Positions 1-64,000 of a stretch of DNA of 64,000 nt are shown in pieces (the first letter of the stretch is position 1; each line of letters starts with the position of its first letter). The stretch covers positions 66,402 to 130,401 of the forward strand of contig NHFP02000005.1 of assembly GCA_002172485.2 (NCBI GenBank). The letters run 5' to 3'. The position numbers and the translations under genes are program-made. The notes below the pieces were generated by a model that did no database searches, was not told the origin of the DNA, and was given only the letters and a program-made list of their open reading frames with translations. This DNA comes from Crocinitomicaceae bacterium TMED114 (GTDB lineage Bacteria; Bacteroidota; Bacteroidia; Flavobacteriales_D; Sanyastnellaceae).

Positions 1-895
1 CTCCATAGTGGACGGTGCCGTGGACGGTGTTCGGTGAGCTGCCGATGAGCTCCATGATGTCCATCTCGCCGCAGGCGGGCCACCCGGAGGTGGGGAAGTT
101 GGCGCCGAGCATCCATATGGCCGGCCAGATGCCCTGTCCCTTAGGCAGAATGGCGCGGACGTCGATGCGCCCGTATTGGAATTCCTGGAGCCCGATGGAT
201 TTCATGCGGGCAGAGGTGTAGTGGGTGCCTTCATCGCGGGCGACGATGAACAGGTGCCCGTCGTCGACGTAGGAGTTCTCGCTGTTGCTGGTGTAATTCT
301 GCAATTCCTGATTGCCCCACCCGTTGGCCCCGAGGTCGTAGGTCCAGTTGGACAGGTCGATGGAGCCGGCGTCGAACTCGTCCGACCAGACCAGCGTCTT
401 GCCCGGGTAGCTTGAGGCGGACATGTAGCCACCGCCAGAGATGGGGAAGAGGGAGTCGTCGTTGCGGATGGTGCTAATGGCTTCCTGGATGCCCCCGGCG
501 AAGGTGGCGTTGGACGACCCCGTGAGGACCACGCGGAACTCCTCGTCCTCCTCCATGTAGTCGTCCACCACGATGTCCACGAAAATGGAGGCGGTTGCGG
601 TGCCGGCCGGAATCACCAAGGAATCGGCCACCGGGATGTAGTCCTCGCCTTCGAGTGCGGTGAGTTCCCGTGTCTCGTAGTGTACCATGATGTCCCGACT
701 GGTGCTCTGGTTGAGCACAATGGGGAATTCGAAGGTGCTGTTGGCTTCGGTTTCATCCTTGCTGATGTCGATGGGGAATCGGATTTCCGGCACCACGTGA
801 GGGTCTTCCTCCGGGCGACATTGGGTGGACAAGATGACCAGGGCACTCATGAACAGGAGCGTGGGCATCGGCTTGAGAACAGGCAGGCAAGGCAT
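1..895 (-). CDS. GH16 endo-beta-1,3-glucanase (laminarinase) lipoprotein, 3' end outside window
   Basis: Partial gene reading leftward off the window edge; 298 codons are visible. The N-terminus is a lipoprotein signal ending in LSTQC, with a second possible Met at residue 10. Residues ~35-145 form a Calx-beta domain ending in the typical TIRNDD. The GH16 catalytic domain follows (YPGKTLVWSDEFD, then the WPAIWMLGA region) with the active-site motif GEMDIMEL: Glu277 nucleophile, Asp279, Glu282 acid/base. The spaced E-x-D-x-x-E form is that of the laminarinase branch. It should cut internal beta-1,3 bonds of laminarin at the cell surface. Architecture and sequence closely match the second GH16 at 38061-39242, so the two are paralogs. 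It is divergent from the GH5 gene. About 100 C-terminal residues are missing. Family call sure; exact substrate inferred. Confidence 0.9.
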   Translation of the reverse strand, partial: MPCLPVLKPMPTLLFMSALVILSTQCRPEEDPHVVPEIRFPIDISKDETEANSTFEFPIVLNQSTSRDIMVHYETRELTALEGEDYIPVADSLVIPAGTATASIFVDIVVDDYMEEDEEFRVVLTGSSNATFAGGIQEAISTIRNDDSLFPISGGGYMSASSYPGKTLVWSDEFDAGSIDLSNWTYDLGANGWGNQELQNYTSNSENSYVDDGHLFIVARDEGTHYTSARMKSIGLQEFQYGRIDVRAILPKGQGIWPAIWMLGANFPTSGWPACGEMDIMELIGSSPNTVHGTVHYG

Positions 896-1020
896 GGCGT
901 GAAAATACGCGACCTGAAGCGGCTTTGAGGGCGCTCTCCGCGCCCCATCCCCCTTGATGCGCGGTCCGAACTGACCACCGCGTTTCACCGGACGCTTCAC
1001 GACCGCTGAGCCGAGGGATG

Positions 1021-1035
1021 GTGTATTTTGCACAC
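1021..1035. promoter_or_regulatory. Candidate operator, copy A (one mismatch)
   Basis: The sequence GTGTATTTTGCACAC is an inverted repeat with 5-base arms and a 5-base centre; one arm base departs from the GTGTA-N5-TACAC form seen at 11233 and 49014. Its reverse complement matches the 49014 copy at 13 of 15 bases. It lies 1 base before the GH5 start codon and overlaps a possible -7 element (TATTTTGC, 1024-1031), so a bound protein would block initiation. Confidence 0.5.
1024..1031 (+). promoter_or_regulatory. Possible -7 promoter element of the GH5 gene
   Basis: TATTTTGC resembles the Bacteroidota -7 consensus TANNTTTG (6 of 8) and ends 5 bases before the ATG at 1037. This would place the transcript start at or next to the start codon. 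It lies inside the palindrome at 1021-1035. Confidence 0.35.
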
Positions 1036-1036
1036 C

Positions 1037-4000
1037 ATGTGCCATAATGAACTGCGTGGGGTCCGTGCTGGACTCCTGTTTCTCGCCTTGCTTGCCGGCT
1101 GGATTCCTGTTGAAGCCCATCTGGTGACGTTCCGGGTTCTCATGCCCGATCCGGCGATGGAGGCCGTGGTGGAAGTCAACGGCGAGGTCCACGCCATGGA
1201 CAACGGCCGTTGGGGCGCCAAGGTCGCCACGGTCTGGGTCGAGGAGGCCACAGCCGAGTTCCGGTTTGGGACCCCTGCGGGACCGCAGGGCACGGCATGG
1301 GAGAATGCGGCCAGCGACTGCTTTGACAACGGCCTGCGCACGACAGAGGTGGAGGGCAATACCGCGCTGGATGCAGTCTGCTTTGATGCTTGCGCCCGGT
1401 GCGCAGGGTGCGCCGATCCGCTGTCTCCGAACTACAACCCGCTGGCCGATCCAGCCTCGCCGTCCGCCTTGTGTGCGGTGGCCCCCGGCGCCGGCTGCAC
1501 CTACCCGGAAGCGGTGAACTTCAGCTCAGTTGCACGTTGGGAAGATGGGAGCTGCACCTTTGAATTGGCCGATCTGAGTTGCCCGGACCACGATGGAGAC
1601 GGCCTGATCGGGGTGGGGGACATGTTGGTCCAATTGGCCGCCTTTGGTCAGGCGTGCTCACCACCGCCGCCGCCCTTTGCCAACGGCCCGCGCCTGTCCA
1701 CCAGCGGTGGCAGCATCGTCAACGAGAGCGGTGAAAACGTCCTGCTCCGCGGCATGGGCCTCGGCGGATGGATGGTCCAGGAGGGCTACATGCTCCAGAC
1801 GGCCGGTTTTGCCAATCCCCAGCACGAGATCCGCGCCATCATCACTCAGCTCATCGGCGAGGAGGCCACGCAGGACTTTTACGACGCCTGGTTGCAGAAC
1901 CATTGCACCAAGGCCGACATCGATGCGATGAAGGAGATGGGCTTCAATTCGGTTCGCTTGCCCATGCACTACAACCTGTTCACCCTGCCCATCGAGGAGG
2001 AGCCCGTACCGGGAGAGAACACGTGGCTGGAAATCGGTTTCGAGCTGACCGACAGCGTGGTCTCTTGGTGCAAGCAGAACGAGATGTACGTGATCCTCGA
2101 CCTACACGCTGCACCGGGAGGTCAGGGCTATGACGCGGCCATTTCCGACTACGACCCGTCCAAGCCGTCCCTGTGGGAGAGCGTCGAGAATCAGAACAAG
2201 ATGGCGGCCCTCTGGAAGCGCCTCGCGGAGATCTATGTCGACGAGGACTGGGTGGCTGGCTACGACCTGCTCAATGAGCCCAACTGGGACCTGCCCAACG
2301 GCACCGCCCTGCGCAACCTCTACGAGCAGTGCACAGACAGCATCCGCTCTGTGGACCCCGACCACATCATTTTCATCGAGGGCAACTGGTGGGCCAACGA
2401 TTTCACCGGCTTGACCCCGCCATGGGACGACAACCTCGTGTACTCGCCGCACAAGTACTGGAGCATCAACGACGTGGGCTCCATGGGCTTTGCCACCACT
2501 ATTCGCGACGCGCACAACGTGCCCCTGTACCTCGGGGAGAGTGGCGAGAACTCCAACGTCTGGTTCCGCGATGCCATCCACCTCTTGGAAGAGCTCAACA
2601 TCGGATGGGCGTGGTGGCCGTTGAAGAAGGTGGCCAGCATTTCGGGCTGCCTCGCCATCGAGAACACCGAGGGATACCAGAGCCTGCTGGATTACTGGAG
2701 CGGCAACGCCGCGGCCCCGTCAGCGCAGGAGGCCACCGACATCCTGATGGACTTGACGGAGAAGCTCAAATTCGAGAATTGCCGCTTCCAGCCGGATGTG
2801 GCAGACGCGATGTTCCGTCAGGTACAAACCGACGAGACCATCCCCTATGGAGGGGAGATGCGAACGGTGCCAGGCGTCATTCACGCCACGGACTTCGACA
2901 TGGGCGTGGTCGGTTCGGCCTACGGAGATGTACAGGTCGCCAATTACCACGTGTCCACCGGCAACTACACCGAGTGGAATTCGGGGTGGCAGTACCGCAA
3001 CGACGGGGTGGACATCACGTTCTCCAACGACCCCGTCTACGACAACGGTTACAAGGTCAGCTGGCTCGCATCTGGCGAGTGGATGAAGTACACCTTGGAC
3101 GTGACGTCCGGGGGGCTGTACGACATCAAGGTGCGGGTGTCCGTCGGGGAGACGCCGGGCTTGGTCCACTTCGAGGTGGACGGCCAAGATGTGTCGTCCT
3201 ATGAGGAATTCACCGCGTTTGGCGTGGCCGGGGGGTGGCAAACGGTGACCATCGAGGACGTGTTTCTCGAGGAGGGGCCGGCCGGTCTGGTCTTCTACGC
3301 GGACCAGGGCGGATTTGAAATCAGCCATTTGAATTTTGTGGCGACCGGAACGCCCGCCTCGGAAGTGGGCATGGCCTTTGTCAATGCCAAGACGGAGGAT
3401 GCCAACCAAATTCGCCTCACCTTGAACAAGCCCATCCAGCTTCCCTTCGTGGAGGGGCCGGAGGTGTTCACCCTGCAGGACGATGGGGAAGTGCTGACGT
3501 TGTTGACCGCCTCCACGGATCCGCAGAACGACCGCGTGCTCCTGTTTGAGGTGGAGGACAACATGGACGCCACCATGAACCTGACGCTGTCCTACGCGGG
3601 CAATCAGATCACGGCGCCGGATGGTGGCACCCTGGCCGCCTTCACGATGGAAGACGTCCACAACGACCTGGACTTTCGGTATGCCATTCCCGGGTGGATC
3701 GAGGCCGAGGGCTTCAGCACCCAATCCGGGATTGAGGTCGAGTCCACGACCGACGATGGGGGAGGCCAGAACCTCGGCTTCCTTGATCCGGGCGACTACA
3801 TGGAGTACGAGGTCAACGTCCAGTACTCGGGCGACTACACGGTGAACTTCCGGACTGCGTCCGAGCAGGACGGGGCGGTGGCCCTCGAGCTGGTCGACCT
3901 CAACGGACAAGTGACCGGGCTGGGCACGGTGTCCTTTTCGTCGACGGGGAGCTGGCAGACGTGGGAGACCACGAGCCGAGACCTGGTGCTCGATGAAGGC

Positions 4001-4360
4001 CTGTACACCCTGCGGGTCATCGTGACGGAGGCGCCATTCAATTTCAACTGGATGGAGTGGCAGTACAACGAGGAGATTGAAGACGCGGGCCCGACGTCCT
4101 TCCAGTCGGTCATGGCTTACCCGAATCCCGTGCAGACGGGCGAGGTGAACATCGCTTTCTCAGTGTTCTTCCCGCAGAACTTGACGCTGTCCATCTATGA
4201 TGCCACCGGCCGTCCGGTGTTCGGCAAGACCTACTACGAGACGTCCGCCATTGCGGAGCGCCTGTCGCTCCACGGCTTGGCTGCCGGCGTATACGAAGTG
4301 TTCGTCACCCGCGAGGACGGAACGGTCAACACCGGCCGCTTTTTGAAGCCCCTCCGCTGA
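1037..4360 (+). CDS. Secreted GH5 glucanase with two CBM6 domains and T9SS sorting domain
   Basis: 1107-residue exported enzyme. A TTG at 1028 would add three residues, but ATG 1037 gives a normal signal peptide (MCHNELRGVRAGLLFLALLA). Order: a Cys-containing module ending in VCFDACARC (~25-125), which resembles the repeats of the binding protein at 44772-46667; a GCTYP...DGSC repeat typical of Bacteroidota; a dockerin-like DHDGDGLIGVGDML segment; a GH5 catalytic domain (~215-585) with acid/base Glu414 in LLNEPNW and nucleophile Glu501 in YLGESGE; CBM6-like domains at ~610-770 and ~885-1015; and a C-terminal T9SS sorting domain starting around YPNPVQTGE. It probably attacks beta-glucan (exo-1,3-glucanase-like), judged from the laminarin-type neighbours. 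Divergent from the GH16 gene and followed by a strong terminator. GH5 subfamily and exact linkage are uncertain. Confidence 0.88.
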   Translation: MCHNELRGVRAGLLFLALLAGWIPVEAHLVTFRVLMPDPAMEAVVEVNGEVHAMDNGRWGAKVATVWVEEATAEFRFGTPAGPQGTAWENAASDCFDNGLRTTEVEGNTALDAVCFDACARCAGCADPLSPNYNPLADPASPSALCAVAPGAGCTYPEAVNFSSVARWEDGSCTFELADLSCPDHDGDGLIGVGDMLVQLAAFGQACSPPPPPFANGPRLSTSGGSIVNESGENVLLRGMGLGGWMVQEGYMLQTAGFANPQHEIRAIITQLIGEEATQDFYDAWLQNHCTKADIDAMKEMGFNSVRLPMHYNLFTLPIEEEPVPGENTWLEIGFELTDSVVSWCKQNEMYVILDLHAAPGGQGYDAAISDYDPSKPSLWESVENQNKMAALWKRLAEIYVDEDWVAGYDLLNEPNWDLPNGTALRNLYEQCTDSIRSVDPDHIIFIEGNWWANDFTGLTPPWDDNLVYSPHKYWSINDVGSMGFATTIRDAHNVPLYLGESGENSNVWFRDAIHLLEELNIGWAWWPLKKVASISGCLAIENTEGYQSLLDYWSGNAAAPSAQEATDILMDLTEKLKFENCRFQPDVADAMFRQVQTDETIPYGGEMRTVPGVIHATDFDMGVVGSAYGDVQVANYHVSTGNYTEWNSGWQYRNDGVDITFSNDPVYDNGYKVSWLASGEWMKYTLDVTSGGLYDIKVRVSVGETPGLVHFEVDGQDVSSYEEFTAFGVAGGWQTVTIEDVFLEEGPAGLVFYADQGGFEISHLNFVATGTPASEVGMAFVNAKTEDANQIRLTLNKPIQLPFVEGPEVFTLQDDGEVLTLLTASTDPQNDRVLLFEVEDNMDATMNLTLSYAGNQITAPDGGTLAAFTMEDVHNDLDFRYAIPGWIEAEGFSTQSGIEVESTTDDGGGQNLGFLDPGDYMEYEVNVQYSGDYTVNFRTASEQDGAVALELVDLNGQVTGLGTVSFSSTGSWQTWETTSRDLVLDEGLYTLRVIVTEAPFNFNWMEWQYNEEIEDAGPTSFQSVMAYPNPVQTGEVNIAFSVFFPQNLTLSIYDATGRPVFGKTYYETSAIAERLSLHGLAAGVYEVFVTREDGTVNTGRFLKPLR

Positions 4361-4406
4361 CCCGAATTGATGGTGTTGGGCGTCGTGCCCGTTTGCCCAA
4401 CAAAAA

Positions 4407-4434
4407 GGAGAGCCCCACACGGCTCTCCTTTTTT
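4407..4434. terminator. Bidirectional rho-independent terminator after GH5
   Basis: GGAGAGCC-CCACAC-GGCTCTCC gives an 8-bp stem followed by TTTTTT and preceded by AAAAA, so it can work in both directions. It ends the GH5 transcript. The rest of the gap 4361-4684 holds a second terminator and no gene that I can see. Confidence 0.9.
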
Positions 4435-4636
4435 GATGTCGCATCTCGACCTCCGCGAATCAGGTTGAGTCGAATGCACGGATGCGCGCCGTGCCCACAG
4501 CGAAGGTGCCAAGAATGAGGTTGGGGGCTAGGCCGTGAATGAGGAGGCTGATTCGATCTTGGTTTTAGACAACAGCCTCTTCATTAGCGTACCGTTCAGA
4601 CGATGGCGCATCCAGCTGCATTCGGGAAAGAAAAAA

Positions 4637-4661
4637 GGGGAACCGGCTGAGCCGATTCCCC
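4637..4661. terminator. Terminator of the SusC-SusD-PKD operon
   Basis: GGGGAACCGGC-TGA-GCCGATTCCCC forms an 11-position stem with one mismatch. It is flanked by A6 (4631-4636) and TTTT, so on the minus strand the stem is followed by a U-run. It closes the operon ending at 4685. Confidence 0.85.
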
Positions 4662-4684
4662 TTTTCAGGTTCAAATGAGAAGGA

Positions 4685-6379
4685 TCACTGTGCGACGAGG
4701 CGCATGTGCCAGTAGGCTTCTCCGGGGTTGGCGCCGTAGTCCACTGCGATGGTCAGGGTTTCAACGCCATCCACATTGGTGTACTGGTAAACCTCGTAGG
4801 TGATGGTGCTGGCGGGAACGCCGCTTCCGTCACCAGGGTGCTCACCACCGTTGTAGGCCTTGTTGAAGCCGATGAAGGCGCCCACGCCGTTCACCGTGAC
4901 CTCCGTACCGGTGGCGGTGAAGGTGTGGGATCCAGCGGCATACGCGTCCAGCGGCGGGGTCAATTCGGTCTCGTCGATGCACTCTTCGGCAAACCCGAGG
5001 TAGCCCTCGGCCCAGATGACGCCGTCGGTGATGTACTCCATGGTGCCGTCGTCGTAGAAGACCCATTGGTCGTCCAGCTGGCAGGCGCGTTCGATGACAC
5101 CGGCCGCGTCAATGCCACCCCACCAGTTGTTGCAACCGAGACACTCTCCCACGTAGTAGGAAGCTTCGCCGTCGAGCATCCAGGTCTTGCCCGTCGCGCT
5201 CGAGAGGGTTCCGGCCGTGAAGGCGGCAGAGCTGATGGTCAAGGTTTGCGTGATGTTGTCGCTTTGGCCTGCGTCGTCGTAAGCGGTCAGGCTCACTTCA
5301 TAGTTGCCGTCCATGGCATAGGTGTGCACCGGGTCCTCCTGGGAGCTCACGCCACCATCGCCGAATTCCCAGACGTAGGACGTGGCATTGGAGGTGCTGT
5401 TGGTGAAGGTCACCGTGTTGCCGTCAACGGCGTAGGAGAAGTTGGCCACCGGAGAGGAGGCGGGGATCGGCGGAAGGTCGGCCTCGTCGTGGTAATGCAC
5501 GAGGTAGAAGTTCCATGCACTTCCGTCACCTCGGACGAGGGCCATGCTCAAGCGGTCCTCGGTGTCTCCTTCCACCATGTCGATGATGGTGTACACCTTG
5601 GTGGCCACGGGGATGTAGCTGTCGCCGTTTTCCGTCTTGCTGCACAGGCCGATGTAGGCGCCGAAGCCGTCCAGGGTGATGGTGTTGTTGTTGACGTTGA
5701 AGTCATACGTGTAGTTGCCACCGTCTGCGAAGGCACTCAGGTCCTCGCCGTTGGGACCGGTCCAAACGCCGGGCTCACTCTCGTCCATGCAGGTCTCGTC
5801 GATGCCGAGCCAGCCACCGTTTCCGTCGGAGTCCATGAAGAGGGTTCCGTTGGTGTTCTTCTCCCACGTTCCGTCGGGGTTGAAGGTGTAGCTGTCATCG
5901 AGGATGCAGGGGCGCTCGCCGAGCGGCGTGGCGCCACCGAAGGACCACCAGCTGTTGTCGTTGATGGCCGGTCCGATGCCGAGTGCAAGCTCTTCGCGGT
6001 CGAGGTACCAGGTCTTTCCGCCTGCTCCGGACAGGAAGATGGCGGCATTGTTCGGGTCAACGATGGCGATGGTTTCCGTCTTGGAGGCGGAGCCGTCGAG
6101 ACCGGTGGCCGTTAAGGTGACTTCGAACTCCCCGCCTCCAGCGTAGACGTGGGTGGGGCTGGTCTCGGTGCTCGTGTTCCCGTCTCCGAAGTCCCAGATG
6201 TGGGACGTGGCGTTGACGGAGTAATTGGTGAAGGTCACCTCGGCCCAGTTGGTCTCGCTCACTTCGTATTGGAAGCTGGCGATCACCGCTGTGGGCTCCG
6301 GGTCAGGGTCCTTGCGACAGCTGGCGATGACCAGGCTGGCAACGAGGAGCAGGCTCAGGGCCTGGATCGTCTTGTTCAT
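4685..6379 (-). CDS. Surface lipoprotein with two PKD and two KTW modules (SusE-like glycan binding)
   Basis: 564-residue lipoprotein; an upstream in-frame extension exists, but MNKTIQALSLLLVASLVIASC is the evident signal, so the start is 6379. The mature chain has an ordered A-B-A-B layout. A PKD domain (~25-110, IWDFGDGNTS) is followed by a ~170-residue module opening GAGGKTWYLD, with Trp- and Cys-rich segments. A second PKD (WEFGDGGVSS) is followed by a second such module opening SATGKTWMLD. The chain ends in WHMRLVAQ. It is the third gene of the SusC-SusD operon, 49 bases after susD, where laminarin loci usually encode a PKD protein that holds glycan at the outer membrane. The shorter protein at 39239-40087 has one PKD and one KTW unit. 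Binding role is inferred from position and domains; no enzyme motif is seen. Confidence 0.75.
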   Translation of the reverse strand: MNKTIQALSLLLVASLVIASCRKDPDPEPTAVIASFQYEVSETNWAEVTFTNYSVNATSHIWDFGDGNTSTETSPTHVYAGGGEFEVTLTATGLDGSASKTETIAIVDPNNAAIFLSGAGGKTWYLDREELALGIGPAINDNSWWSFGGATPLGERPCILDDSYTFNPDGTWEKNTNGTLFMDSDGNGGWLGIDETCMDESEPGVWTGPNGEDLSAFADGGNYTYDFNVNNNTITLDGFGAYIGLCSKTENGDSYIPVATKVYTIIDMVEGDTEDRLSMALVRGDGSAWNFYLVHYHDEADLPPIPASSPVANFSYAVDGNTVTFTNSTSNATSYVWEFGDGGVSSQEDPVHTYAMDGNYEVSLTAYDDAGQSDNITQTLTISSAAFTAGTLSSATGKTWMLDGEASYYVGECLGCNNWWGGIDAAGVIERACQLDDQWVFYDDGTMEYITDGVIWAEGYLGFAEECIDETELTPPLDAYAAGSHTFTATGTEVTVNGVGAFIGFNKAYNGGEHPGDGSGVPASTITYEVYQYTNVDGVETLTIAVDYGANPGEAYWHMRLVAQ

Positions 6380-6428
6380 GTTCGTTGGATTGGGTTGTAT
6401 GGTTGAATTCTCAAGGGGAATCCCGGCC

Positions 6429-8054
6429 TCAGTTGAAGAGGGAGGCGTCGGGGTAGGTCGTGAGGGTGGGGGCGATCTGCGTCTCTTCGAGGGCAATCGG
6501 CAGCCACAAGTGGGTCTCGTTGAAGTTGGCCGCCTTGTCTCCGTCGTCGAGGAAGAGGTCGGCATTGGCGCGTCCGCTGCGGACAAGGTCGAACCAGCGG
6601 TCGCCCTCGCAGGCCAGCTCAGCCCGGCGCTCGTACCAGATGAGGTCGAGCAGGCTCCAGCCCTCGTCGGCCATCACCATGGACGCCGTGCGGTAGGTGC
6701 TGCTGTTGTCCCCGGGGCCGGCAGCGCGCTCGCGGACCTGGTCGATGTAGGCCATGGCGAGTCCGTCGTCTCCGGAGCCGCGGTGGAGGGCCTCGGCGAG
6801 CATGAGCAGGACGTCGGCGTAGCGGAAAACCGGGGTGTTCTGGGCCTTGGTCAGGTGCTCGTTTCCGCCGTTGATGTTGGTGCCAGCGTAAGCCTTCAGA
6901 TTGGGGAACTTCTCCTGCCAGTACCCGGTGAAGTCCACCGGGTTGTTCTGGGTCATGTCGATGATGGGGTCGCAGCTCAGTCCAGCATCGGCGAGGTCCT
7001 GGGCGAGTTCATCCTCGGAGATGATGGCCACATCTCGGCGGTAGGTGTCGTCTTCCAGGAAGTGGTTCCACAGGCTGGGCGTCACGCTCATGAACCCCCA
7101 GCCGGTCTCGTATTCGGGGTGTTCTGCACACAGGCCCCGGATGCCGCAAAGCTGGATCATGCCGTTTCCATCCACGCCCTCGAACCAGCCCCAGTCGCTC
7201 TGGTAGAGCGGGGTGCGCTGAATCTCAAAGACGGATTCGACCGTATTGCGGTTCTCGAACTTGTAGAGGTCCTCCATGTCGTCGACCAGCTGGTAGACGC
7301 CGAGGTCCACCACATTCTGGAAGGCGGCGGCTGCACTCTGGAAGAGCTGTGGGTCGTCGTTCTTGAGGTCGGCCCAGTAGAGGTAGGCCTTGCCCATGAG
7401 GGCGTAGGCGGCGCCCTGGGTCACCCGACCTTCCTGCCCGGTCGGGGCGATGAGCGGCAAGTGGGGGATGGCCTCTTCGCAGTCGGTGACGATTTGTTGC
7501 ATGATCTCCGACAGCGTGCTGCGCTCGAGGTTGACGTCCTCCGGCGTCAGGCTCGTCGTGATGAGCGGAATAGGGCCGAAGTGGCGGAACAGGTCGAAGT
7601 GGTAGTAGGCGCGCAGGAATTTGGCTTGGGCCTTGTACTCGGTCACGGCATCGGACTCGATCTGCGCGAGGTCAATCAGGGCATTGGCCCGGCTGATGCC
7701 GACGTATCCCCGGCGGTAGATCGGGTGGGTGACGACGTTGGTGTTCGTGTTGGTGAAGTCGTCGAACTCCTGCCAGCCGGGCTGGTCGTTGTTGGACGGG
7801 TCACCTCCGGCGTTGGCGTTGTCTGAACGGATGTCCCCGTACATGACGTGGCCTACCCATTGACCATAGGCCATGCCCCAGCCGAGGGGGTCATAGACGG
7901 CGATGAGCGCCGAGGCGATTTGGCCTTCGGTTTCGTAGTAATTGCTGGAGAGGAACTCGTTGACGGGTTCTACTTCCAGGCGATCCTTGCTGCAGGCGGC
8001 CAGGACGAGGACGGCTCCTGCGAGGACGGTGAGGTTGCGTTGAAGCTTGTTCAT
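6429..8054 (-). CDS. SusD-family nutrient-binding outer-membrane lipoprotein
   Basis: 541 residues. Lipoprotein signal ends in VLVLAAC, after which SKDRLEVEPVNEFL begins the SusD N-terminal region. Family marks include the helical RGYVGISRANALI and YKAQAKFLRAYYHFDLFRHFG segments and the C-terminal RAELACEGDRWFDLVRSGRA and LWLPIALEE. SusD forms the lid of the SusC transporter and captures oligosaccharides at the cell surface. The start is the MNKLQ Met, 10 bases after the susC stop; the longer reading frame to 8090 overlaps susC and has no signal peptide. Second gene of susC-susD-PKD. Substrate probably beta-1,3-glucan, inferred from neighbouring GH16 and GH5. Confidence 0.92.
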   Translation of the reverse strand: MNKLQRNLTVLAGAVLVLAACSKDRLEVEPVNEFLSSNYYETEGQIASALIAVYDPLGWGMAYGQWVGHVMYGDIRSDNANAGGDPSNNDQPGWQEFDDFTNTNTNVVTHPIYRRGYVGISRANALIDLAQIESDAVTEYKAQAKFLRAYYHFDLFRHFGPIPLITTSLTPEDVNLERSTLSEIMQQIVTDCEEAIPHLPLIAPTGQEGRVTQGAAYALMGKAYLYWADLKNDDPQLFQSAAAAFQNVVDLGVYQLVDDMEDLYKFENRNTVESVFEIQRTPLYQSDWGWFEGVDGNGMIQLCGIRGLCAEHPEYETGWGFMSVTPSLWNHFLEDDTYRRDVAIISEDELAQDLADAGLSCDPIIDMTQNNPVDFTGYWQEKFPNLKAYAGTNINGGNEHLTKAQNTPVFRYADVLLMLAEALHRGSGDDGLAMAYIDQVRERAAGPGDNSSTYRTASMVMADEGWSLLDLIWYERRAELACEGDRWFDLVRSGRANADLFLDDGDKAANFNETHLWLPIALEETQIAPTLTTYPDASLFN

Positions 8055-8064
8055 GATGGTCGAA

Positions 8065-11000
8065 TCAGAAGGTGACGTTGAGGCCGGCACCGAGGGAGCG
8101 GTTGTTGGGGTAGAAGCCCTTGTCGATGCCGGTGTCGAGGATCCATCCGCTGGTGCCGATGTCCGGGTCGAATCCGCGGTAATTGGTGATGGTGAACAGG
8201 TTGTTTCCGGTCAGGTAGATCTTGACCTCCTTCATCTTGGCGCGGTGCGTCCATTCGGCCGGCAGGTTCCAGCCGATTTGCAAGTTGCGCAGGCGAAGGA
8301 AGTTGCCGTTCTCCACGTAGAAGCTGGACGGGCGCTGGTTGTTGTTGGGGTCGGTCGAGGTCAGGCGCGGGAGTTCCGCGCTCGGGGCCTCGGGGGTCCA
8401 ACGGTCGAGCCAGAAGGTCTGCATGTTGGCGAATGTCACATCGCTCCGCTCGTAGGTGCGGTAGATTTCGTGCCCCAGCTGGGCGTTGAAAATGGCGTTG
8501 ACATAGAAATCTTTGTAGGTCAGGTTGGCGCTGAGTCCGAGGATGTGCTTTGGCCACGGCGTGCCGATGTCGCCGATGTCGTCGGAGTTGATGACGCCGT
8601 CCCCGTTGGTGTCGAGGAAGCGGATGTCTCCGGGCTGGGCGTTGGGCTGGAGGGGATCACCCTCCTGGTTGATGTGGCTGAAGATGTCGGCTTGCGTCTG
8701 GAAGATGCCGTCGGCTTGATACCCGACGAAGTGGCCGACCGCGTAGCCCTCGGTCATCCGGGTGATGGCGGTGTTGCGCACCGGCCAGCCCCAACCATTC
8801 AGGTAGCCCGTCTCGCCCGCCACGCTGATGACCTCATTGCGGAAGTGGGTGTAATTGAGGGTGGTGTTGAGCTTGAGGTCGCCCTGTCCCATGCGGTATC
8901 CGAGGGAGAACTCCACGCCTTCGTTGAGGATTTCACCGAGGTTGGAGGTCGGGTTGTTGGTGGCGCCGACGTAGCCGGGAATCTGCTGGGTCATGAGCAG
9001 GTCCTTGGTTTGCTTGCGGTAGACGTCGGCCTCGAAGGAGACCTTGTCGTCGAACAGCCCGAGTTCCACACCGAGGTCCAGCTGGACGCTTTCTTCCCAG
9101 CGGACGTTGGGGTTCGGCGGCGCGGCCAGGGCCGTGCCCGTGTTCAGGGTCTGCACCTCCGAGCCGAAGGGGTAGGTGAATACGTTTTGGATGCGGGCCA
9201 CGTAGCTCAGCGGGGAGATGCGGTCGGAACCGTTGACTCCCCAAGAGGCGCGGACCTTCAGAAAGCTGATTTGGTCCGAATCCTTGAGGAAGTCCTCCTT
9301 GGAAGCCACCCAGCCGAAGGAGGCGGAGGGGAACACGCCGTAGCGGTTGTTCTGTCCGAAGTTGGAGGAGCCGTCCCGGCGGATGGTGGCAGAGAAGAGG
9401 TACTTCTCGTCGTAGTTGTACAGCAGTCGGCCGAACGTGCTGATGATGGCGTAGTCCACGGCAGCGCCGCCAAAGGCGAGGTCGGTCGTGTCTTGACCGG
9501 CGTCGATATAGTGGAAGTTCGGGTTGAATTCGGCGTCTGAAGGGATGAACTGGGAGGAGCCTCCGACCTGGCGGGATGACGTGGTCCGGTATGACGTTCC
9601 GAGGAGGAAGTCGAGGTTGTGCTTCTCCTGCACTTGGGTCGTGTAGTTCGCGGTGTTCTCCCACTGGAAGCCTTGGAAGTTGCCGGAGCCCTGTCCCACG
9701 TCGTTGCTCAGGTTTTGGGCAGCCGGGTGGAAGTAGTAGGTGGGCGTGAAGTAGCGGTAGTCGTACCAGTTGAGGTCAAAACCACCGTCGGTCTTGAGGC
9801 GCAGTCCTTCGATTGGCTCGTATTCCAAGTAGACGTTGCCGATGATCTGGTCGGACTTGTTGTCACCTCCCGCGAGGTACAGTCGGCTCAACGGGTTGAT
9901 GTACTCCTTCTGAACCCAAGGCGATTGGGCAAAACCGAAGTCGGCCTCATCGTCATAGATCGGGGTCAGCGGGTCGTAGGCGAAGGCATCGGACTGGACG
10001 CCACCAAAGGCGCTGTTGGTGCCGATGTTGTTGTTCTGCGTCCGGTTCAAGTACAGGTTCTGGCCCACGGTCAGGAAGTCCTTGATTTTCTTGGACGAGT
10101 TGTAGCGCATGGCGTAGCGCTTGTAGTTGGACTTCTCCCCACCGATGACGCCATTTTGGTCCCAGTAATCAAAAGAGATGTAGCTGTTGTCTCCGGAGGC
10201 GGTGATGCGGTGGTTGATGACTTGCGCCGGGTTGAAGATCTCCTCCATCCAGTTGGTGCTGGCGGTAAGCGGGTCACCGAAGTTGGGGAAGCCCAAAACG
10301 TCCAGTGCGGAGGTCTGGTTGCTGTTGGCGAATTTCTCGCGCATCAAGATCACGTATTCCTCCGCCCCGAGCATGGTCGGTAGCTTCCACGGCTGGGAGT
10401 TCAGGTAGCTCGCCGAGTAGGTGATGCTCGCGTCGCCCTTGCTGCCATTTTTCGTGGTGATGATGACCACGCCATTGGCGGCACGGGCTCCGTAGATGGC
10501 GCTCGAGGCGGCATCCTTCAATACGTCTATGGACTCGATGTCGCTGGGGTTGAGGTTGTCGATGTTGCCGAGCTGCACGCCGTCCACGATGTAGAGCGGG
10601 GAGTTGTCTCCGTTGGTGCTGATGCCGCGGATGAGGATGCTCTTCCCGGAGCCCGGTTGACCACTCGATTCGTTGACGATCAAGCCGGAGGTCAGGCCCT
10701 CGAGTGTGGAGGTCACATCCGGAACGGCAATGCCTTCGATGTCCTTGGCGGTGACCTTGGAGATCGATCCAGTGGAGACCTTCTTTTTCTGCCGGCCGTA
10801 TCCCACGACGACGACCTCGTCGACGAGCTGGGCGTCAACGTCGAGGGAGACTCGGATGGGGGAGGCGTTCTCCACCGCCAAGGTCTGGGCGACGTAGCCA
10901 ATGAAGCTCACCTTGAGTGCGGTGGGCATTCCGTTGACCTTCAGTGTGAAAGAGCCGTCGGCCCCGGAGCTCGTTGCGTTGGTGGTGCCGCTTTCCAGAA

Positions 11001-11154
11001 TGGTGGCCCCGATGAGTGGGTCTCCGGATTCACCGTCGAGGACGGTTCCGGTGAGGGAAATCGATTGGGCCAGAAGGGGTGAAGTGGACCAGACAAGCAG
11101 CCCGAATGCCAGCAGCGCCATACGGCGGGCGCGGCGAATGATGTTGTGGTTCAT
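8065..11154 (-). CDS. SusC-family TonB-dependent outer-membrane oligosaccharide transporter
   Basis: 1029 residues, full length for the family. Signal peptide (ATG 11154) with cleavage near SPLLAQS. Order: carboxypeptidase-regulatory-like domain (~28-115), a TonB-box-like segment around VVVGYGRQKKKVSTG, a plug domain with ILIRGIST, the SusC signature IESIDVLKDAASSAIYGARA, then a 22-strand barrel ending LGAGLNVTF. It imports glycan fragments across the outer membrane with SusD, powered by TonB. First gene of an operon continuing with susD and a PKD lipoprotein. A palindrome at 11233-11247 lies 78 bases upstream of the start. Closely comparable to the second SusC at 41698-44751. Substrate is inferred, not seen. 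Confidence 0.95.
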   Translation of the reverse strand: MNHNIIRRARRMALLAFGLLVWSTSPLLAQSISLTGTVLDGESGDPLIGATILESGTTNATSSGADGSFTLKVNGMPTALKVSFIGYVAQTLAVENASPIRVSLDVDAQLVDEVVVVGYGRQKKKVSTGSISKVTAKDIEGIAVPDVTSTLEGLTSGLIVNESSGQPGSGKSILIRGISTNGDNSPLYIVDGVQLGNIDNLNPSDIESIDVLKDAASSAIYGARAANGVVIITTKNGSKGDASITYSASYLNSQPWKLPTMLGAEEYVILMREKFANSNQTSALDVLGFPNFGDPLTASTNWMEEIFNPAQVINHRITASGDNSYISFDYWDQNGVIGGEKSNYKRYAMRYNSSKKIKDFLTVGQNLYLNRTQNNNIGTNSAFGGVQSDAFAYDPLTPIYDDEADFGFAQSPWVQKEYINPLSRLYLAGGDNKSDQIIGNVYLEYEPIEGLRLKTDGGFDLNWYDYRYFTPTYYFHPAAQNLSNDVGQGSGNFQGFQWENTANYTTQVQEKHNLDFLLGTSYRTTSSRQVGGSSQFIPSDAEFNPNFHYIDAGQDTTDLAFGGAAVDYAIISTFGRLLYNYDEKYLFSATIRRDGSSNFGQNNRYGVFPSASFGWVASKEDFLKDSDQISFLKVRASWGVNGSDRISPLSYVARIQNVFTYPFGSEVQTLNTGTALAAPPNPNVRWEESVQLDLGVELGLFDDKVSFEADVYRKQTKDLLMTQQIPGYVGATNNPTSNLGEILNEGVEFSLGYRMGQGDLKLNTTLNYTHFRNEVISVAGETGYLNGWGWPVRNTAITRMTEGYAVGHFVGYQADGIFQTQADIFSHINQEGDPLQPNAQPGDIRFLDTNGDGVINSDDIGDIGTPWPKHILGLSANLTYKDFYVNAIFNAQLGHEIYRTYERSDVTFANMQTFWLDRWTPEAPSAELPRLTSTDPNNNQRPSSFYVENGNFLRLRNLQIGWNLPAEWTHRAKMKEVKIYLTGNNLFTITNYRGFDPDIGTSGWILDTGIDKGFYPNNRSLGAGLNVTF

Positions 11155-11232
11155 CGTTTTGATTTACAGTGCTTTGGCCATGCGTTTTTCGCAAAAAAAG
11201 CGAAGTGAAGTCGGCAAGCGGCCCCAGACATG

Positions 11233-11247
11233 GTGTACAATCTACAC
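11233..11247. promoter_or_regulatory. Candidate operator, copy B (perfect arms)
   Basis: GTGTA-CAATC-TACAC is an exact 5-base inverted repeat with a 5-base centre, followed by TT as in the copy at 49014. It lies upstream of the SusC-SusD-PKD operon in a 205-base intergenic region shared with the TfoX-like gene. Read on the minus strand it contains TAGATTGT, a loose match to the TANNTTTG -7 element. Confidence 0.6.
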
Positions 11248-11359
11248 TTCCTCGGTCAGGTAGAGGTCGTCCATTGGGCTGAAAATGAAAAAATCAGGTT
11301 TGAACTTGGCATTGAGGCCCATGAGGTGCATTTCGTGGCTTGCACCATTTTTGCCCGGC

Positions 11360-11680
11360 ATGAGTGACGCTGCAGGTGCTTTCGACGTGTTGGCCGAATC
11401 GCTTGGCGGAGAAGACCTATCGCAAGGCAAGCTGTTTGGTCACCGCTGCTTGAAGGTGGTGGGCAAGGCGTTTTTGGTCGACTTCGATGGCGACCTCGTC
11501 TTCAAATTGGGGCGGGACGCCATGGCGCCGTTGTTCGAGGCCCACGCCGACTTGGCAGGTTTCGACCCTTCTGGAAAAGGCCGTCCGATGAAGGACTGGC
11601 TGCAAGCCCCCTCGGACGATTCGGACCACTTCCAGATTTGGGAGGAGCAGGTGCGGGACTTTGCGCGAAAGACGGCCTGA
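11360..11680 (+). CDS. TfoX/Sxy N-terminal-domain-like small protein
   Basis: 106 residues from ATG 11360 (MSDAAGAFDVLAES); an upstream in-frame Met at 11285 would add 25 residues with no family likeness. The core GKLFGHRCLKVVGKAFLVDF, then LVFKLGRD and KGRPMKDWLQAP, resembles the small TfoX N-terminal or YjbR-like fold found alone in many bacteria, where its function is unknown. It is soluble, with no signal peptide. A CATTTTTG element (11346-11353) ends 6 bases before the start. It ends directly against the convergent gene at 11681. Family assignment is moderate; no biochemical role can be given. Confidence 0.6.
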   Translation: MSDAAGAFDVLAESLGGEDLSQGKLFGHRCLKVVGKAFLVDFDGDLVFKLGRDAMAPLFEAHADLAGFDPSGKGRPMKDWLQAPSDDSDHFQIWEEQVRDFARKTA

Positions 11681-12262
11681 TCAGAAGAGCCAGCGGTGCC
11701 CAACCGTGATCATCCCGTAAGAGTCAAGGGCGCTGACTGCCCAACTTGTTCGTTGCGAATGGTCCACGCGCTCACGCCATTCGGGAAAGACCTTGGTGCC
11801 CAACCCCAGCATGGACAGCTCGAAGGAGAACACCCACTCTGAGCACTTCAGATCGGCAGCGGTCTTGCCCCGGCGCTCCAGTTTGCGCTGCTTGGAAGCG
11901 CTGATGTTCCGGTTGCAGCGCTTGGTCGGAACCCCGGTGGACGCATAGACGTGCAGCGGCCAAATGCGAACCCCAGTGGAGTAGCTCCATCCGGAGTCCC
12001 ATTTCCAGCCTCCGCCCACCTTGGCGGTCACAATGGAAGGAAAGGCCAGTCCGAACTGTCCTTCGACAAAGCTGGTCTTTCCGATAAAGGTGCGGCCCCC
12101 GGCGAGCAAGGAGGTGCCTGGAAAGACCCCGTCTGAGGAGAACCCAGAGATGTACGCCAATCCCCAGTTGGTCTCGAAGTAGGCTTCGTTGCGGGCGTCT
12201 TGCGCCCAAGGGCCCTTTGCGACGCCGAGCAGGATGAACAAAAGGAGGATTTGACGCAGCAT
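11681..12262 (-). CDS. Secreted or outer-membrane protein of unknown function
   Basis: 193 residues from ATG 12262 (MLRQILLLFILLGVAKGPWAQ, a clear signal peptide); the frame is open to 12307 without a better start. The mature chain has alternating Gly/aromatic strands (FETNWGLAYISGFSSDG, GWKWDSGWSYSTGVRIWP) and ends in ITVGHRWLF, with a terminal Phe as in small outer-membrane beta-barrels. A Lys/Arg/Cys-rich loop (CNRNISASKQRKLERRGK) interrupts the middle. I do not recognise the family. It lies 65 bases downstream of the acylase gene on the same strand and may be cotranscribed. Confidence 0.55.
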   Translation of the reverse strand: MLRQILLLFILLGVAKGPWAQDARNEAYFETNWGLAYISGFSSDGVFPGTSLLAGGRTFIGKTSFVEGQFGLAFPSIVTAKVGGGWKWDSGWSYSTGVRIWPLHVYASTGVPTKRCNRNISASKQRKLERRGKTAADLKCSEWVFSFELSMLGLGTKVFPEWRERVDHSQRTSWAVSALDSYGMITVGHRWLF

Positions 12263-12327
12263 GTCGAATCGCAGGATGTGGCAATCTAACACAGCACAAG
12301 ACGGCATCGTCTTTCGGTCTGCAGGTG

Positions 12328-14784
12328 TCAGCGTTCCGTTTGCGGACGAATGGTGGCCACGGCGCTCGAATGGGCTTCGATGTCGGACCGGTCCATGCGC
12401 ATCTTCCGGAATTGGCCGTTGTGGTAGAGCGGCGCCTGGTTGTCGTAGAACTTACTGAAGACGTTGCCCGACTGGCCGGTCGGCAGGATGCTCTCGGCGC
12501 CGTCCACATCGGTGAAGTCGATGCCGATGCGCTTGGAAGGGCCGGAGAAGACGGTGTAGTCCACGTCGCGCTTCAGCTTGAACTCGTATTTGCACAGGGC
12601 GTCCTTGGCGGCCGGCAGCCCGAACGGCCCCACGTTGAGCCAATCGCCGAGCACAGGCACGTCGGTCATGGCGTGCTTGTGGGTGGCGGTGTGAAGCCGG
12701 TCGTAGCGCCAGGCGTCCACGTCCGGCCCGAGGGCGACCTCGAGGTCTTCGTGGGCTTTGAGCAGGGCGATGCCCAGTACGATGGAAGGCCCCTCCTTGA
12801 GGTCCGTGCGCACGTCGTCCCACCAGGGGGAGTCCGGGTTGGCGAGGAGCCGGGGGAAGGTGTTCTCGCTGATGATGGTCCGGTGCCAGCTCTCGAATTT
12901 CTCCGGGGCGGTCTTGGCGCCTGCGGCCTGCTCGAATTCGTCGTACATGGCCCCTTCAATGGCGCGGTACATCCAGCGGTAATAGAGAGTGGGGGCGATG
13001 TCACCGGCGCTGTGGGCGCCGTCCCAGTCGCGCAGGTGAGCTGCGGCTGCGTCGAGGTCCGTGTCGAGGGTGCCCGAGGCGATGTGGTCGAGCATCAATG
13101 CACAGTTCTGCGCGTACACGGGCGAATGGTGGTCCAGCTGCAATGCCTGGGCCTCGGCCAGCGTCCAGTCGTTCTTGCTGGAGAGGGCGTTGACGATGCC
13201 ACTCGCCCGGGTGTTGCCGGAATAATAGTGACCGGGGTAATGCTGTCCGGCCACGCTGTCCGGTGCGTTGTTGGCCGAGTACACGTAGCCGGATTCCGGG
13301 TTGACCGATTTCGGGTTGTATCGGAAGGGAATCCACTCGGTGTAGTCCTGGGTGGGATCGGTGCCGTCCAGTGTGACCTTGGTATTGAGTCCCTCAGGCC
13401 GCACGGGCATCTTGGCGCAGGCCCACCAGGCGATGTTGCCCGCCGAGTCACCGTACATCAGGTTGATGCCGGGGGCGTGCATGACGGAAGCTGCAGCCTC
13501 GAAGTCGGCCATTTCCTCCGCGCGGGAGAACCCGAAAAAGGCCTCGTGAATGCGGTTTTCCGGGTATTGGGGATAGGCCCACCACATGGAGACCGAGTCT
13601 TCGATGAGCGGTCCGTGGTGGGTGCTCCGGACGTCAAAGGTCACCGGGTCGCCGCCGGCCACCTCGATGGTCTCCCTGCGGACGTCGAGGTCGCGCCACT
13701 CGCCACCGTGCAGGTACCGGTCACCGTTGAGGGTTTCGCAGTAGAGGTCGATGTCGTCGTTTTCGAACATCGTGATGCCCCAGGAATGGTGGCGTGTGTG
13801 TCCCATGGCAGGGAACGGCAGGCCCGCGAGGTGGTTGCCATAGTATTCGATCTCCGGGCAGTCGATGTGGGCTTCGTACCACACCGAAGGCTGGGCGTAG
13901 GCCATGTGCGCATCGTTGCAGAAGAGGACCTTGCCGGAGGCGGTTTTGTCCTCGCCGATGACCCAGGCGTTGGACCCAAGCCACTGGGGTACGGGGCGCA
14001 GGGCATCCAGTTCATGCACGCGGGACGCGATGCCCGAGATGTCCGATGTGCTTCGGTCCGCGGCCGGTGTTGGGGTAGATGCAGTGACCGGAATGAGCGT
14101 CGTCAACGAATCCCACTGCGCGTCGGCGGGTGATCCGGTGACGGGAATGGTGGCAAACCCCTCCACGCCTGTCGCCAAGTCGGCGAAGTACTTCGGGTCC
14201 AGGTTCCACTTCATCCAGTCCAGGATGGGCTCGAATTTCAGATGAATGGCAAATGAGTACGCCATGAAGCCCGTTGCGCAGTAGATGTCGTGGGTGTCGA
14301 ACGGTTCGGGGTCCTGTCCGAGCAGCTCGTATTCGAGGGGCGTCCGTCCCTCGTCGATGAAGCGGTTGACGCCGGCCAGGTAGGCCGCCATCGCCTCTTG
14401 GATGCGCCGGGGACCGTTGGCGAGGAAGTCCGCGGTGACGCGGTCGGCCGCTTTGCGCATGCCGAGGGTGCGCAGGTATTGGTCGTTGGACACCATGTCC
14501 TCTCCGAGCAGGGCAGACAACTCCCCACCACCGGCGCGGCGCAGCAGGTCCATCTGCCAGAGCCGTTCGGACGCGTGGACGTAGCCAAGGGCGAGCATGG
14601 CGTCGGCCTCGTTGTCGGCGTAGATGTGGGGGACGGCCATGTCGTCAAACACGACTTCCACCGGAGCCGAGACGCCGTCGGCGGCGATGTCGAAGTTGTA
14701 GTCCGGTTGGTGCGATTGGACGAAGAAGACGGCGTAGCCAATGAAGAAGACGAGCAGGACGGCGAGGACGCGGAGGATCTTCAA
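12328..14784 (-). CDS. Penicillin acylase (Ntn-hydrolase) family protein
   Basis: 818 residues, near the family norm. N-terminal signal or anchor (LAVLLVFFIGYAVFF), then the alpha-chain start VEVVFDDMAVPHIYADNEAD and LGYVHASERLWQMDLLRRA, both typical. Self-cleavage would expose Ser271 in WLG/SNAWVIG as the N-terminal nucleophile of the beta chain; FCNDAHMAY follows as expected. It would hydrolyse an amide bond of a periplasmic substrate; family members act on beta-lactams, acyl-homoserine lactones or aculeacin, and the substrate here cannot be told. No ATG fits: the best start is TTG 14784, 17 bases after the wecB stop, so the pair is probably one operon. Confidence 0.85.
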   Translation of the reverse strand: MKILRVLAVLLVFFIGYAVFFVQSHQPDYNFDIAADGVSAPVEVVFDDMAVPHIYADNEADAMLALGYVHASERLWQMDLLRRAGGGELSALLGEDMVSNDQYLRTLGMRKAADRVTADFLANGPRRIQEAMAAYLAGVNRFIDEGRTPLEYELLGQDPEPFDTHDIYCATGFMAYSFAIHLKFEPILDWMKWNLDPKYFADLATGVEGFATIPVTGSPADAQWDSLTTLIPVTASTPTPAADRSTSDISGIASRVHELDALRPVPQWLGSNAWVIGEDKTASGKVLFCNDAHMAYAQPSVWYEAHIDCPEIEYYGNHLAGLPFPAMGHTRHHSWGITMFENDDIDLYCETLNGDRYLHGGEWRDLDVRRETIEVAGGDPVTFDVRSTHHGPLIEDSVSMWWAYPQYPENRIHEAFFGFSRAEEMADFEAAASVMHAPGINLMYGDSAGNIAWWACAKMPVRPEGLNTKVTLDGTDPTQDYTEWIPFRYNPKSVNPESGYVYSANNAPDSVAGQHYPGHYYSGNTRASGIVNALSSKNDWTLAEAQALQLDHHSPVYAQNCALMLDHIASGTLDTDLDAAAAHLRDWDGAHSAGDIAPTLYYRWMYRAIEGAMYDEFEQAAGAKTAPEKFESWHRTIISENTFPRLLANPDSPWWDDVRTDLKEGPSIVLGIALLKAHEDLEVALGPDVDAWRYDRLHTATHKHAMTDVPVLGDWLNVGPFGLPAAKDALCKYEFKLKRDVDYTVFSGPSKRIGIDFTDVDGAESILPTGQSGNVFSKFYDNQAPLYHNGQFRKMRMDRSDIEAHSSAVATIRPQTER

Positions 14785-14801
14785 TGCGAAAGAATGAGGG
14801 G

Positions 14802-15878
14802 TCAGGCGAGGATGTCGAGAATGCGGTGGGTGGCGCGGCCGTCCCAGAGTGGGGGGATGGTCCCGGCTTTGGGCTGTTCGAGACAGGCGCGGATGGCGTC
14901 GAGGTCCCGGATGACCAAGGTGTTGGTGCCGATGTCGAGGGTGGAAGGCCGCTCTGTGTTTTCCCGGAGGGTCACGCAGTTCACCTGCCGGAAGGTCGTC
15001 TCTTCCTGGATGCCGCCGGAGTCCGTGATGACGGTCGAGGCGTGGGCGATGAGGTGCTGAAAGGTGAAGTAGTCCATCGGCTCCACGAGCACGATGTTGG
15101 ACAGCGCCTTCATCTCCGACCAGATGCCGAACTCCTCGCACTTCTTGCGTGTGCGGGGGTGGAGCGGGAACACCACCTTCTGGTCGCGGGCCACGTCGCG
15201 GATGACCTCGAGGATGAAGTTCAATCCTTCAGCATTGTCCACGTTGGATGGGCGGTGCATGGTCATCAGGATGTACCGTCCGCGGTCAAGCCCGAGGTCC
15301 TTCAGGATGGGGTTGGCCTGGATCTGTTCGTCGAAGGCGACGATGGTGTCGATCATCGTGTTGCCCACGAGGTGCGCGGCGTTGGTGCCGCTCTTGACGT
15401 CCAGCCCTTCGGCCTTGAGGTGGTCGAGGCCGCTCTGTTCGGTCACGAAGTAGGTGTCGGTCAACTGGTCCACCAGGATGCGGTTGACCTCTTCTGGCAT
15501 GGCCCGGTCGAAGCTGCGCAATCCCGCCTCGAGGTGGCACAGCGGCAGGCCCATTCGGTTGGCAGCGAGGGCGCCGGCCAGCGTGGAGTTCACGTCGCCG
15601 GGGACCATGACCACATCCGGTCGGGTGTCCTGCATGTAGCTGCCGAGGTCGGCGACCATGTGGCCGAAGACATCGGCCGGACCGTCGCCGCGGAGGGAGA
15701 GGAAATGGTCGGGCTGGAGCTTGAACTGCTCGAAGAAGACTCCGGCCATCGCCTGGTCGTAGTGCTGACCGGTGTGGACGATGTCGATGTCGATGTTTCC
15801 CCGTTCGCGGGCCAGTTTCTTGAACTGGGTCACCTTGATGAAGTTGGGGCGGGTGCCAATGACGATGAGGAGCTTCAT
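14802..15878 (-). CDS. wecB: UDP-N-acetylglucosamine 2-epimerase (non-hydrolysing)
   Basis: 358 residues, standard length. It opens MKLLIVIGTRPNFIKV, the WecB/MnaA signature, with VHTGQHYD and the C-terminal UDP-binding segment VITDSGGIQEE, followed by TLRENTERPST. It interconverts UDP-GlcNAc and UDP-ManNAc in the cytoplasm, supplying ManNAc units for surface polysaccharide. No other polysaccharide gene is next to it; a penicillin-acylase-family gene follows after 17 bases. A TATCTTCG element (minus strand, 15923-15930) could be its -7 box with a leader of about 40 bases. Confidence 0.95.
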   Translation of the reverse strand: MKLLIVIGTRPNFIKVTQFKKLARERGNIDIDIVHTGQHYDQAMAGVFFEQFKLQPDHFLSLRGDGPADVFGHMVADLGSYMQDTRPDVVMVPGDVNSTLAGALAANRMGLPLCHLEAGLRSFDRAMPEEVNRILVDQLTDTYFVTEQSGLDHLKAEGLDVKSGTNAAHLVGNTMIDTIVAFDEQIQANPILKDLGLDRGRYILMTMHRPSNVDNAEGLNFILEVIRDVARDQKVVFPLHPRTRKKCEEFGIWSEMKALSNIVLVEPMDYFTFQHLIAHASTVITDSGGIQEETTFRQVNCVTLRENTERPSTLDIGTNTLVIRDLDAIRACLEQPKAGTIPPLWDGRATHRILDILA

Positions 15879-15922
15879 GGTGCGGGTGGGCCCTCAGCGG
15901 CCAGCGAGGGGTTCAGGACGCC

Positions 15923-15930
15923 CGAAGATA
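15923..15930 (-). promoter_or_regulatory. Possible -7 promoter element of wecB
   Basis: On the minus strand TATCTTCG matches TANNTTTG at 7 of 8 positions, 44 bases before the wecB start. Confidence 0.35.
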
Positions 15931-15950
15931 GGGCGCCCCCCCATTGGCCC

Positions 15951-18122
15951 TCAGCGAACGACGAGTCGCAGGGACGTGTCCGCGCCACCCTCCGTCAGGA
16001 GTTGGCCGACGTAGGTGCCGGTCGCGAGGGTGCTGAGGTCCACGGTTTGCTGGCCGGTTCCCTCCCTGATGAGGACAGTCTGGCCGAGCAGGGTCTGGAC
16101 CGTGAGCGTCCAGGATGTGCTGCCGGAGAGTCCGGTCAGGCGAACGGACCCTGATGCCGGATTCGGGACGAACTGGACGCGGTCGAGGCCGTCGGTCTCG
16201 GCGATGTCCGACAGGGTGCAGACGACCACACCGAGTACGTCCTCTGCAGGCTCGTTCTGCTCGACTTGGTCGACGATGACATTGCCCTCCTCATCTTCCA
16301 CGCGATAGCTGTATTCCGAGGGGTAGAAGCCGCCGCTGACCTGGAAGTCGACGTCGTCTCCGTTCTGGATGTCGACGTAGCCGATCAGCGTACGTCCATT
16401 GAACCAGTATCCGCCAATGGCGTCGGCCAACACGGGGCCATCGTACACAAACAGGCTGGCCAGATCCCATCCGCTGAATTCGGACAGGAGGGTGACCTTG
16501 AGCCGGCTGCATTCGGGCTCGACTTCACAGGCCTTCAGACCGTAGACTCCCGCTGCGGATCCGTATTGGTTGCTGGAGTTGGCGGGCGAATCCGAATCGA
16601 ACAGGACCGTGCCCTCGGCGTCGACGACCTCGAAGTTGCCGGGCCATCCATTGAATTGGGAGATGTAGTTCATGTCGACGACGGAGCCCTCATTGACGGC
16701 AAAGGCGAAGCTGTTGGAGAACCCGTCCAGGACGGTGGGTTCGCCCACGAGCACGTTGTCGACCAACACCTGCATGACGCCATCCCAGCCTTCCCCGCCG
16801 GGGGCGTTCATGTTGAGCGTCCAGGTGTCGCAAGTGCCCACAGGGTTGGGGAACTCGTAGTCGATGACCTGGTTTACCACATGCACGACACCATTGTATG
16901 CCAGGAGGTCGGGCACGGTGACTTGGGCGTTCTCGACGAAGATGCCGTCGTCGTTGACAAACGTGGTGATGTTGTCGCCTCCGTAGCTGATGAGCAGGCC
17001 GTTGTTCATCAACTGGTCGCTGGTGAGCGGCGTTTCCACGATGTGGCGCCGCAGGATCTCGTCCCAATAGGGGGAGTCGAACAGATCGTCCACGTCGTCG
17101 AACCCGTTTTCCTCGGCAAAGGCGAAGATGGCGTCGTCGGTGGGGGCGAAGACGGTGAAGTGGCCGGGCGCGTCTTCGTTGTCGTTGATGACGGGTTGGC
17201 CGATGAGGTCGTCGTTGAGCAGGTTGGCGTTGATTTCCTGCTCGAACAGGCTGTGGTCCGGGCTGTCGACCACGATTTGGTACACGGTCGCCTCTGGGGA
17301 AGTGGAGGGGGCCATGCCGTAATCGATGACGTGAACGACGCCGTTGTCGGCCACGAAATCGGTGGCGATGATGTTGGCCCCGGCGATGGTCAATCCGTCC
17401 GCATTCTCACCCACCACGGCACCCTCCCCATTCAGGGTGGGCAGGACCATGCCGGGCTCGAGGTCGGCAGCGAGGTAGGTGCCCTCGATGAAGTGGTACT
17501 CCAGGATGTCCGCCAGATCCGGGATGTTGAGCATGTCGAACTGGTTCAGGTTCATCAAGTCCTGCAGGGCATTGATGGCGTCCACATCCGGCAGGAACAC
17601 CGTGTAGTCCTCAAGGCCCTCCATGGCGGCGAGGCAGTTGGGGCAGTTGTACTGCATGGCCCAGAAGGCGGCGAAGACGTCGGGCATGTCCTCGAAGTTG
17701 CCGGCCCAGGCGTCGTTCAGCAGATCCAGAATGGTGAAGGCGTCGACGGTGATGGAGCCGACCATGCCAAGCTGGGCCTGGAAGCCGATGCTCGAGTCGA
17801 AGTGGTAGACCCCGGGGATGTCAAAGGTCACGACGCCCATGCAGGTGCCTTCTTCGGTTCCCTCGGTCTGATCGAGATAGAACTCGGCCGGGTTGTTCCA
17901 CGGCTCACCGGTGAGTGTGTTGGTGATGCCGTTGACGTCGTGCGTGCCCTGCACGTTGATGAAGGCGACCGTCTCACCGGGGAGGATGGTCAACTCCGAC
18001 GGTGCGAAGTCGTAGTCGGCCATCACGATGGTGTGGTCGGCCTCGCATTGCGCATGGAGCCGGGCCAGTGAACACAAGGTGAGGACCAGAAACAGGGTGC
18101 GGAAACAGCTGGTGCGCGTCAT
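15951..18122 (-). CDS. Secreted cupredoxin-like and fasciclin-repeat protein with T9SS domain
   Basis: 723 residues; start chosen at the signal peptide MTRTSCFRTLFLVLTLCSLA, although the frame is open 444 bases further. Residues ~27-127 are a cupredoxin fold (HTIVMADYDFAPSELTI, FINVQGTHDVNGI, GVYHFDSSIGFQAQLGMVG). The expected copper Cys and second His appear replaced by Ser110 and Gln115, while His61 and Met120 remain. Two fasciclin (FAS1) domains follow (~128-290 and ~295-450), the first with a CPNC pair, each ending in a VVHVI/VVHVV motif. Next is a less defined region (~455-640), and a T9SS sorting domain (FVPNPASGSV to the end) exports it to the surface. Probably adhesive or matrix-related. 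Single transcription unit. Confidence 0.8.
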   Translation of the reverse strand: MTRTSCFRTLFLVLTLCSLARLHAQCEADHTIVMADYDFAPSELTILPGETVAFINVQGTHDVNGITNTLTGEPWNNPAEFYLDQTEGTEEGTCMGVVTFDIPGVYHFDSSIGFQAQLGMVGSITVDAFTILDLLNDAWAGNFEDMPDVFAAFWAMQYNCPNCLAAMEGLEDYTVFLPDVDAINALQDLMNLNQFDMLNIPDLADILEYHFIEGTYLAADLEPGMVLPTLNGEGAVVGENADGLTIAGANIIATDFVADNGVVHVIDYGMAPSTSPEATVYQIVVDSPDHSLFEQEINANLLNDDLIGQPVINDNEDAPGHFTVFAPTDDAIFAFAEENGFDDVDDLFDSPYWDEILRRHIVETPLTSDQLMNNGLLISYGGDNITTFVNDDGIFVENAQVTVPDLLAYNGVVHVVNQVIDYEFPNPVGTCDTWTLNMNAPGGEGWDGVMQVLVDNVLVGEPTVLDGFSNSFAFAVNEGSVVDMNYISQFNGWPGNFEVVDAEGTVLFDSDSPANSSNQYGSAAGVYGLKACEVEPECSRLKVTLLSEFSGWDLASLFVYDGPVLADAIGGYWFNGRTLIGYVDIQNGDDVDFQVSGGFYPSEYSYRVEDEEGNVIVDQVEQNEPAEDVLGVVVCTLSDIAETDGLDRVQFVPNPASGSVRLTGLSGSTSWTLTVQTLLGQTVLIREGTGQQTVDLSTLATGTYVGQLLTEGGADTSLRLVVR

Positions 18123-18220
18123 GTTGGAAATACTCTCCACTGTACAAGCGTGACGCATCCCGGTATGTTCTTGCCAAATCAGGGGCATGAATGGCACATT
18201 GCCCCTGGCGGTGGAACGGG

Positions 18221-19045
18221 TCAGCCCATGATGTGGTAGCCGCCGTCGATGTGGCGGATCTCGCCAGTGATGTGCAGCCCGGGCTGCATGAGGTGCACGA
18301 TCTCGAGGGCGAGGTCGCGTGGCCCGGCATTGCCCAGTGGGCTCATGGATTCGGCCTTTTCGACATCGGACGGCTCGAGCGTCGCTGTGCCCGCCTTGCT
18401 GCCGAGGTAGGGCGAGAAACGCAAGGCGTTGACCCGGATGCCGCGACTGCGGCCCAACTCGTCGGCCAATTCGATGGTGATGCGCTCGAGCGCCGCTTTG
18501 GCGACGCTCATGTTGCGGTAGGGGTGGAAGGTGACTTTCTCCGCAGCGATGTAGCTCAGCGAGCAAATGCTGGCCCCATCGCGCAGGGCGCCCGTCTTGA
18601 GCAGGTGGTGGGTGATGCGGACCAGAGAGAAAGCCGAAACGCCCAGGGTGTCAGAGAACTCGGCCTGCGTGACCTCCAGCAACGGCTTGACCTGCTTGTT
18701 GCGGATGGTGCGGTCCATGGCGATGGAGTGCAGGAACCCGTCCAAATGGAGTCCGTTCTCCGCCAGGCCAGTCCCGAGGTCGGCCATGCTCTCCTCCTGC
18801 GTCGCGTCCAGGATGATGATGGGGGTGTCCTCGCCCAATTCGGCCTTGACCGTCTCCCGGAAGGCCGCTTCGTTGGCGGAGAGGTAGGCCTGGGCCTTGT
18901 CGGAGAGGTCCGTGTGGTGGGGTGTGACGCCGAGGCCGGCGCAGACGACCTGACCGCCCTGTTCGACGATGGCTTTGGCGGCGTGAAGGGCGAGGGAGCC
19001 GGCATCGGAAATGCCGGTGATGAGAAAGCGCTTGTCCTGAAGCAT
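18221..19045 (-). CDS. fabI: Enoyl-[acyl-carrier-protein] reductase (NADH)
   Basis: 274 residues from ATG 19045 (MLQDKRFLITGISDAGSLAL). It is an atypical short-chain reductase with the FabI pattern: ITGISDAGSLA nucleotide-binding loop, LDGFLHSIA, and the catalytic Tyr-x6-Lys in YRNMSVAKAALE after LSYIAAEKV. It catalyses the last reduction of each fatty-acid elongation cycle. It follows fabH with 2 bases between the fabH stop and its ATG, so the two are cotranscribed. The C-terminus GEIRHIDGGYHIMG is typical. FabI is the usual target of triclosan-like inhibitors. Confidence 0.92.
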   Translation of the reverse strand: MLQDKRFLITGISDAGSLALHAAKAIVEQGGQVVCAGLGVTPHHTDLSDKAQAYLSANEAAFRETVKAELGEDTPIIILDATQEESMADLGTGLAENGLHLDGFLHSIAMDRTIRNKQVKPLLEVTQAEFSDTLGVSAFSLVRITHHLLKTGALRDGASICSLSYIAAEKVTFHPYRNMSVAKAALERITIELADELGRSRGIRVNALRFSPYLGSKAGTATLEPSDVEKAESMSPLGNAGPRDLALEIVHLMQPGLHITGEIRHIDGGYHIMG

Positions 19046-19047
19046 GG

Positions 19048-20019
19048 TCAGACTTTGTAGAGGGCGGTGCCCCACGTCCATCCCGCGCCGACGGCGGCGA
19101 AGAGGAGGTGGTCACCCGGTTCGAATTCGGTGGAACGCCAGGTCTCGTCGAGGACGATGGGGATGGTGCCTCCTGAGGTGTTGGCGTAGCGGTCCATGTT
19201 GGTTTTGACCTTCTCCCAGGGCAGGCCCACGCGGCGGGCGACCTCCTCGAGGATCTTGATGCTCGGCTGATGCGGGAGCATGCAGGCCACATCTTCGATG
19301 GCCACACCGGTCTTGTCGAGCAGGGTGCCGATGGACTCGGGCACGGCCTTGATGGCGGTCTTGTAGACGGCGGGGCCATCCATCTGGAAGCAGTGTAGGC
19401 CTTGGGCGAGGGTCTCCTCGCTGGCTGGGCGTTCGGATCCGCCGGCGGGCACGGTGAAGCCGTCGCGGCCAGAGCCGTCTGTGTTCATGTCGAAGCCGAT
19501 GAATCCGCGGTCCTCCTCGGTGGCGGTCAGCAGGATGGCGCCGGCCCCATCTCCGAAAAAGACGGAGTCGCGTCGGTCCCAGTCGATGATGTTCGAGAAG
19601 GTGTCCGCTCCGATGACCATGACGTTGCGGTACAGGCCGGAGGCGATGAACTGGCAGCCGGTGGTCAACGCGAAGAGGGCGCCGGAACAGACGGCGGCGA
19701 TGTCGAATCCGGCGGCGTTCGTTGCACCGAGTTTCTCCTGGACCATGCACGCCGAGGCGGGAGCCGGTCGGTCCGGGGTGGCCGTGGCGAGCACGATGAG
19801 GTCCAATTCCGAGGCGGCCATGCCGGCCATCTCGAGGGCCCGTTGTGCGGCCTTTGTGGCCAATTCGCTGGTGGTCTCACCCTGGCTGATGCGGCGCTCC
19901 TTGATGCCGAGCCGTTCCTGGATCCAGGCATCGTTGGATCCGACGCGGTCGAAGTATTGGTTGGGGACGACGTGCTCGGGGGCGTACGAGCCGGTTCCGG
20001 CAATGATGGCGTTGGGCAT
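19048..20019 (-). CDS. fabH: 3-oxoacyl-ACP synthase III (KAS III)
   Basis: 323 residues from ATG 20019 (MPNAIIAGTGSYAPEHVVPN); the frame extends to 20079 but only this start matches the family. Catalytic triad visible: Cys111 in AAVCSGALFA, His in MLPHQPSIKI, Asn in DRYANTSGGTIP. It condenses an acyl-CoA starter with malonyl-ACP, starting fatty acid synthesis; in Bacteroidota the starter is often branched. LPHQPS and ANTSGGT depart a little from the common PHQAN and GNTSAAS forms. First gene of fabH-fabI. A TATCATTG element about 20 bases upstream on the minus strand is a candidate -7 box. Confidence 0.92.
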   Translation of the reverse strand: MPNAIIAGTGSYAPEHVVPNQYFDRVGSNDAWIQERLGIKERRISQGETTSELATKAAQRALEMAGMAASELDLIVLATATPDRPAPASACMVQEKLGATNAAGFDIAAVCSGALFALTTGCQFIASGLYRNVMVIGADTFSNIIDWDRRDSVFFGDGAGAILLTATEEDRGFIGFDMNTDGSGRDGFTVPAGGSERPASEETLAQGLHCFQMDGPAVYKTAIKAVPESIGTLLDKTGVAIEDVACMLPHQPSIKILEEVARRVGLPWEKVKTNMDRYANTSGGTIPIVLDETWRSTEFEPGDHLLFAAVGAGWTWGTALYKV

Positions 20020-20215
20020 GGCGCAAAAGAGAAGCGCCAATGATACATCTGTTTTTTTATCTAACTCACTGAAATTCAATCGTGGATCAAGTACACGAAA
20101 TGCATCGAACCAACTGAGTATGACACCATTGACCCAACGGCTTTATGAAGCTTTTGCCCCTAAATTTGAATAAGTCGGGGACCATCGTGGAAAGGGGCAG
20201 GTGTGAAATGAAAAC

Positions 20216-20234
20216 GGAGGCCACATGGGCCTCC
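20216..20234 (-). terminator. Terminator-like hairpin after the truncated minus-strand gene
   Basis: GGAGGCC-ACATG-GGCCTCC gives a 7-bp stem; on the minus strand it is followed by GTTTTCATTTC. It lies 28 bases after the stop at 20263, as expected for a former intact gene. Nothing else supportable is seen in 20020-20262 beyond the fabH promoter region. Confidence 0.6.
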
Positions 20235-20262
20235 ATTTCAGGATCAACAGATGTGTTTCGGC

Positions 20263-20640
20263 TCACTCATCGAGAATGCACCGCAAGCAGAGCCCATAGG
20301 CCGGATCCAAGCCTCCACAGGCATCGAAAAACCGGTCCTCCTTGATGTGCACAACGGGCACGACCGTTACGATTCCCTCGTGCTCAACGTCCCAGTAACG
20401 CGTCCAGAACCACGCGGACTGATCGGCGTTCAAGTTCAACGAGGAAGCAGGTGCCAAGGGGTCAATGATGCCGGCGGGTTGGGCACTAAAGCCGAATTTG
20501 TTGAACTCAACGTCCGTGAGGGAGAAGTCCCAATCGGTGGGGTCACAGAACTCGGCACCGGTCACATTCGACCAATCCGCGGTAGAGATGCTGCGCGTGT
20601 ATTGATGCAGTTGGCTGTATTCGTTGCCGGTGGACACGTC
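20263..20640 (-). pseudogene. 3' fragment of a secreted-type protein, 5' end lost
   Basis: A stretch of about 125 codons reads as real protein on the minus strand: DVSTGNEYSQLHQYTRSIST, then WDFSLTDVEFNKFGFS, DQSAWFWTRYWDVEHEG, and a Cys-containing end (FDACGGLDPAYGLCLRCILDE), followed by a terminator. Further upstream in the same frame (right of ~20640) the reading turns into the antisense shadow of the plus-strand fragment, so the true 5' part is missing. I do not recognise the family. Together with the neighbour, this suggests a deletion that joined two divergent genes, or an assembly error. Confidence 0.5.
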
Positions 20641-21207
20641 TGGTTTCCGGTCGAGAGCGGCTGGTACCGGGTCGAGTCGGTGTCCGGTCTGGGATGCCCA
20701 CTGGCCAGCGATTCTCTTCTGGTGTGCTGGTCGGTTGAGACTCCGGAGGTCATCCAGGATGCGGCGGGAGACCTGGTCATCGAAGGGAACTTCGCCTCGG
20801 TCCAATGGTGGGCCGATGACATGGAACTCGAAGGCGAGACGGGTCTGATCCTGACGGCTCCAGGTGAAGGCAACTACTCGGTGTGGGTCACGGATTTCTT
20901 GGATTGTCCTGGGGTGCAGTCTGATGCTGTGGTCTACGTTGGTGTAGGCGAGGGCGAACCGGACATGACGTGGAGCATTCACCCCAATCCGGTCGGAAAG
21001 AAGTTCACGCTGGAGGTGCCGCAAGATTGGCGGGGTTCACTGGCGCTGTTGCTGGATGCTTCCGGTCGCATCCTCGAAGAGCGAAGGGGGATGGGGACCA
21101 CCACACAATGGAGGGTGGACAGCCGTTGGCCCGACGTTCTGTTTCTCCGAATGCTCCATCCGGAGGGCAGAGGTCAGCGTGTGATTCGCGTGCTTCGAGA
21201 GCGATGA
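20641..21207 (+). pseudogene. 3' fragment of a T9SS-sorted secreted protein, 5' end lost
   Basis: From about 20641 the plus strand reads as good protein: WFPVESGWYRVESVSGLGCP is an Ig/PKD-like repeat end, then SVQWWADDMELEGE, and from ~20970 a complete T9SS sorting domain (WSIHPNPVGKKFTLEV through VIRVLRER). The frame is open leftward to 20251, but that part is only the antisense of the minus-strand fragment. No signal peptide or start is present, so the protein could not be exported. The breakpoint with the opposite fragment is within a few codons of 20640. Confidence 0.55.
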
Positions 21208-21306
21208 AGTGGTGATTTGTGCCCCAATTTGTTCGTCATAGGACTCAGGATGGGCCTCAATGACGGGCCGGCTTCGGTTGGGGACACAAGCCAGTCCATC
21301 AGTCCC

Positions 21307-21314
21307 TATCTTAG
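21307..21314 (+). promoter_or_regulatory. Possible -7 promoter element of the trp leader
   Basis: TATCTTAG matches TANNTTTG at 7 of 8 bases and ends 4 bases before the leader-peptide ATG. If it is the promoter, transcription starts at or next to that codon. A TTG at 21278-21280 could be the upstream box, although the 26-base spacing is long. Confidence 0.4.
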
Positions 21315-21318
21315 AGCC

Positions 21319-21387
21319 ATGCAGCGGAACAACATCCAACAGTGGTGGTGGCCCTTCGAAAACGGAGGTGCGCGCGTGTACAGTTGA
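21319..21387 (+). CDS. trpL: Tryptophan operon leader peptide
   Basis: 22-codon open frame starting ATG 21319 and ending TGA 21385-21387. Codons 9-11 are TGG TGG TGG (21343-21351) within NNIQQWWWPFENGG, three tandem Trp codons in a very small frame directly before trpE. It also holds one Phe and one Tyr codon. A hairpin terminator lies 24 bases after the stop. This is the classical arrangement of a translated attenuator: slow reading of the Trp codons when Trp-tRNA is scarce would change the fold of the downstream RNA. No SD is evident; it may be translated from a leaderless transcript. Confidence 0.85.
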   Translation: MQRNNIQQWWWPFENGGARVYS

Positions 21388-21441
21388 TTTTTCAGACCAT
21401 CACACTCATCGCCCCCTCCACTCGAGGGGGTTTTTTGTTTT
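21364..21441 (+). promoter_or_regulatory. trp transcription attenuator (antiterminator and terminator)
   Basis: The terminator is CCCCCTC (21412-21418), loop CACTC, GAGGGGG (21424-21430), then TTTTTTGTTTT up to the trpE ATG at 21442. A competing pairing is available: GGAGG plus GCG at 21364-21372, inside the leader frame just after the Trp codons, can pair with CGC and CCTCC at 21410-21419 and take up the terminator's 5' arm. A ribosome stalled at 21343-21351 leaves 21364 onward free to form the antiterminator; a ribosome that reaches the stop codon covers it and the terminator forms. The antiterminator pairing was found by eye. Confidence 0.8.
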
Positions 21442-22791
21442 ATGACCTACACACTTCACCATCATCGGCAACTCAGTGATTCACTGACTCCGGTCCAGGC
21501 TTATCTCCTCCTCCGGGATGAAGGGCCCGCATCGTGTCTGTTTGAAAGCACGGATTACCACAGCCGGGAGGACGCCCACAGTGTTGTGGCCTTCGATCCA
21601 CTTGAGACATTGACCTTGACCCGCGAGGCCTTGAGACAGTCGGGGTATGCCGAGTCCATTGAGGCGTTTCTGGAGGGCATTGACTGTCCGGAGGCGAAGA
21701 CTCAAGGTGGATTCCTGGGCATTTATGGGACCACGGATTTCGAAGCGGTGGACGGCATGGATCCGGATGGACAGCCGCACCCAGGAGGGGGCGACAGCGA
21801 TGTTGTCGTGCAGTATTCCCTGTTTCGATTCGTCATGATTTTCGATCATTTCAAGCAAGTGTTGGAGTGTTGGGAGTTCTGTCCGGCAGGAGAGACTCCG
21901 GCATTGCCATCGCTCTTGAAGAGGCTCGCGTCACCCGCTCCGGCGCCGGCCCCGTTTTTCAAGTCAGGGGAGGTGGAGTCCAGTTTGACCCGGAGCCAAT
22001 TTGAGCAGATGGTGCAGGCTGGCATTCGGCAGTGCCATGAGGGTGAGGTGTTCCAAGTGGTGTATTCCCGGCACTTCGAGCAGGCCTTCACTGGAGATGA
22101 TTTTCAGGTGTATCGCGCTTTGCGGAGCATCAACCCGAGCCCTTTTCTCTACTATTTGGATGATGGAAACCGAAGGCTGTTTGGTTCCAGTCCGGAGGCG
22201 CAACTGTTGGTCCGCGACCGCATCGCCGAAGTTCACCCCATCGCCGGAACGGTGAAGCGCACAGAGTCAGAAGAGGAGAACGAAAGGGCCATCCAGGAAT
22301 TGAAGTCGAGTGAAAAGGAAAATGCAGAACACACGATGCTGCTCGACCTCGCGCGGAATGACCTCAACCGCAGTTGTCACCGCAGTGAAGTCAGCCGGTT
22401 CAAGGAGGTTCAACTGTTTAGCCACGTCATCCATCTCGTGAGCCATGTTCAGGCCCGGCTCCGAGAGGGAGTGCATGCCGCTCGAATTTTTGGGGACACC
22501 TTCCCCGCAGGCACATTGAGCGGGGCTCCCAAACTGAGGGCCATTGAGTTGATTGCATCACATGAACCTCATGCACGCGGGCTGTATGGAGGCGCAGTCG
22601 GATGTTACGGTCTGAATGGAGATTGCACCCACGCCATTGTCATTCGCTCATTCGTTTCCAAAACAGGCCGGTTGCATTATCAGGCAGGCGCTGGAGTGGT
22701 CATGGACAGCATTCCCGCATCCGAGGCGGATGAAGTAGAACGGAAGTTGCACGCCCTTGCCAAGGCCATGGATTTGGCCGAAACCATTTGA
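21442..22791 (+). CDS. trpE: Anthranilate synthase component I
   Basis: 449 residues. The chorismate-binding domain is at the C-terminal half (LYYLDDGNRRLFGSSPEAQL, VHPIAGTVKRTESEEEN, FPAGTLSGAPKLRAIELI, YGGAVGCYGLNGD), followed by YQAGAGVVMDS. CLFESTDYHSRED near residue 33 corresponds to the LLES tryptophan-feedback site, so allosteric inhibition by Trp is likely. With TrpG it turns chorismate and glutamine into anthranilate, the first committed step. The start immediately follows the attenuator U-run, so the terminator must be read through for the gene to be made. The next gene, trpG, begins 4 bases after its stop. Confidence 0.96.
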   Translation: MTYTLHHHRQLSDSLTPVQAYLLLRDEGPASCLFESTDYHSREDAHSVVAFDPLETLTLTREALRQSGYAESIEAFLEGIDCPEAKTQGGFLGIYGTTDFEAVDGMDPDGQPHPGGGDSDVVVQYSLFRFVMIFDHFKQVLECWEFCPAGETPALPSLLKRLASPAPAPAPFFKSGEVESSLTRSQFEQMVQAGIRQCHEGEVFQVVYSRHFEQAFTGDDFQVYRALRSINPSPFLYYLDDGNRRLFGSSPEAQLLVRDRIAEVHPIAGTVKRTESEEENERAIQELKSSEKENAEHTMLLDLARNDLNRSCHRSEVSRFKEVQLFSHVIHLVSHVQARLREGVHAARIFGDTFPAGTLSGAPKLRAIELIASHEPHARGLYGGAVGCYGLNGDCTHAIVIRSFVSKTGRLHYQAGAGVVMDSIPASEADEVERKLHALAKAMDLAETI

Positions 22792-22795
22792 TTCC

Positions 22796-23389
22796 ATGGC
22801 CATGCACACCACAGAAAAGACGGTGCTCATCATCGACAACTTTGATTCCTTCACCCACAACCTGGCGGCTTTGGTGGAAGAAGCCACGGGTTCACCCTGT
22901 CGGGTGATGCGCGCGGCAGAGGGCCGGCACAACATGGACGGGGGATGGAAGGCCGTCATTTTCGGTCCTGGGCCCTCCACCCCCGACGCTCATCCTGACC
23001 TTGTGGCCTGTCTCCGGTCCTTGCCGGAGGGAACGCCCGCGTTGGGCGTTTGCCTGGGCATGCAAGCGATGGCGGAGATCCATGGAGGGAGCATTGCGCT
23101 CTTGGATCGGCCCCGTCACGGCAAACTCAGAATGGTGAATGAGGTCAGGGCCTCCCACTCTTTCCAATGGCCGGAATGTCCCTTTCAGGTCGGCAGTTAC
23201 CACAGCTGGGTGGTCGATGGGGTGCCGGACGGTTGGAAGCCGACGGCACGCGATGACGAGGGATTCGTCATGGCCATGGAGCACGACACCTGCCCATGGG
23301 CAGGGGTGCAATTCCACCCGGAAAGCGTCATGACTCCATCGGGTCTCGAGATGATGGTTCACTTTCTCAATTCCCCTCGACATGATTGA
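22796..23389 (+). CDS. trpG: Anthranilate synthase component II (glutamine amidotransferase)
   Basis: 197 residues from ATG 22796 (MAMHTTEKTVLIIDNFDSFT); Met 22802 is an alternative, and the upstream extension into trpE is not credible. Class I glutamine amidotransferase: oxyanion loop FGPGPSTP, nucleophile Cys86 in GVCLGMQA, His-Glu in GVQFHPESV. It supplies ammonia from glutamine to TrpE. It overlaps trpD by 8 bases, suggesting translational coupling. There is no pabB-like gene nearby, so a shared role in folate synthesis is possible but not shown. Confidence 0.94.
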   Translation: MAMHTTEKTVLIIDNFDSFTHNLAALVEEATGSPCRVMRAAEGRHNMDGGWKAVIFGPGPSTPDAHPDLVACLRSLPEGTPALGVCLGMQAMAEIHGGSIALLDRPRHGKLRMVNEVRASHSFQWPECPFQVGSYHSWVVDGVPDGWKPTARDDEGFVMAMEHDTCPWAGVQFHPESVMTPSGLEMMVHFLNSPRHD

Positions 23390-24368
23390 CTTGAATCGCT
23401 TGAATGACATGAGGCGCCTTAACCGTTCGGAGGCACAGGCCGTCATGAATGACATGATGTCGGGGTCCATGTCCGATGTTCATCTGGCCGCGGCGTTGGC
23501 CTCTTTGAATCACCGCGAGCTTCACCTCGAGGAAATCCTCGGATTCCGGGATGCCATGTTGGAGCACGGCCAGACCGTGGATCTTGGTGGGGTGGCCTGC
23601 ATGGATTTCTGCGGAACCGGAGGGGACGGAAAGGACACCTTCAACATCAGCACGGCCACTGCTTTCCTCATGGGAGCCATGGGGGTGCCGGTGGTGAAGC
23701 ACGGGAATTACGGGGTGAGCAGCACGTGTGGGTCCAGCAATGTGCTTGAGAGCCTCGGTTATCGTTTTCCTCAGACAGCAGAGGACGCGAGGCGGTTGTT
23801 TGAACACAAGGGCAGTGTATTTCTCCATGCCCCATTCTTTCACCCGGCCATGCGCAACGTGGCCTCGGTCCGTTCGGCCTTGGGGGTTCGTACCCTGTTC
23901 AACATCATGGGGCCGCTGAGCAATCCGGCCTCTCCCACCCACCAGATGACGGGCACATTTGACCTGCGAACCCAGCGGTTGTATGCCTGGTGCACGGAAC
24001 GGATGGGCATCCAAGCGGCTGTGGTGCACAGTTTGGATGGGCACGATGAAATCTCGCTTACGTCCGATGTGCGCGTCTATTCGACCCGAAGCCACTTTCA
24101 CAAGGTGACCGTGGCGGACTTCGGATTGACGCCGTTGGTGCCGGGTGCCATTGGCGGTGCGGAGACTCCAGAGGACAACGCACAGCTGCTGTCCAATATC
24201 CTCAAAGGGGAAGGCACCGTAGACCAACGCCGTGTGGTGGCGGCCAATGCCGCCTTGGCCTTGACCGTATGGGATGCCGAGGCCACGCTGGACGCGGCCT
24301 TCTTCCGCGCCTTGAACTTCCTCGACTCCGGGCGTGCCTATGACCATCTTCAATCCTTGATTTCATGA
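23382..24368 (+). CDS. trpD: Anthranilate phosphoribosyltransferase
   Basis: 328 residues. Signature CGTGGDGKDTFNIST near residue 76 (phosphate/Mg binding), VKHGNYGVSSTCGSSNVLE and the anthranilate-channel segment FHPAMRNVASVRSALGVRT are all present. It joins anthranilate to PRPP. The family usually shows a KHGNR.S form; here it is KHGNYGVS, a small departure. It overlaps trpG by 8 bases and trpC by the ATGA-type 4-base overlap. Confidence 0.94.
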   Translation: MIDLNRLNDMRRLNRSEAQAVMNDMMSGSMSDVHLAAALASLNHRELHLEEILGFRDAMLEHGQTVDLGGVACMDFCGTGGDGKDTFNISTATAFLMGAMGVPVVKHGNYGVSSTCGSSNVLESLGYRFPQTAEDARRLFEHKGSVFLHAPFFHPAMRNVASVRSALGVRTLFNIMGPLSNPASPTHQMTGTFDLRTQRLYAWCTERMGIQAAVVHSLDGHDEISLTSDVRVYSTRSHFHKVTVADFGLTPLVPGAIGGAETPEDNAQLLSNILKGEGTVDQRRVVAANAALALTVWDAEATLDAAFFRALNFLDSGRAYDHLQSLIS

Positions 24369-25165
24369 ACGCCGCACTCGACACCATCGTAACCGGGCTT
24401 CGCCAGTCCCTTCCGGGGCAAGAAGCCCGTGTTCCCATTCCGCAATTGCAGACCTCCCCGCACTACGATGTGCCGTGTCTGTCTTTGGTCGATTACCTGA
24501 CTCGGCCAGACAAGAATGGCATCATCGCCGAATTCAAAAGGGCGTCTCCTTCGCGGGGTGCGTATCGCCTCGATGCCGATTTGTCTGAGACCACCCGTGG
24601 ATATATGCAGTCGGGGTGCAGTGGGTTGAGCATTCTCACTGAGCCGGATCACTTCCAAGGTTCACTGGAGGATTTGAGGTTGGCGCGAAGGCTGCATCTC
24701 TGTCCCATCCTGCGCAAGGATTTCATGCTTGAACCCTACCAGGTGCACGAGGCGAGGGCGGCCGGGGCGGACGTGATCCTGTTGATTGCCGCCTTGCTCG
24801 ACAAGTCGAAAGTGGCGGAGTTGGTCGGCTTGGCCCATGACCTCGGGATGGAGGTCCTGCTTGAATGCCATGGCGTCGAAGATCTCGACCTGTGGACGCC
24901 CGGCATCGATATGGTCGGGGTCAATTCGAGGAACCTCAGCACGCTGGATATGGATGCCCACCGGTTCGAACGGATGGTGTCTGACCTTCCGAAGGACAGC
25001 GTTTGGGTCGCCGAGAGTGGCATGCAGGGGGCGCCGGACATCGCAGCCGCTCGGGCTCTGGGTTATTCCGGTTTCCTGATTGGAGATGCATTTCTGAGAA
25101 ACAGCCTTCCCCACCAGGAATGTGCTAGAATCGTGCGGGAATTGACGGACGTGAAGGGGGAATGA
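24365..25165 (+). CDS. trpC: Indole-3-glycerol phosphate synthase
   Basis: 266 residues, monofunctional TIM barrel. Family marks: IIAEFKRASPSRG (catalytic Lys), LSILTEPDHFQGSLEDL, LRKDFMLEPYQVHEARAAGAD, GVNSRNLSTLDMD and VAESGMQ. It closes the indole ring from CdRP. ATG overlaps the trpD stop (ATGA), and the trpF start overlaps its own stop in the same way. The C-terminus FLIGDAFLRN is normal. Confidence 0.95.
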   Translation: MNAALDTIVTGLRQSLPGQEARVPIPQLQTSPHYDVPCLSLVDYLTRPDKNGIIAEFKRASPSRGAYRLDADLSETTRGYMQSGCSGLSILTEPDHFQGSLEDLRLARRLHLCPILRKDFMLEPYQVHEARAAGADVILLIAALLDKSKVAELVGLAHDLGMEVLLECHGVEDLDLWTPGIDMVGVNSRNLSTLDMDAHRFERMVSDLPKDSVWVAESGMQGAPDIAAARALGYSGFLIGDAFLRNSLPHQECARIVRELTDVKGE

Positions 25166-25800
25166 CAAGGCAATTTCACATCAAAGTCTGCGGATTGACC
25201 GCGGAGGACAACCTGCAAAACGTTCTCTTGTCGGGTGTGGATGCAATCGGCGTCATTTCCTGTCCGCCTTCTCCCCGTCATGTGGAGGTCGAAGACGTGG
25301 TGGACTTGCTGGAGACCTCCCGCCGATTGGACCCTCTGGTCGAGCGTCATTGGGTCGTTCGCGGCCTTTCCTTGACTGAGCTGGATGCGGCCTTCTCAGC
25401 GGGCTTGTCCTGCACGCATGTCCAATTGCATGGGGGGTACGCTAGAGCGGCCGCAGAACTCGTTCGAGACCATGGCCGACAGCCCGTTCAGGTCCACTCC
25501 ATGGTGGATGACGCGTTCCCGTCTGTGTGGCCGGAAACTGAGCGGCTCTTGTTGGATACACCCAGTGAGGCCGGAGGCGGGACAGGCAGGCCGTTTGACT
25601 GGACGGCGTTGTCCCGGTGGCAGGCGCCTTCCGTCGAGGTGATTCTGGCAGGCGGGCTCCATCCTAGGATTCCGAAAGCGAAGCTGCTCAAGTTGCCGGA
25701 CTGGGTCTCTGGATTGGACCTCAACAGCGGGGTGGAGACCTCCCCGGGCATCAAGTCTCCCGAGCTCATTCATCAATTCAAACACCTCTGCACATCATGA
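25162..25800 (+). CDS. trpF: Phosphoribosylanthranilate isomerase
   Basis: 212 residues. IKVCGLTAEDNLQNVLLSGVDAIG carries the catalytic Cys; PPSPRHV, CTHVQLHG, GGTGRPFDWTAL, ILAGGLHP and LDLNSGVETSPGIKSPELI follow in the family order, with the catalytic Asp in the last segment. It isomerises PRA to CdRP. ATGA overlaps on both sides. Slightly divergent (ISCPPSPR for the usual FxxxSPR), but all key residues appear to be in place. Confidence 0.93.
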   Translation: MTRQFHIKVCGLTAEDNLQNVLLSGVDAIGVISCPPSPRHVEVEDVVDLLETSRRLDPLVERHWVVRGLSLTELDAAFSAGLSCTHVQLHGGYARAAAELVRDHGRQPVQVHSMVDDAFPSVWPETERLLLDTPSEAGGGTGRPFDWTALSRWQAPSVEVILAGGLHPRIPKAKLLKLPDWVSGLDLNSGVETSPGIKSPELIHQFKHLCTS

Positions 25801-26972
25801 CGCAGCATCCCCTCATACGGAACGGTTATTACGGAGAGTTCGGCGGGCAGTTCATTCCAGAAATGCTGCGCCGGAATTTCATCGACCTGGAACAGGCTTT
25901 CGAAGACGCTTGGAAAGACGCGGAATTCAAGTCCACTTACGCGGACTTGTTGCGAGATTTTGTGGGCAGGCCCACTCCGCTCCAGCGGGCAGACCGCTGG
26001 AGTGAGCGTTGTGGAACTTCAGTCTGGTTCAAACGGGAGGACCTCGCCCACACAGGGGCCCACAAAATCAACAATGCAGTGGGTCAAGTTTTGCTGGCGA
26101 TGCGCATGGGGAAACGCCACATCATCGCCGAGACCGGTGCGGGTCAGCATGGTGTGGCCACGGCCACGGCCTGCGCTTGGGCCGGTTTGCCGTGCACCGT
26201 GTTCATGGGAGCAGAGGATATGGAACGGCAACAGCCCAATGTCGAACGCATGCGCCTCCTCGGTGCGGAGGTGCGGTCGGCGAACACAGGATCTCAGACG
26301 CTCAAGGATGCGACGAATGAGGCCATGCGGCATTGGATTGCCCATCCGGAGGAAACCCATTACGTGATTGGCTCTGCTGTGGGGCCTCATCCGTACCCGA
26401 TGATGGTGGCTGAATTCCATGGCATCATTGGAGAGGAGACCAAGACTGCCTGTCAAACCAAGGGGATCAAACCGAGTCATCTCGTCGCTTGTCTGGGTGG
26501 GGGGTCCAATGCTTTGGGGCTGTTCCTCCCATTTCTTGACGAAGACATTGAATTGATTGGAGTGGAAGCCGCCGGGGCTGGCGTGGAAAGCGGAAGGACT
26601 GCAGCGACGATTGAAAAGGGAAGTCCAGGCATCCTTCATGGTGCCAAAACCATGATTCTCCAAGATGATGAGGGGCAAATCGAAGAGGCCCACAGCATCA
26701 GTGCGGGCTTGGACTACCCCGGGATTGGTCCCTTGCATGCACACCTTGCGTCCACGGGTAGGCTCCGCACAGCGGCGGCCGAGGACGAAGAAGCGCTGCA
26801 AGCGGGACTGCTTTGCACCCGTCTTGAGGGGATTCTTCCCGCCTTGGAGACGGCCCATGCCTTGGCTTGGACCCTACGGGCCGACTGGTCTGGGAGTGAA
26901 GAGGTCATTCTCAATTTGAGTGGAAGGGGAGACAAGGACCTGAAGAACTACATCCAAAATCCCGGTGAATGA
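25797..26972 (+). CDS. trpB: Tryptophan synthase beta chain
   Basis: 391 residues, usual length. GEFGGQFIPEMLRRN, the PLP lysine in HTGAHKINNAVGQ, AETGAGQHGVATATACA, GGGSNALGLF phosphate loop and the C-terminal SGRGDKDL are all typical. It condenses indole with serine. TrpB1 type (HTGAHK, with an adjacent trpA). ATGA overlap with trpF, 4-base overlap with trpA. Confidence 0.97.
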   Translation: MTQHPLIRNGYYGEFGGQFIPEMLRRNFIDLEQAFEDAWKDAEFKSTYADLLRDFVGRPTPLQRADRWSERCGTSVWFKREDLAHTGAHKINNAVGQVLLAMRMGKRHIIAETGAGQHGVATATACAWAGLPCTVFMGAEDMERQQPNVERMRLLGAEVRSANTGSQTLKDATNEAMRHWIAHPEETHYVIGSAVGPHPYPMMVAEFHGIIGEETKTACQTKGIKPSHLVACLGGGSNALGLFLPFLDEDIELIGVEAAGAGVESGRTAATIEKGSPGILHGAKTMILQDDEGQIEEAHSISAGLDYPGIGPLHAHLASTGRLRTAAAEDEEALQAGLLCTRLEGILPALETAHALAWTLRADWSGSEEVILNLSGRGDKDLKNYIQNPGE

Positions 26973-27775
26973 TGAAGGAGCTGATGTCCATTTTGAGAGA
27001 AGACAATCGGGTGAACCTCTCCATTTTTCTGACCGCTGGATTCCCGGACATGAAGACAAGTCAGGCGTTGCTGAAGGTCTTGGCGAATCACCCTGCTGTT
27101 TCCTTTGTTGAGCTGGGCATGCCATTCAGTGACCCGCTGGCGGACGGTCCCACCATTCAGAGGGCGTCCGAAATCGCGTTGGCACAGGGCACCAAATTGG
27201 ATGATGTCTTTGCGCTGGCCAGCGGGTTTCGTGCTTCCTGTGACAAGCCTTTGATGCTGATGGGCTATTGCAATCCAGTGTACCGCCGCGGTGTTGAGGC
27301 CTTCGTGACGCAAGCGCGGGATGCGGGGGCCTCGGGCCTCATCCTTCCCGATCTTCCTTATGCCTCGCATGACCGTGATTTTCGGAGCGTCCTCGAAGCG
27401 AATGGCCAGACCATGTCCTTCCTCGTCAGCCCGACGAGCACCGAGGAGTCCATGGATGAGGCCTTTGAAAAGAGCACAGCTTTTGTCTACGGTGTGGCCA
27501 ATGTTGGATTGACCGGAGACGCCCAGTCGGTGGACAGGACGGCCTTTTTCGAGGGCCTTCAGGACCATCGAACGCGTTGCCCCATCGTGGCGGGATTCGG
27601 AATCTCTGATCCCGCGGACATCCAGCAATTGGAGGGCTTCGTGGATGGGGCCATCATCGGCTCGGCCTTTCTCCGTGCGCTCGGCCCCATTGGGGAAAGC
27701 AGGCCTTCTGAATCCGAGGCAGTCCAACGGGCAATCGCGTTTTTAAATCTGTTCACCCCCCACTCGCAACCATGA
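26969..27775 (+). CDS. trpA: Tryptophan synthase alpha chain
   Basis: 268 residues. The catalytic Glu lies in FVELGMPFSDPLADGPTIQ, with the catalytic Asp in the same segment; GLILPDLPYASHD, YGVANVGLTGD and GFGISDPADI complete the barrel. It releases indole from indole-3-glycerol phosphate and channels it to TrpB. ATGA overlaps at both ends; followed without a gap by the DAHP synthase gene. Confidence 0.95.
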   Translation: MMKELMSILREDNRVNLSIFLTAGFPDMKTSQALLKVLANHPAVSFVELGMPFSDPLADGPTIQRASEIALAQGTKLDDVFALASGFRASCDKPLMLMGYCNPVYRRGVEAFVTQARDAGASGLILPDLPYASHDRDFRSVLEANGQTMSFLVSPTSTEESMDEAFEKSTAFVYGVANVGLTGDAQSVDRTAFFEGLQDHRTRCPIVAGFGISDPADIQQLEGFVDGAIIGSAFLRALGPIGESRPSESEAVQRAIAFLNLFTPHSQP

Positions 27776-28785
27776 TCGTCCAACTTCATCATCCATCTTC
27801 CTCTGAAGTGATTCAGGAAGCTGAAGCCTTTCTCGCGTCTTTGCATGTGCGGTCTCGGCTTGTGCAAACCGCGGATTCCACGATGTTCGTCGTGTATGCC
27901 GGTGACCTGCCGGATCCACGGCGCATCCGACAATGTCCCGGTGTCCGGGATGTCCACCGGATCTCCGATGATTTCAAGCTCGTCAGCAGCCAATGGAAGC
28001 AGGGTCGCTCGACCGTCCGGGCAGGTGAGGTCGACTTCGGTCCGAGGGACTTTCAGTTGATCATGGGACCATGCAGCGTAGAGGGAGAGGATCAACTGGA
28101 GTCCGTTGCCGCCTTTCTTGCAGCACAAGGGGTCAGCATGATGCGTGGAGGCGTGTACAAACCCAGAAGCAGTCCTTATTCGTTTCGGGGCATGGGGCTG
28201 GAGGGGCTGGATGTGTTCCGGCGGGTGGCCGATCGACATGGACTCGGCATTGTGACCGAAGTGATGGAAGTGGCCCAGATCGAAGCCATGGTCGACAAGG
28301 TGGATGTGTTTCAAATCGGAGCCAGAAACATGCAGAATTTCAATTTGCTGGAAGCCGTGGGTCAATCGGGTCTACCGGTCCTGCTGAAACGAAGCATGTC
28401 CGGCACAATCGAGGAGTTCCTCCAATGTGCTGAGTACATCTACAATGTGGGAAACGAGCGCATTTTGCTGTGCGAAAGGGGCATCCGAACCTTCGAAAGC
28501 GCGTATCGGAATACGTTTGATGTGAATGCCATCTCGTATTTGCAAGCGCGATCACATCTGCCGGTGATTGCCGATCCATCTCATGGAGTGGGACTGCGTC
28601 GTCATGTGGTGGACGTCGGGCTCGCGGCAGTGGCGGCAGGAGCTGATGGCCTGATGGTTGAAATCCATCCCCGTCCGGATGAAGCCGTCAGTGACCGAAA
28701 TCAAACGCTGTATTTCGATCAGGCGGCGAAGCTGATCGAAGGGAGCCGAAAGGTCCATGCATTGAGGACCAGTCTGGTGCCGTGA
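27772..28785 (+). CDS. aroF: 3-deoxy-7-phosphoheptulonate (DAHP) synthase, type I beta
   Basis: 337 residues, the Thermotoga-like length with an N-terminal ferredoxin-like regulatory domain (~1-85, MIVQLHHPSSSEVIQEAE) before the KDO8P/DAHP barrel. Core marks: LIMGPCSVEGEDQ, MMRGGVYKPRSSPYSFRG, VFQIGARNMQNFNLL, LLKRSMSGTIEEF, LLCERGIRTFE, DPSHGVGLRRHVV and GLMVEIHP. It catalyses the first step of the aromatic pathway. It is the last gene of the trp operon (ATGA overlap with trpA), so Trp attenuation should also set entry into the shared pathway. No chorismate mutase domain is seen; the N-terminal domain may bind Tyr or Phe, which is inferred. Confidence 0.92.
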   Translation: MIVQLHHPSSSEVIQEAEAFLASLHVRSRLVQTADSTMFVVYAGDLPDPRRIRQCPGVRDVHRISDDFKLVSSQWKQGRSTVRAGEVDFGPRDFQLIMGPCSVEGEDQLESVAAFLAAQGVSMMRGGVYKPRSSPYSFRGMGLEGLDVFRRVADRHGLGIVTEVMEVAQIEAMVDKVDVFQIGARNMQNFNLLEAVGQSGLPVLLKRSMSGTIEEFLQCAEYIYNVGNERILLCERGIRTFESAYRNTFDVNAISYLQARSHLPVIADPSHGVGLRRHVVDVGLAAVAAGADGLMVEIHPRPDEAVSDRNQTLYFDQAAKLIEGSRKVHALRTSLVP

Positions 28786-28867
28786 ATCCACTGTTGGATG
28801 AATGAAGTCGACAGTTGGAGTCCACAATGGAGGCACGATGTGTCATGGACAGGTGGCCCCGAATTGA

Positions 28868-29134
28868 GCCAAGACGAGAAGGACATCCGCGGAACCGACA
28901 AAGCCATTGTTCATGGTCCACGGGACGGCGGATCCGACTGTGCCCTTTGTCAATGCTTTGCTGTTGCAGTCGACGTGGGACGACATGGGCGTGCCCAACA
29001 TTCTCTACGACCTCGAAGGTGCGGGCCACGGGCCTTGGGGCGCCACGGTGCTGGATGCCGATGGGGTCCCGCAAACGTTGGCGGAGCTGGCCTACGACTT
29101 CATCGTCGCCCAACAAGCTCTGCAGGTCGAATAG
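28868..29134 (+). pseudogene. C-terminal fragment of an alpha/beta-hydrolase (esterase)
   Basis: An open stretch of 88 codons reads EPTKPLFMVHGTADPTVPF, then ILYDLEGAGHGPWGATV, and ends LAYDFIVAQQALQVE. These are the catalytic Asp and His loops and the last helix of an esterase/dienelactone-hydrolase-like fold. The N-terminal two thirds, with the Ser nucleophile elbow, is absent; the frame meets a TGA at 28865. It lies right after the trp operon and is probably a decayed remnant. A TTG at 28907 could give a 75-residue peptide, but no activity is expected. Confidence 0.55.
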
Positions 29135-29222
29135 GTTCTCGGATTCTTCAAGGCCAGGGGGTGCAACTTGGGTCACGCTTCGTGGGTCTGTGTGATGAGA
29201 CCTTTGGATAAAAACCCGCAGG

Positions 29223-29537
29223 ATGTTCTTCATGAAACCCAATGCCGACTGCTCCCGAGAGGAGGTCGCAGGCGCCGTTCAGGACGCCAATGCTGTCATC
29301 ATCGATTGCCGCACCCCGGGCGAAACCGCCGGGGGCATGGTCACGGGCGCCCAGGAGCTCGATTGGCTGGCTGGCGCTTGGACCGAAGAGGCCATGCAGT
29401 CACTGGACCCCGCCAAGTCTTACTATCTCTACTGCCGCAGTGGCAACCGCAGCGGTCAAGCGGTCAAGCTGCTCCGCGCCAAAGGCTTCAATGCCGTATT
29501 CAACGCCGGCGCCTACGAATCACTCCAAGGCCTCTGA
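29223..29537 (+). CDS. Single-domain rhodanese-like sulfurtransferase
   Basis: 104 residues (ATG 29223; Met at 29232 is an alternative). Rhodanese fold with VIIDCRTPGETAGGMVTGAQ and the active-site loop YYLYCRSGNRSGQAV, Cys71 being the persulfide-carrying residue. It is cytoplasmic with no signal peptide. It probably carries sulfur for an unidentified acceptor; the CRSGNRS loop is that of small thiosulfate sulfurtransferases. It stands alone between a gene remnant and a small membrane protein. Confidence 0.88.
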   Translation: MFFMKPNADCSREEVAGAVQDANAVIIDCRTPGETAGGMVTGAQELDWLAGAWTEEAMQSLDPAKSYYLYCRSGNRSGQAVKLLRAKGFNAVFNAGAYESLQGL

Positions 29538-29620
29538 GGCCTGCTCGAGTTGGGCTTCGGCCGGCGGGAAACCCTGGCTCACGGTTGCCTTGTGCGACAT
29601 GAGGCGGCGATCTTGGCCCC

Positions 29621-30010
29621 ATGATGGTGTGGCGGTTGTTGGCGGTTCTGGGTGGCCTGTTCGTGGTGGCCTTTTTCGTGTTGTTCATGCCGCCGATTGT
29701 CCACGACCGCGTGGAGCCCGAGCGCACGGTAACGGGCGTGGTGTCCCACCTCGGTTGGAGTGAAAAGAGCCAGGACCTGCAGATGCGGCTCGCCGGCGAT
29801 TCCAGCCATTACTACCTGAACCGTGCCCTCGGCATGGGCATTGACGGGGCGGAATGGAAGGCGGCCATGCTCGGCGACACCGTGACGTTGGAAGTTGTGC
29901 ATCGCCCTTGGGGCCTGGCCCGGTGGACAGGCGTTGGCCCCATTCGCGGGTCATCTTTCATGGCGACACTGTTTACCGCACCGGCCGGATCCGCCCGTTG
30001 CCGGTGGTGA
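29621..30010 (+). CDS. Small membrane-anchored protein of unknown function
   Basis: 129 residues. One N-terminal membrane segment (LLAVLGGLFVVAFFVLFMP), then a short extracytoplasmic domain (TVTGVVSHLGWSEKSQDLQM and HYYLNRALGMGIDGAEW), and a Cys-containing tail. The ATG is doubled (29621 and 29624). I do not recognise the family. A weak GATCTTGG element ends 4 bases before the start. It is followed after 14 bases by the DUF808 gene on the same strand. Confidence 0.5.
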   Translation: MMVWRLLAVLGGLFVVAFFVLFMPPIVHDRVEPERTVTGVVSHLGWSEKSQDLQMRLAGDSSHYYLNRALGMGIDGAEWKAAMLGDTVTLEVVHRPWGLARWTGVGPIRGSSFMATLFTAPAGSARCRW

Positions 30011-30012
30011 AG

Positions 30013-30020
30013 TAGATTCG
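30013..30020 (+). promoter_or_regulatory. Possible -7 element of the DUF808 gene
   Basis: TAGATTCG matches TANNTTTG at 7 of 8 and ends 4 bases before ATG 30025, giving a predicted leaderless or near-leaderless transcript. Confidence 0.4.
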
Positions 30021-30024
30021 GTCC

Positions 30025-30864
30025 ATGCCCTCTGGATTCTTTGCCCTGCTCGATGACCTCGCCCTCGTCATGGACGATGTGGCGGCGATGACCAAGGTGG
30101 CCGGCAAGAAGACCGCCGGCATCCTCGGGGACGACCTGGCGGTCAATGCGGAAAAGGCGGTGGGATTCCCGGCCTCACGGGAGCTCCCGGTGCTGTGGGC
30201 CATCACCAAGGGGTCCTTCCTCAACAAGCTCATCATTCTGCCGCTGGCGTTCCTGCTCAGCGCTTTCGCCGGCTGGCTCATCCAGCCCATCCTCCTTGCA
30301 GGGGGTGTCTATCTCGCCTACGAAGGCGCCGAGAAGGTGGTCCACACCCTGCGTCCCCACGCGGATCATGGTTCAGGTCCTGTGGAGCGGCCGGATGAGA
30401 AGACGCGCATTCGTTCTGCCGTGCTCGTGGATTTCATCCTGTCGGTGGAGATCATCATCATCGCCTTGAGTCAGGTGGTCGATGCCGAGCTCATGGTTCA
30501 GGTGTTGGTCGTGTCCATCATCGCCCTCGTGGCGACTGTGGGCGTCTACGGCTTGGTGGCGCTCATTGTTCGCATGGACGACGTGGGCATGGCGCTGGCC
30601 AAACGGGATGAGGTCTGGGCCCAGAAGCTCGGGCGCGGGATGGTCCGGGCGTTGCCGAAGCTCATCCGCGTCATCAGCCACGTCGGCACGGTGGCGCTGC
30701 TCCTCGTTGCAGGCGGCATCTTCCACCACATCGACGCTGTGCACCACCTCTTCCACGGGTGGCCAGGTCTTGTTGTGGACGGCTTGCTCGGCCTGTTGGT
30801 GGGCAGCGCGGCCCTCGCGTTGAAAGGGCTGGGATCGAGGATTCGGGGCGCGGTCAGTAAGTGA
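30025..30864 (+). CDS. DUF808 / YedI-family inner-membrane protein
   Basis: 279 residues. The opening MPSGFFALLDDLALVMDDVAAMTKVAGKKTAGILGDDLA is characteristic of the DUF808 (YedI) family, as are KGSFLNKLIILPLAFLLSAFA and GGVYLAYEGAEKV. Several membrane segments are visible: ~70-105, ~140-190 and ~220-265. Its function is unknown; a transport role has been guessed for the family. The 3' end overlaps a small opposite-strand frame at 30854-31018. Confidence 0.85.
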   Translation: MPSGFFALLDDLALVMDDVAAMTKVAGKKTAGILGDDLAVNAEKAVGFPASRELPVLWAITKGSFLNKLIILPLAFLLSAFAGWLIQPILLAGGVYLAYEGAEKVVHTLRPHADHGSGPVERPDEKTRIRSAVLVDFILSVEIIIIALSQVVDAELMVQVLVVSIIALVATVGVYGLVALIVRMDDVGMALAKRDEVWAQKLGRGMVRALPKLIRVISHVGTVALLLVAGGIFHHIDAVHHLFHGWPGLVVDGLLGLLVGSAALALKGLGSRIRGAVSK

Positions 30865-31018
30865 CGGGTATGCCCGCATCGTTGCGGGAGAAGGGCACAG
30901 TCACCCCGACGGACGGGAAGATGACATTGCCGTCGGTGAGAAGGGCGATGTCCCACAAGGCGCCGGATTCATTGGGCCGTACTGCTCGAATGCCGAGGGA
31001 GGAGGTGCGTTGCTTCAT
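30854..31018 (-). CDS. Possible 54-residue protein overlapping the DUF808 3' end
   Basis: ATG 31018 to TGA 30854, 54 residues: it opens MKQRTSSLGIRAVRPNESGA, continues LWDIALLTDGNVIFPSVGVT, and ends NDAGIPVTY. Composition is protein-like, mixed with no runs, and the gap 30865-31083 has no better candidate on either strand. It overlaps the DUF808 stop by 11 bases in convergent orientation. I do not recognise it; it may be a real small protein or the tail of a lost gene. Confidence 0.3.
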   Translation of the reverse strand: MKQRTSSLGIRAVRPNESGALWDIALLTDGNVIFPSVGVTVPFSRNDAGIPVTY

Positions 31019-31083
31019 GATCAAAATGGTTCGGGATGTGCCCCTTTCTTGAACGGAAAAAGCCCTTCGATGGTTACCCTGTC

Positions 31084-31254
31084 ATGGGACGCAAGCGCGA
31101 TTTGAAAAACGTGTACCCCAAGCGACCGCCTGCATGGAACCCGGAGGACCCGGAGGACTTGAACGATTGGGGAGAGGAGTTGCACCGCATGACGGAAAAA
31201 CGCCGTCGCACCCACGAGCAGCACAAACCAGGCAAGGACGAGAAGTCCTCCTGA
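31084..31254 (+). CDS. Small highly charged protein of unknown function
   Basis: 56 residues from ATG 31084 (MGRKRDLKNVYPKRPPAWNP), rich in Lys/Arg at both ends with an acidic centre (EDPEDLNDWGEELHRM). A start at 31036 would add 16 residues. There is no signal or membrane segment. It is followed by a terminator at 31324-31346. The basic ends suggest nucleic-acid contact, but this is a guess. Confidence 0.45.
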   Translation: MGRKRDLKNVYPKRPPAWNPEDPEDLNDWGEELHRMTEKRRRTHEQHKPGKDEKSS

Positions 31255-31323
31255 GGTAAATTCCTCAACGAATTGGCTTCAAGCCTGTGCCCATTTCTCT
31301 TCCAAAGCCATGGCATAAAAAAA

Positions 31324-31346
31324 AGCCCCCGAATCGCTTCGGAGGC
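31324..31346. terminator. Bidirectional terminator between convergent genes
   Basis: AGCCCCCGAA-TCG-CTTCGGAGGCT forms a stem with one mismatch, flanked by A8 on the left and TTTT on the right. It serves the plus-strand small gene and the minus-strand membrane pair. Confidence 0.85.
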
Positions 31347-31367
31347 TTTTCATGAAAGGAAAGAAGG

Positions 31368-31775
31368 TCAGGCTGTGGCCATTTTTGCAGCGGAGCCCGC
31401 CCGGGAGGCGGACAGCCAAGCGTAAATGGCCAGGCCGAGCATGATCACGAGCAGGGGAATCGGCGGCTCCACAGGCATGGTGGCCATGTGGTAGGAAGCA
31501 ACGCCAATGATGCCCAACGTGCCGATGGCAAATCCTTTGAGGACTTGATCGGCTCCAGCTTCGAGGTTTCTAGAAAACCACAGGACCATTCCCGTGCAAA
31601 AGGCGATGCCAGCGAGGGCTTCATGCATGGAGGTGCCGACGAGCAGGGCCATTTCACTCTCTGCGATGCCCGGGAAGGCACCGGTGGCAATGGCACGGGC
31701 ACCGAGGAAGATGCCGAATGCCTGTGCCAAATAGACGAGGCTGATGACGGTCAGAGAAGTGCGTGTACTCATCAT
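31368..31775 (-). CDS. Four-helix membrane protein of unknown function
   Basis: 135 residues. Four hydrophobic segments are visible: VISLVYLAQAFGIFLGARAI, ALAGIAFCTGMVLWF, GFAIGTLGIIGVASYHMA and PLLVIMLGLAIYAWLS. It starts at one of two consecutive ATGs (31775, 31772), the first overlapping the stop of the gene before it. Together with that gene it forms a two-gene operon of small polytopic proteins. I do not recognise a named family. Confidence 0.55.
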   Translation of the reverse strand: MMSTRTSLTVISLVYLAQAFGIFLGARAIATGAFPGIAESEMALLVGTSMHEALAGIAFCTGMVLWFSRNLEAGADQVLKGFAIGTLGIIGVASYHMATMPVEPPIPLLVIMLGLAIYAWLSASRAGSAAKMATA

Positions 31776-32188
31776 CAAGCTGCTTTGGCAGCTCCGCGCT
31801 GGTACATCATGCCGATGAGAGCGCCTGCAATGCCCATGAAGATCACGTTGGCGACAATGTCCATGCCCACTTCCGCAATGGGGAAGATGTGACCGCCGTC
31901 ACACGTGAAGAAGGCGTAGACGAAAATGTTGAGCAACCCATTGGCGGTGAGGCCGGCGACGGCTCCGTGAATGGCGCCGTTGCGAAGGGAGTAGTCGCCT
32001 GCGAGGTTGACCATGTAGGTGGCGAGGCCGACCATGAGCAAATTGCCAAACAACATGGCGCCCACATTCATCTGATCTTGCGGTACGACGCAAGAACTGG
32101 TCGGATATGGCATGATGGCCATATAGAAAACGCTGCTGACAACGACGAAGGCGACGAAGCCCGCGAGAAAGGGAAGTAAATGTTTCAT
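31775..32188 (-). CDS. Four-helix membrane protein of unknown function
   Basis: 137 residues from ATG 32188 (MKHLLPFLAGFVAFVVVSSVFYM). Membrane segments lie at ~3-25, ~45-65, ~75-97 and ~108-130; TSSCVVP and FFTCDGG put one Cys in each of two loops. It is the first gene of a pair with 31368-31775. The pattern recalls small DUF1761-type membrane proteins, but I cannot confirm that. Confidence 0.55.
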   Translation of the reverse strand: MKHLLPFLAGFVAFVVVSSVFYMAIMPYPTSSCVVPQDQMNVGAMLFGNLLMVGLATYMVNLAGDYSLRNGAIHGAVAGLTANGLLNIFVYAFFTCDGGHIFPIAEVGMDIVANVIFMGIAGALIGMMYQRGAAKAA

Positions 32189-32564
32189 TGAACAGATAAG
32201 GTGTGCCTTAAAAGTAAGGTAGGAATCACACTTAATCTACTTGAAATGAAGGGATTGCTGACAGTCTGGTGTGCCAATTAGGATTTGTGAAACTTGTTGT
32301 TTTTGTTCCTTCAACAAAAGAGGGTGTTGCTCGATTTTGGGTTGGTTTTTGTCGAACCAGGCACTGAATGAAGTCGACAGCCCCGTGGTGACGCAGTATA
32401 GGGTTTTGGACAGCCTCAGTCCGGGTATTCGGGATGTACCAAGCCAGAGGTGATCTACGGATGCCTTGGAAGTACTTTGAAATCCAATGCGCATGGGACG
32501 TACAGAGCGGTGTCAACGGCTTCCTGCGATGGCCACATCTCGTGGACGTCCTACCTTTTGCTCG
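32189..32564. other. 376-base AT-richer gap before the GH2 gene
   Basis: No coding frame convinces on either strand. Base composition is clearly richer in A/T than the neighbourhood between 32200 and 32360, as for a promoter region. No copy of the GTGTA-N5-TACAC palindrome is present, unlike the beta-glucan loci. Confidence 0.4.
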
Positions 32565-35093
32565 ATGCCTTTTGGATTGAAGTCTGTTCTACTGGGGGGG
32601 TGCTGTTGTCTGGTTTTTTGGGCGGGGTGCGGAGACGTTCCGGTACCCACTGCTTTGGAAGTCCAGTCTTGGACGTTCCAGGACACCAGTGGTCTCTGGC
32701 GAACAGCGGATGTGCCGGGCTCCATTCACACCGACCTCTTGGTCCACAATCTCCTTCCGAACCCCTTTGCGGACCAGTCCGAGTTGGACGTTCAATGGGT
32801 TGAAAATCGGGATTGGACCTATCGCACGGTGTTGCACAGTCCGCCTGATGATGGGGAATGGGCGCTGGAATTCGCTGGGTTGGACACGTATGCCGAGGTC
32901 GAGGTCAATGGGGTCGGGGTGCTGTCTGCCAACAACATGCACCGAACTTGGCGCATCCCTGAGGCCGACTTGTCTCTTGCTGGATACGACACCTTGGTCG
33001 TGCGCTTGCTCAGTCCCATTCGCATGGGGCAGGCTGCCTTGGATGGGTCGCCTTGGCCGGTGCCCGCCAGCAATGAGGCCAAGCCGATTGGGCGCCAGAC
33101 CAGCGCGGTCACGCGGAAGGCGATGTACCACTACGGCTGGGACTGGGGCCCCCGACTCGCGACCAGTGGGATTTGGAAGCCCGTTCGTTGGGTGCGGACG
33201 GACTTGGAATTGCCGCCATTTCGGCTGATGGTGGAATCTGCGGACACAGCCATGGCCAACTGTCGTGTGCGTTGGGAGCGTCCCGTGTCGGACATCACTG
33301 CCCGACTGCAGAAAGACGGCCAGGATGTCGCCATGCAATGGGTCCGCATCGATTCGGTGACCCACCAGTTCACCGTGGCCCACCCCGATCTCTGGTGGCC
33401 GAACGGCATGGGCGACCAGCCACTGTATCAGCTGCTGCTCTCAGGTTCGGACGGACAAAGGGCGAATTGGCGCTTCGGCATCCGAACACTGGCTTGGAAC
33501 CGGGCTCCGGATGCGCATGGCCACGCGATGCAATGCGTGGTCAATGGCGTTCCGGTTCAGGCCCGCGGGGCCAATGTGATTCCGCCCGACTTCTTTCCGG
33601 TCCGCGCGGAGACCCGATGGCGCAGGGTGATCGAGGATGCTGTGGCGGCCCACATGAACATGGTCCGCCTCTGGGGCGGTGCCCACTATGGAGACGAGCG
33701 GCTTTACGATTTGTGCGATGAATGGGGCATTCTCGTGTGGCAGGACTTCATGAACGCTTGCGCCATGGTACCGGGCGATGCGGCATGGCGAGCCAACTTC
33801 CTCGCTGAGGCCGAGCAGCAGGTGAGGCGCCTTCGGAACCGGACGTCGCTGGCGATTTGGGCGGGCAACAACGAGTCGGAGAAGGCGTGGCGCGACTGGG
33901 GATGGCAAGACATGTATGGACTGCACGGCGCCGATTCCGCGGCGGTCGCCCGGGCGTATCAGGTGGTCTTCGAAGCGGCCTTGCCGGAATTGGTGGCCCG
34001 ATTGGAAGGAGGGGAATACCAACCTTCCTCTCCCCACCACCTTGATCTGGAACAACCGAAAGCGTCGGGCGACCAGCACGATTGGGGGGTGTGGTTTGGC
34101 AAGACCGGGTTTGAGTACTACACGGACGAAGCGGGGCGCTTTGCGAGCGAATTCGGCTTGCAGAGCTTGCCGGATCGCCGCACGTTGCAGGAAGTTGGGG
34201 TGCAGGATTGGACGGATGCCACCCTGCAGTTTCGCCAACGCTGCACCATGGACTGGCTCGAACCGGGCTTTGATGGGTGGGACATGATGCGGCACTATGC
34301 CGCGATGTACTTCGCCGACCCCGAGGCGGTGGATGTGGCCAATTGGACTGGTGGTGACCGACTCGCCGCTTGGACTTATATGAGCCAGCTGACCCAAGCC
34401 GAAGGGCTCCGGCAGGCTGTGGAGCGTCACCGTTGCTCTCAAGGCCGGACATCGGGCTCCTTGTATTGGCAGTTGGACGACGTCTGGCCGACCGTGTCGT
34501 GGTCGACGGTGGACCATGCCGGCCGGTGGAAGTTGGCCCACCACGCCGTGCGCCATGCCAACCAGCCGGTCCGCATCGTGCCGGACCGCAGCGCGTCATC
34601 TTGGATGGCCCTCAACGCCGGACCGGACCCGGTGCGCGGCACGCTGACTTGGGCGCACCTGTCCCTGACCGGAGACACCCTCACCAGCGGGCAGAGGGCC
34701 TTGGACGTCTCGGCTTTCTCCGAAGCGAGGTTGTCCTTCATGCCTTGGTCACAGGAGGCCTTGTGCGCTTGGTCGTGGCGCAATGAGACAGGTCAGATCG
34801 TTGACGAAGGCATCTTTTTTCCGCGGCCCGTGAGCCAAGTGGATTGGCCCGCTTCGTCGGTGCGGGTGGAGCCCACCGGTGACGGCGTGATGTTGAAAAC
34901 GGGTGCTCCGACAGCTGGGGTATGGTTGCGCGCAGAGCACGCTGGGCGCTTCGAGGACAATGGGTTCCTGCTTCTTCCGCACTGCCCCAAACGCCTTCGT
35001 TTTCTGGACCCAGACGGTGCCCCTGCCGACCCTGGACTGGTCAGGGTGACCCACTTCGCAGAGGTTCAGTCCGCCCTCAAGCCTTCCATTTGA
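32565..35093 (+). CDS. GH2 beta-mannosidase lipoprotein
   Basis: 842 residues; start at ATG 32565, giving a lipoprotein signal (LLGGCCCLVFWAGC), although the frame is open from 32487. Layout: jelly-roll sugar-binding domain (DVPGSIHTDLLVHNLLPNPF, typical of beta-mannosidases), Ig-like domain, TIM barrel with acid/base Glu437 in WAGNNESEKAW and nucleophile Glu529 in RFASEFGLQSL, then C-terminal beta domains. YHYGWDWGPRL is a beta-mannosidase mark. It removes terminal beta-mannose from mannan or N-glycan fragments at the periplasmic or outer face. It is alone on its strand; its 3' end overlaps the convergent thioredoxin-like gene by 17 bases. Confidence 0.9.
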   Translation: MPFGLKSVLLGGCCCLVFWAGCGDVPVPTALEVQSWTFQDTSGLWRTADVPGSIHTDLLVHNLLPNPFADQSELDVQWVENRDWTYRTVLHSPPDDGEWALEFAGLDTYAEVEVNGVGVLSANNMHRTWRIPEADLSLAGYDTLVVRLLSPIRMGQAALDGSPWPVPASNEAKPIGRQTSAVTRKAMYHYGWDWGPRLATSGIWKPVRWVRTDLELPPFRLMVESADTAMANCRVRWERPVSDITARLQKDGQDVAMQWVRIDSVTHQFTVAHPDLWWPNGMGDQPLYQLLLSGSDGQRANWRFGIRTLAWNRAPDAHGHAMQCVVNGVPVQARGANVIPPDFFPVRAETRWRRVIEDAVAAHMNMVRLWGGAHYGDERLYDLCDEWGILVWQDFMNACAMVPGDAAWRANFLAEAEQQVRRLRNRTSLAIWAGNNESEKAWRDWGWQDMYGLHGADSAAVARAYQVVFEAALPELVARLEGGEYQPSSPHHLDLEQPKASGDQHDWGVWFGKTGFEYYTDEAGRFASEFGLQSLPDRRTLQEVGVQDWTDATLQFRQRCTMDWLEPGFDGWDMMRHYAAMYFADPEAVDVANWTGGDRLAAWTYMSQLTQAEGLRQAVERHRCSQGRTSGSLYWQLDDVWPTVSWSTVDHAGRWKLAHHAVRHANQPVRIVPDRSASSWMALNAGPDPVRGTLTWAHLSLTGDTLTSGQRALDVSAFSEARLSFMPWSQEALCAWSWRNETGQIVDEGIFFPRPVSQVDWPASSVRVEPTGDGVMLKTGAPTAGVWLRAEHAGRFEDNGFLLLPHCPKRLRFLDPDGAPADPGLVRVTHFAEVQSALKPSI

Positions 35094-35637
35094 TGTTGCA
35101 CCCCATCGAGGGCGCTTGACCTTCTGCAGGCACGGGGTCCCCGGCGAGCAGGTGGTCCAACACTTGGGCCAGGTCTTCGCCCGTCACCGGAATGTCATTG
35201 CCCGGACGCGATGCATCGAACCGCCCGCGGTACACGCACCGCCGGTCGGCATCGAACACGCTGAAATCGGGCGTGCACGCTGCATCGTACGCCCGCGCCA
35301 CCTCCTGCGTCTCGTCGTAGAGGTAGGGGAAATCGAACCCGCATTCCTCCGCCAGCGCCTTCATCTCCTCCGGGCCGTCCATCGGGTAGTTGGCCACATC
35401 GTTGCTGGAGATCGCGATAAATTGGATGCCGCGCTGACCGTAATCGCGCGCCATCGCGGTGAGCTGGTCGAGGATGTGCACCACGAAGGGGCAGTGGTTG
35501 CACATGAACACGACCACCGAGGGGCGCTCCTCCATGAGGGACTGTCCATGGACGAGTTGTCCATCCACGGCATTGGGAAGCTGGAAGTCGGGGGCCTCAA
35601 AGCCCAGGGGGATCTCGGTGGTGGGGGTCAATGCCAT
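35077..35637 (-). CDS. Thioredoxin-like / AhpC-TSA-type redox protein
   Basis: 186 residues from ATG 35637 (MALTPTTEIPLGFEAPDFQL). Thioredoxin fold with the motif MCNHCPFVVH, a CxxC pair followed by the usual cis-Pro region (AACTPDFSVFDADRR). The length and the CNHCPF site are those of a common thioredoxin-family group of unknown partner. No signal peptide with this start, so it is cytoplasmic; the upstream extension to 35709 looks untranslated. A TAGTTTCG element ends 6 bases before the ATG. The 3' end overlaps the GH2 gene by 17 bases. Confidence 0.82.
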   Translation of the reverse strand: MALTPTTEIPLGFEAPDFQLPNAVDGQLVHGQSLMEERPSVVVFMCNHCPFVVHILDQLTAMARDYGQRGIQFIAISSNDVANYPMDGPEEMKALAEECGFDFPYLYDETQEVARAYDAACTPDFSVFDADRRCVYRGRFDASRPGNDIPVTGEDLAQVLDHLLAGDPVPAEGQAPSMGCNIKWKA

Positions 35638-35643
35638 GGCCAC

Positions 35644-35651
35644 CGAAACTA
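35644..35651 (-). promoter_or_regulatory. Possible -7 element of the thioredoxin-like gene
   Basis: On the minus strand TAGTTTCG matches TANNTTTG at 7 of 8 and ends 6 bases before the ATG at 35637. Confidence 0.4.
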
Positions 35652-35760
35652 GCACGCTCCGCACAAAGGAACCTGAGGCCTTCCGCACGAACTGAGACGT
35701 CTGTGCCATCGCCCCGAAGCCGTCGATCTCTTAGTCCCGTCGGGACTTGAGCCTTGCCGG

Positions 35761-36558
35761 TTAGGCGAGGGTGGCGACGCTGAAGGTAAGAGCGTGGCCG
35801 CGGACCTTCACGCGGTCGCCGTCGAGGGCGCAGTGCAGTTGGCCACGTCTGGCGGAGCGTTGTTCAGCCCAGAATGCCGTCTGGCCGGTTTGGGTGTTCC
35901 AGTAGGGGACGAGGGAGCAGTGGGCCGAACCCGTGACGGGGTCCTCCAGAATGGTGGCCTGTGGGGTGAAGAAGCGGGACACGAAGTCGACGTCGTCGCC
36001 GGGTGCGGTCACAATGACGCCGCCGTGGCCGAGGTGGATCTGGTCGAATTCTGCGCGGTCGATGGTGATGGCGTCTACCGTGGCCTGGTCCGGGTAGACG
36101 AGGACGTAGTCGCGGGCCTTCAGGACGGCAGTGGGGGCGTGGTTCAGGGCGTTGGCGATGGGCTCTGGCAATTTGGCGGGCTCCGGTGGTCGCGAGGGGA
36201 GGTCCATCTCGAGCCGGCCGTCGTCGGTCTTGCGCACCGTCAGGATGCCGCTGGCGGAGTTGAAGCGAACGGCTTCCGCGTTGGGTGTGATGTGGTGAAG
36301 GACAGTGTGGGCGCTGGCCAGGGTCGCGTGGCCGCACAGGTCCATTTCGATGTCAGGGGTGAACCAGCGCAGGTGGAATTCGGCCTCGGGATCGTCCGGG
36401 GTGGGGACGATGAATGCGGTCTCGGCCACCGCCATTTCCTGGGCCATTTTCAGCATCCAAGCGTCGTCCGGCCACCGGGTCATGGGGATGACGCAGGCGG
36501 GGTTGCCACCGAACGGGTCCAGGGTGAAGGCGTGGATGCGGTAGCAGGTCAGGCTCAT
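35761..36558 (-). CDS. PhzF-family isomerase
   Basis: 265 residues from ATG 36558. PhzF fold marks: YRIHAFTLDPFGGNPACVIP at the N-terminus, catalytic Glu in MAVAETAFIVP, LRWFTPDIEMDLCGHATLAS, and the second half ILEDPVTGSAHCSLVPYW. Such enzymes isomerise phenazine precursors or related diketo acids; the substrate here is unknown. It overlaps the PNGase-F-like gene by 4 bases (ATGA), so it is the third gene of a zinc-ribbon / PNGase-like / PhzF operon. There is a short inverted repeat at 35733-35747 just past the stop, without a U-run. Confidence 0.9.
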   Translation of the reverse strand: MSLTCYRIHAFTLDPFGGNPACVIPMTRWPDDAWMLKMAQEMAVAETAFIVPTPDDPEAEFHLRWFTPDIEMDLCGHATLASAHTVLHHITPNAEAVRFNSASGILTVRKTDDGRLEMDLPSRPPEPAKLPEPIANALNHAPTAVLKARDYVLVYPDQATVDAITIDRAEFDQIHLGHGGVIVTAPGDDVDFVSRFFTPQATILEDPVTGSAHCSLVPYWNTQTGQTAFWAEQRSARRGQLHCALDGDRVKVRGHALTFSVATLA

Positions 36559-37796
36559 GGGTGGTGGAGTGTGGCGGCGATGTTCCAGAAGTTGAACGTG
36601 CTGTCCGTCCAGGATTGAGCGCCGGGAATGGCGATTTCGAGGGTGTGCTCGCCGGCGGCGAGGTCGCCGAGTTCGAGGCGGAGTGGCTTTACATCGTCGC
36701 CCGGGCACCAGTTGGAGCGGCTGAGGTCGGAAGAGGCAACGCGCTCCTCGAGGGTGTCGCCGCGGACGACGTAGGTGGAGGGCCAGAAACCGCTCGTCGG
36801 GTTGAACCTGCGGTAAGCGCCGCAGTCGGTGCGCCAAGGGGTCCATCGCTTCAGGGTGTCGCCATCGAGGAGGAGGAGGTGCTCTTGCTCGGTGAATTCG
36901 TCGCCACCCGCATGGCCGCCGTGGCCCGTGGTCAGAAAGTCGAGGGTGGCGCCCTTTGAGGCGGCGTCGAGGGTGAATGGGACCGTGAGCGGGCTTTCGG
37001 GGAAGGCCGTGTAGGGCCGCTGGTCGTGGGCGAGCTTGGTCGTGTTGAGGAGCGGGCGGGTGGTCTGATCGAGGGCGACATCGCAGGGGAGGTCACTCTC
37101 TTCCATGGTGATGCTGGCGCTCACATTGTAGCCTTCAGCAGTCCAGGTGTCGATGTAGATGCCGACCCACAGTGTGTCGGTGTCGGTGAGCCACGATTGC
37201 ATGTGGGAGAGGTCCGCGGACCAGTGGACACTGTCGGCCCAAGCGCCGACGGATTCTGGCTTGAAGGCTTGGGCGCGTTCACTGTGGCTGAAGTGGCCGA
37301 CGCCGAAGGGGGTGATGAAGCGCAGCAACTCGAGGGCGGGCTCCCGGTTGGCTTCCTCCGGGTCGGACACAATGCCAGCGAAGCCGATGGTGTCGGCATC
37401 GCCGCCCTGCTGCATACGCTGGAGGTAGTCGCGGCCCGCCCCGTCCGCAAAGGCAAACAGGGTGCCGCTCTTGTCCCACGGGTCGCCGGCGGAGCGCAAG
37501 CTGACGTCCACGGTGATGGCGCACTGTCGGTCGCGGTGGGGCAAGGCGATCGGCTTCAGCCGGATGCGGCCGGCATCGAGGCGGAAGTCGCCTCGGTCGG
37601 TCAGGACCGTATCCATGGGCCGGCCGGGCACGAAGGCCATGGTGTCAGCGGACCACAGCACGACGGTGTGGTCCCCGAGGGCAGGGAGGTCGTTTCCCGT
37701 CTGGCAGGACACGAGCAGGGCCGAGATGGCAGCCCAAAGGATGAGGTAGAGGCCAAGATGGAGGCCAGCACCGAGTCGGGGGGGCTGGCGGGTCAC
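36555..37796 (-). CDS. PNGase-F-like secreted lipoprotein
   Basis: 413 residues with a GTG start at 37796, forming a GTGA overlap with the zinc-ribbon stop; no ATG precedes the signal peptide (YLILWAAISALLVSC, lipobox). The C-terminal half resembles the peptide-N-glycosidase F second domain: WRTDCGAYRRFNPTSGFWPS, then SRSNWCPGDDVKPLRLELGD and GEHTLEIAIPGA. The N-terminal half has a matching beta-sandwich (TLDFLTTGHGGHAGGDEFTE). It may remove N-linked glycans or be a non-catalytic relative; I could not place the catalytic residues with certainty. Cotranscribed with phzF-like. Confidence 0.7.
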   Translation of the reverse strand: MTRQPPRLGAGLHLGLYLILWAAISALLVSCQTGNDLPALGDHTVVLWSADTMAFVPGRPMDTVLTDRGDFRLDAGRIRLKPIALPHRDRQCAITVDVSLRSAGDPWDKSGTLFAFADGAGRDYLQRMQQGGDADTIGFAGIVSDPEEANREPALELLRFITPFGVGHFSHSERAQAFKPESVGAWADSVHWSADLSHMQSWLTDTDTLWVGIYIDTWTAEGYNVSASITMEESDLPCDVALDQTTRPLLNTTKLAHDQRPYTAFPESPLTVPFTLDAASKGATLDFLTTGHGGHAGGDEFTEQEHLLLLDGDTLKRWTPWRTDCGAYRRFNPTSGFWPSTYVVRGDTLEERVASSDLSRSNWCPGDDVKPLRLELGDLAAGEHTLEIAIPGAQSWTDSTFNFWNIAATLHHP

Positions 37797-37987
37797 GCGC
37801 TGCAGGTCATGTCGGCGCCGCAGCAGAGGGGCGACTTGATCTTGCCCTCGCAGGACGGGCAGCGGGAGACTTGAACGGAAGAACCGTCGGGCAGGTCGAG
37901 GTGACCGTTTTCCAAGGGGACGTCGCATTTGGCGCATTGGGCCTTGACGGACATGCCGCATTGGCCGCAGGAGTACGTGGCGTTCAT
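37793..37987 (-). CDS. Small zinc-ribbon protein
   Basis: 64 residues from ATG 37987: MNATYSCGQCGMSVKAQCAK, then a second knuckle CPSCEGKIKSPLCCGADMTC. Four CxxC or CC pairs (CGQC, CAKC, CPSC, CC) would hold one or two zinc ions. Proteins of this layout are widespread in Bacteroidota and are of unknown function. Its stop overlaps the GTG of the following PNGase-F-like gene, so that gene is probably translated by coupling. Confidence 0.8.
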   Translation of the reverse strand: MNATYSCGQCGMSVKAQCAKCDVPLENGHLDLPDGSSVQVSRCPSCEGKIKSPLCCGADMTCSA

Positions 37988-38009
37988 GCCCTCAATATCG
38001 GAAATGAAA

Positions 38010-38037
38010 CAGCCCCGCAGTGGAGACTGCAGGGCTG
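38010..38037 (-). terminator. Terminator of the second beta-glucan operon
   Basis: CAGCCCCGCAGT-GGAG-ACTGCAGGGCTG folds into a 12-position stem with one mismatch, 24 bases after the GH16 stop. The following minus-strand bases TTTCATTTCC are only a weak U-run, so some read-through into the zinc-ribbon operon is possible. Confidence 0.75.
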
Positions 38038-38060
38038 CTTCGTGTTCGGGCGGGCTCCGA

Positions 38061-39242
38061 TTACTGGAACACCCGGATGTAGTCGACGGCCATGAAGCCC
38101 GGGAAGGGTGTGGTCTCGTCCGGGTCGCCGGGCCAGCTGCCACCGATGGCGACGTTCATGATGAAGAAGAACGCGTCGTTGAACGGGTAATCGAACCCAT
38201 TCATGTTGGCCGGGGTAATCGTGTGGTAGTGCTGGTCGTCGAGGAAGAGCTTGATTTCGTCCTCCTGCCACTCGAGCGAGAAGACGTGGAACTCGTCCGC
38301 GAACGTGGCCGGGAACTCCAGGGCAGGGGCGATGACGCCGTTGTACTGGCGGTTGGCGTTGTCCGGTCCCCAGTGCACCGTGCCGTGGATGAGGCGCGGC
38401 TGATGGCCAACGAGCTCCATGATGTCGATCTCGCCACAGGCGGGCCAGCCCACCTGGTCGATGTCGGACCCCAGCATCCACAACGCCGGCCAGATGCCCT
38501 GGCCGATGGGGAGGATGGCGCGAATGTCGACGCGGCCGTACTGGAAGTCGAAGATGCCCTGCGTCTTCAGTCGGGCGGAGGTGAAGCCGCCGTCGTTCCG
38601 AGCGAAAATGTAGCACCGACCATCCTGCACCGTGACGTTCTCGGGACTGTTGGTGTAGTTCTGGAGCTCATTGTTGCCCCATCCCCAATTGCCGTTGCCG
38701 AGATCGTAGGTCCATTTGGATGGGTCCGGGACACCGGGGGTGTCGAACTCGTCGCCCCACACCAAGGTCATGCCAGGATAGGAGTCCGGCGTGCTGTAGC
38801 CCGCATCGCTGATCTGGATGCTCGTGTCATCGTTGCGGATGGTGCCCACGGCCTCCTGGATGTTGTCCCGGAGGTAGCCGCCTTCCGGCGCGCTCAGGGA
38901 GACGGTGAAGTTCTCGTCCGGCTCCAGCCACTCGTCCACGATGATCTCCACCTCGATGGACTTCTTCGTTTCGCCTGGGGCAAACGTGAGGGTGCCCGAG
39001 GTGGCGGTGTAGTCCTCGCCAGCGGTTGCGGATCCGTCCACCGTGGCGTATTGGACGCGCACCTCTTCGGTCTTGGCCTCGTCAATCCTCACGTCGAAGG
39101 AGAAGACGGAGTTGGCCTCGTTCTCGAAGGCGGTCCGGTCGTTGGAGAACCGGAACTCGGCGGGCGTCTGCTCCTCGCCACCATCGCAGGTGGTGAAGAG
39201 GAGGATGGAGGCCACAGGAAAGATCAGCGGGCGGAGGGTCAT
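38061..39242 (-). CDS. GH16 endo-beta-1,3-glucanase (laminarinase) lipoprotein
   Basis: 393 residues, complete. Lipoprotein signal MTLRPLIFPVASILLFTTC; Calx-beta domain (~30-140, ending TIRNDDTS); GH16 domain (~155-393) with GEIDIMELVG (Glu271 nucleophile, Asp273, Glu276 acid/base) and the C-terminal FNDAFFFIMNVAIGGSWPG and VDYIRVFQ typical of laminarinases. It cuts beta-1,3-glucan at the cell surface and feeds SusCD. Last gene of the operon starting with GH3; 4-base overlap with the PKD gene before it. Paralog of the truncated GH16 at 1-895. Confidence 0.95.
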   Translation of the reverse strand: MTLRPLIFPVASILLFTTCDGGEEQTPAEFRFSNDRTAFENEANSVFSFDVRIDEAKTEEVRVQYATVDGSATAGEDYTATSGTLTFAPGETKKSIEVEIIVDEWLEPDENFTVSLSAPEGGYLRDNIQEAVGTIRNDDTSIQISDAGYSTPDSYPGMTLVWGDEFDTPGVPDPSKWTYDLGNGNWGWGNNELQNYTNSPENVTVQDGRCYIFARNDGGFTSARLKTQGIFDFQYGRVDIRAILPIGQGIWPALWMLGSDIDQVGWPACGEIDIMELVGHQPRLIHGTVHWGPDNANRQYNGVIAPALEFPATFADEFHVFSLEWQEDEIKLFLDDQHYHTITPANMNGFDYPFNDAFFFIMNVAIGGSWPGDPDETTPFPGFMAVDYIRVFQ

Positions 39243-40087
39243 TGGGCGGCGAAGTAGAGGGTGAAGTAGCCCTCCCCTGCGGAGCAGTCCCCGAGTTGGA
39301 GAGGGGCAGACACCACGAGGCGGTCTTCGGTGAGCTCGATGATGTCAAAGTTCGGACCCGCATCCCACACGCCCATGAACCAGCAGAAGCCGAATACGTC
39401 TTGGGGCAGGTAGATCTGGTCCTCGCCATTGATACCGGCACCGTCGAACAGGAGGTAGGACAGCGTGTCGGGCACTTCGAGCGGGGTGACCACGTAGCCT
39501 TCGTAGGGGTTCACGGTTCCTCCGTTGTTGTTGTAGAAGTAGTGGCCGTCGGTCGTGAACTGGTAGCTGTCGTCGTACTGCTCGGGCACGAGCCCGGCGA
39601 GTGGGCTGCTGTACCATTCGCTGCTGCCGGGCTGCGGCCCCACCGAGATGGCGCCGGCATCGCCGGAGAAGATCCACGTCTTCTGGTTGTCGCATCCAGT
39701 CAACAGGGCGAGCGTGCCCTCGCAGGGGAGCTCGACGGTGTTGGCCACGAAGATGCTGTCCGAGGCGCTTCCGGATCCGCCTGCTCCGTAGACGGAGTAG
39801 GTGACGCCGTACGTGCCGGCCTGCGGATAGAATGTGGTGTCCTGCGTGGCGTTGCTCGTCAGGTTGTTTCCGAAGTCCCAGAAGTGGAGAAAACCGTCAC
39901 CGGCCAGCGATGTGAAGACGACACGGTTGGAGTCGACATAAGGCACCGCAGCCGTGTCGACGTAGAGGTATTCCCATTCGAAGGAGGCGTCCGGTGCGCC
40001 CGGCAGATCGATGCCGTCTTCTTCGATGGGTTGGCAACCTGCTGCAAACAAGAGGGCCGCGAGGGGGAGGAAATGATGGAAACGCAT
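39239..40087 (-). CDS. PKD surface lipoprotein with one KTW module (SusE-like)
   Basis: 282 residues. Lipoprotein signal MRFHHFLPLAALLFAAGC; a PKD-like domain (~30-115, FLHFWDFGNNLTSNATQDTT) and a C-terminal module opening GCDNQKTWIFSGDAG, with DDSYQFTTDGHYFYNNNGG and a YFTLYFAAQ end. That module is the same type as the two in 4685-6379, so this is a half-size relative. ATG overlaps the susD stop by 1 base, and it overlaps GH16 by 4 bases. Probably holds glucan next to SusD; inferred from position. Confidence 0.75.
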   Translation of the reverse strand: MRFHHFLPLAALLFAAGCQPIEEDGIDLPGAPDASFEWEYLYVDTAAVPYVDSNRVVFTSLAGDGFLHFWDFGNNLTSNATQDTTFYPQAGTYGVTYSVYGAGGSGSASDSIFVANTVELPCEGTLALLTGCDNQKTWIFSGDAGAISVGPQPGSSEWYSSPLAGLVPEQYDDSYQFTTDGHYFYNNNGGTVNPYEGYVVTPLEVPDTLSYLLFDGAGINGEDQIYLPQDVFGFCWFMGVWDAGPNFDIIELTEDRLVVSAPLQLGDCSAGEGYFTLYFAAQ

Positions 40088-41685
40088 CAGTATCCGGGGT
40101 TTTGGGTGATGAGGCCGCCACTGAGGGTGATCTCATTGCTGGGAATGGGGAAGAGTTCGTTGACGCCGGCGGTGAAGCTGTAGCTTGCGCCGGGGAAGTG
40201 CTCGTCAAGGTGGGCCTGCATCACGTCGGCAGCCCGGCCTTGGCGGACAAGGTCAAAGAAGCGGTGTCCTTCGAGGGCGAGTTCCACCCGGCGCTCATGC
40301 CAGATGTCCTCGAGCGTCACGTCTTCGTTGAAGATGGGCTGTCCACCGCCTGCCGGGAAATGAGGTCCTCCGAAAAGCGGGAGGGCGGCACACGGTGCAA
40401 CGCCCGCAGGCGTGCCGGCGCACCAGTCTTCACCGCGGGCGCGGTCGCGAACGGCATTGACCATGTCGTTGGCCTCGTCGATTCGTCCCGTATTCACGCA
40501 GGCTTCGGCGTGGAAGAGCATGATGTCGGCGAGGCGGATGACGCGGTCGTTGGTGTGTCCGTTGGGGTTCGGGTCACCGAACGGCGCCTCCTCTGCGGCA
40601 TTGTTGAAGTACTTCTTGGGGTAGTACAGGTGCGGCATGCCAGTGGCGTCCAGTGTGAAGATGCCGCGGTCGCCCATCACATCACCCTCTTGGAAAATGG
40701 AATGGGAGAGGCGCGGATCGCCGGTTTCGAACGCGTCGACGAGGTCCTGGGTCGGCAGGTTGAAGCCGTAGCCGTTGAACTGGCCTCGGGCCCGCTGGAA
40801 TACGTTGGTGAACGTGCCCTCGAGCTGCTGGCCCCAGTTTCCGCCGGAGGCGTTCATGTACTGGATCTCCCAGATCGAGCCGGGGCCGTTTTCACCGAGT
40901 TCGGTGAAGATGTTGCCATAGGCAGGATCGAGGCTGTATTGTCCCTCGTTGATGAGGTCGCCGGACACGGCGTAGCACGCTTCCCATTCGCCGAGGTAGC
41001 CGTACACTTTGGTCATCAGGCCTTGGGCCGAGCCGCGGGTGGCGCGACCGAGGAAGTTGACGCTGTAGCTCTGGGGAAGGAATTCAATGGCGAACTCCAG
41101 GTCTTCCTTGATGAGGTCCCAGATTTGGTCGGCCGTGGCGCGGGGCTGCTGGTACTCGGTGGAGGCCAGCGGCGTGGTCACGAGCGGCACGCCGCCGTAG
41201 GTGGTCACCAGGTTGAAGTACCAGTAGGCGCGGATGAAGTGCGCTTCGGCGAGGTAGGCATCACGGACCTCGGCGTCCATGTCGATGTCCGGAATCTTCT
41301 GCAGCGCAAGGTTGCAGTAGGCGATGCCGCGGTAGGCCACCTGCCACTCGACGAGGAGCATCTGGCCGGCACTGTTGCCCTGAAAACGCTCGAAGTCGTA
41401 GAGCTGCGGATCGTCGCCGTCACCGGAGCCTCCCTTGTCGGTGTCGTCGGAGCAGACGTCCCCGAAGAACCAGCGGAAGTGCGGCTTGAGGCCAGAGGAA
41501 CCCTGGATGTTGGTCACCTCCTGTTGCAGGGTGTTGTAGCAGGCGATGGTGGCCGAGAGGGCGTCCTCCGGGGTCTTGTAGAAGTTCGCCTCGGTGGCGC
41601 CGACTACCGGAGTCCGCTCGAGGAACTCCTGCTTGCAGGAGATGAGCAAGACTGGGACGAGGAGAAGAATGAGTGTGCGGTTCAT
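40087..41685 (-). CDS. SusD-family nutrient-binding outer-membrane lipoprotein
   Basis: 532 residues, lipoprotein signal MNRTLILLLVPVLLISC. SusD marks: NFYKTPEDALSATIACYNTL, AYRGIAYCNLALQKI, EAHFIRAYWYFNLVTTYGGV, and near the end WHERRVELALEGHRFFDLVRQ and LFPIPSNEITLSGGLITQNPGY, the standard C-terminus. It is the lid of the SusC at 41698-44751, whose stop lies 12 bases upstream of its ATG. Longer relative of the first SusD. The substrate is taken to be beta-1,3-glucan oligosaccharide because GH16 and GH3 are in the same operon. Confidence 0.95.
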   Translation of the reverse strand: MNRTLILLLVPVLLISCKQEFLERTPVVGATEANFYKTPEDALSATIACYNTLQQEVTNIQGSSGLKPHFRWFFGDVCSDDTDKGGSGDGDDPQLYDFERFQGNSAGQMLLVEWQVAYRGIAYCNLALQKIPDIDMDAEVRDAYLAEAHFIRAYWYFNLVTTYGGVPLVTTPLASTEYQQPRATADQIWDLIKEDLEFAIEFLPQSYSVNFLGRATRGSAQGLMTKVYGYLGEWEACYAVSGDLINEGQYSLDPAYGNIFTELGENGPGSIWEIQYMNASGGNWGQQLEGTFTNVFQRARGQFNGYGFNLPTQDLVDAFETGDPRLSHSIFQEGDVMGDRGIFTLDATGMPHLYYPKKYFNNAAEEAPFGDPNPNGHTNDRVIRLADIMLFHAEACVNTGRIDEANDMVNAVRDRARGEDWCAGTPAGVAPCAALPLFGGPHFPAGGGQPIFNEDVTLEDIWHERRVELALEGHRFFDLVRQGRAADVMQAHLDEHFPGASYSFTAGVNELFPIPSNEITLSGGLITQNPGY

Positions 41686-41697
41686 GTGTTCTCTGTC

Positions 41698-44600
41698 TTA
41701 GAAGGTGACGTTGACGCCTGCGATGATGGTGCGGGCGACGGGGTAGAAGCCACGGTCGATGCCGATCTCCAGCGTGCCGCGGGAACCGATTTCGGGGTCG
41801 AGGCCAGTGTAGTTGGTCCAGGTGAGCAGGTTGCTCGCGGAGATGTAGCAGCGGAACTTGCCGATGTCCATCTTCTCCAAGATGCGGTCGGGCAGGGAGT
41901 ACCCGATTTGCAGGTTCTTTACACGGAGGAAGGAGCCGTCTTCGATGAAGCGGTCGGACACCCGGTTGTTCTGGTTGGCGTCCACGTGGGAAATCCGTGG
42001 ATGCTCGTTGGTGCTGCCTTCTCCGGTCCAGCGCTCGAGGGCCGAGATCGGAAGGTTGGTGGTGTTCAGGTCGTAACGGAAGATGCCGTTGTACAGGTCG
42101 TTGCCGTGGGAGCCCTGCAGGAAGAGGCTCAGGTCAAACTGCTTGTACTTGACGTTGCCCGTGATGCCGTACGTGAAGTCCGGGTGGGGATTTCCAAGTA
42201 CGGTTTTGTCGTTCTCGTCGAGGATGCCGTCTTCGTTTTGGTCGACGAAGATGACGTCGCCGGCCATGGCGTTGGGCTGGGCCGTGTTGGCGGCCGCCTC
42301 TTCGTCCGTCTGGAAGATGCCGGCGGTCTCGTAGCCGTAGAATACGGCCATAGGGAGGCCGATGTCGGTGTAGGCGACGAAGTCGTTGCCCGTGCCGAAC
42401 ACGCCACCGGTGGACAGCGGCTGTCCTCCTTCACCGAGGCCAGTGACCTCGTTGCGGATGACGCTAATGTTGCCGTTGACGTCGTACTCCCAATCGCCCT
42501 TTTCACCGCGGTAGGTGAGGGCGAGCTCGACCCCCTTGTTGCGGGCGCTGGCCACGTTGGTGGCGGCGGGCAGGAAGCCGACCACACCCGGGACGGGCAC
42601 GACGGCGAGCATGTCGTTGGTGTTCTTCACGAAGTAGTCGAGGACCACGTTGAACTTGCCGCGGTAGAGGTCAAGGTCGACTCCGGCGTTGAACTGCTCC
42701 ACGGTTTCCCACTTCAGGTCCGGGTTGGACGTGGTGACGGGGCCGGCGCCGTTGACTTGGACTTGCTCGGGACCGAATGTGTAGTTCTGGCCGTTGAACA
42801 CGACGGAAGTGAAGTCGAAGTTGCCGATGCCGTCGGCGTTGCCGTTGCGGCCCCACGAGGCGCGCACCTTGGCGAATTCAATCCAGTCCTTCTCGACGAC
42901 CCACGGAATCTCGGTGAGGTTCCACGCGGCGGAGAGGGAGGGGAAGATGCCGTAGCGGTTGTTCGCACCAAACTTGGAGGAGCCGTCCCGGCGAATCGTG
43001 CCGGAGAGGGAATAGCGGTCGCCGATCTCGTATTGGATCCGGGCAAAGCTGGACAGGTAGGAGCTCTCACCGTAACCGCCGCTGGCGTTCGGGGCCTGCT
43101 CGTTGAAGTTGAGGCTGTTGTCCAGGAAGGCCAGCTCCGGGTCGTTGGAGTTGAGGCTGTCGCGGTAGGTGCCGATGTTCTGGTAGTTGCCGTAGAGGGC
43201 GGAGTACCCGAAAATGGCCTGGATGTGGTCGCCGTTTTCGAAGTTCTTGTCGTAGGTGGCGGTGTTCTCCCACTGCATGGTGGACCACTTGTTCTCGTTG
43301 CGGATCAGGCTGTTGACCTCGCGCCACTCGTAAGCGGGTCGGTTCGGGTCGTTCGGACCGATGCCGAGGTCGAACGTCGGGGAGAAGATTTTCTGGGAGC
43401 CCAAGGAAAGGTCCACGTTCACGGAGGAGCGGACCTTGAGGTTCTGCCAAATGTCGTATTCGCCGTACAGGTTGCCGACGAAGCGGTTGGTGGTCCACTT
43501 GTCGTGGGTCGTCTCCACCTGGTTAATCGGGTTGGCGATGTCGCTTCCGATGAGCTCGGAGTAGGCGTAGGATCCGTCGGGGCGCGTGACCGGGGTGACG
43601 GGGTCCATGTTCAATGCGCGCACGACCGGGGTCGCGAACTCATTGTTCTCGGCGAGGGCGTTCCGGTTGAGGTGGGTGAAGTTCAACGTCTGTCCAATGC
43701 GGAACCGGTCACCGGCCTCTTGTTGAGAGCTGATGCGGAAGGTGGTCCGCTCGAAACGGCCTTTCTCACCACCGATGATGCCGTCCTGCACGAAGTGGCT
43801 TCCGCCGATGGCCGTCGAGGACGTGGCGGTGCCCTTCGTGAAGTTGAAGCTGTGGTTCATGATCGGGGCCCGCTGGAACAGGGCGTCTTGCCAATCGGTG
43901 CCTTCTCCGAGGCTGGCCGGATCGGCAAGCTGGGCGTAGGGGACGAGGCCGGCGGAGGCACGGCTCTCGTTCATGAGGATGGCGTACTCTTCAGCGTTGA
44001 GGAGACCAATTTTCTTCCACGGCTCCTGGAAGCCGTAGTAGGCGTCGTAGGTCACCTGAGCCGGCTGGCCCTTGGCGCCCTTCTTGGTCGTCACGAGAAT
44101 CACCCCGTTTCCACCTCGCGCACCATAGATGGCAGCCGAGGCGGCGTCCTTCAGAACGGAAATGCTTTCAATGTCGGCCGGGTTGAGAAAGTCGATGCCC
44201 CCGGTCGGGATGCCGTCGACGACCCACAGTGGCTCGGCGTTGTTCAAGGAACCCGTTCCCCGAATCCGGATGGACTGGGTGGAGCCAGGCTGGCCGGAGT
44301 TTTGCGTCACCTGGACACCCGCGGCACGGCCTTGCAGCGCCTGCTCCGTCCGGAGCACGGGCACTGCAGTGGCGTCCTTGATGTCGATGGTTCCGACCGC
44401 ACCCGAAATCTTGCTTCGCTGCTGGTTTCCGTAGCCGATGACAATGGCTTCCTCGAGGCCGGCGATGTCGGCGGCGAGGGGATGGTCCACCGTCGTTCGG
44501 CCCGCGAGGGCCACGTCGGTGGTTTTGTAACCGATGTAAGTGAAGGTCAACGTGGCCTCGGGCGTGGACACCATCAAGGTGTAGTTGCCCTCGAGGTCCG

Positions 44601-44751
44601 TGACCGTGCCGTTGTAGGTGCCCTTCTCGACGACGGAGACTCCGGGGAGTCCCATTCCGTCATCGGCGTCGGTCACCTTGCCGATGATGGGCGTGGACTG
44701 TGCCCATGCCCCGAAGGGCACGAGCCAGGCCAGAAATAGCAGGATGCGCAT
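41698..44751 (-). CDS. SusC-family TonB-dependent outer-membrane oligosaccharide transporter
   Basis: 1017 residues from ATG 44751 (MRILLFLAWLVPFGAWAQST); a TTG at 44763 would add four residues. Carboxypeptidase-regulatory-like domain (IIGKVTDADDGMGLPGVSVV), TonB-box-like IVIGYGNQQRSKISG, plug with SIRIRGTGSLNNAEPLWVVD, SusC signature IESISVLKDAASAAIYGARG, and a barrel ending IIAGVNVTF. Third gene of the operon, 20 bases after the binding-protein stop; susD follows. Comparable over its whole length to the first SusC, with differences mainly in the barrel loops, so the two may take up different glucan sizes. Confidence 0.95.
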   Translation of the reverse strand: MRILLFLAWLVPFGAWAQSTPIIGKVTDADDGMGLPGVSVVEKGTYNGTVTDLEGNYTLMVSTPEATLTFTYIGYKTTDVALAGRTTVDHPLAADIAGLEEAIVIGYGNQQRSKISGAVGTIDIKDATAVPVLRTEQALQGRAAGVQVTQNSGQPGSTQSIRIRGTGSLNNAEPLWVVDGIPTGGIDFLNPADIESISVLKDAASAAIYGARGGNGVILVTTKKGAKGQPAQVTYDAYYGFQEPWKKIGLLNAEEYAILMNESRASAGLVPYAQLADPASLGEGTDWQDALFQRAPIMNHSFNFTKGTATSSTAIGGSHFVQDGIIGGEKGRFERTTFRISSQQEAGDRFRIGQTLNFTHLNRNALAENNEFATPVVRALNMDPVTPVTRPDGSYAYSELIGSDIANPINQVETTHDKWTTNRFVGNLYGEYDIWQNLKVRSSVNVDLSLGSQKIFSPTFDLGIGPNDPNRPAYEWREVNSLIRNENKWSTMQWENTATYDKNFENGDHIQAIFGYSALYGNYQNIGTYRDSLNSNDPELAFLDNSLNFNEQAPNASGGYGESSYLSSFARIQYEIGDRYSLSGTIRRDGSSKFGANNRYGIFPSLSAAWNLTEIPWVVEKDWIEFAKVRASWGRNGNADGIGNFDFTSVVFNGQNYTFGPEQVQVNGAGPVTTSNPDLKWETVEQFNAGVDLDLYRGKFNVVLDYFVKNTNDMLAVVPVPGVVGFLPAATNVASARNKGVELALTYRGEKGDWEYDVNGNISVIRNEVTGLGEGGQPLSTGGVFGTGNDFVAYTDIGLPMAVFYGYETAGIFQTDEEAAANTAQPNAMAGDVIFVDQNEDGILDENDKTVLGNPHPDFTYGITGNVKYKQFDLSLFLQGSHGNDLYNGIFRYDLNTTNLPISALERWTGEGSTNEHPRISHVDANQNNRVSDRFIEDGSFLRVKNLQIGYSLPDRILEKMDIGKFRCYISASNLLTWTNYTGLDPEIGSRGTLEIGIDRGFYPVARTIIAGVNVTF

Positions 44752-44771
44752 GGTGCGGTTCAATGTTGGAT

Positions 44772-46667
44772 TCAGTGTTGGACAATCACCGTTTCGGTGG
44801 CCGTGGCGGCGCCATTTTTGACGCGGATGATGTAGAAGCCGTTGGGCTGGTTGCCGAGGTCAACGACCGTCTGGACGCTGCCGGCGTTGAAGTTCTCGGT
44901 GCAGACCTGGCGGCCGGAGAGGTCGCGGACGACCAGGTTGGCATCGGCTTCCGTTGCGGCCGGGAAGGCCACGGTCAGAACGCCGTCGGTCACGCTCGGG
45001 AAGACGCGGAACTGAAGAGGGTTGCGTTCTGCGACATGGTTGATGAGACACGGTGCACAGGACTCGAAGCACACGGTGTCGAGCACCATGGCATCCTCGG
45101 AGGAAATGGTCAGGATTCGGTTGGTGAAGCCTGCCGAGGTGATGGTGCACGCTGAATCGGCCTGAGCGTCCAACTGTTCGGGTGCGCTCCAGCTTCCGTT
45201 CATGAATTTGTATTCATGGTCGCCCTGCGGCAGATCGAGGGTGACCGAGTACACATTGTCACCGTCGGCATCGCTCATGAGGACGGTTTCTCCCTCCCAG
45301 TTGTCGATGGTCGGGCCTGTGACGTAGACGTCTCCATCCACAGTTTGACTGCTCATGTCGACGTGGAAGGTCACCTCGGTGTCGGGCACCACGACCTCCT
45401 CACATTCCTCGCAGCTTTCGAAGCAGATTGGATCCAGCACGACGTTGCCAGCACCGGGTGCAATCGTGATGATCCGATTGACAAAAGTGTCCTCCCCGTC
45501 AATCGTGGTCAATGTGCACATGCTGTCTTCCTGACTGTCGAGGTTCTCGGTTCCGTCCCAGTCGCCATTGTTGAACTTGAATTCGTGATCCCCAGCGTCC
45601 AGCTCCACATTGACTGCATAGATGCCATCTCCAATATCGTTCATCACGACGCTCGTTCCGTCCCAGTTGTCGATGGTTTGTCCCGTGATGTAGATGGGGC
45701 CGAGGATGTCTTGCTCGCTCATGTCGACCTGGAAGGTGACGGTCGACGCGGTAGAACATTCACCGTCGGTCCAGGAGGTCACACCACCGTAGAATTGGGC
45801 TTCACACTCGTTGCCATAGGTCACGCCGTCACAGCCGCAGACCGGCGCCCACTCTGTCGTGCACATCATCGTGGTATCGATCTGTAGCGAATCGATGCAG
45901 GGTGTGACTTCACCGCATGCATCACAGCCGTTGTAGCAAATGGCATCCAGCACAATCGGGTCGCTTCCCTCGACGATCAACAGGCGATTCACGTATTCAC
46001 CGGGTGCTGTCGTGCAGGATTCACTGCCGTCAAATGTTTCAGCGGTGTCCCAATCGCCATCGATGAGGTATTTCCATTGAATCGCTCCAGGCAGGCACTC
46101 CAGCGTGAGGGTGTAGATGCCATCACCGTCAGCGTCCTCCATGGGGTTGGCCCATTCACTCCATGAGATCCAATCTCCAACCATATACACGGTATTCGTG
46201 ACATTTTCGTTGGCCATGTCGACATGAAAGGTCACATCGACCGGGCCGCCAGTGGCAGTGCATGAGCCATCTGTAGTACACTGTCCAAAACAGGTGTTGA
46301 TGATGGTGTCTTCTGTGATGTTCACCAACTCACGGTCGCTCCACTCACCTGCAGCACAGGGCTGACCAACGATGTTTTCCTTACAGGACCAGTCTGCCCC
46401 GCATGTTCCATTGGTAAATGTGTAAAGTCCGGTATACCCGGACTCCACTTCAACCGTGATGGTCCAGATGTCGTCTCCGTCTTCATCGGTCATGAGATTG
46501 GGATTGTTGGCTCCTGGACCACCCCAGTCCTCTCCGCCGGCGAGGTACACGCCATCGGGGGAGGTGGTTTCGTTGGCCATATTGACGTTGAAGGTGACGC
46601 TGACCATTTGGGCTTGCATTTGGAAGAATGCCATGCAGGTCATCAAAAGAAGGGGGAGGTGCTTCAT
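44772..46667 (-). CDS. Secreted multi-module glycan-binding protein with Kazal domain and T9SS sorting
   Basis: 631 residues with signal peptide (MKHLPLLLMTCMAFFQMQAQ). Four repeats of ~110 residues each open with a VTFxVxM strand (MVSVTFNVNM, VDVTFHVDM, STVTFQVDM, TEVTFHVDM), carry DGDDIWTITVE / DGDGIYTLTLE-type strands, and close with a Cys cluster such as VCFESCAPC. They look like carbohydrate-binding beta-sandwiches (CBM20/E-set type). Between repeats 2 and 3 (~265-305) sits a Kazal-like inhibitor domain, CTTEWAPVCGCDGVTYGNEC. A T9SS domain (~553-631) ends the chain. Second gene of the GH3-to-GH16 operon; probably a surface glucan binder. The GH5 N-terminus carries one similar module. Confidence 0.8.
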   Translation of the reverse strand: MKHLPLLLMTCMAFFQMQAQMVSVTFNVNMANETTSPDGVYLAGGEDWGGPGANNPNLMTDEDGDDIWTITVEVESGYTGLYTFTNGTCGADWSCKENIVGQPCAAGEWSDRELVNITEDTIINTCFGQCTTDGSCTATGGPVDVTFHVDMANENVTNTVYMVGDWISWSEWANPMEDADGDGIYTLTLECLPGAIQWKYLIDGDWDTAETFDGSESCTTAPGEYVNRLLIVEGSDPIVLDAICYNGCDACGEVTPCIDSLQIDTTMMCTTEWAPVCGCDGVTYGNECEAQFYGGVTSWTDGECSTASTVTFQVDMSEQDILGPIYITGQTIDNWDGTSVVMNDIGDGIYAVNVELDAGDHEFKFNNGDWDGTENLDSQEDSMCTLTTIDGEDTFVNRIITIAPGAGNVVLDPICFESCEECEEVVVPDTEVTFHVDMSSQTVDGDVYVTGPTIDNWEGETVLMSDADGDNVYSVTLDLPQGDHEYKFMNGSWSAPEQLDAQADSACTITSAGFTNRILTISSEDAMVLDTVCFESCAPCLINHVAERNPLQFRVFPSVTDGVLTVAFPAATEADANLVVRDLSGRQVCTENFNAGSVQTVVDLGNQPNGFYIIRVKNGAATATETVIVQH

Positions 46668-46712
46668 CGGGTGTGGTGTTGATTTCAGTTCTCTGCTTCA
46701 GTTGTGTTTTCG

Positions 46713-48992
46713 TCAGGGTGCGATGAGTTCAAACTCAGCGAACTGGTCTTGGATCCGAAGGCCGAAGTACCCAGGCTCCACGATGTACATGTTGTTTCGT
46801 CCAATGAACCCAAGGTTGTGAGTATGGACGTCGAGGGTGACCTTGGAGGTTGCGCCGGCAGGCACAACCACCTGTTTGTAGGCCGCGAGTTCGTCCACGG
46901 AGGGGGTGATGCTGGCCACGCGGTCTTGCGAGTAGACGATGACGGTTTCGGTGGTGCTGCGGTCGCCGGTGTTCTGGAGCGTAACCTCGACGGTCACGGT
47001 GTCCCCCATGTTGGCTGATTCTCCCGTCAGGATTTCCAGGTTGGTGGTTTGAACCGGGGAGTAGGACAGGCCGGAACCAAAGGTGTACTGGGGGTTGAAT
47101 CCGCCTTCGTTGAGTTCAGTGTGCTTGCAGTCGTGGGTGAGGTGCGAGGATGGATGGCGCGGCCAGGTAAAAGGCAGACGGCCGGAGGGATTGAAGTCCC
47201 CGCTCAGGACGTCAGCAATGGCACGTGCCCCATAGTCTCCTGGCAAGTAAGCCATGAGGAAGGCGTCGAGGAGTGGCTCGATCGCAGAGTGGGTGCGGGG
47301 GCGACCTCCGACATAGACTCCGATGACGGGCACGTCGGTGGCGTGAATGGCCTTCACGAGGTCCTGTTGGTTCTGGAAAAGTTCAATGGTCTCGACGTTG
47401 CCCTTGAATTCCGTATACGGCATCTCCCCGAGGAATACCACGGCACACTGCGTCGTTCGAGGGTGGAGGGAACGTGTCACGGCGTCAATGTCGGCTTGCC
47501 CGAATTCCATGTCCAATTCTGCCAGGTCAATGCGGTCCGCGCCGAAGACCTCGCGCATGGACTCGACCGCGGTGGGGCGTCCGGGTGTGTTGTACTTCGG
47601 GTTTCGGCCTTGCCAGGTTCCGGTCCATCCACCGTTCAAGGCATTTAGGCTGTTGGCCGTAGGGCCCGTCACCAGGATTCGTCCCGTGCCTCCGATGGGG
47701 AGGATGGGTTGATCGGGGTAGACGGCGTGCTGACCTTCATTCTTGAGCAGGGTCATGCTCTCGAGGGCGGCTCGCGCCGCGGTCCCCTCAAGGCTGGCCT
47801 TGTCGGGGTAGTCCTCGATGGAAGGAGGCATTCCACCGGTGTCGAACAGGCCACGGTCGTATTTGACGCTGAGGATGCGGCGGACGCTCTCGTCCAGTCT
47901 GGATTCGGCGATTCGGCCCTCGCGGACGAGTTCGGCAAGCAGCACAGGAAATAACGTGTCGGTCGGCACCATGCTCATGTCAATGCCGGCATGAATGGCC
48001 ATTTCGATGGCGTCCTTGTAATCAGCGGCCACTTTGTGGCGCTTGAAGAGGTACCGGATGTCCTCCCAGTCGGTCACCACCAGCCCTTCGAATCCGAGCT
48101 CATCCCGCAGGATGTCGGTGAGGATGTGGCGGTCGGCATGGACGGGGATGCCATTGGTTTCGCCGCTGTTGACCATGACCGTGGCGGCGCCGGCTTCAAC
48201 GGCTGCGGCGAAGGGCGGGAGGAAAATCTCCCGCAGCTGGCGCTCGGGAATCCAGGCCGGTGTGCGGTCCTTGCCGGACAGCGGACGGCTGTAGCCCATG
48301 TAGTGTTTGAGGCAGGCCGCGATGGGAGAGGGGCCTTCCTGGTATCCCTTGACCATCGCCACGCCCATGTCAGTCACCAGCCGTGGGGATTCGCCAAAGG
48401 TTTCCCAAAACCGGGGCCAACGGGCGTCACGGGCGACGTCCAGGACCGGAGAGAAGTTCCAGGGAATGCCGGAAGCCAAGACCTCTTGGGCCGCATTTTC
48501 GGCGAACTTCCGTACGAGTGCCGTGTCCCACGTGGCGGCGAGCCCCAACTGTTGGGGGGCCAGCACGCCGCCGGTGGTGTATGTTGGACCATGAATGGCG
48601 TCAATGCCGTAGAGCACGGGGATCCCGGACGGCTTTTCCGTCGCTTTGTCCTGGATGCCTCCGATGAGCTCGTGCCATTTCTCCGGGGTGTAGGCATGGC
48701 CAGCACAGTTCAAAATGCTGCCCACACGAAGGTCGACGAGGACGTGCTTTAGTTTCTCGGGGTCGAGTCGATGGGGCTCATCCACGTTCATGCCCTCCTT
48801 CACGCAGACCATGTCGAGGGTGAGCTGGGTCATTTCCCCTGCTTTGTCCTCGAGGGTCAACGTGCTCAGCACACTGTCGATGAAGGCGTCTTTCGAAGAC
48901 TCTGGAGCGGTGTTGGTCGCATCTGAACAACCTGCGGCGAAAAATCCCATCAGGCCCGCCAACATTGCAGAGAAACGAATCGAAGGTGTCAT
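46713..48992 (-). CDS. GH3 beta-glucosidase / exo-beta-1,3-glucosidase lipoprotein
   Basis: 759 residues from ATG 48992 (MTPSIRFSAMLAGLMGFFAAGC, lipobox). A GTG at 49028 would add 12 residues inside the operator and is not likely. GH3 barrel with YGIDAIHGPTYTTGG and nucleophile Asp308 in GLVVTDWEDIRYL; then the alpha/beta sandwich (ILVTGPTANSLNALNGGWTG) and a C-terminal fibronectin-like domain. It should split short beta-glucan oligosaccharides to glucose. First gene of the operon GH3, binding protein, SusC, SusD, PKD, GH16; a perfect palindrome lies 21 bases upstream. Confidence 0.92.
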   Translation of the reverse strand: MTPSIRFSAMLAGLMGFFAAGCSDATNTAPESSKDAFIDSVLSTLTLEDKAGEMTQLTLDMVCVKEGMNVDEPHRLDPEKLKHVLVDLRVGSILNCAGHAYTPEKWHELIGGIQDKATEKPSGIPVLYGIDAIHGPTYTTGGVLAPQQLGLAATWDTALVRKFAENAAQEVLASGIPWNFSPVLDVARDARWPRFWETFGESPRLVTDMGVAMVKGYQEGPSPIAACLKHYMGYSRPLSGKDRTPAWIPERQLREIFLPPFAAAVEAGAATVMVNSGETNGIPVHADRHILTDILRDELGFEGLVVTDWEDIRYLFKRHKVAADYKDAIEMAIHAGIDMSMVPTDTLFPVLLAELVREGRIAESRLDESVRRILSVKYDRGLFDTGGMPPSIEDYPDKASLEGTAARAALESMTLLKNEGQHAVYPDQPILPIGGTGRILVTGPTANSLNALNGGWTGTWQGRNPKYNTPGRPTAVESMREVFGADRIDLAELDMEFGQADIDAVTRSLHPRTTQCAVVFLGEMPYTEFKGNVETIELFQNQQDLVKAIHATDVPVIGVYVGGRPRTHSAIEPLLDAFLMAYLPGDYGARAIADVLSGDFNPSGRLPFTWPRHPSSHLTHDCKHTELNEGGFNPQYTFGSGLSYSPVQTTNLEILTGESANMGDTVTVEVTLQNTGDRSTTETVIVYSQDRVASITPSVDELAAYKQVVVPAGATSKVTLDVHTHNLGFIGRNNMYIVEPGYFGLRIQDQFAEFELIAP

Positions 48993-49013
48993 GTCGCTTG
49001 AATTGGACAGCAA

Positions 49014-49028
49014 GTGTACGAAATACAC
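49014..49028. promoter_or_regulatory. Candidate operator, copy C (perfect, extended arms)
   Basis: GTGTA-CGAAA-TACAC; the arms extend to 7 bases each when the flanks are counted (AAGTGTACGAAATACACTT, 49012-49030). It stands in the 118-base divergent gap between the GH3 operon and the DUF4920 gene, 21 bases before the GH3 ATG. On the minus strand it contains TATTTCG, a loose -7 element. Confidence 0.65.
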
Positions 49029-49098
49029 TTAGTTGGGGCAGGCCCAGAGGCATGACTCTTATGGGGTATAGATGCAGGGGGCTCTGGGGCGCCGAATG

Positions 49099-49106
49099 TA
49101 TTTTGG
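49099..49106 (+). promoter_or_regulatory. Possible -7 element of the DUF4920 gene
   Basis: TATTTTGG matches TANNTTTG at 7 of 8 and ends 4 bases before ATG 49111. Confidence 0.4.
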
Positions 49107-49110
49107 CCCC

Positions 49111-49620
49111 ATGAAGACGAAGACCTTGATGAGCGTGGCCGCGGTGGTGGGCATGCTCGTGTGGACCGGATGTGCAACCGGCGGCAGTTCCGTTGAGCAG
49201 CCTGGTTCCGATGAGGGGAACAACCGGACCTTTTATGGAGAGGTAATCGACACGGTTGGCGGGCTGAATGGCCACGCACTGAGGACGGCCTTGAGCCTGT
49301 TTGAAGGACGTACGCAGGCCCGTTTCGAGGGCGAAATCACAGCGACGTGTCCCAAGAAAGGATGCTGGATGGACGTGGCTTCCGGTCGGGACACGGTGTT
49401 TGTCCGCTTTCAGGATTACAGCTTCTTCGTGCCGACCGAAGGAGTCGAAGGCAAGCGGACGATTGTAGAAGGGGAGGCTTTCTATGACACCCTTAGTGTG
49501 GCCGATCTTCAGCATTATGCCCAGGATGCTGGCGCCACGGAGGAGGAAATCGCCGCCATCACCGAGCCAAAGCTCAAGCTGGCGTTCACGGCGACCGGCG
49601 TGATGATCGAAGACCAATGA
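49111..49620 (+). CDS. DUF4920-like lipoprotein
   Basis: 169 residues from ATG 49111 (MKTKTLMSVAAVVGMLVWTGC, lipobox). The core RTFYGEVIDTVGGL, ARFEGEITATCPKKGCWMDV and FVRFQDYSFFVPTEGVEGK matches the OB-like DUF4920 family common in Bacteroidota. A CPKKGC pair could bind metal or form a disulfide. Function unknown. Its stop overlaps the ATG of the cytochrome-like gene, so the two are coupled. Confidence 0.75.
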   Translation: MKTKTLMSVAAVVGMLVWTGCATGGSSVEQPGSDEGNNRTFYGEVIDTVGGLNGHALRTALSLFEGRTQARFEGEITATCPKKGCWMDVASGRDTVFVRFQDYSFFVPTEGVEGKRTIVEGEAFYDTLSVADLQHYAQDAGATEEEIAAITEPKLKLAFTATGVMIEDQ

Positions 49621-50069
49621 CCCGAGGTCCACTGTTGGGGAGCGGCTGGCTCATCGTTGCAGCAGTGCTGATGGCCCAATGCGCCGGAGGGGATGCCTCG
49701 TGCGAGCCGCAAAGCACGCCGCGATTGGCCCCCGCCCAACCCAACCGCACCTCCGAACTGGCGGAGAGTATGCGGATGCTCGATGCGGAGTTGCTGGGCG
49801 TGAAGACCTTGGTCGAGAACAGCGATCCGGCTTTGCAGGAGGCACAGTTCACCGACATCGACTTCACGCAATTGGCACCGACAGACAGCAGCATGCTGGT
49901 GGAGGGCTTCACCGCATTGTCGAAAGCGTTTGCACACCATGTTGCGGCGTTCAATGCTGCCCCCAGTTCGGAGACCTATTCTGCAGTGGTCGGCGGATGT
50001 GAGGCATGTCACATGAAGGCCTGTCCTGGCCCGCTGGAGCGGATTGCCAAACGGCATTTGGCCGACTGA
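49617..50069 (+). CDS. c-type cytochrome-like lipoprotein
   Basis: 150 residues. N-terminal lipoprotein-type signal (LIVAAVLMAQC), then a helical domain with one haem c site, CEACH, in VVGGCEACHMKACPGPLERI near the C-terminus, as in cytochrome c'-like four-helix proteins. It probably carries one haem on the periplasmic side. 4-base overlap with the DUF4920 gene suggests a joint role, perhaps in electron transfer or metal handling. A perfect hairpin (50107-50125) follows 38 bases after the stop. Confidence 0.7.
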   Translation: MTRGPLLGSGWLIVAAVLMAQCAGGDASCEPQSTPRLAPAQPNRTSELAESMRMLDAELLGVKTLVENSDPALQEAQFTDIDFTQLAPTDSSMLVEGFTALSKAFAHHVAAFNAAPSSETYSAVVGGCEACHMKACPGPLERIAKRHLAD

Positions 50070-50106
50070 AGTCGGGTTGCCATCGAATTTGAAGGAGAAT
50101 GTGTCC

Positions 50107-50125
50107 TTCAGGCGCCGCGCCTGAA
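50107..50125. repeat. Perfect 19-base inverted repeat
   Basis: TTCAGGCGC-C-GCGCCTGAA; it can fold as an 8-bp stem with a 3-base loop. Lies 37 bases after the cytochrome-like stop and has no U-run, so it may be a stability hairpin more than a terminator. Confidence 0.6.
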
Positions 50126-50918
50126 AGCAGAAAATCCGCACCTTCCGGAGGGCCTGAGCGTCTCCTTCTGGTGCGGACTCTGTCGGGCAGACACCACCGA
50201 CTGGTGTGGCTGCTCACAGGAAACGGGGGGGCGTCCTGTGCTGCGCCTTTGACGGCGCCCCGAATACCTCAGGTTTCTGAAATGTGATTTGGCCTGAACC
50301 ATGCGGTAGTCCCTGTTGCACTCGGACGGCCGTGGCCATCTCGATCTCTCCGATTGCTCGGCGAGGTCAAACGAACAATTTGCATTGTCCGTTCCAAGCA
50401 TCAGGGGCCGCTTGCCTTGCGGCAATCACATCCCATTTTCCGTCGGCTCCATCCCGAGACGAAATCGCCCTAGGATGTCGGCTCCCCATCTTTCGATGTT
50501 CGGCCTTCCGCATGGCCCCGATGAATCGGTGGCCATCCCATTCCGCTTCCCGAAGGAAGGACCGGCCTTCGCAGGTCGGCACCCTGGTTGCTGTGCAACC
50601 CCGGCCGAAGCCGGCGGTGGGTGGTCCTCTTTGAATCCAGGACGAAACACGTTTCGTCGAGCACAAGGCCCCATCCATTCTCAGGATGCTGTCGTCGCTG
50701 AGGGCGGCATTCGACATCGCCTTCGCGGTGCCGGTCAGATTCTGCGAAGCAGTGCGCTCATGGGGTCGCCCCACATGTTCGGACGGTGGTTGGTTGCCCT
50801 TCCATCAAGCCACCAGTTGCCTGGTGTATTGCCGTCGCTGACAAGACAATGGTGGGAAAAGTTTTTGGAAACTCCAGCCTTTCGAAGTGGATGGAATTGA
50901 ACAACGTAAGAACATCGG

Positions 50919-50935
50919 TTTTCCACAATTGTGGA
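50919..50935. promoter_or_regulatory. DnaA-box-like site within a 14-base palindrome
   Basis: TTTTCCACA (50919-50927) fits the TTWTNCACA DnaA-box form, and TCCACAATTGTGGA (50922-50935) is a perfect palindrome. It is a single site; no cluster or AT-rich unwinding element is visible, so I do not call an origin. Confidence 0.3.
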
Positions 50936-50967
50936 CAGCGTCTCGAACGTCTGGGCAAAAATAAACA

Positions 50968-51000
50968 CGCCCCCTGATGTCCAAAAACAGCCAGGGGGCG
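50968..51000 (-). terminator. Terminator of the gene at 51028-51615
   Basis: CGCCCCCTG and CAGGGGGCG form a 9-bp stem (loop of 15). On the minus strand it is followed by TGTTTATTTTTG. It starts 27 bases past the stop. Confidence 0.85.
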
Positions 51001-51027
51001 CGTCCCGAAATCGGGCGGAAGGGGCAA

Positions 51028-51615
51028 TCAGCGGGCGACGATGAACCGAGCCCGGGCGCGACGTGTGCCTTGGGTGCCTTCCACTGTGTAGATGCCTGCG
51101 GACCAATCCCGCACATCGAACATCCAGCCCTGCGGGCCTTGTCCTGGGATGACCTCACGGGAGCGGACCAAGCGGCCCATGCCATCACGGACACGGACCA
51201 CCACCGGATTTTCGTTGTCGAAGCCGGTGCCGATTCCAACGAAGAGCGTTTCGTAGTCGCCCTGTTCCAGCGTGTAGCTGCCCAATTCAATGCCCAGTGC
51301 GGCAAAGGCGATGGTCACTTCTGCACCATTCCACCCATCGCCGAAGACGTCGATCATCTCCAACACGTAGAAGCTGTCTTCCAGACACGCCGACGTCGTG
51401 GACACGGCATTGCTCTCGAAACCATCCCCGGACACGACGGGGTCGCCGTCCGTGGTGTAGAGGGTCCAGCTGACCTCGGCACCCCACAATGCGGTGGAGG
51501 TGGTGATGTCGGCGGTGAACAGGCAATCATCCTGAGCGTGGAGCAGGGAGCTCAGCACGAGAAGGCAGAAGAAAATGGGCGCGCATGGAGTCGGTGACAG
51601 GTTGGTGGCAATCAT
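51028..51615 (-). CDS. Small secreted protein with T9SS-type C-terminus
   Basis: 195 residues with signal peptide ending around LLHAQDD. A beta-sandwich region contains EMIDVFGDGWNGAEVTIAF, the xxFGDGWNGA element seen in many exported Bacteroidota proteins. Residues ~125-195 look like a sorting domain (VVRVRDGMGRLVRSREV, then WSAGIYTVEGTQGTRRARARF). No enzyme motif is seen. Single gene with its own terminator. Function unknown. Confidence 0.65.
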   Translation of the reverse strand: MIATNLSPTPCAPIFFCLLVLSSLLHAQDDCLFTADITTSTALWGAEVSWTLYTTDGDPVVSGDGFESNAVSTTSACLEDSFYVLEMIDVFGDGWNGAEVTIAFAALGIELGSYTLEQGDYETLFVGIGTGFDNENPVVVRVRDGMGRLVRSREVIPGQGPQGWMFDVRDWSAGIYTVEGTQGTRRARARFIVAR

Positions 51616-51893
51616 AACCCGCGCGCTTCAACAAAGTTGCGTTTCGGTCACCACCGCAGGTGCCAACCGAGTTCGGGATCCCTTTTTAGGTGCACTTGGC
51701 GGTGGCTTGAACCGCGGGGATGGGACGTGGATTGATGGGGCATTCTATGGTTGGTATGGGCAAGTGCTGTGCGCGATACCAGCAGTGCAATGGTCTGCCC
51801 GCAGGGACAGTCCAGCATGGATGGGCGTCATGCCGGCGGGTGACTTTCGTTTTCCTTGGCCGGGAGGCCCGTTGTGAATTGTGGGTTTTCCGC

Positions 51894-51901
51894 GATGTTT
51901 G
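51894..51901 (+). promoter_or_regulatory. Possible -7 element of the gene at 51906
   Basis: GATGTTTG matches TANNTTTG at 7 of 8 and ends 4 bases before ATG 51906. Confidence 0.35.
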
Positions 51902-51905
51902 AGGC

Positions 51906-52676
51906 ATGGCTTGGATGCATCGCATGGCGGTCCTGTTGTGGACCAGTTCGGTCGGTTGGGGAATGTGGGCGCAGGAGTGTCCCACGGGTTGGGAATCTGT
52001 GGCCCGCGAGTACCTCTCTGCGCAGTTGGAAGGTCGATGGGACGTTGGGGCCAAGCAGGTCGTGCTCCGGGAACGGGAGGCTTGGTTGGCTTGGAACCAA
52101 TGGCAAGAAGCTCGGACGGCCAGCCGCATGGCCAATCTACCTGACGCGGCTCGCGAAAGACAAGCGGAAGAGAAACGCAGGGAAGGCAACCGTCTCGGCG
52201 TGTCCGTATTCACCTGCGAGCCGATGGACGCTTTGGCTGGACGGTACCGGGTGCGCGTGGATCCGGATGGCCGGTCGTTCAAGATCCTCACCATGGAACT
52301 GGAGGGCGAGGTGTGGGGTGTGGTGACCCGAACAGCCCTTCTCGATGCCGAACAGCGTCGGACTGCGACGGCTTACTTCCAGGCAGTGGATGCTCGGGAA
52401 TGGGACAAGGCTGAAGCGTGGGTGGCGCAGCACGCCATCCCCCGGTTCAAACAGTATCAGCTCGAAGTGGAGGCCTTCCTCAAAGGCTCTCCGGTCATAG
52501 AAAGCGGCCAGGCCGCACAAGCGGAACTGCGCAGGGCAGAGTGGGACCGCGGGTTTCTCCGGGCCGAAAAAGAAGGGGCCGACATCCTCGTGGTCCACAT
52601 GGAATTCCCGTCGGCGACCACGTTGTCCTGTGAGATGACGTTCGTGGACGGGGCCTGGAGAATCCTGCACCGATGA
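51906..52676 (+). CDS. Secreted protein of unknown function
   Basis: 256 residues, signal peptide MAWMHRMAVLLWTSSVGWGM cleaved near WAQ. A long charged helix follows (WLAWNQWQEARTASRMANLP and DAARERQAEEKRREGNRLG), then YFQAVDAREWDKAEAWVAQ, resembling the start of DUF4878/NTF2-like lumazine-binding folds, and a C-terminal LSCEMTFVDGAWRILHR that fits the last strand of that fold. The function cannot be told. It overlaps the next gene by 4 bases (ATGA). Confidence 0.55.
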   Translation: MAWMHRMAVLLWTSSVGWGMWAQECPTGWESVAREYLSAQLEGRWDVGAKQVVLREREAWLAWNQWQEARTASRMANLPDAARERQAEEKRREGNRLGVSVFTCEPMDALAGRYRVRVDPDGRSFKILTMELEGEVWGVVTRTALLDAEQRRTATAYFQAVDAREWDKAEAWVAQHAIPRFKQYQLEVEAFLKGSPVIESGQAAQAELRRAEWDRGFLRAEKEGADILVVHMEFPSATTLSCEMTFVDGAWRILHR

Positions 52677-53128
52677 ACGCCAAGCGGGATGTGGTCGTGC
52701 AGACCGTCGCCGATGCCCTCACCGCTTCTATGGACCGTGCGCGTACCGAACTCGACACCCTGCGGGCGAGCTTAACGAAGGAGACGAAGAGCACGGCCGG
52801 TGACAAGCACGAAACCGGACGGGCCATGGTGCAGCTCGAAATCGAACAGGCTGGACAGCGTTTTTCGAGGTTCGAGGCCATGTCCTTGGTATTTGGGCGC
52901 TTGAACCCGGAACAGCCTCGCAAGGAGGTGGGGCCGGGAGCCTGGGTGGAATGCGGCGTAGGGAACTTCTTCATCGGCGTTTCCCTCGGTGCGCTCCAAT
53001 TGCCCGACGGAACCAAATTTCACGCCATTTCCTCGGATGCACCGTTGGCTGTTGCACTGCGTGGCGCGGTGGCGGGGTCGACCGCGAAATTCAGGGGGGC
53101 GCAGTGCGAGGTGGTTCGCGTTGGCTGA
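52673..53128 (+). CDS. GreA/GreB-like protein (coiled coil plus C-terminal domain)
   Basis: 151 residues. N-terminal helical pair (~1-70) containing MDRARTELDTLRASLTKETK, then a small C-terminal domain (FFIGVSLGALQLPDGTKFHA and RGAVAGSTAKFRGAQCEVVRV) that resembles the FKBP-like domain of transcript-cleavage factors. The tip of the coiled coil lacks a clear paired-acid motif, so it may bind RNA polymerase without GreA-type cleavage activity. ATGA overlap with the preceding gene. Identification is moderate. Confidence 0.5.
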   Translation: MNAKRDVVVQTVADALTASMDRARTELDTLRASLTKETKSTAGDKHETGRAMVQLEIEQAGQRFSRFEAMSLVFGRLNPEQPRKEVGPGAWVECGVGNFFIGVSLGALQLPDGTKFHAISSDAPLAVALRGAVAGSTAKFRGAQCEVVRVG

Positions 53129-53215
53129 TGGCAGTCGAGGGTCCGCTAACGGACTCCATGCCGCATCGTGGACAACGCATGGCGATCGATGGGCCCAAGG
53201 GTGAGGCCTGCCGCC

Positions 53216-53223
53216 TACCTTTG
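53216..53223 (+). promoter_or_regulatory. -7 promoter element of the cold-shock gene
   Basis: TACCTTTG is a perfect TANNTTTG match, 17 bases before the TTG start at 53241. Confidence 0.5.
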
Positions 53224-53240
53224 CGGCAAAATTCAACGAT

Positions 53241-53693
53241 TTGGGACGATCACAAGAAACGTTCGGCAAGCGAGAGCGTGAAGCCAAGCGCGCCAAGAAG
53301 AAGAAAGAGAAGGAGCTCAAGAAGCAGGAGGCCAAGGCCAACAAGCGGACCTTGGACAGCCCTGACATGATCGCGTATGTGGACGAGTTCGGCCGCATCG
53401 TGGACGAGCCGCCCGATCCCACCGAGCGCGAGGAAATCAACCTCGAGGACATCCAGATCAGCGTTCCCAAAGACGAGGACATGCCGCCTGTGGACAAGAC
53501 CCGCCGCGGCAAGGTGACCATGTTCAATCCTGACAAAGGCTTCGGATTCATCCGTGACTTGGACAGTGGGGAGAGCATCTTCGCCCACGTCACCAACATG
53601 AAGGAGGAAGTGGAGCAGGGGGACAAGGTGACCTTTGAAGTGGAGCAGAGCCACAAGGGCCCGTCGGCCATCAAGGTGACCATTGTCAAGTAG
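53241..53693 (+). CDS. Cold-shock-domain protein with basic N-terminal extension
   Basis: 150 residues, TTG start at 53241; the conserved opening MGRSQETFGKREREAKRAKK supports it and no ATG fits. Residues ~1-45 are a Lys/Glu-rich helix; ~85-150 are a cold-shock domain with RNP1 KGFGFIRD and RNP2 SIFAHVTN. It binds single-stranded RNA/DNA. The longer Bacteroidota form of CspA. It has a -7 element and a strong terminator of its own. Confidence 0.88.
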   Translation: MGRSQETFGKREREAKRAKKKKEKELKKQEAKANKRTLDSPDMIAYVDEFGRIVDEPPDPTEREEINLEDIQISVPKDEDMPPVDKTRRGKVTMFNPDKGFGFIRDLDSGESIFAHVTNMKEEVEQGDKVTFEVEQSHKGPSAIKVTIVK

Positions 53694-53715
53694 CAATACC
53701 GGGCTTTCCCGATTG

Positions 53716-53744
53716 AAAAAGCCGGCCTATGTGCTGGCTTTTTT
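53716..53744 (+). terminator. Terminator after the cold-shock gene
   Basis: AAAAAGCCGGC-CTATGT-GCTGGCTTTTTT; stem with one G-U pair and a T6 run. Confidence 0.88.
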
Positions 53745-53822
53745 CATGCGTCAACACGGGTTGTATTACGTTGAGTTATTAGTTGAGTAACATTTAATTA
53801 ATGTTTACGTAACTTATGGGAG

Positions 53823-54401
53823 ATGAAATGGGCTGCTCCCTTTTGGACCGCGATGTTGCTTGCTTTGGGCACCGCACACGGACAGACGTCCGGGGTGGGG
53901 GTGGGCGTGGACGGTGCGCTGTGGGCAGCCGGGTGGCAGAACGTCCATGTGGCCTTGCCGGTGCACGACGAGATCCGCTTGCATTTGGGCGTGGGATTCA
54001 TGGGAAGCTCCGATGAGACTGTGGCCCTGACTGTGCGGCAGCGCCCCGACCACTTCGACCAGGCTTCCATCCTCACGTTGGGGGTGCGGGCGTATCCCCA
54101 TGGGATGAAGCGGACTCGCTTCACAGGTTTGATCGGGCTTGAATATGCCGAGGAATCCTTCCGAACCCAGCGGTTCCCCGGGACGAGTGAAGTCGGACGA
54201 ATGGAGTGGGTGCGCACGGACATTCGCGGGGTGTTGGGGGTGGAGTGGCGCCCTGTATCCCGTGTCGGATTGAACGTCCATGCGGGTGTGGGGCACAGTG
54301 CCGTGCGCGGGACTTCACTCGCTGCGGAATTTGTGCCCCGTCACGGAGAGAGGAGCCCGTTCACCCGAATGATCGGAACGGAGCTGTTGTTCTGGTTCTG
54401 A
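53823..54401 (+). CDS. Outer-membrane beta-barrel-like protein
   Basis: 192 residues from ATG 53823 (MKWAAPFWTAMLLALGTAHG, signal peptide). Alternating amphipathic strands with Gly/aromatic ends (VGVGVDGALWAAGWQNVHV, RLHLGVGFMGSS, FTGLIGLEYAEES, GVLGVEWRPVSRVGLNVHA) and a terminal Phe (GTELLFWF) suggest an 8-stranded outer-membrane barrel. I do not recognise the family. It is preceded by an AT-rich stretch (53750-53820), unusual for this genome, and followed by a bidirectional terminator. Confidence 0.55.
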   Translation: MKWAAPFWTAMLLALGTAHGQTSGVGVGVDGALWAAGWQNVHVALPVHDEIRLHLGVGFMGSSDETVALTVRQRPDHFDQASILTLGVRAYPHGMKRTRFTGLIGLEYAEESFRTQRFPGTSEVGRMEWVRTDIRGVLGVEWRPVSRVGLNVHAGVGHSAVRGTSLAAEFVPRHGERSPFTRMIGTELLFWF

Positions 54402-54405
54402 CCTC

Positions 54406-54447
54406 CATTGAAAAGGGCCAACCTGTCGGCTGGCCCTCTTTTCAATG
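54406..54447. terminator. Bidirectional terminator between convergent genes
   Basis: CATTGAAAAGGGCCA at 54406-54420 pairs with TGGCCCTCTTTTCAATG at 54431-54447; long stem with A and T runs on the two sides. Confidence 0.88.
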
Positions 54448-54476
54448 TGGTTGCGTCGCGCTGAGAGGCCCCGACA

Positions 54477-55577
54477 TCACGCCCGTCCGAGTTGCTTCAG
54501 TTGGGCCGTGTGCAGTTTGAGTGCCCCCCAGAAGGAGGTGTCCGCCCGGTAGGGCAATCCGAATTCTTCCGCTGTCTCGCGCACGATCTTTGAAATCTTC
54601 GGGTAGTGCACATGGCAGATGTGCGGGAAGAGGTGGTGCTCGATTTGGTGGGTGAGTCCACCGCTGTACCAGTTCAGAAGGCGGCTCTTGGTGCCGAAGT
54701 TGCACGTGGTCTTGAGTTGGTGGCTCATGGGGTCATCCTCCATGACACTCCCTTTTTCAGCGGGCTTGTAGTCGTGGTCTTCCATGACGTGGGCCGGTTG
54801 GAAAACGATGCCCAGGGTCAATCCGCCAACAAAGTGCATGAGCAGCCATCCGGCGATGATCTGACCAGCACCGAGTCCGCTGAACATCAGAGGCAGGCCC
54901 ACCACAATGGGGTAGTAGATGACCTTGGCCAAGACAATCTTGGTCATGAGCTGCTGCTTGGATTTGCCCATGCGCTTGAGCAGGCCAAACCTCTCGTACT
55001 TCTTGATGGCGATGAAATCCTTGACCGTCACCCACAGCAGGGTCATCAGGCCATAAAAGAACCATGCATAATAATGCTGGTAGCGGTGCCAGGGCTTGAG
55101 GGGCTTCAGTGGAGAGAAGCGCAAGAGCGGACCCGGATCGATGTCCTCGTCAAGGCCGTCGATGTTGGTGAAGGTGTGGTGAAGCACATTGTGCTGGATT
55201 TGCCACATCTCGCTGTTTCCGCCGACGAGTTCGAGGACGCCACCCACGATTTTGTTGATGGTCTTGTTCTCGCTGTAGGCGCCGTGGTTTCCGTCGTGCA
55301 TCACGGCCATGCCGATGCCGGCAAGTCCAAGTCCCATCAGGACTTCGGCGACCCAGAAGGCCCAGCCGCCACCCGTCGCGCCGAGGGTGATGAGGGCGAG
55401 GGGAGCGAAGTAGGCAGACAGCAGGACAACCGTCTTGAGCTTCATGCCCGTCGTGGCCTTTTTGTGGATGCCATTCTCCTTAAAGTGGGCGTCCACACGT
55501 TGGCGGAGGGTCTTGGCGAATCCGGTCGTATCCCGTCCGAAGCGGACGGTAGGCAATTCAAAAGGAGCTTGCGTCAT
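54477..55577 (-). CDS. Membrane fatty acid desaturase (acyl-lipid/acyl-CoA type)
   Basis: 366 residues. Three histidine boxes: HDGNHGAY, IQHNVLHHTF and the C-terminal HQIEHHLFPHICH (QxxHH, front-end or linoleoyl-type). Hydrophobic pairs lie at ~50-95 and ~165-245. It introduces a cis double bond into membrane acyl chains using a di-iron site. HHTFTNIDGLDEDIDPG resembles bacterial delta-type desaturases; regiospecificity cannot be told. A TAACTTCG element ends 7 bases before the ATG. Confidence 0.9.
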   Translation of the reverse strand: MTQAPFELPTVRFGRDTTGFAKTLRQRVDAHFKENGIHKKATTGMKLKTVVLLSAYFAPLALITLGATGGGWAFWVAEVLMGLGLAGIGMAVMHDGNHGAYSENKTINKIVGGVLELVGGNSEMWQIQHNVLHHTFTNIDGLDEDIDPGPLLRFSPLKPLKPWHRYQHYYAWFFYGLMTLLWVTVKDFIAIKKYERFGLLKRMGKSKQQLMTKIVLAKVIYYPIVVGLPLMFSGLGAGQIIAGWLLMHFVGGLTLGIVFQPAHVMEDHDYKPAEKGSVMEDDPMSHQLKTTCNFGTKSRLLNWYSGGLTHQIEHHLFPHICHVHYPKISKIVRETAEEFGLPYRADTSFWGALKLHTAQLKQLGRA

Positions 55578-55584
55578 GAACGGG

Positions 55585-55592
55585 CGAAGTTA
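55585..55592 (-). promoter_or_regulatory. Possible -7 element of the desaturase gene
   Basis: On the minus strand TAACTTCG matches TANNTTTG at 7 of 8 and ends 7 bases before the ATG at 55577. Confidence 0.4.
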
Positions 55593-55665
55593 GGGGCCAA
55601 CGGCTTCCTTCTGCGCGCAATCCCGCAAGCGGTCAACTTGAGGGTGTGGGTGACGCAGCGTCCTG

Positions 55666-57450
55666 TTACTTGGCAAAGGGGCTCGGAGGCCTTGGAATCT
55701 TCCGCACCCGCATGGCAGCTGGCGTGACTTCCAGGTACTCGTCGTCGGCGATCCACTCCATGTATTCCTCGAGGGAAAGCTTGCGTGCAGGCGCAATGCG
55801 TAGGCCTTTGTCGCTGCCGGAGGCGCGCATGTTGTTGAGCTTCTTGCCTTTGATCAGGTTGAGCTCCATGTCCTTGTCGCGGGCGCACTCGCCCACCACT
55901 TGACCGGCGTAGATGTCCTGGCCGGGATCGATGAAGAAAATGCCGCGGTCCTGTAGCCGGTCGATTTCATAGGCCCGCGCCTGCCCGGTCTCCATGCTGA
56001 CGAGGGAGCCTGCCTGCCGGGTCTCGAGGTCGCCGGCATAGGGCTCGTATCCGTCGAATCGGTGCGTCATCACAGCTTCTCCCGCCGTGGCGGTCAGGAC
56101 CTGATTCCGAAGGCCGATCAGGCCGCGGGAGGGAATGCGGAATTCCATGTGTTGGATGTCGCCTTTGGCCTCCATCACTTGCAGCATGCCCTTGCGCATC
56201 ATGACGAGTTCCGTCGCCTTGCCCGCGTTGGCTTCCGGCACATCGATGACGAGGTGCTCGAACGGCTCATGGCGCGCGCCGTCGACTTCCTTGAACAGCA
56301 CTTGGGGCTTGCCGATCTGGAGTTCGTAGCCCTCGCGGCGCATCGTTTCGATGAGAACGGAAAGGTGGAGGATGCCCCGGCCGTAGACGTTCCACTTGTC
56401 CTCGCTGTCGGTGGCTTCTACGCGCAGCGCGAGGTTTTTCTGCAGCTCGTTGTCCAGGCGCTCGCGGATGTGGCGGCTGGTCAGGAATTCGCCGTCTTTG
56501 CCCAGGAAGGGGGAGGTGTTGATGGTGAACAGCAAACTCATGGTCGGCTCGTCCACCGCGATGCGCTCCATGGCTTCGGGCTGTTCGAGGTCCGAGAGGG
56601 TGTCACCGATTTCGAAGTCCTCGATGCCGGTGATGGCGCAGAGGTCGCCAGACTGGACATGGTCCACTTTTTCTTTGCCGAGTCCGCTGAAGACGAACAG
56701 CTCCTTGGCGCGCACCTTGCGGTTGCCGTCCGCGGTGCAGAGCATGTAGTCGCGGTTGGCGTGCAGGTCGCCGCGGAAGAGCCGGCCGATGGCGATCCGA
56801 CCGGTGAACCGGCTGTAGTCGAGGGACGTGATCTGAAGTTGCGGGGTACCCTCCACGTAAGGGGCCTCCGGAACCGTGTCGAGGATGGTGTCCATCAGGA
56901 AGCTCATGTCTTCCGTCGGGTTCTCCCAGTCGGGGCCCATCCAGCCCATCTTGGCCGAACCATAGACCGTGGTGAAATCCAATTGCTCCTCGGTGGCCCC
57001 GAGGTTGAACATCAAATCGAACACCTGCTCCTGAACGAGGTCGGGCGTGCAATTCTCCTTGTCCACCTTGTTGACCACCACGATCGGAATCAGGCCGAGC
57101 TCCAGGGCCTTGCCGAGCACAAAGCGGGTCTGCGGCATAGGGCCTTCGAACGCGTCCACGAGCAGGAGGACGGCATCGGCCATTTTGAGCACGCGCTCGA
57201 CTTCTCCGCCGAAATCAGCGTGGCCTGGGGTGTCGATCAAGTTGATCTTGACATCCTTGAAGTTTGCCGCGACGTTCTTGGACAGGATGGTGATCCCGCG
57301 CTCGCGCTCGAGGTCGTTGTTGTCGAGGATGAGGTCACCGGTCGCCTTGCGGGGGTCGATGACGTTGCAGTGGTGGATGATCTTGTCGACCAGCGTGGTT
57401 TTGCCGTGGTCGACGTGGGCGATGATCGCGACGTTGCGGAGTCCGCTCAT
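55666..57450 (-). CDS. typA: Ribosome-associated translational GTPase TypA/BipA
   Basis: 594 residues, full length. G1 [15 protein letters not shown]2 around [10 protein letters not shown]3 [14 protein letters not shown]4 [10 protein letters not shown]; then EF-Tu-like domain II, EF-G-like domains and the BipA C-terminal domain ([40 protein letters not shown]). It is a ribosome-binding GTPase linked to assembly and stress growth. Single gene; the start [16 protein letters not shown] is unambiguous. Confidence 0.97.
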
Positions 57451-57650
57451 GGGAGGGGGTCGGATTTGACGGCGCGAAAAAACGCCGGAATCCGCGTCCG
57501 GTCACCACAAAGTGCTGGAAATCTGAGAGAAATGTTGTGGGCGGGGCGATAAGTTGATTCACAAAAGGCGCAAATCCCATGCGAAGGGTCATCTGAATTC
57601 ATGCCTCTCGACAACGAGATTCCCCGGCTTCGGTCTAAATTTCGCCCCCG

Positions 57651-58025
57651 ATGTCGCAACGTGCACCTATTGGAACGTGGGGCTTGCTCCTGATTTGGGG
57701 AGGGGTGCACCTCATGCAATTGCAGCACGTTGTCGGGCACCACTTCGCGGACCTCGTCCATCACGAGGGATGCTCACATCACCACCACGACGCGACGCCG
57801 GTCACATGGCCGGCAGAAGACGATCTCGTCAGGGCCGATGGCGATTGCCCATTGTGCGATTGGACCAGTGTCCCGGTGCTGTCTGCTGAAGTATTCGCCT
57901 TGGCGGATGTCCTGCCGGATTGGCCCTTTTCCCCTTCATTGGGAGAAGTTCAGAATGGGTGGACAGGTCCGGTCTGTGCACCGGGAATCGGTTGGCGGGG
58001 GCCACCGGTGCGGAGCCTGCTCTGA
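57651..58025 (+). CDS. Small His/Cys-rich membrane protein (DUF2946-like)
   Basis: 124 residues. One N-terminal hydrophobic segment (GTWGLLLIWGGVHLMQL), then QHVVGHHFADLVHHEGCSHH with two further His, and GDCPLCDWTSV. Many His plus the Cys and CPLC motif suggest metal binding on the outer side of the membrane. Small proteins with this layout are often found before TonB-dependent metal receptors. Here a TonB-dependent receptor starts 83 bases after the stop. The metal (copper or zinc) is not fixed by the sequence. A TAAATTTC element ends 7 bases before the ATG. Confidence 0.6.
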   Translation: MSQRAPIGTWGLLLIWGGVHLMQLQHVVGHHFADLVHHEGCSHHHHDATPVTWPAEDDLVRADGDCPLCDWTSVPVLSAEVFALADVLPDWPFSPSLGEVQNGWTGPVCAPGIGWRGPPVRSLL

Positions 58026-58108
58026 GTTCCGTTTCACCTCCATTTTCCCTCATGTTTCCACCCCCTGTGGCGTGGGACGTGTCCGCCAGTCTGAGTTCAG
58101 TCTGGGCG

Positions 58109-60406
58109 ATGCGGTGGTTCACGTCATGCTGTGTTCTGGCCATGTTGATGGTCTTGAATCCGGCGCTGAACCCCTTGTTTGCCCAGCGTCCAAAGACGGT
58201 GGATGGACACGTTTTTCACGCCGAAGACCGCACCCCGTGTGGCGACGCCTTGATTCAGGCTTGGCCCTGTGGGACCACGTTTACCGCCGGTACTGACGGT
58301 CGGTTCGTGGCGTCGTGCCCCGTGGGCATTGACTCCCTGACCGTGCTGGCCCATGGCCGCGCGATGGAGACGGTGCGGGTTGTGGCGGGCACCACCCACT
58401 GCGATGTGGACTTGTGGTGGCTGGCCATCACGCTCGAGGATGCCGCCGTTCAGGCGACCACAAGCGAGGAGGTGGCGGAAGCCCGAGAGGTGGCCGATGC
58501 CGGAGATTTGCTCACGACGTTGGACCGGGTGGCGGGCATTCGCAGCCTCGACCTCGGTTCCGGGTTGGTTCAGCCTGTGCTTCGGGGACTGGTCGGCTCC
58601 CGGGTGGCCGTGCTCGAAGACGGGGTGCCCCAGGTGGGCGGCCGTTGGGGGGCGGACCATGGCGTTCTGCTCGATCCGGCGCTCTATGGCGGGACGGAGT
58701 GGGTGCCGGGTGGCGGTCAGGTCTGGCTGAGCCCGGAGGCGATGGGGGGCGGAGTCCGCCTCAAGCAGCTGGGCATGCTGGGCCAACCGGGCAGCCGAAC
58801 GAAGCTGGGCATGAGCCACAGGGGAGGGGACGCCCGAAGTCGAATTCACGTGTTGCACCGCCAGCGCCAGGGCGATGGACAATGGCATGCCGGGGTGTCC
58901 CTGGCCCGGTTCGGAGACCGCAATGTCCCGCAGGACCGGTTCAACTATATCGGACGCGTGCTCGAGATTGAGGATGGGCGTCTGGCCAACACAGGCGGCC
59001 GAGGAGGCCATGCCGTGTTGGGGGCGCGTTGGGAAGATGCCAATCGGGGACAGTTCTCGCTGGACCTCAGGGCGTCCGATGTGCTGCAGGGCTTGTTCCC
59101 CGGCATCATTGGCGTGCCCAGTCAATCGGAACTCAAGGGCGATGGAGACCGCTTTTCGGTGGACATCCCCAACCAGCAAGCACAACGGATTCAGTTGACG
59201 GGCAAATGGATTCGCCCCGGCATCCTCGACCGCACGGTGCGCGTGTCCCTCTCGCGGAACCTCCGCATCGAGTCTGCACCGCCCCACGCCCACGGCTATG
59301 GCCCCGAACCGGACAGCGACCTCAGCCTTTTGCTGGACGAGCGACACCTGTTCGTGGAGAGCCGGTGGGAGGGCATCCACGGGGCCTTCGGATTCCAGGC
59401 GGAACACTTGGACGGCCGGACTTCCGGCTGGGAGTTTCTCCTTCCGGATCACTTGCGCACCCGCGTGTCCGCCATTGCCGACCGGAAGTGGAGGGCCGGC
59501 CGAATCGGACTGCGACTGGACGGCGTTCGCGTGTCCAATGTGGACCACATGGAGCCGCTGTATGCGTCCGATGGGGCCGTGGTCGGCGACGATGTGCGGG
59601 CGACCGCCCTCGATCGGATGATGGCGGGATGGGCGCTGATGGTCAACCAGCCGTTCCACCTTGGTGAGCGTCTGGAGGGCCAATGGACCGCCACGGTGTA
59701 TTCCCGTGTGCCGGACAGCTATTCGCTGGCGGCCAACGGCATCCACCATGGCACATTCCGATTCGAGCAAGGCAATCCGGCCCTCGCACCGGAGAAGACG
59801 GCGGAAGTCCGCGCGACCATGGGGTCCCATGACCCCGCGGAGGACCAGCGGTTCCGATGGTCTGCCCGCGGCTTTGCGGCCCTGCACGATGGCTTCATTC
59901 ACTTGACGCCCACGGCTTCTTTTGCGCCCGTTGTCCATGCGGGTCAGGTCTACGCTTTCACGGCGCTGGACGCCTTCCGGACGGGGGGCGAAGTCGAGGC
60001 GGATTTGCGGGTGGGCCGCGGCCGACTGTCCACCTCGGTGGCCCTGCTGGGCCAATGGGCGCTCGAGACCGGGCTCGGTTTACCGTTTACCTCGCCGACG
60101 GAAATCCGCAGTGCGGTCTGGTGGCCGCTGGGGGACAAAGCGTTCGTCCGTCCCCGTCACCGCTGGATTGCCGACGCTGACCTGACGGCCCGAAACGAAG
60201 AATCCACCCCGGGCGCGAGCCTTTGGGGTGTTGAATTCCAAGTCGAGGGAGAGCGCATGACGCTCGCTCTGGACGTGGACAACCTGCTGAATGCGGCCTG
60301 GCTCGACCACGTCAGCGCGTACCGCACCCTGGGACTGGTCACCCAGGGGCGGTGGGCATCCCTGCGCCTCACGTTCGATGTGACGCAGACGGATGACCGA
60401 CCATGA
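58109..60406 (+). CDS. TonB-dependent outer-membrane receptor, probably for a metal
   Basis: 765 residues from ATG 58109 (MRWFTSCCVLAMLMVLNPAL, cleavage near LFAQ). Carboxypeptidase-regulatory-like domain (TVDGHVFHAEDRTPCGDALI), plug (VLRGLVGSRVAVLEDGVPQVGG), then a barrel ending WASLRLTFDVTQTDDRP. The GVPQVGGRWGADHG plug loop and the neighbourhood are like ZnuD-type or copper receptors; it lacks the SusC signature, has no SusD partner, and is much shorter than the two SusCs. A DUF4625 lipoprotein follows after 29 bases. Confidence 0.82.
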   Translation: MRWFTSCCVLAMLMVLNPALNPLFAQRPKTVDGHVFHAEDRTPCGDALIQAWPCGTTFTAGTDGRFVASCPVGIDSLTVLAHGRAMETVRVVAGTTHCDVDLWWLAITLEDAAVQATTSEEVAEAREVADAGDLLTTLDRVAGIRSLDLGSGLVQPVLRGLVGSRVAVLEDGVPQVGGRWGADHGVLLDPALYGGTEWVPGGGQVWLSPEAMGGGVRLKQLGMLGQPGSRTKLGMSHRGGDARSRIHVLHRQRQGDGQWHAGVSLARFGDRNVPQDRFNYIGRVLEIEDGRLANTGGRGGHAVLGARWEDANRGQFSLDLRASDVLQGLFPGIIGVPSQSELKGDGDRFSVDIPNQQAQRIQLTGKWIRPGILDRTVRVSLSRNLRIESAPPHAHGYGPEPDSDLSLLLDERHLFVESRWEGIHGAFGFQAEHLDGRTSGWEFLLPDHLRTRVSAIADRKWRAGRIGLRLDGVRVSNVDHMEPLYASDGAVVGDDVRATALDRMMAGWALMVNQPFHLGERLEGQWTATVYSRVPDSYSLAANGIHHGTFRFEQGNPALAPEKTAEVRATMGSHDPAEDQRFRWSARGFAALHDGFIHLTPTASFAPVVHAGQVYAFTALDAFRTGGEVEADLRVGRGRLSTSVALLGQWALETGLGLPFTSPTEIRSAVWWPLGDKAFVRPRHRWIADADLTARNEESTPGASLWGVEFQVEGERMTLALDVDNLLNAAWLDHVSAYRTLGLVTQGRWASLRLTFDVTQTDDRP

Positions 60407-60435
60407 CCACATCCAGAAATTGAAAACACAACATC

Positions 60436-61260
60436 ATGAAAATCAACATGTACCTCGCCGCCTTTGCGGCCACTGCAGCCTTGGCTTCTTGCGGCACCAC
60501 TGACACGGATCCGCCCACGGTCTGCGATTCGGACAACCTCACGGGCTTGCCCAGCATCCTCGCTGGAGAGCTCGAAGTGGAGGCCGGAACCACGGTGACC
60601 CTGCACGACGCGTTCTGCGACAATGACGGATTGGCCGAGATCCGCTGGGACCTGCACACGGCCGAGGGCCATTCCCACGATGAAGCGCATGAAGGCGAGG
60701 AGCACGAGGGCGAAGAGCACGAGGAGGAGTTCATCCTGTGGAGCGGAAGCGACTGGGAGAAGCTCGAGACCCGTGCCGTCGAGGGCACCAAGTCCGAAGA
60801 GCAGTTCACGTTTGACGTGCCGCTGACCTCTCGCGGCTTGTGGGATTTGGTCGTCTCCATGGTCGATGCCGAGGGCAATACGGCCGACGACATTTTGCTG
60901 GTCGTGCACGTCGAGAACGACCACCTGCCGCTCTTTGCGCTCACCACGGTGGGCGGAGTCGACCCCGCTGAGTGGGAAGGCGAAGAGCAGGTCTGGGAAC
61001 CTGGTGCGACCGTCAACGTGACTGGCAGCGTGTCTGATTCGGACGGCGTGTCCGAGGCTGAGCTGCTGCTGATTCGCGAGAGCGACGAGGCCGTGGTCTG
61101 GTCCGCCGAAATTCCGGCGGCTGGCGAGAACGCCATTGATTTCTCCATCGACGTGGTGGTCCCGGCAGACGCTGCCGCAGGCGAGTACCACTTCGAAATG
61201 GAGGCCATGGATGGCGCCGGTGTCGACATGCACACCGGGTTCCACCTCGAGGTGGAGTGA
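60436..61260 (+). CDS. DUF4625-like lipoprotein with His/Glu-rich loop
   Basis: 274 residues, lipoprotein signal MKINMYLAAFAATAALASC. Two beta-sandwich domains, each with a DxDG-type strand start (HDAFCDNDGLAEIRWDLHTA and VSDSDGVSEAELLLIRE). Between strands of the first lies a metal-binding-like run, GHSHDEAHEGEEHEGEEHEE (residues ~76-95), with five His and many Glu. This fits a surface metal collector for the receptor encoded 29 bases upstream. Ends HTGFHLEVE. Terminator follows. Confidence 0.72.
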   Translation: MKINMYLAAFAATAALASCGTTDTDPPTVCDSDNLTGLPSILAGELEVEAGTTVTLHDAFCDNDGLAEIRWDLHTAEGHSHDEAHEGEEHEGEEHEEEFILWSGSDWEKLETRAVEGTKSEEQFTFDVPLTSRGLWDLVVSMVDAEGNTADDILLVVHVENDHLPLFALTTVGGVDPAEWEGEEQVWEPGATVNVTGSVSDSDGVSEAELLLIRESDEAVVWSAEIPAAGENAIDFSIDVVVPADAAAGEYHFEMEAMDGAGVDMHTGFHLEVE

Positions 61261-61288
61261 TTCACTGCTGACTCACCGACTTCATTCA

Positions 61289-61336
61289 GGAATCCCCTGC
61301 TCCATGGCGTTTGCCGGGGTGGGGGATTCCCTTTTT
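61289..61336 (+). terminator. Terminator after the metal-uptake locus
   Basis: GGAATCCCC (61289-61297) pairs with GGGGATTCC (61322-61330), followed by CTTTTT; the loop of 24 bases is long. Confidence 0.7.
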
Positions 61337-61422
61337 CTCTGCAGCGGAGCGGATCTTTTGCGATTGATGCACGTCAATGGCCGTTTTGTCAACGAAAGGC
61401 GGCAAGCGATGGGAGGGCAGTC

Positions 61423-61430
61423 TAATTTTG
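61423..61430 (+). promoter_or_regulatory. -7 promoter element of glyA
   Basis: TAATTTTG is a perfect TANNTTTG match, 19 bases before the glyA ATG. Confidence 0.5.
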
Positions 61431-61449
61431 AGGGCTTCACTTCAGCATC

Positions 61450-62733
61450 ATGCGCGATACCGTCATTTCCGAGCTCATCCAAAAGGAACACGACCGCCAG
61501 ACCCATGGCGTCGAGCTCATTGCCTCCGAGAACTATGCGAGCGACCAGGTCATGGCCGCCCAAGGTTCTGTCCTGACCAACAAATACGCCGAGGGCCTCC
61601 CCGGCAAGCGCTATTACGGCGGTTGTGGTGTGGTCGACCAAGTGGAAGACATCGCACGCCAACGGTTGTGTGAATTGTTCGGCGCAGAATGGGCCAATGT
61701 CCAGCCGCACAGTGGCGCCAGCGCGAACAGCGCTGTGATGCTCGCTTGCTTGAAGCCTGGAGACAAGATCATGGGCTTCGACCTCGCCCATGGCGGACAC
61801 CTGACCCACGGCTCTCCGGTGAACTACAGCGGTAAGCTCTATGACCCGGTGTTCTATGGAGTGGAAGAGGAGACTGGCACCATTGACATGGACAAGGTGG
61901 CGGAGACCGCAGAACGCGAAAAGCCGAAGCTGCTCATCTGCGGGGCTTCCGCATACAGCCGCGATTGGGACTACAAGCGTTTCCGCGAAATCGCCGACAA
62001 CGTGGGCGCGCTCCTGCTCGCCGACATCAGCCACCCGTCCGGCCTCATCGCCACGGGGCTGCTGAACGATCCGATTCCCCATTGCCACATCGTGACGTCC
62101 ACCACGCACAAGACCCTGCGCGGCCCTCGGGGTGGCATCATCATGGTGGGCCGCGACATGGACAACCCGTGGGGTCTGACCACGCCGAAGGGGGCGGTAC
62201 GCAAGCTGTCTTCCTTGCTCGACAGCGCGGTGTTCCCAGGCATGCAGGGCGGTCCGCTCGAGCACGTCATTGCCGGCAAGGCCGTGGCCTTTGGCGAAGC
62301 CCTCGAGCCGGGCTTCAAGGCTTACACCGATCAGGTCGTTCGCAATGCCCAGGCCATGGCCAAGGCGTTCACCGACCGCGGCTATCACTTGATCAGTGGT
62401 GGCACCGACAACCACCTCATGCTGATTGACCTGCGCAACAAGGACATCACCGGCAAGGCTGCCGACGCGGCCCTCGGTGCGGCGCACATCACGGTCAACA
62501 AGAACATGGTGCCGTTTGACACGCGGAGCCCGTTCGTGACCTCCGGCATTCGCGTCGGCACGCCGGCCGTGACCACCCGTGGCATGGTCGAGTCCGACAT
62601 GGAGCAGCTCGTAGCCTGGATGGACGAGGTGATCATGAATGCCGAGGACGAGGCGACCATCACCAAGGTGGGGGATGCCGTCAAGGCCCGGATGTCCCAG
62701 CTTCCGCTGTTCGCCGAGGCAGTCACGGCCTGA
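61450..62733 (+). CDS. glyA: Serine hydroxymethyltransferase
   Basis: 427 residues. [53 protein letters not shown] and the PLP lysine in [15 protein letters not shown] are family marks; [14 protein letters not shown] and [15 protein letters not shown] close the C-terminal half. It interconverts serine and glycine with tetrahydrofolate, feeding one-carbon metabolism. The cutC ATG overlaps its stop by one base. Confidence 0.97.
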
Positions 62734-63452
62734 TGGCCGCTTGCCGGGTCGAGGTGGTCGCCTCCACGGTGGAGGATGTCCTCGCCGCTGCGGCGGGAGG
62801 CGCTGACCGCGTGGAGTTCTGTACTCACCTCGCTTCCGGCGGTCTGACGCCCGGGCGTTCTCTAATCGAGCAGGCCATGGCAGTAGCCAAGGAGAATGGC
62901 CTTGGCTTCCGGGTCCTCATTCGTCCCCGAGAAGGGGATTTTGTCTACACGTCCATCGAACGGCAGTCCATCGTGGCGGAGGCCGAGGCGGTCTTGTCGC
63001 TCGGCGCTGACGAGGCGGTGTGCGGCGGATTGCTCACCAATGGGGCCATAGACGAAGTTCTGCTCACCGAGTTGGACAAGGCTGTTGGCCTCGATAAGGT
63101 GGTCTTTCACCGTGCCTTTGACGAAGCGGTCCATCACGACGAGGCGCGCCGTCAATTGAAGGCGGCCGGTGTCCAAGCGGTGTTGACCAGTGGTGGAGCA
63201 CCACGGGCCGTGGAGGGCCTTGCTGCCATCCAAGACACGGTTCAATCTGGGCTGGAGGTGGTCGCCGGGGCCGGGGTCCAATCCAATCAGGTGGCCGACT
63301 TCGTTCGGGCGGGTGTGGAGGCCGTCCATGCGAGTTGTCGCGTGACCTGCGGCCATCTTGAGGGCCGGCTCTTTGATGCTGCCCGCACCCGGGTGGACGA
63401 AACGCAGGTTCGCGCGTTGGTCGAGGCGGTTCGCGACGTTGCCCGACCTTGA
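62733..63452 (+). CDS. cutC: CutC family protein
   Basis: 239 residues. VEVVASTVEDVLAAAAGGAD, RVEFCTHLASGGLTPG, VLIRPREGDFVYT and FHRAFDEAVHHDE are typical of the CutC barrel, with GAGVQSNQVADFVRAGVEAV near the end. The family was linked to copper tolerance, but its enzyme role is disputed. ATG overlaps the glyA stop (TGATG), so it is cotranscribed with glyA. The metal-uptake locus ends 1.5 kb upstream, which may or may not be meaningful. Confidence 0.92.
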   Translation: MAACRVEVVASTVEDVLAAAAGGADRVEFCTHLASGGLTPGRSLIEQAMAVAKENGLGFRVLIRPREGDFVYTSIERQSIVAEAEAVLSLGADEAVCGGLLTNGAIDEVLLTELDKAVGLDKVVFHRAFDEAVHHDEARRQLKAAGVQAVLTSGGAPRAVEGLAAIQDTVQSGLEVVAGAGVQSNQVADFVRAGVEAVHASCRVTCGHLEGRLFDAARTRVDETQVRALVEAVRDVARP

Positions 63453-63456
63453 GCGC

Positions 63457-64000
63457 ATGATGCCCAGCCGGTTCCGGGACGCCATGTCCCTGCTTTTGCT
63501 TGTTCTCTTTTTCGGGTCCTGCGCAGGACCGGAGCGTCCCGTGGGGTCCACTGACGGGTTGATTCCCATCCCGCAAAGGATTGAGTCACGCGAGGGCAGC
63601 TTGGTCTGTGACGGGAGTCTCGCTGTTGCCTGGCCAGAAGGGTGGGAGGCCGAGCGCACTGTTGTGGAGAATTGGTTCGACAGTGCTGGATTGGCTCTGA
63701 TGGAAGCCTCCGATGGGACGGCGGACCTCCTCTTCGAACAGGATGCGACCATCGAGGGAGCCGAAGGGTACCGCATCGAGGTGAGCGCCAACTTCGTTAA
63801 GGTTCATGCGGCTACACCGACCGGATGGTTCCGCGGGTGGACCACCCTGCGCAAAATCATGCCGGTCGAATGCGAAACGGGATGCGCCGAAGGGTTCGTT
63901 TTGCCCGGTGTTTTCATCGAGGATGCGCCGGTCCTCGAGCACCGGGGATTGCTGCTGGACGGATGCCGCCATTTCCAAGACGTGGACTTTGTGAAGAAGC
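63457..64000 (+). CDS. GH20 beta-N-acetylhexosaminidase lipoprotein, 3' end outside window
   Basis: 181 codons are visible, starting at a double ATG (63457, 63460) 4 bases after cutC. Lipoprotein signal with LLLLVLFFGSC. The N-terminal GH20 domain follows: LIPIPQRIESREGSL, EGYRIEVSANFVKVHAATPT, GWFRGWTTLRKIM, then the start of the catalytic barrel, LEHRGLLLDGCRHFQDVDFV. The catalytic Asp-Glu pair lies beyond the edge. It would remove terminal GlcNAc/GalNAc from chitin- or peptidoglycan-derived or glycoprotein sugars. Confidence 0.88.
   Translation, partial: MMPSRFRDAMSLLLLVLFFGSCAGPERPVGSTDGLIPIPQRIESREGSLVCDGSLAVAWPEGWEAERTVVENWFDSAGLALMEASDGTADLLFEQDATIEGAEGYRIEVSANFVKVHAATPTGWFRGWTTLRKIMPVECETGCAEGFVLPGVFIEDAPVLEHRGLLLDGCRHFQDVDFVKK

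Follow-up and report, generated by a model that had tools for sequence, protein, structure and literature searches.

How is the tryptophan operon of this bacterium controlled, and is the short gap before its trpE gene the place of that control? The window, by which we mean the whole stretch of 64,000 nucleotides analysed, had been given a sequence-only reading that placed a complete ribosome-mediated trp attenuator in this gap. Our analysis indicates that the element before trpE very probably attenuates transcription of the trp operon in a ribosome-mediated manner. A leader ORF with its Trp codons, three mutually exclusive helices, an intrinsic terminator, the operon itself and conservation of the arrangement were all found in the sequence and by computation.

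The leader and the operon

The attenuator elements lie in a gap of 234 nt located 3′ of an ORF with its end at 21207 (Table 1). Direct reading of the sequence gave the order TATCTTAG, AGCC and then the leader ATG at the 5′ end. The 22-codon frame, the three TGG codons and the terminator with its U-run reaching the trpE ATG were confirmed at the positions given by the sequence-only reading. The geometry that it had called classical, a stall site followed by an antiterminator arm and then by the terminator, was also found, with all elements in this order. An intrinsic terminator is present between the trpL ORF and trpE, the first structural gene.

The gene order is trpEGDCFBA-DAHP synthase, and the gene ends overlap or closely abut. 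The trpE product matched Pfam PF00425 and PF04715, both above cutoff. The upstream ORF (20251–21207) had no match upon searches against Pfam and NCBIfam. Its C-terminus (HPNPVGKKFTLEV...) may resemble a type IX secretion sorting domain.

Table 1. Positions in the window of the leader elements and the operon genes.
Feature	Position	Strand	Basis or remark
−7-like box, TATCTTAG	21307..21314	+	TAnnTTTG, 5 of 6
Predicted transcription start, at or beside A of leader ATG	21319	+	inferred from 4-nt gap
Leader ORF trpL, MQRNNIQQWWWPFENGGARVYS, 22 codons and TGA stop	21319..21387	+	sequence, relatives
Three tandem Trp codons (TGG TGG TGG), putative ribosome stall site	21343..21351	+	
Helix 1:2, anti-antiterminator	21348..21375 (21348–21358 with 21363–21375)	+	folding
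Segment 2, CGGAGGUGCGCG	21363..21374	+	GGAGG (21364–21368) with CCUCC (21415–21419) in antiterminator
Antiterminator 2:3	21364..21419	+	folding, upstream RNA masked
Intrinsic terminator hairpin 3:4, GCCCCCTC-CACTC-GAGGGGGT	21411..21431	+	8 bp, loop CACTC
Terminator U-run, T6 G T4	21431..21441	+	adjoins trpE ATG; kept in relatives
trpE, anthranilate synthase component I	21442..22791	+	TIGR00564 E 3e-103, below cutoff
trpG	22802..23389	+	amidotransferase families, component II
trpD	23382..24368	+	TIGR01245 above cutoff
trpC	24365..25165	+	
trpF	25162..25800	+	
trpB	25797..26972	+	TIGR00263 above cutoff
trpA	26969..27775	+	TIGR00262 above cutoff
DAHP synthase, first aromatic-pathway step, overlapping operon end	27772..28785	+	NF006421 above cutoff

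Single features prove nothing here, because TGGTGGTGG and the terminator are each near the chance rate. The former occurs once in the 64-kb window against 1.3 expected and is unremarkable alone, and the terminator as a pattern match showed no enrichment in the window. We then turn to the conjunction of features. Over 1.18 Mb of this genome, a TAnnTTTG-like box stands 3–10 nt 5′ of the start of 85 short ORFs. A strong terminator follows five of these 85, and one out of the five, which is trpL itself, contains an amino-acid run; no further box-started leader with an amino-acid run and a terminator was found in this 1.18 Mb. The conjunction of features at trpL is more than chance. The test for a W.?W leader matched 80 of the 986 long ORFs in the own genome and is thus weak by itself, so the claims made here rest on the conjunction of features.

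Folding of the leader RNA

With the RNA 5′ of 21358 masked, to mimic a ribosome sitting on the Trp codons, and with the 3′ arm of the terminator omitted, 21364–21372 paired with 21410–21419 at −16.7 kcal/mol. This is the very helix that had been proposed as a possible antiterminator in the sequence-only reading. It uses the 5′ arm of the terminator, is freed with the ribosome placed at the Trp codons, and has an apical extension of the GUGU type (21376–21379 with 21402–21405). Without masking, helix 1:2 formed, and the complete RNA folded into 1:2 plus the terminator. The helices 1:2, 2:3 and 3:4 of the window leader are mutually exclusive in these folds, and E. coli trpL showed an identical switching pattern in the masked folding test. 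The duplex between segments 2 and 3 in the window had an energy of −12.6 kcal/mol (p 0.0035 versus dinucleotide shuffles), and the 1:2 hairpin alone was weakly better than shuffles (p 0.07).

Conservation in close relatives

The TrpE of this operon was found in 3 of the 17 genomes of the genus, and a search of 114 genomes of the family revealed just one further close homologue. The four trp-operon genomes are G000 (the window's own), G005, G004 and G088. Given this patchy distribution, many of these bacteria may depend on Trp from outside, or incomplete metagenome-assembled genomes (MAGs) may simply lack the gene.

The leader is present in all four trp-operon genomes. Conservation in relatives had been put forward as a check on the sequence-only reading, and the comparison bore the reading out, as both the Trp codons and the switch are kept in the four family members. 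The Trp run is WWW in G000, G005 and G004 and WRW in G088; the leader starts with ATG in G000, G005 and G088 and with GTG in G004, which has an additional in-frame ATG 13 nt after the box. The box is TATCTTAG in G000, G005 and G004 and TACCTTCG in G088. The earlier observation that the leader ATG stands 4 bases after a −7-like box also extends to the family, as box and start codon are exactly 4 nt apart in each of the four members. Alignment of the G000 and G005 leaders showed six differing codons, five of them synonymous, as expected for a translated frame.

The terminator stem is identical in the four genomes, and its loop is variable. Antiterminator 2:3 was formed in G005, G004 and G088 as well, and the leaders of G005 and G088 switched likewise in masked folding. 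The competing helix 1:2 was formed in G000, G005 and G088; equivalent 1:2 hairpins of different sequence occur in G088 (GGUACCUC/GGGGUGCC) and G004 (CCUUCU/GGGAGG). In G004 the antiterminator formed under masking, the 1:2 hairpin was weak (−7.9 kcal/mol, p 0.25), and the unmasked full-length minimum-energy fold had segments 2 and 3 paired and the terminator absent. Across the 1:2 region, MAFFT aligned the four relatives gapless with their helices one base out of register, so that column-wise covariation of the four is not scorable.

Survey across Bacteroidia

TrpE searches of 399 genomes of the order and 395 genomes of the class led to 134 loci that were read upstream, 65 from the order and 69 outside it, the latter being a non-random set of best-scoring loci and loci hand-picked for family spread. 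A Trp-rich leader ORF (W.?W) was found before trpE at 118 of the 134 loci, versus 24 of 134 in the reverse-strand control. Such an ORF was present at 61 of 65 loci in the order and, for the rest of the class, at 57 of 69. Several of the loci lacking it are contigs ending early upstream of trpE, and a few positives may be chance. In 115 testable leaders, the pairing of segment 2 with segment 3 was compared with shuffles, giving a mean z of −1.94 and p≤0.05 in 62 of them. Swapping the terminator arms between loci weakened the pairing (mean rank 0.21 versus 0.5, Wilcoxon P 6.5e-18), and these pooled shuffle and swap statistics ignore kinship and are inflated by relatedness.

At three loci, L052 (genome G288), L059 (G233) and L111 (G696), two complete units, each a Trp-rich leader ORF with a terminator of its own, stand in series before trpE, within about 290 nt upstream of it. 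Judged by their layout, these are apparent tandem leader-peptide attenuators. In L052 and L059 the first leader has a box 8 or 4 nt before its ATG. The second leader is placed after the first terminator, and in these two loci it showed no separate box.

From L047 to L093, many Flavobacteriales leaders have a second Trp group with Cys, such as WCAW or WCEW, which is located near the stop codon and inside segment 2.

The start of the leader transcript

A sigma-70 promoter scan is ill-suited to Bacteroidota. In F. johnsoniae, transcription starts 4–5 nt after the −7 element (PMC6847099). This spacing and the conserved 4-nt gap together predict a leaderless leader mRNA, and trpL is accordingly predicted to be translated from leaderless RNA.

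Among the 118 Bacteroidia leaders, a box (at least 5 of 6) ends no more than 10 nt before the ATG nearest to the Trp codons in 80, while the shuffle control gave a mean of 24 and a maximum of 34. Most of the box-to-ATG gaps are 4–10 nt, which corresponds to 5′ UTRs of about 0–6 nt. This suggests that a leaderless or near-leaderless start is the commonest arrangement predicted among the Bacteroidia trp leaders examined. The proposal of a leaderless leader RNA therefore stands as a prediction from the 4-nt spacing, but its description as an unusual variant does not, given this frequency and a precedent in Sinorhizobium meliloti.

In the own genome, TAnnTT(T/C/G)G is 8–16 fold enriched upstream of ORFs (contigs C2, C3 and C4, 1.18 Mb), and the box lies 4–9 nt before the ATG in 20 of the 72 ORFs that have one within 120 nt, the start of each ORF being simply taken as that of the longest frame. 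Published rates for mRNAs in general are far below the share seen among the trp leaders: 5.5% of F. psychrophilum mRNAs are leaderless (PMC9723704), about 3.7% of 5′ UTRs in B. thetaiotaomicron are under 10 nt (PMC7366714), and 13% of F. johnsoniae leaders are 10 nt or shorter, as derived from the 87% above 10 nt (PMC6847099). Judging from the 20 of 72 ORFs, leaderless mRNAs could be more frequent in this lineage than in the three species compared. The box variant with A (TTAG), as at trpL, was found in none of the 380 other upstream regions of the own genome, which makes the strength of the promoter uncertain.

Alternative explanations

Could the hairpin also act on translation? When re-formed in read-through RNA, hairpin 3:4 might lower the initiation of trpE translation as well, so that the antiterminator would raise elongation and initiation both, given that the hairpin ends about 10 nt 5′ of the trpE ATG. 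In each of the four family members it lies at −31 to −11 with respect to trpE (at most −33 to −13), which fits such a double role; in most other Flavobacteriales the hairpin is farther from trpE. However, the long conserved U-run and the GC-rich stem are typical of an intrinsic terminator, and a structure including the trpE start codon was not found among the folds. We consider this double role improbable. Still less probable is a promoter farther upstream with an ordinary 5′ UTR, under which the 4-nt spacing would be coincidental. It would account for the TTAG in place of TTTG, a variant absent at other genes here, and for the failure to see a clear −33 element, and two more TTTG-containing stretches are available at about 21213–21232. 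But the 4-nt gap recurs in four genomes, including the one with the TACCTTCG box and the one with the GTG start, and a gap of 4–10 nt is modal in the 118 Bacteroidia leaders.

Two further explanations dispense with the leader peptide, and we give both almost no weight. A Trp-independent terminator accompanied by a chance ORF agrees with the near-chance rates of TGGTGGTGG and of terminator-like hairpins, each taken singly, but is contradicted by conservation and by the family- and class-wide association with trpE. T-box and TRAP-like leaders serve trp in other phyla, and a leader sensing tRNA or protein might do so here. Against this, no Rfam family reached threshold in the window, a T-box was absent around the leader even at E 10, and neither type would be expected to have a conserved frame with tandem Trp codons. 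A ribosome-mediated attenuator remains the preferred reading of the element.

Comparison with known systems

The best Rfam match to the leader was RF00513 (Trp_leader), with 20.3 bits, an E value of 0.074 and an end-to-end alignment, which is below the gathering threshold of 41 bits. The E. coli trp region used as a control scored 93.1 bits with the same family, and the 19 Bacteroidia loci in that scan all stayed below the threshold. E. coli trpL-trpE is alike in its short ORF, tandem Trp codons, helices 1:2, 2:3 and 3:4, terminator and leader-trpE gene order. It differs in that its leader has a 5′ UTR and a ribosome-binding site, whereas a leaderless start is predicted here, and in this operon the terminator adjoins the trpE start codon.

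A Trp leader peptide made from RNA that begins with the ATG is known from S. meliloti trpL/rnTrpL (PMC7298713). That alphaproteobacterial leader governs trpE(G) only, whereas the one described here would govern the whole pathway and DAHP synthase; in S. meliloti, both the RNA and the peptide have trans activity as well. A survey of 2010 stated that leader peptides had been unknown outside Proteobacteria and Actinobacteria until it added Firmicutes (PMC2965389). In the F. psychrophilum transcriptome report, one sentence mentions strong clues for leader-peptide attenuation 5′ of amino-acid biosynthesis operons, and nothing on trp, leaderless leaders or distribution was found in the main text (PMC9723704). 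Our literature search, which covered a minority of subscription papers, yielded no account of trp attenuation in Bacteroidota. The mechanism is thus already known, and a leaderless trpL has its precedent in S. meliloti. The class-wide breadth, the near-leaderless habit and the three tandem-attenuator loci look new, and no description of the first two turned up in the literature searched.

Proposed mechanism and significance

From these elements we infer the start site, the translation of the leader, the stalling and the response to Trp, as follows. RNA polymerase would begin on or next to the leader ATG, and the 5′-terminal AUG would be loaded with a ribosome without the help of a Shine-Dalgarno sequence. 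When charged tRNA-Trp is scarce, the ribosome would stall on UGG UGG UGG and cover segment 1, segment 2 (GGAGG) would pair with the CCUCC of segment 3, and with the terminator blocked trpEGDCFBA and the DAHP synthase gene would be transcribed. With Trp in good supply, translation would proceed to the stop codon, 3′ of segment 2, or the ribosome would release. Segment 2 would then be occupied by helix 1:2 or by the ribosome, hairpin 3:4 with its U-run would form, and transcription would end just before trpE. As DAHP synthase is last in the operon, the attenuator would gate the first aromatic step too.

Whether leaderless or near-leaderless leader-peptide attenuation is an ancestral rule of Trp control across the class Bacteroidia, with some lineages stacking two units, is in our judgement evenly balanced. 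If it is, a leader AUG at the 5′ end would allow the ribosome to load on the RNA immediately upon its emergence, and this early loading would keep pace with the polymerase for the switch, in a phylum without Shine-Dalgarno initiation. The finding extends a textbook form of control, known mainly from Proteobacteria and Actinobacteria, to a large phylum that lacks Shine-Dalgarno sequences in its mRNAs. The leaders are a set of RNAs beyond the reach of the Rfam Trp_leader model, and they offer concrete cases for testing fast ribosome loading in attenuation without Shine-Dalgarno sequences. For a lineage known from MAGs, they provide a testable scheme for the control of Trp synthesis.

Follow-up and report, generated by a model that had tools for sequence, protein, structure and literature searches.

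A GTGT-N7-ACAC palindrome conserved before glucan-utilization genes in a marine Flavobacteriales genus is the predicted operator of a pfkA-linked NrtR/AraR-family repressor

The 15-bp palindrome GTGTA-N5-TACAC recurs in front of glycan genes in a 64-kb window of the Crocinitomicaceae bacterium TMED114 genome (the window being the whole stretch of 64,000 nucleotides analysed here), which raises the question of whether a single protein reads these sites and, if so, which one. Exact copies occur twice, at 11233-11247 and 49014-49028, the latter sitting within a 19-bp inverted repeat, AAGTGTA-N5-TACACTT (49012-49030), with perfect 7-base arms. A near copy at 1021-1035, GTGTATTTTGCACAC, differs at one inner position, fits the shorter core GTGT-N7-ACAC, and lies inside TGGTGT-N7-ACACCA (1019-1037), the 6-base arms of which are perfect. 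Our sequence scan thus confirms all three positions given in a preliminary description of this DNA. When up to one mismatch is allowed, five matches to GTGTA-N5-TACAC are seen in the window against 0.20 expected; two of these, at 3079 (within the GH5 coding sequence) and 20082, have a broken GTGT core and are probably due to chance. The core GTGT-N7-ACAC is found exactly three times, at the 11233, 49014, and 1021 sites, against 1.0 expected. As 7 of 100 shuffles reach three cores, the core alone is not significant in 64 kb.

The genes behind the three sites are those that the preliminary description had named. The predicted operator of the GH3 operon (49012-49030, minus strand; AAGTGTATTTCGTACACTT on the gene strand) has a 15-bp core that ends 21 bp ahead of the ATG (48992) of a GH3 glycosidase gene (46713-48992, minus strand; Pfam PF00933/PF01915), and the apparent operon extends to GH16. 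Following on the minus strand, as judged by their domains, are a secreted protein with AMPK1/CBM20-type glucan-binding and Kazal domains and a T9SS tail (44772-46667), a SusC-like TonB receptor (41698-44763), a SusD-like protein (40087-41685), and a GH16 protein of the beta-glucanase type with a Calx-beta domain (38061-39242). A gene for a PNGase F-like N-glycanase (36555-37961) lies downstream of the GH16 gene. The inner SusC gene (at 41698) was considered for an operator of its own, but a search of relatives found no conserved site and the idea was dropped. Divergent from GH3, across the common operator, is a DUF4920 lipoprotein gene (49111-49620, plus strand), an arrangement that is kept in 11 loci. 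The second predicted operator (11233-11247, minus strand; GTGTAGATTGTACAC on the gene strand) is located 78 bp before the ATG (11154) of a SusC-like TonB receptor gene (8065-11154), which is followed by genes for a SusD-like protein (6429-8090) and a PKD-domain protein (4685-6586), all assigned by domains and all on the minus strand. The operator-like core at 1021-1035 (plus strand) is separated by 1 bp from the ATG of a downstream gene encoding a GH5 cellulase-family protein with CBM6 and a T9SS tail (1037-4360, plus strand). The window also contains a run of tryptophan biosynthesis genes (21442-28785), from an anthranilate synthase component to trpB-trpA and then DAHP synthase, and GTGT-N7-ACAC is absent in its vicinity. 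Of those window genes that were scanned with Pfam, none was assigned to a transcription factor family, in agreement with the earlier statement that no regulator gene lies there.

The preliminary description had argued from simple base counting that the copies are not chance-like. That argument is weak because the own draft genome (1.73 Mb, 68% complete) contains four exact sites and also four matches to the reversed control pattern; raw site counts were therefore dropped as evidence, and the comparison between genomes decides. Of the other two exact sites in the genome, one stands 21 bp ahead of a gene pair comprising blh and proteorhodopsin, the light-driven proton pump, and the other 19 bp ahead of a gene for a secreted protein with a CBM48/AMPK1-type glucan-binding domain. 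We examined stretches of ~3 kb around exact sites and control sites in 17 genomes of the same genus. Among the 72 sites collected, 62 are intergenic, 9 are no more than 40 bp from a predicted gene start, and the remaining 1 falls in coding sequence, whereas 19 of 20 matches to the reversed control are coding, with a single one intergenic or at a gene start. The sites fall into orthologue groups: GH3 with the divergent DUF4920 lipoprotein (11 loci), plastocyanin-like secreted proteins (11), SusC (8), a FabH-like synthase (7), an alpha/beta-hydrolase-type secreted protein (7), alanine dehydrogenase (6), and a divergent pair formed by a cupin and a 96-aa gene (5), along with CBM48-type secreted proteins and an MFS sugar transporter.

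The converse search, from orthologous genes to their upstream sites, gave the same outcome. A perfect palindrome precedes all ten GH3 orthologues of at least 72% identity for which the 5' end is available, and a 60% orthologue is without it. GTGT-N7-ACAC is found upstream of 10/10 SusC orthologues, in eight of them as the perfect palindrome, and a GTGTACGTT-type site stands just ahead of the ATG of all 12 proteorhodopsin genes (~21 bp in most). Conservation upstream of orthologous operons, which had been proposed as a check, is thus borne out for GH3 and SusC, and it establishes the non-chance character of the 11233 and 49014 sites that counting could not. The GH5 copy is a lesser case: it fits the core but is kept in G001 alone, the nearest relative (91% identity); homologues elsewhere lack both the N-terminal region and the site, and it is possible that it arose by chance. 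At the proteorhodopsin loci of the 12 genomes (L358-L369), a second core occurs ~300 bp upstream in most, and the paired cores suggest that these genes may be under two-site control.

The genes that carry the site do not bear out the earlier idea of a regulon specific to beta-glucan, since the same element precedes starch-type, glycolysis, alanine dehydrogenase, FabH-like, cupin, and proteorhodopsin genes. Two further genera of the family have many exact sites ahead of central-metabolism and starch genes, including pfkA, enolase, pyruvate dehydrogenase E1 alpha and beta, and glutamate dehydrogenase, as well as GH65 (maltose-phosphorylase type), alpha-amylases, MFS sugar transporters, and SusC. 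The proposed scan of related genomes therefore found no confinement to beta-glucan genes; what it did point to is one regulator family, Nudix/NrtR. One of the family-level pfkA sites is common to a divergent Nudix-type regulator gene, and this arrangement led us to a candidate regulator, which we call TF-A.

In the genome under study, TF-A is encoded on another contig, outside the window (G000:C1:96149-96865), and orthologues are present in 14 of the 17 genus genomes. The protein combines a Nudix domain with an NrtR winged helix (PF00293, 3.8e-5; PF21906 NrtR_WHD, 8.2e-24; both past the cut-off), and its best sequence match in the PDB is BtAraR, at 1.6e-31. Its gene is flanked by the divergent pfkA-gapA genes and, downstream, by a gene of the glucose/sorbosone-dehydrogenase type. 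The gapA-pfkA pair and TF-A share an operator (L370:2090-4869, on the same contig), which is likely to be a control point of glycolysis. Within a few kb of TF-A there is a distinct SusC gene (L310-L312, L064, L115), and it too is preceded by GTGT-N7-ACAC, of which the outer bases are constant while the inner ones vary. All 14 TF-A genes of the genus have the site GTGTA[CT]TTTT[GCA]ACAC just upstream in their own promoter; in our genome this self-site is the one-mismatch match at C1:96116-96130. Among 78 TF-A relatives from named Bacteroidota, the core occurs within ~250 bp upstream in 54, where shuffles lead one to expect 0.22 and the reversed core gives 0; many of them, Pedobacter species included, are also divergent from pfkA. 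P. suwonensis DSM 18130 (L233), for example, has a pfkA-linked orthologue with a perfect self-site. In a tree, the genus TF-A proteins group firmly with other Flavobacteriales pfkA-linked genes (100/98), and BtAraR is placed on a long branch.

The excess of sites over controls also follows the candidate. Across 60 genomes, sites stand to control sites as 197:138 where TF-A is present, as defined by at least 52% identity, and 32:64 where it is not (Fisher 8e-6, with the sites of related genomes taken as independent and three incomplete genus genomes omitted from the group without TF-A). In G008, G012, and G013, which are 64-79% complete, sites are present and TF-A was undetected.

The preliminary description had regarded the palindrome as an unfamiliar operator. 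It is in fact of a known type, that of the NrtR/AraR family. BtAraR (BT0354; PDB 5bs6/5dd4/5ddg/5deq) is an NrtR-family repressor of L-arabinose utilisation that comes off DNA upon ligand binding, and the duplex in its DNA cocrystal is GTGT-TACTTTT-ACAC, with the core GTGT-N7-ACAC (PMC4666351). The window sites share this 15-bp frame and spacing exactly, and the TF-A self-operator, GTGT-ACTTTTG-ACAC, is close to the crystal duplex itself. The helix with which BtAraR reads GTGT (D178-K184, DKRNFRK) is unchanged in TF-A, and LDKRNFRK is found in 14/14 genus proteins, so that the DNA-reading residues of the AraR branch, D178, K179, R180, N181, R183, and K184, are all present. At the wing contacts, K204 and R205 of BtAraR are replaced by H and K, which keeps the positive charge only at 205. 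Over the arabinose pocket, scored at R34, F36, G47, G48, F49, R86, V92, F129, and H131, TF-A aligns at R86, V92, F129, and H131, while F36, G48, and F49 are replaced, and beside R86 it has an insert of ~12-15 residues with several K/R that BtAraR lacks. TF-A is linked to pfkA-gapA, whereas AraR proper is linked to ara genes, and its predicted regulon is far wider than arabinose use.

Other known regulators were compared as well. Shewanella NrtR (3gz5/3gz6), an ADP-ribose-responsive regulator of NAD metabolism, shares the Nudix and winged-helix build of TF-A (phmmer, 1.6e-11) but has GKSFRR in place of DKRNFRK in the recognition helix, and none of the site-bearing orthologue groups, in a survey of exact 10-base sites only, contains NAD-synthesis genes. 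In the literature searched, sugar control in the Bacteroidota has been described in terms of SusR, hybrid two-component systems, ECF sigma factors, sugar-specific repressors, and a Crp-like global factor (PMC3878776). The last of these, BT4338 of Bacteroides, resembles TF-A in that it governs sugar-use genes and has a predicted self-site, but it belongs to a different protein family and its motif, wwwTATGTTnTAnAACATAwww, is unrelated to GTGT-N7-ACAC. XylR (BT0791), the second NrtR-type sugar regulator of B. thetaiotaomicron, is described as a member of the NrtR family, like TF-A, with a role in sugar control (PMC3878776).

The position of the operators relative to promoters bears on the direction of control. 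Mapped -7 promoter boxes of Flavobacterium psychrophilum include TAnnTTTG and TAnnTTGY (PMC9723704). The TF-A operator encloses TAnnTTTG boxes of the TACTTTTG type in 11/14 cases; the SusC operator encloses a TAnnTTGY box in 8/8, the box of the window copy being TAGATTGT; and the CBM gene operator does so in 3/3. The proteorhodopsin operator contains TACGTTG in 11/12, and the 1021 core overlaps the presumed -7 box of the GH5 gene, TATTTTGC. The 49014 site is one base off a -7 box (TATTTCGT). That several operators enclose or overlap -7 boxes favours repression by promoter occupation, as had been proposed from the overlap at two copies, and we infer this direction of control for the operators that enclose such boxes. 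The alanine dehydrogenase, FabH, and cupin groups show no clear coverage of a -7 box by the operator, and activation or another mode is possible for these genes.

The same boxes could be read in another way, with the palindrome acting chiefly as a core-promoter element of extended form, in which a sigma factor reads a -7 box held in a fixed GTG...CAC frame and there is no dedicated regulator. TAnnTTTG or TAnnTTGY does lie inside the element in several groups, and TAnnTTGY is the SM5 box of F. psychrophilum (PMC9723704). However, no consistent internal -7 box accompanies the palindrome retained in the GH3, FabH, alanine dehydrogenase, alpha/beta-hydrolase, and cupin groups, and most of the 11 plastocyanin-like loci (including L066 and L053) have a separate TATATTG ~10 bp downstream of the operator. 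With both outer arms conserved and the element restricted to few promoters per genome, we judge this reading very improbable. Mere chance, which the equal genome counts of exact sites and reversed controls and the shuffles that reach three cores would allow, deserves almost no weight against near-fixed positions before orthologues in 10/10, 10/10, and 12/12 genomes and before 54/78 regulator genes; for the 11233 and 49014 sites, it is refuted by this conservation.

If a regulator is involved, proteins other than TF-A have to be weighed. Proteins of the Lrp type are able to recognise 15-bp palindromes whose centre spans 5 bp, and alanine dehydrogenase ranks among the classic targets of such regulators, so that both the architecture of the site and one of its genes would suit an Lrp/AsnC-family operator. 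AsnC_trans_reg (PF01037), however, is found in only 2 of the 17 genus genomes and is absent from G001, which is 98% complete and has 8 sites. The near absence of the family refutes it as a general explanation in the genus, and we assign it a negligible probability. A closer competitor in kind is paralogue B (L154-L167), a second NrtR-like regulator that is present in most genus genomes and whose recognition helix, FDKRNFRK, contains the same DKRNFRK as TF-A; the sites might belong to it in part or entirely, or be common to both proteins. Yet none of 14 paralogue-B genes has the operator upstream, against 14/14 TF-A genes, the sites are retained in G003, G005, and G015, where paralogue B was undetected, and the site excess tracks TF-A. 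A role for paralogue B at these sites is therefore improbable.

The conservation of the sites, the homology of the protein, the autoregulatory sites, and the identity of the recognition helix lead us to assign the palindrome, with considerable confidence, to TF-A as the operator of a homodimeric cytoplasmic repressor of the NrtR/AraR family, and we infer that TF-A does bind these sites. A single regulator for both glucan loci, as the preliminary description had supposed, is thus very probable, though it need no longer be called unknown, given that a protein encoded next to pfkA can be named. In the mechanism we propose, the two subunits would each read a GTGT half-site with the DKRNFRK helix, as BtAraR does in its DNA cocrystal, and TF-A bound at its own gene, the SusC operon, the CBM gene, proteorhodopsin, and GH5 would keep RNA polymerase from the promoter. 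Its release would be triggered by a sugar or a sugar phosphate, L-arabinose being an improbable signal, and glucan import and breakdown would then be switched on together with glycolysis. The replacement of F36, G48, and F49 in the arabinose pocket, the alignment of the other residues listed, and the K/R insert beside R86 make a phosphorylated sugar at most a reasonable guess for the ligand.

While the regulator family and the operator type are already known, we found nothing relevant in the literature searched on a broad pfkA-linked Nudix regulon or on such control of proteorhodopsin. From the genes that carry the site, we lean modestly toward the view that the pfkA-linked NrtR/AraR branch may serve marine Flavobacteriales as a global carbon regulator and may have its counterpart in Pedobacter. 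As a single cytoplasmic sensor of glycolytic state, it would couple the glucan loci to starch use, to glycolysis and pyruvate dehydrogenase, to the alanine and glutamate dehydrogenases, and to proteorhodopsin, and light harvesting would thereby be set by carbon supply through this one operator. If true, marine Flavobacteriales would possess a compact carbon switch that joins glucan loci, glycolysis, and proteorhodopsin. The control of proteorhodopsin expression would also become directly testable, as its operators are conserved in the genus and both a candidate repressor and its predicted DNA-reading helix can be named.
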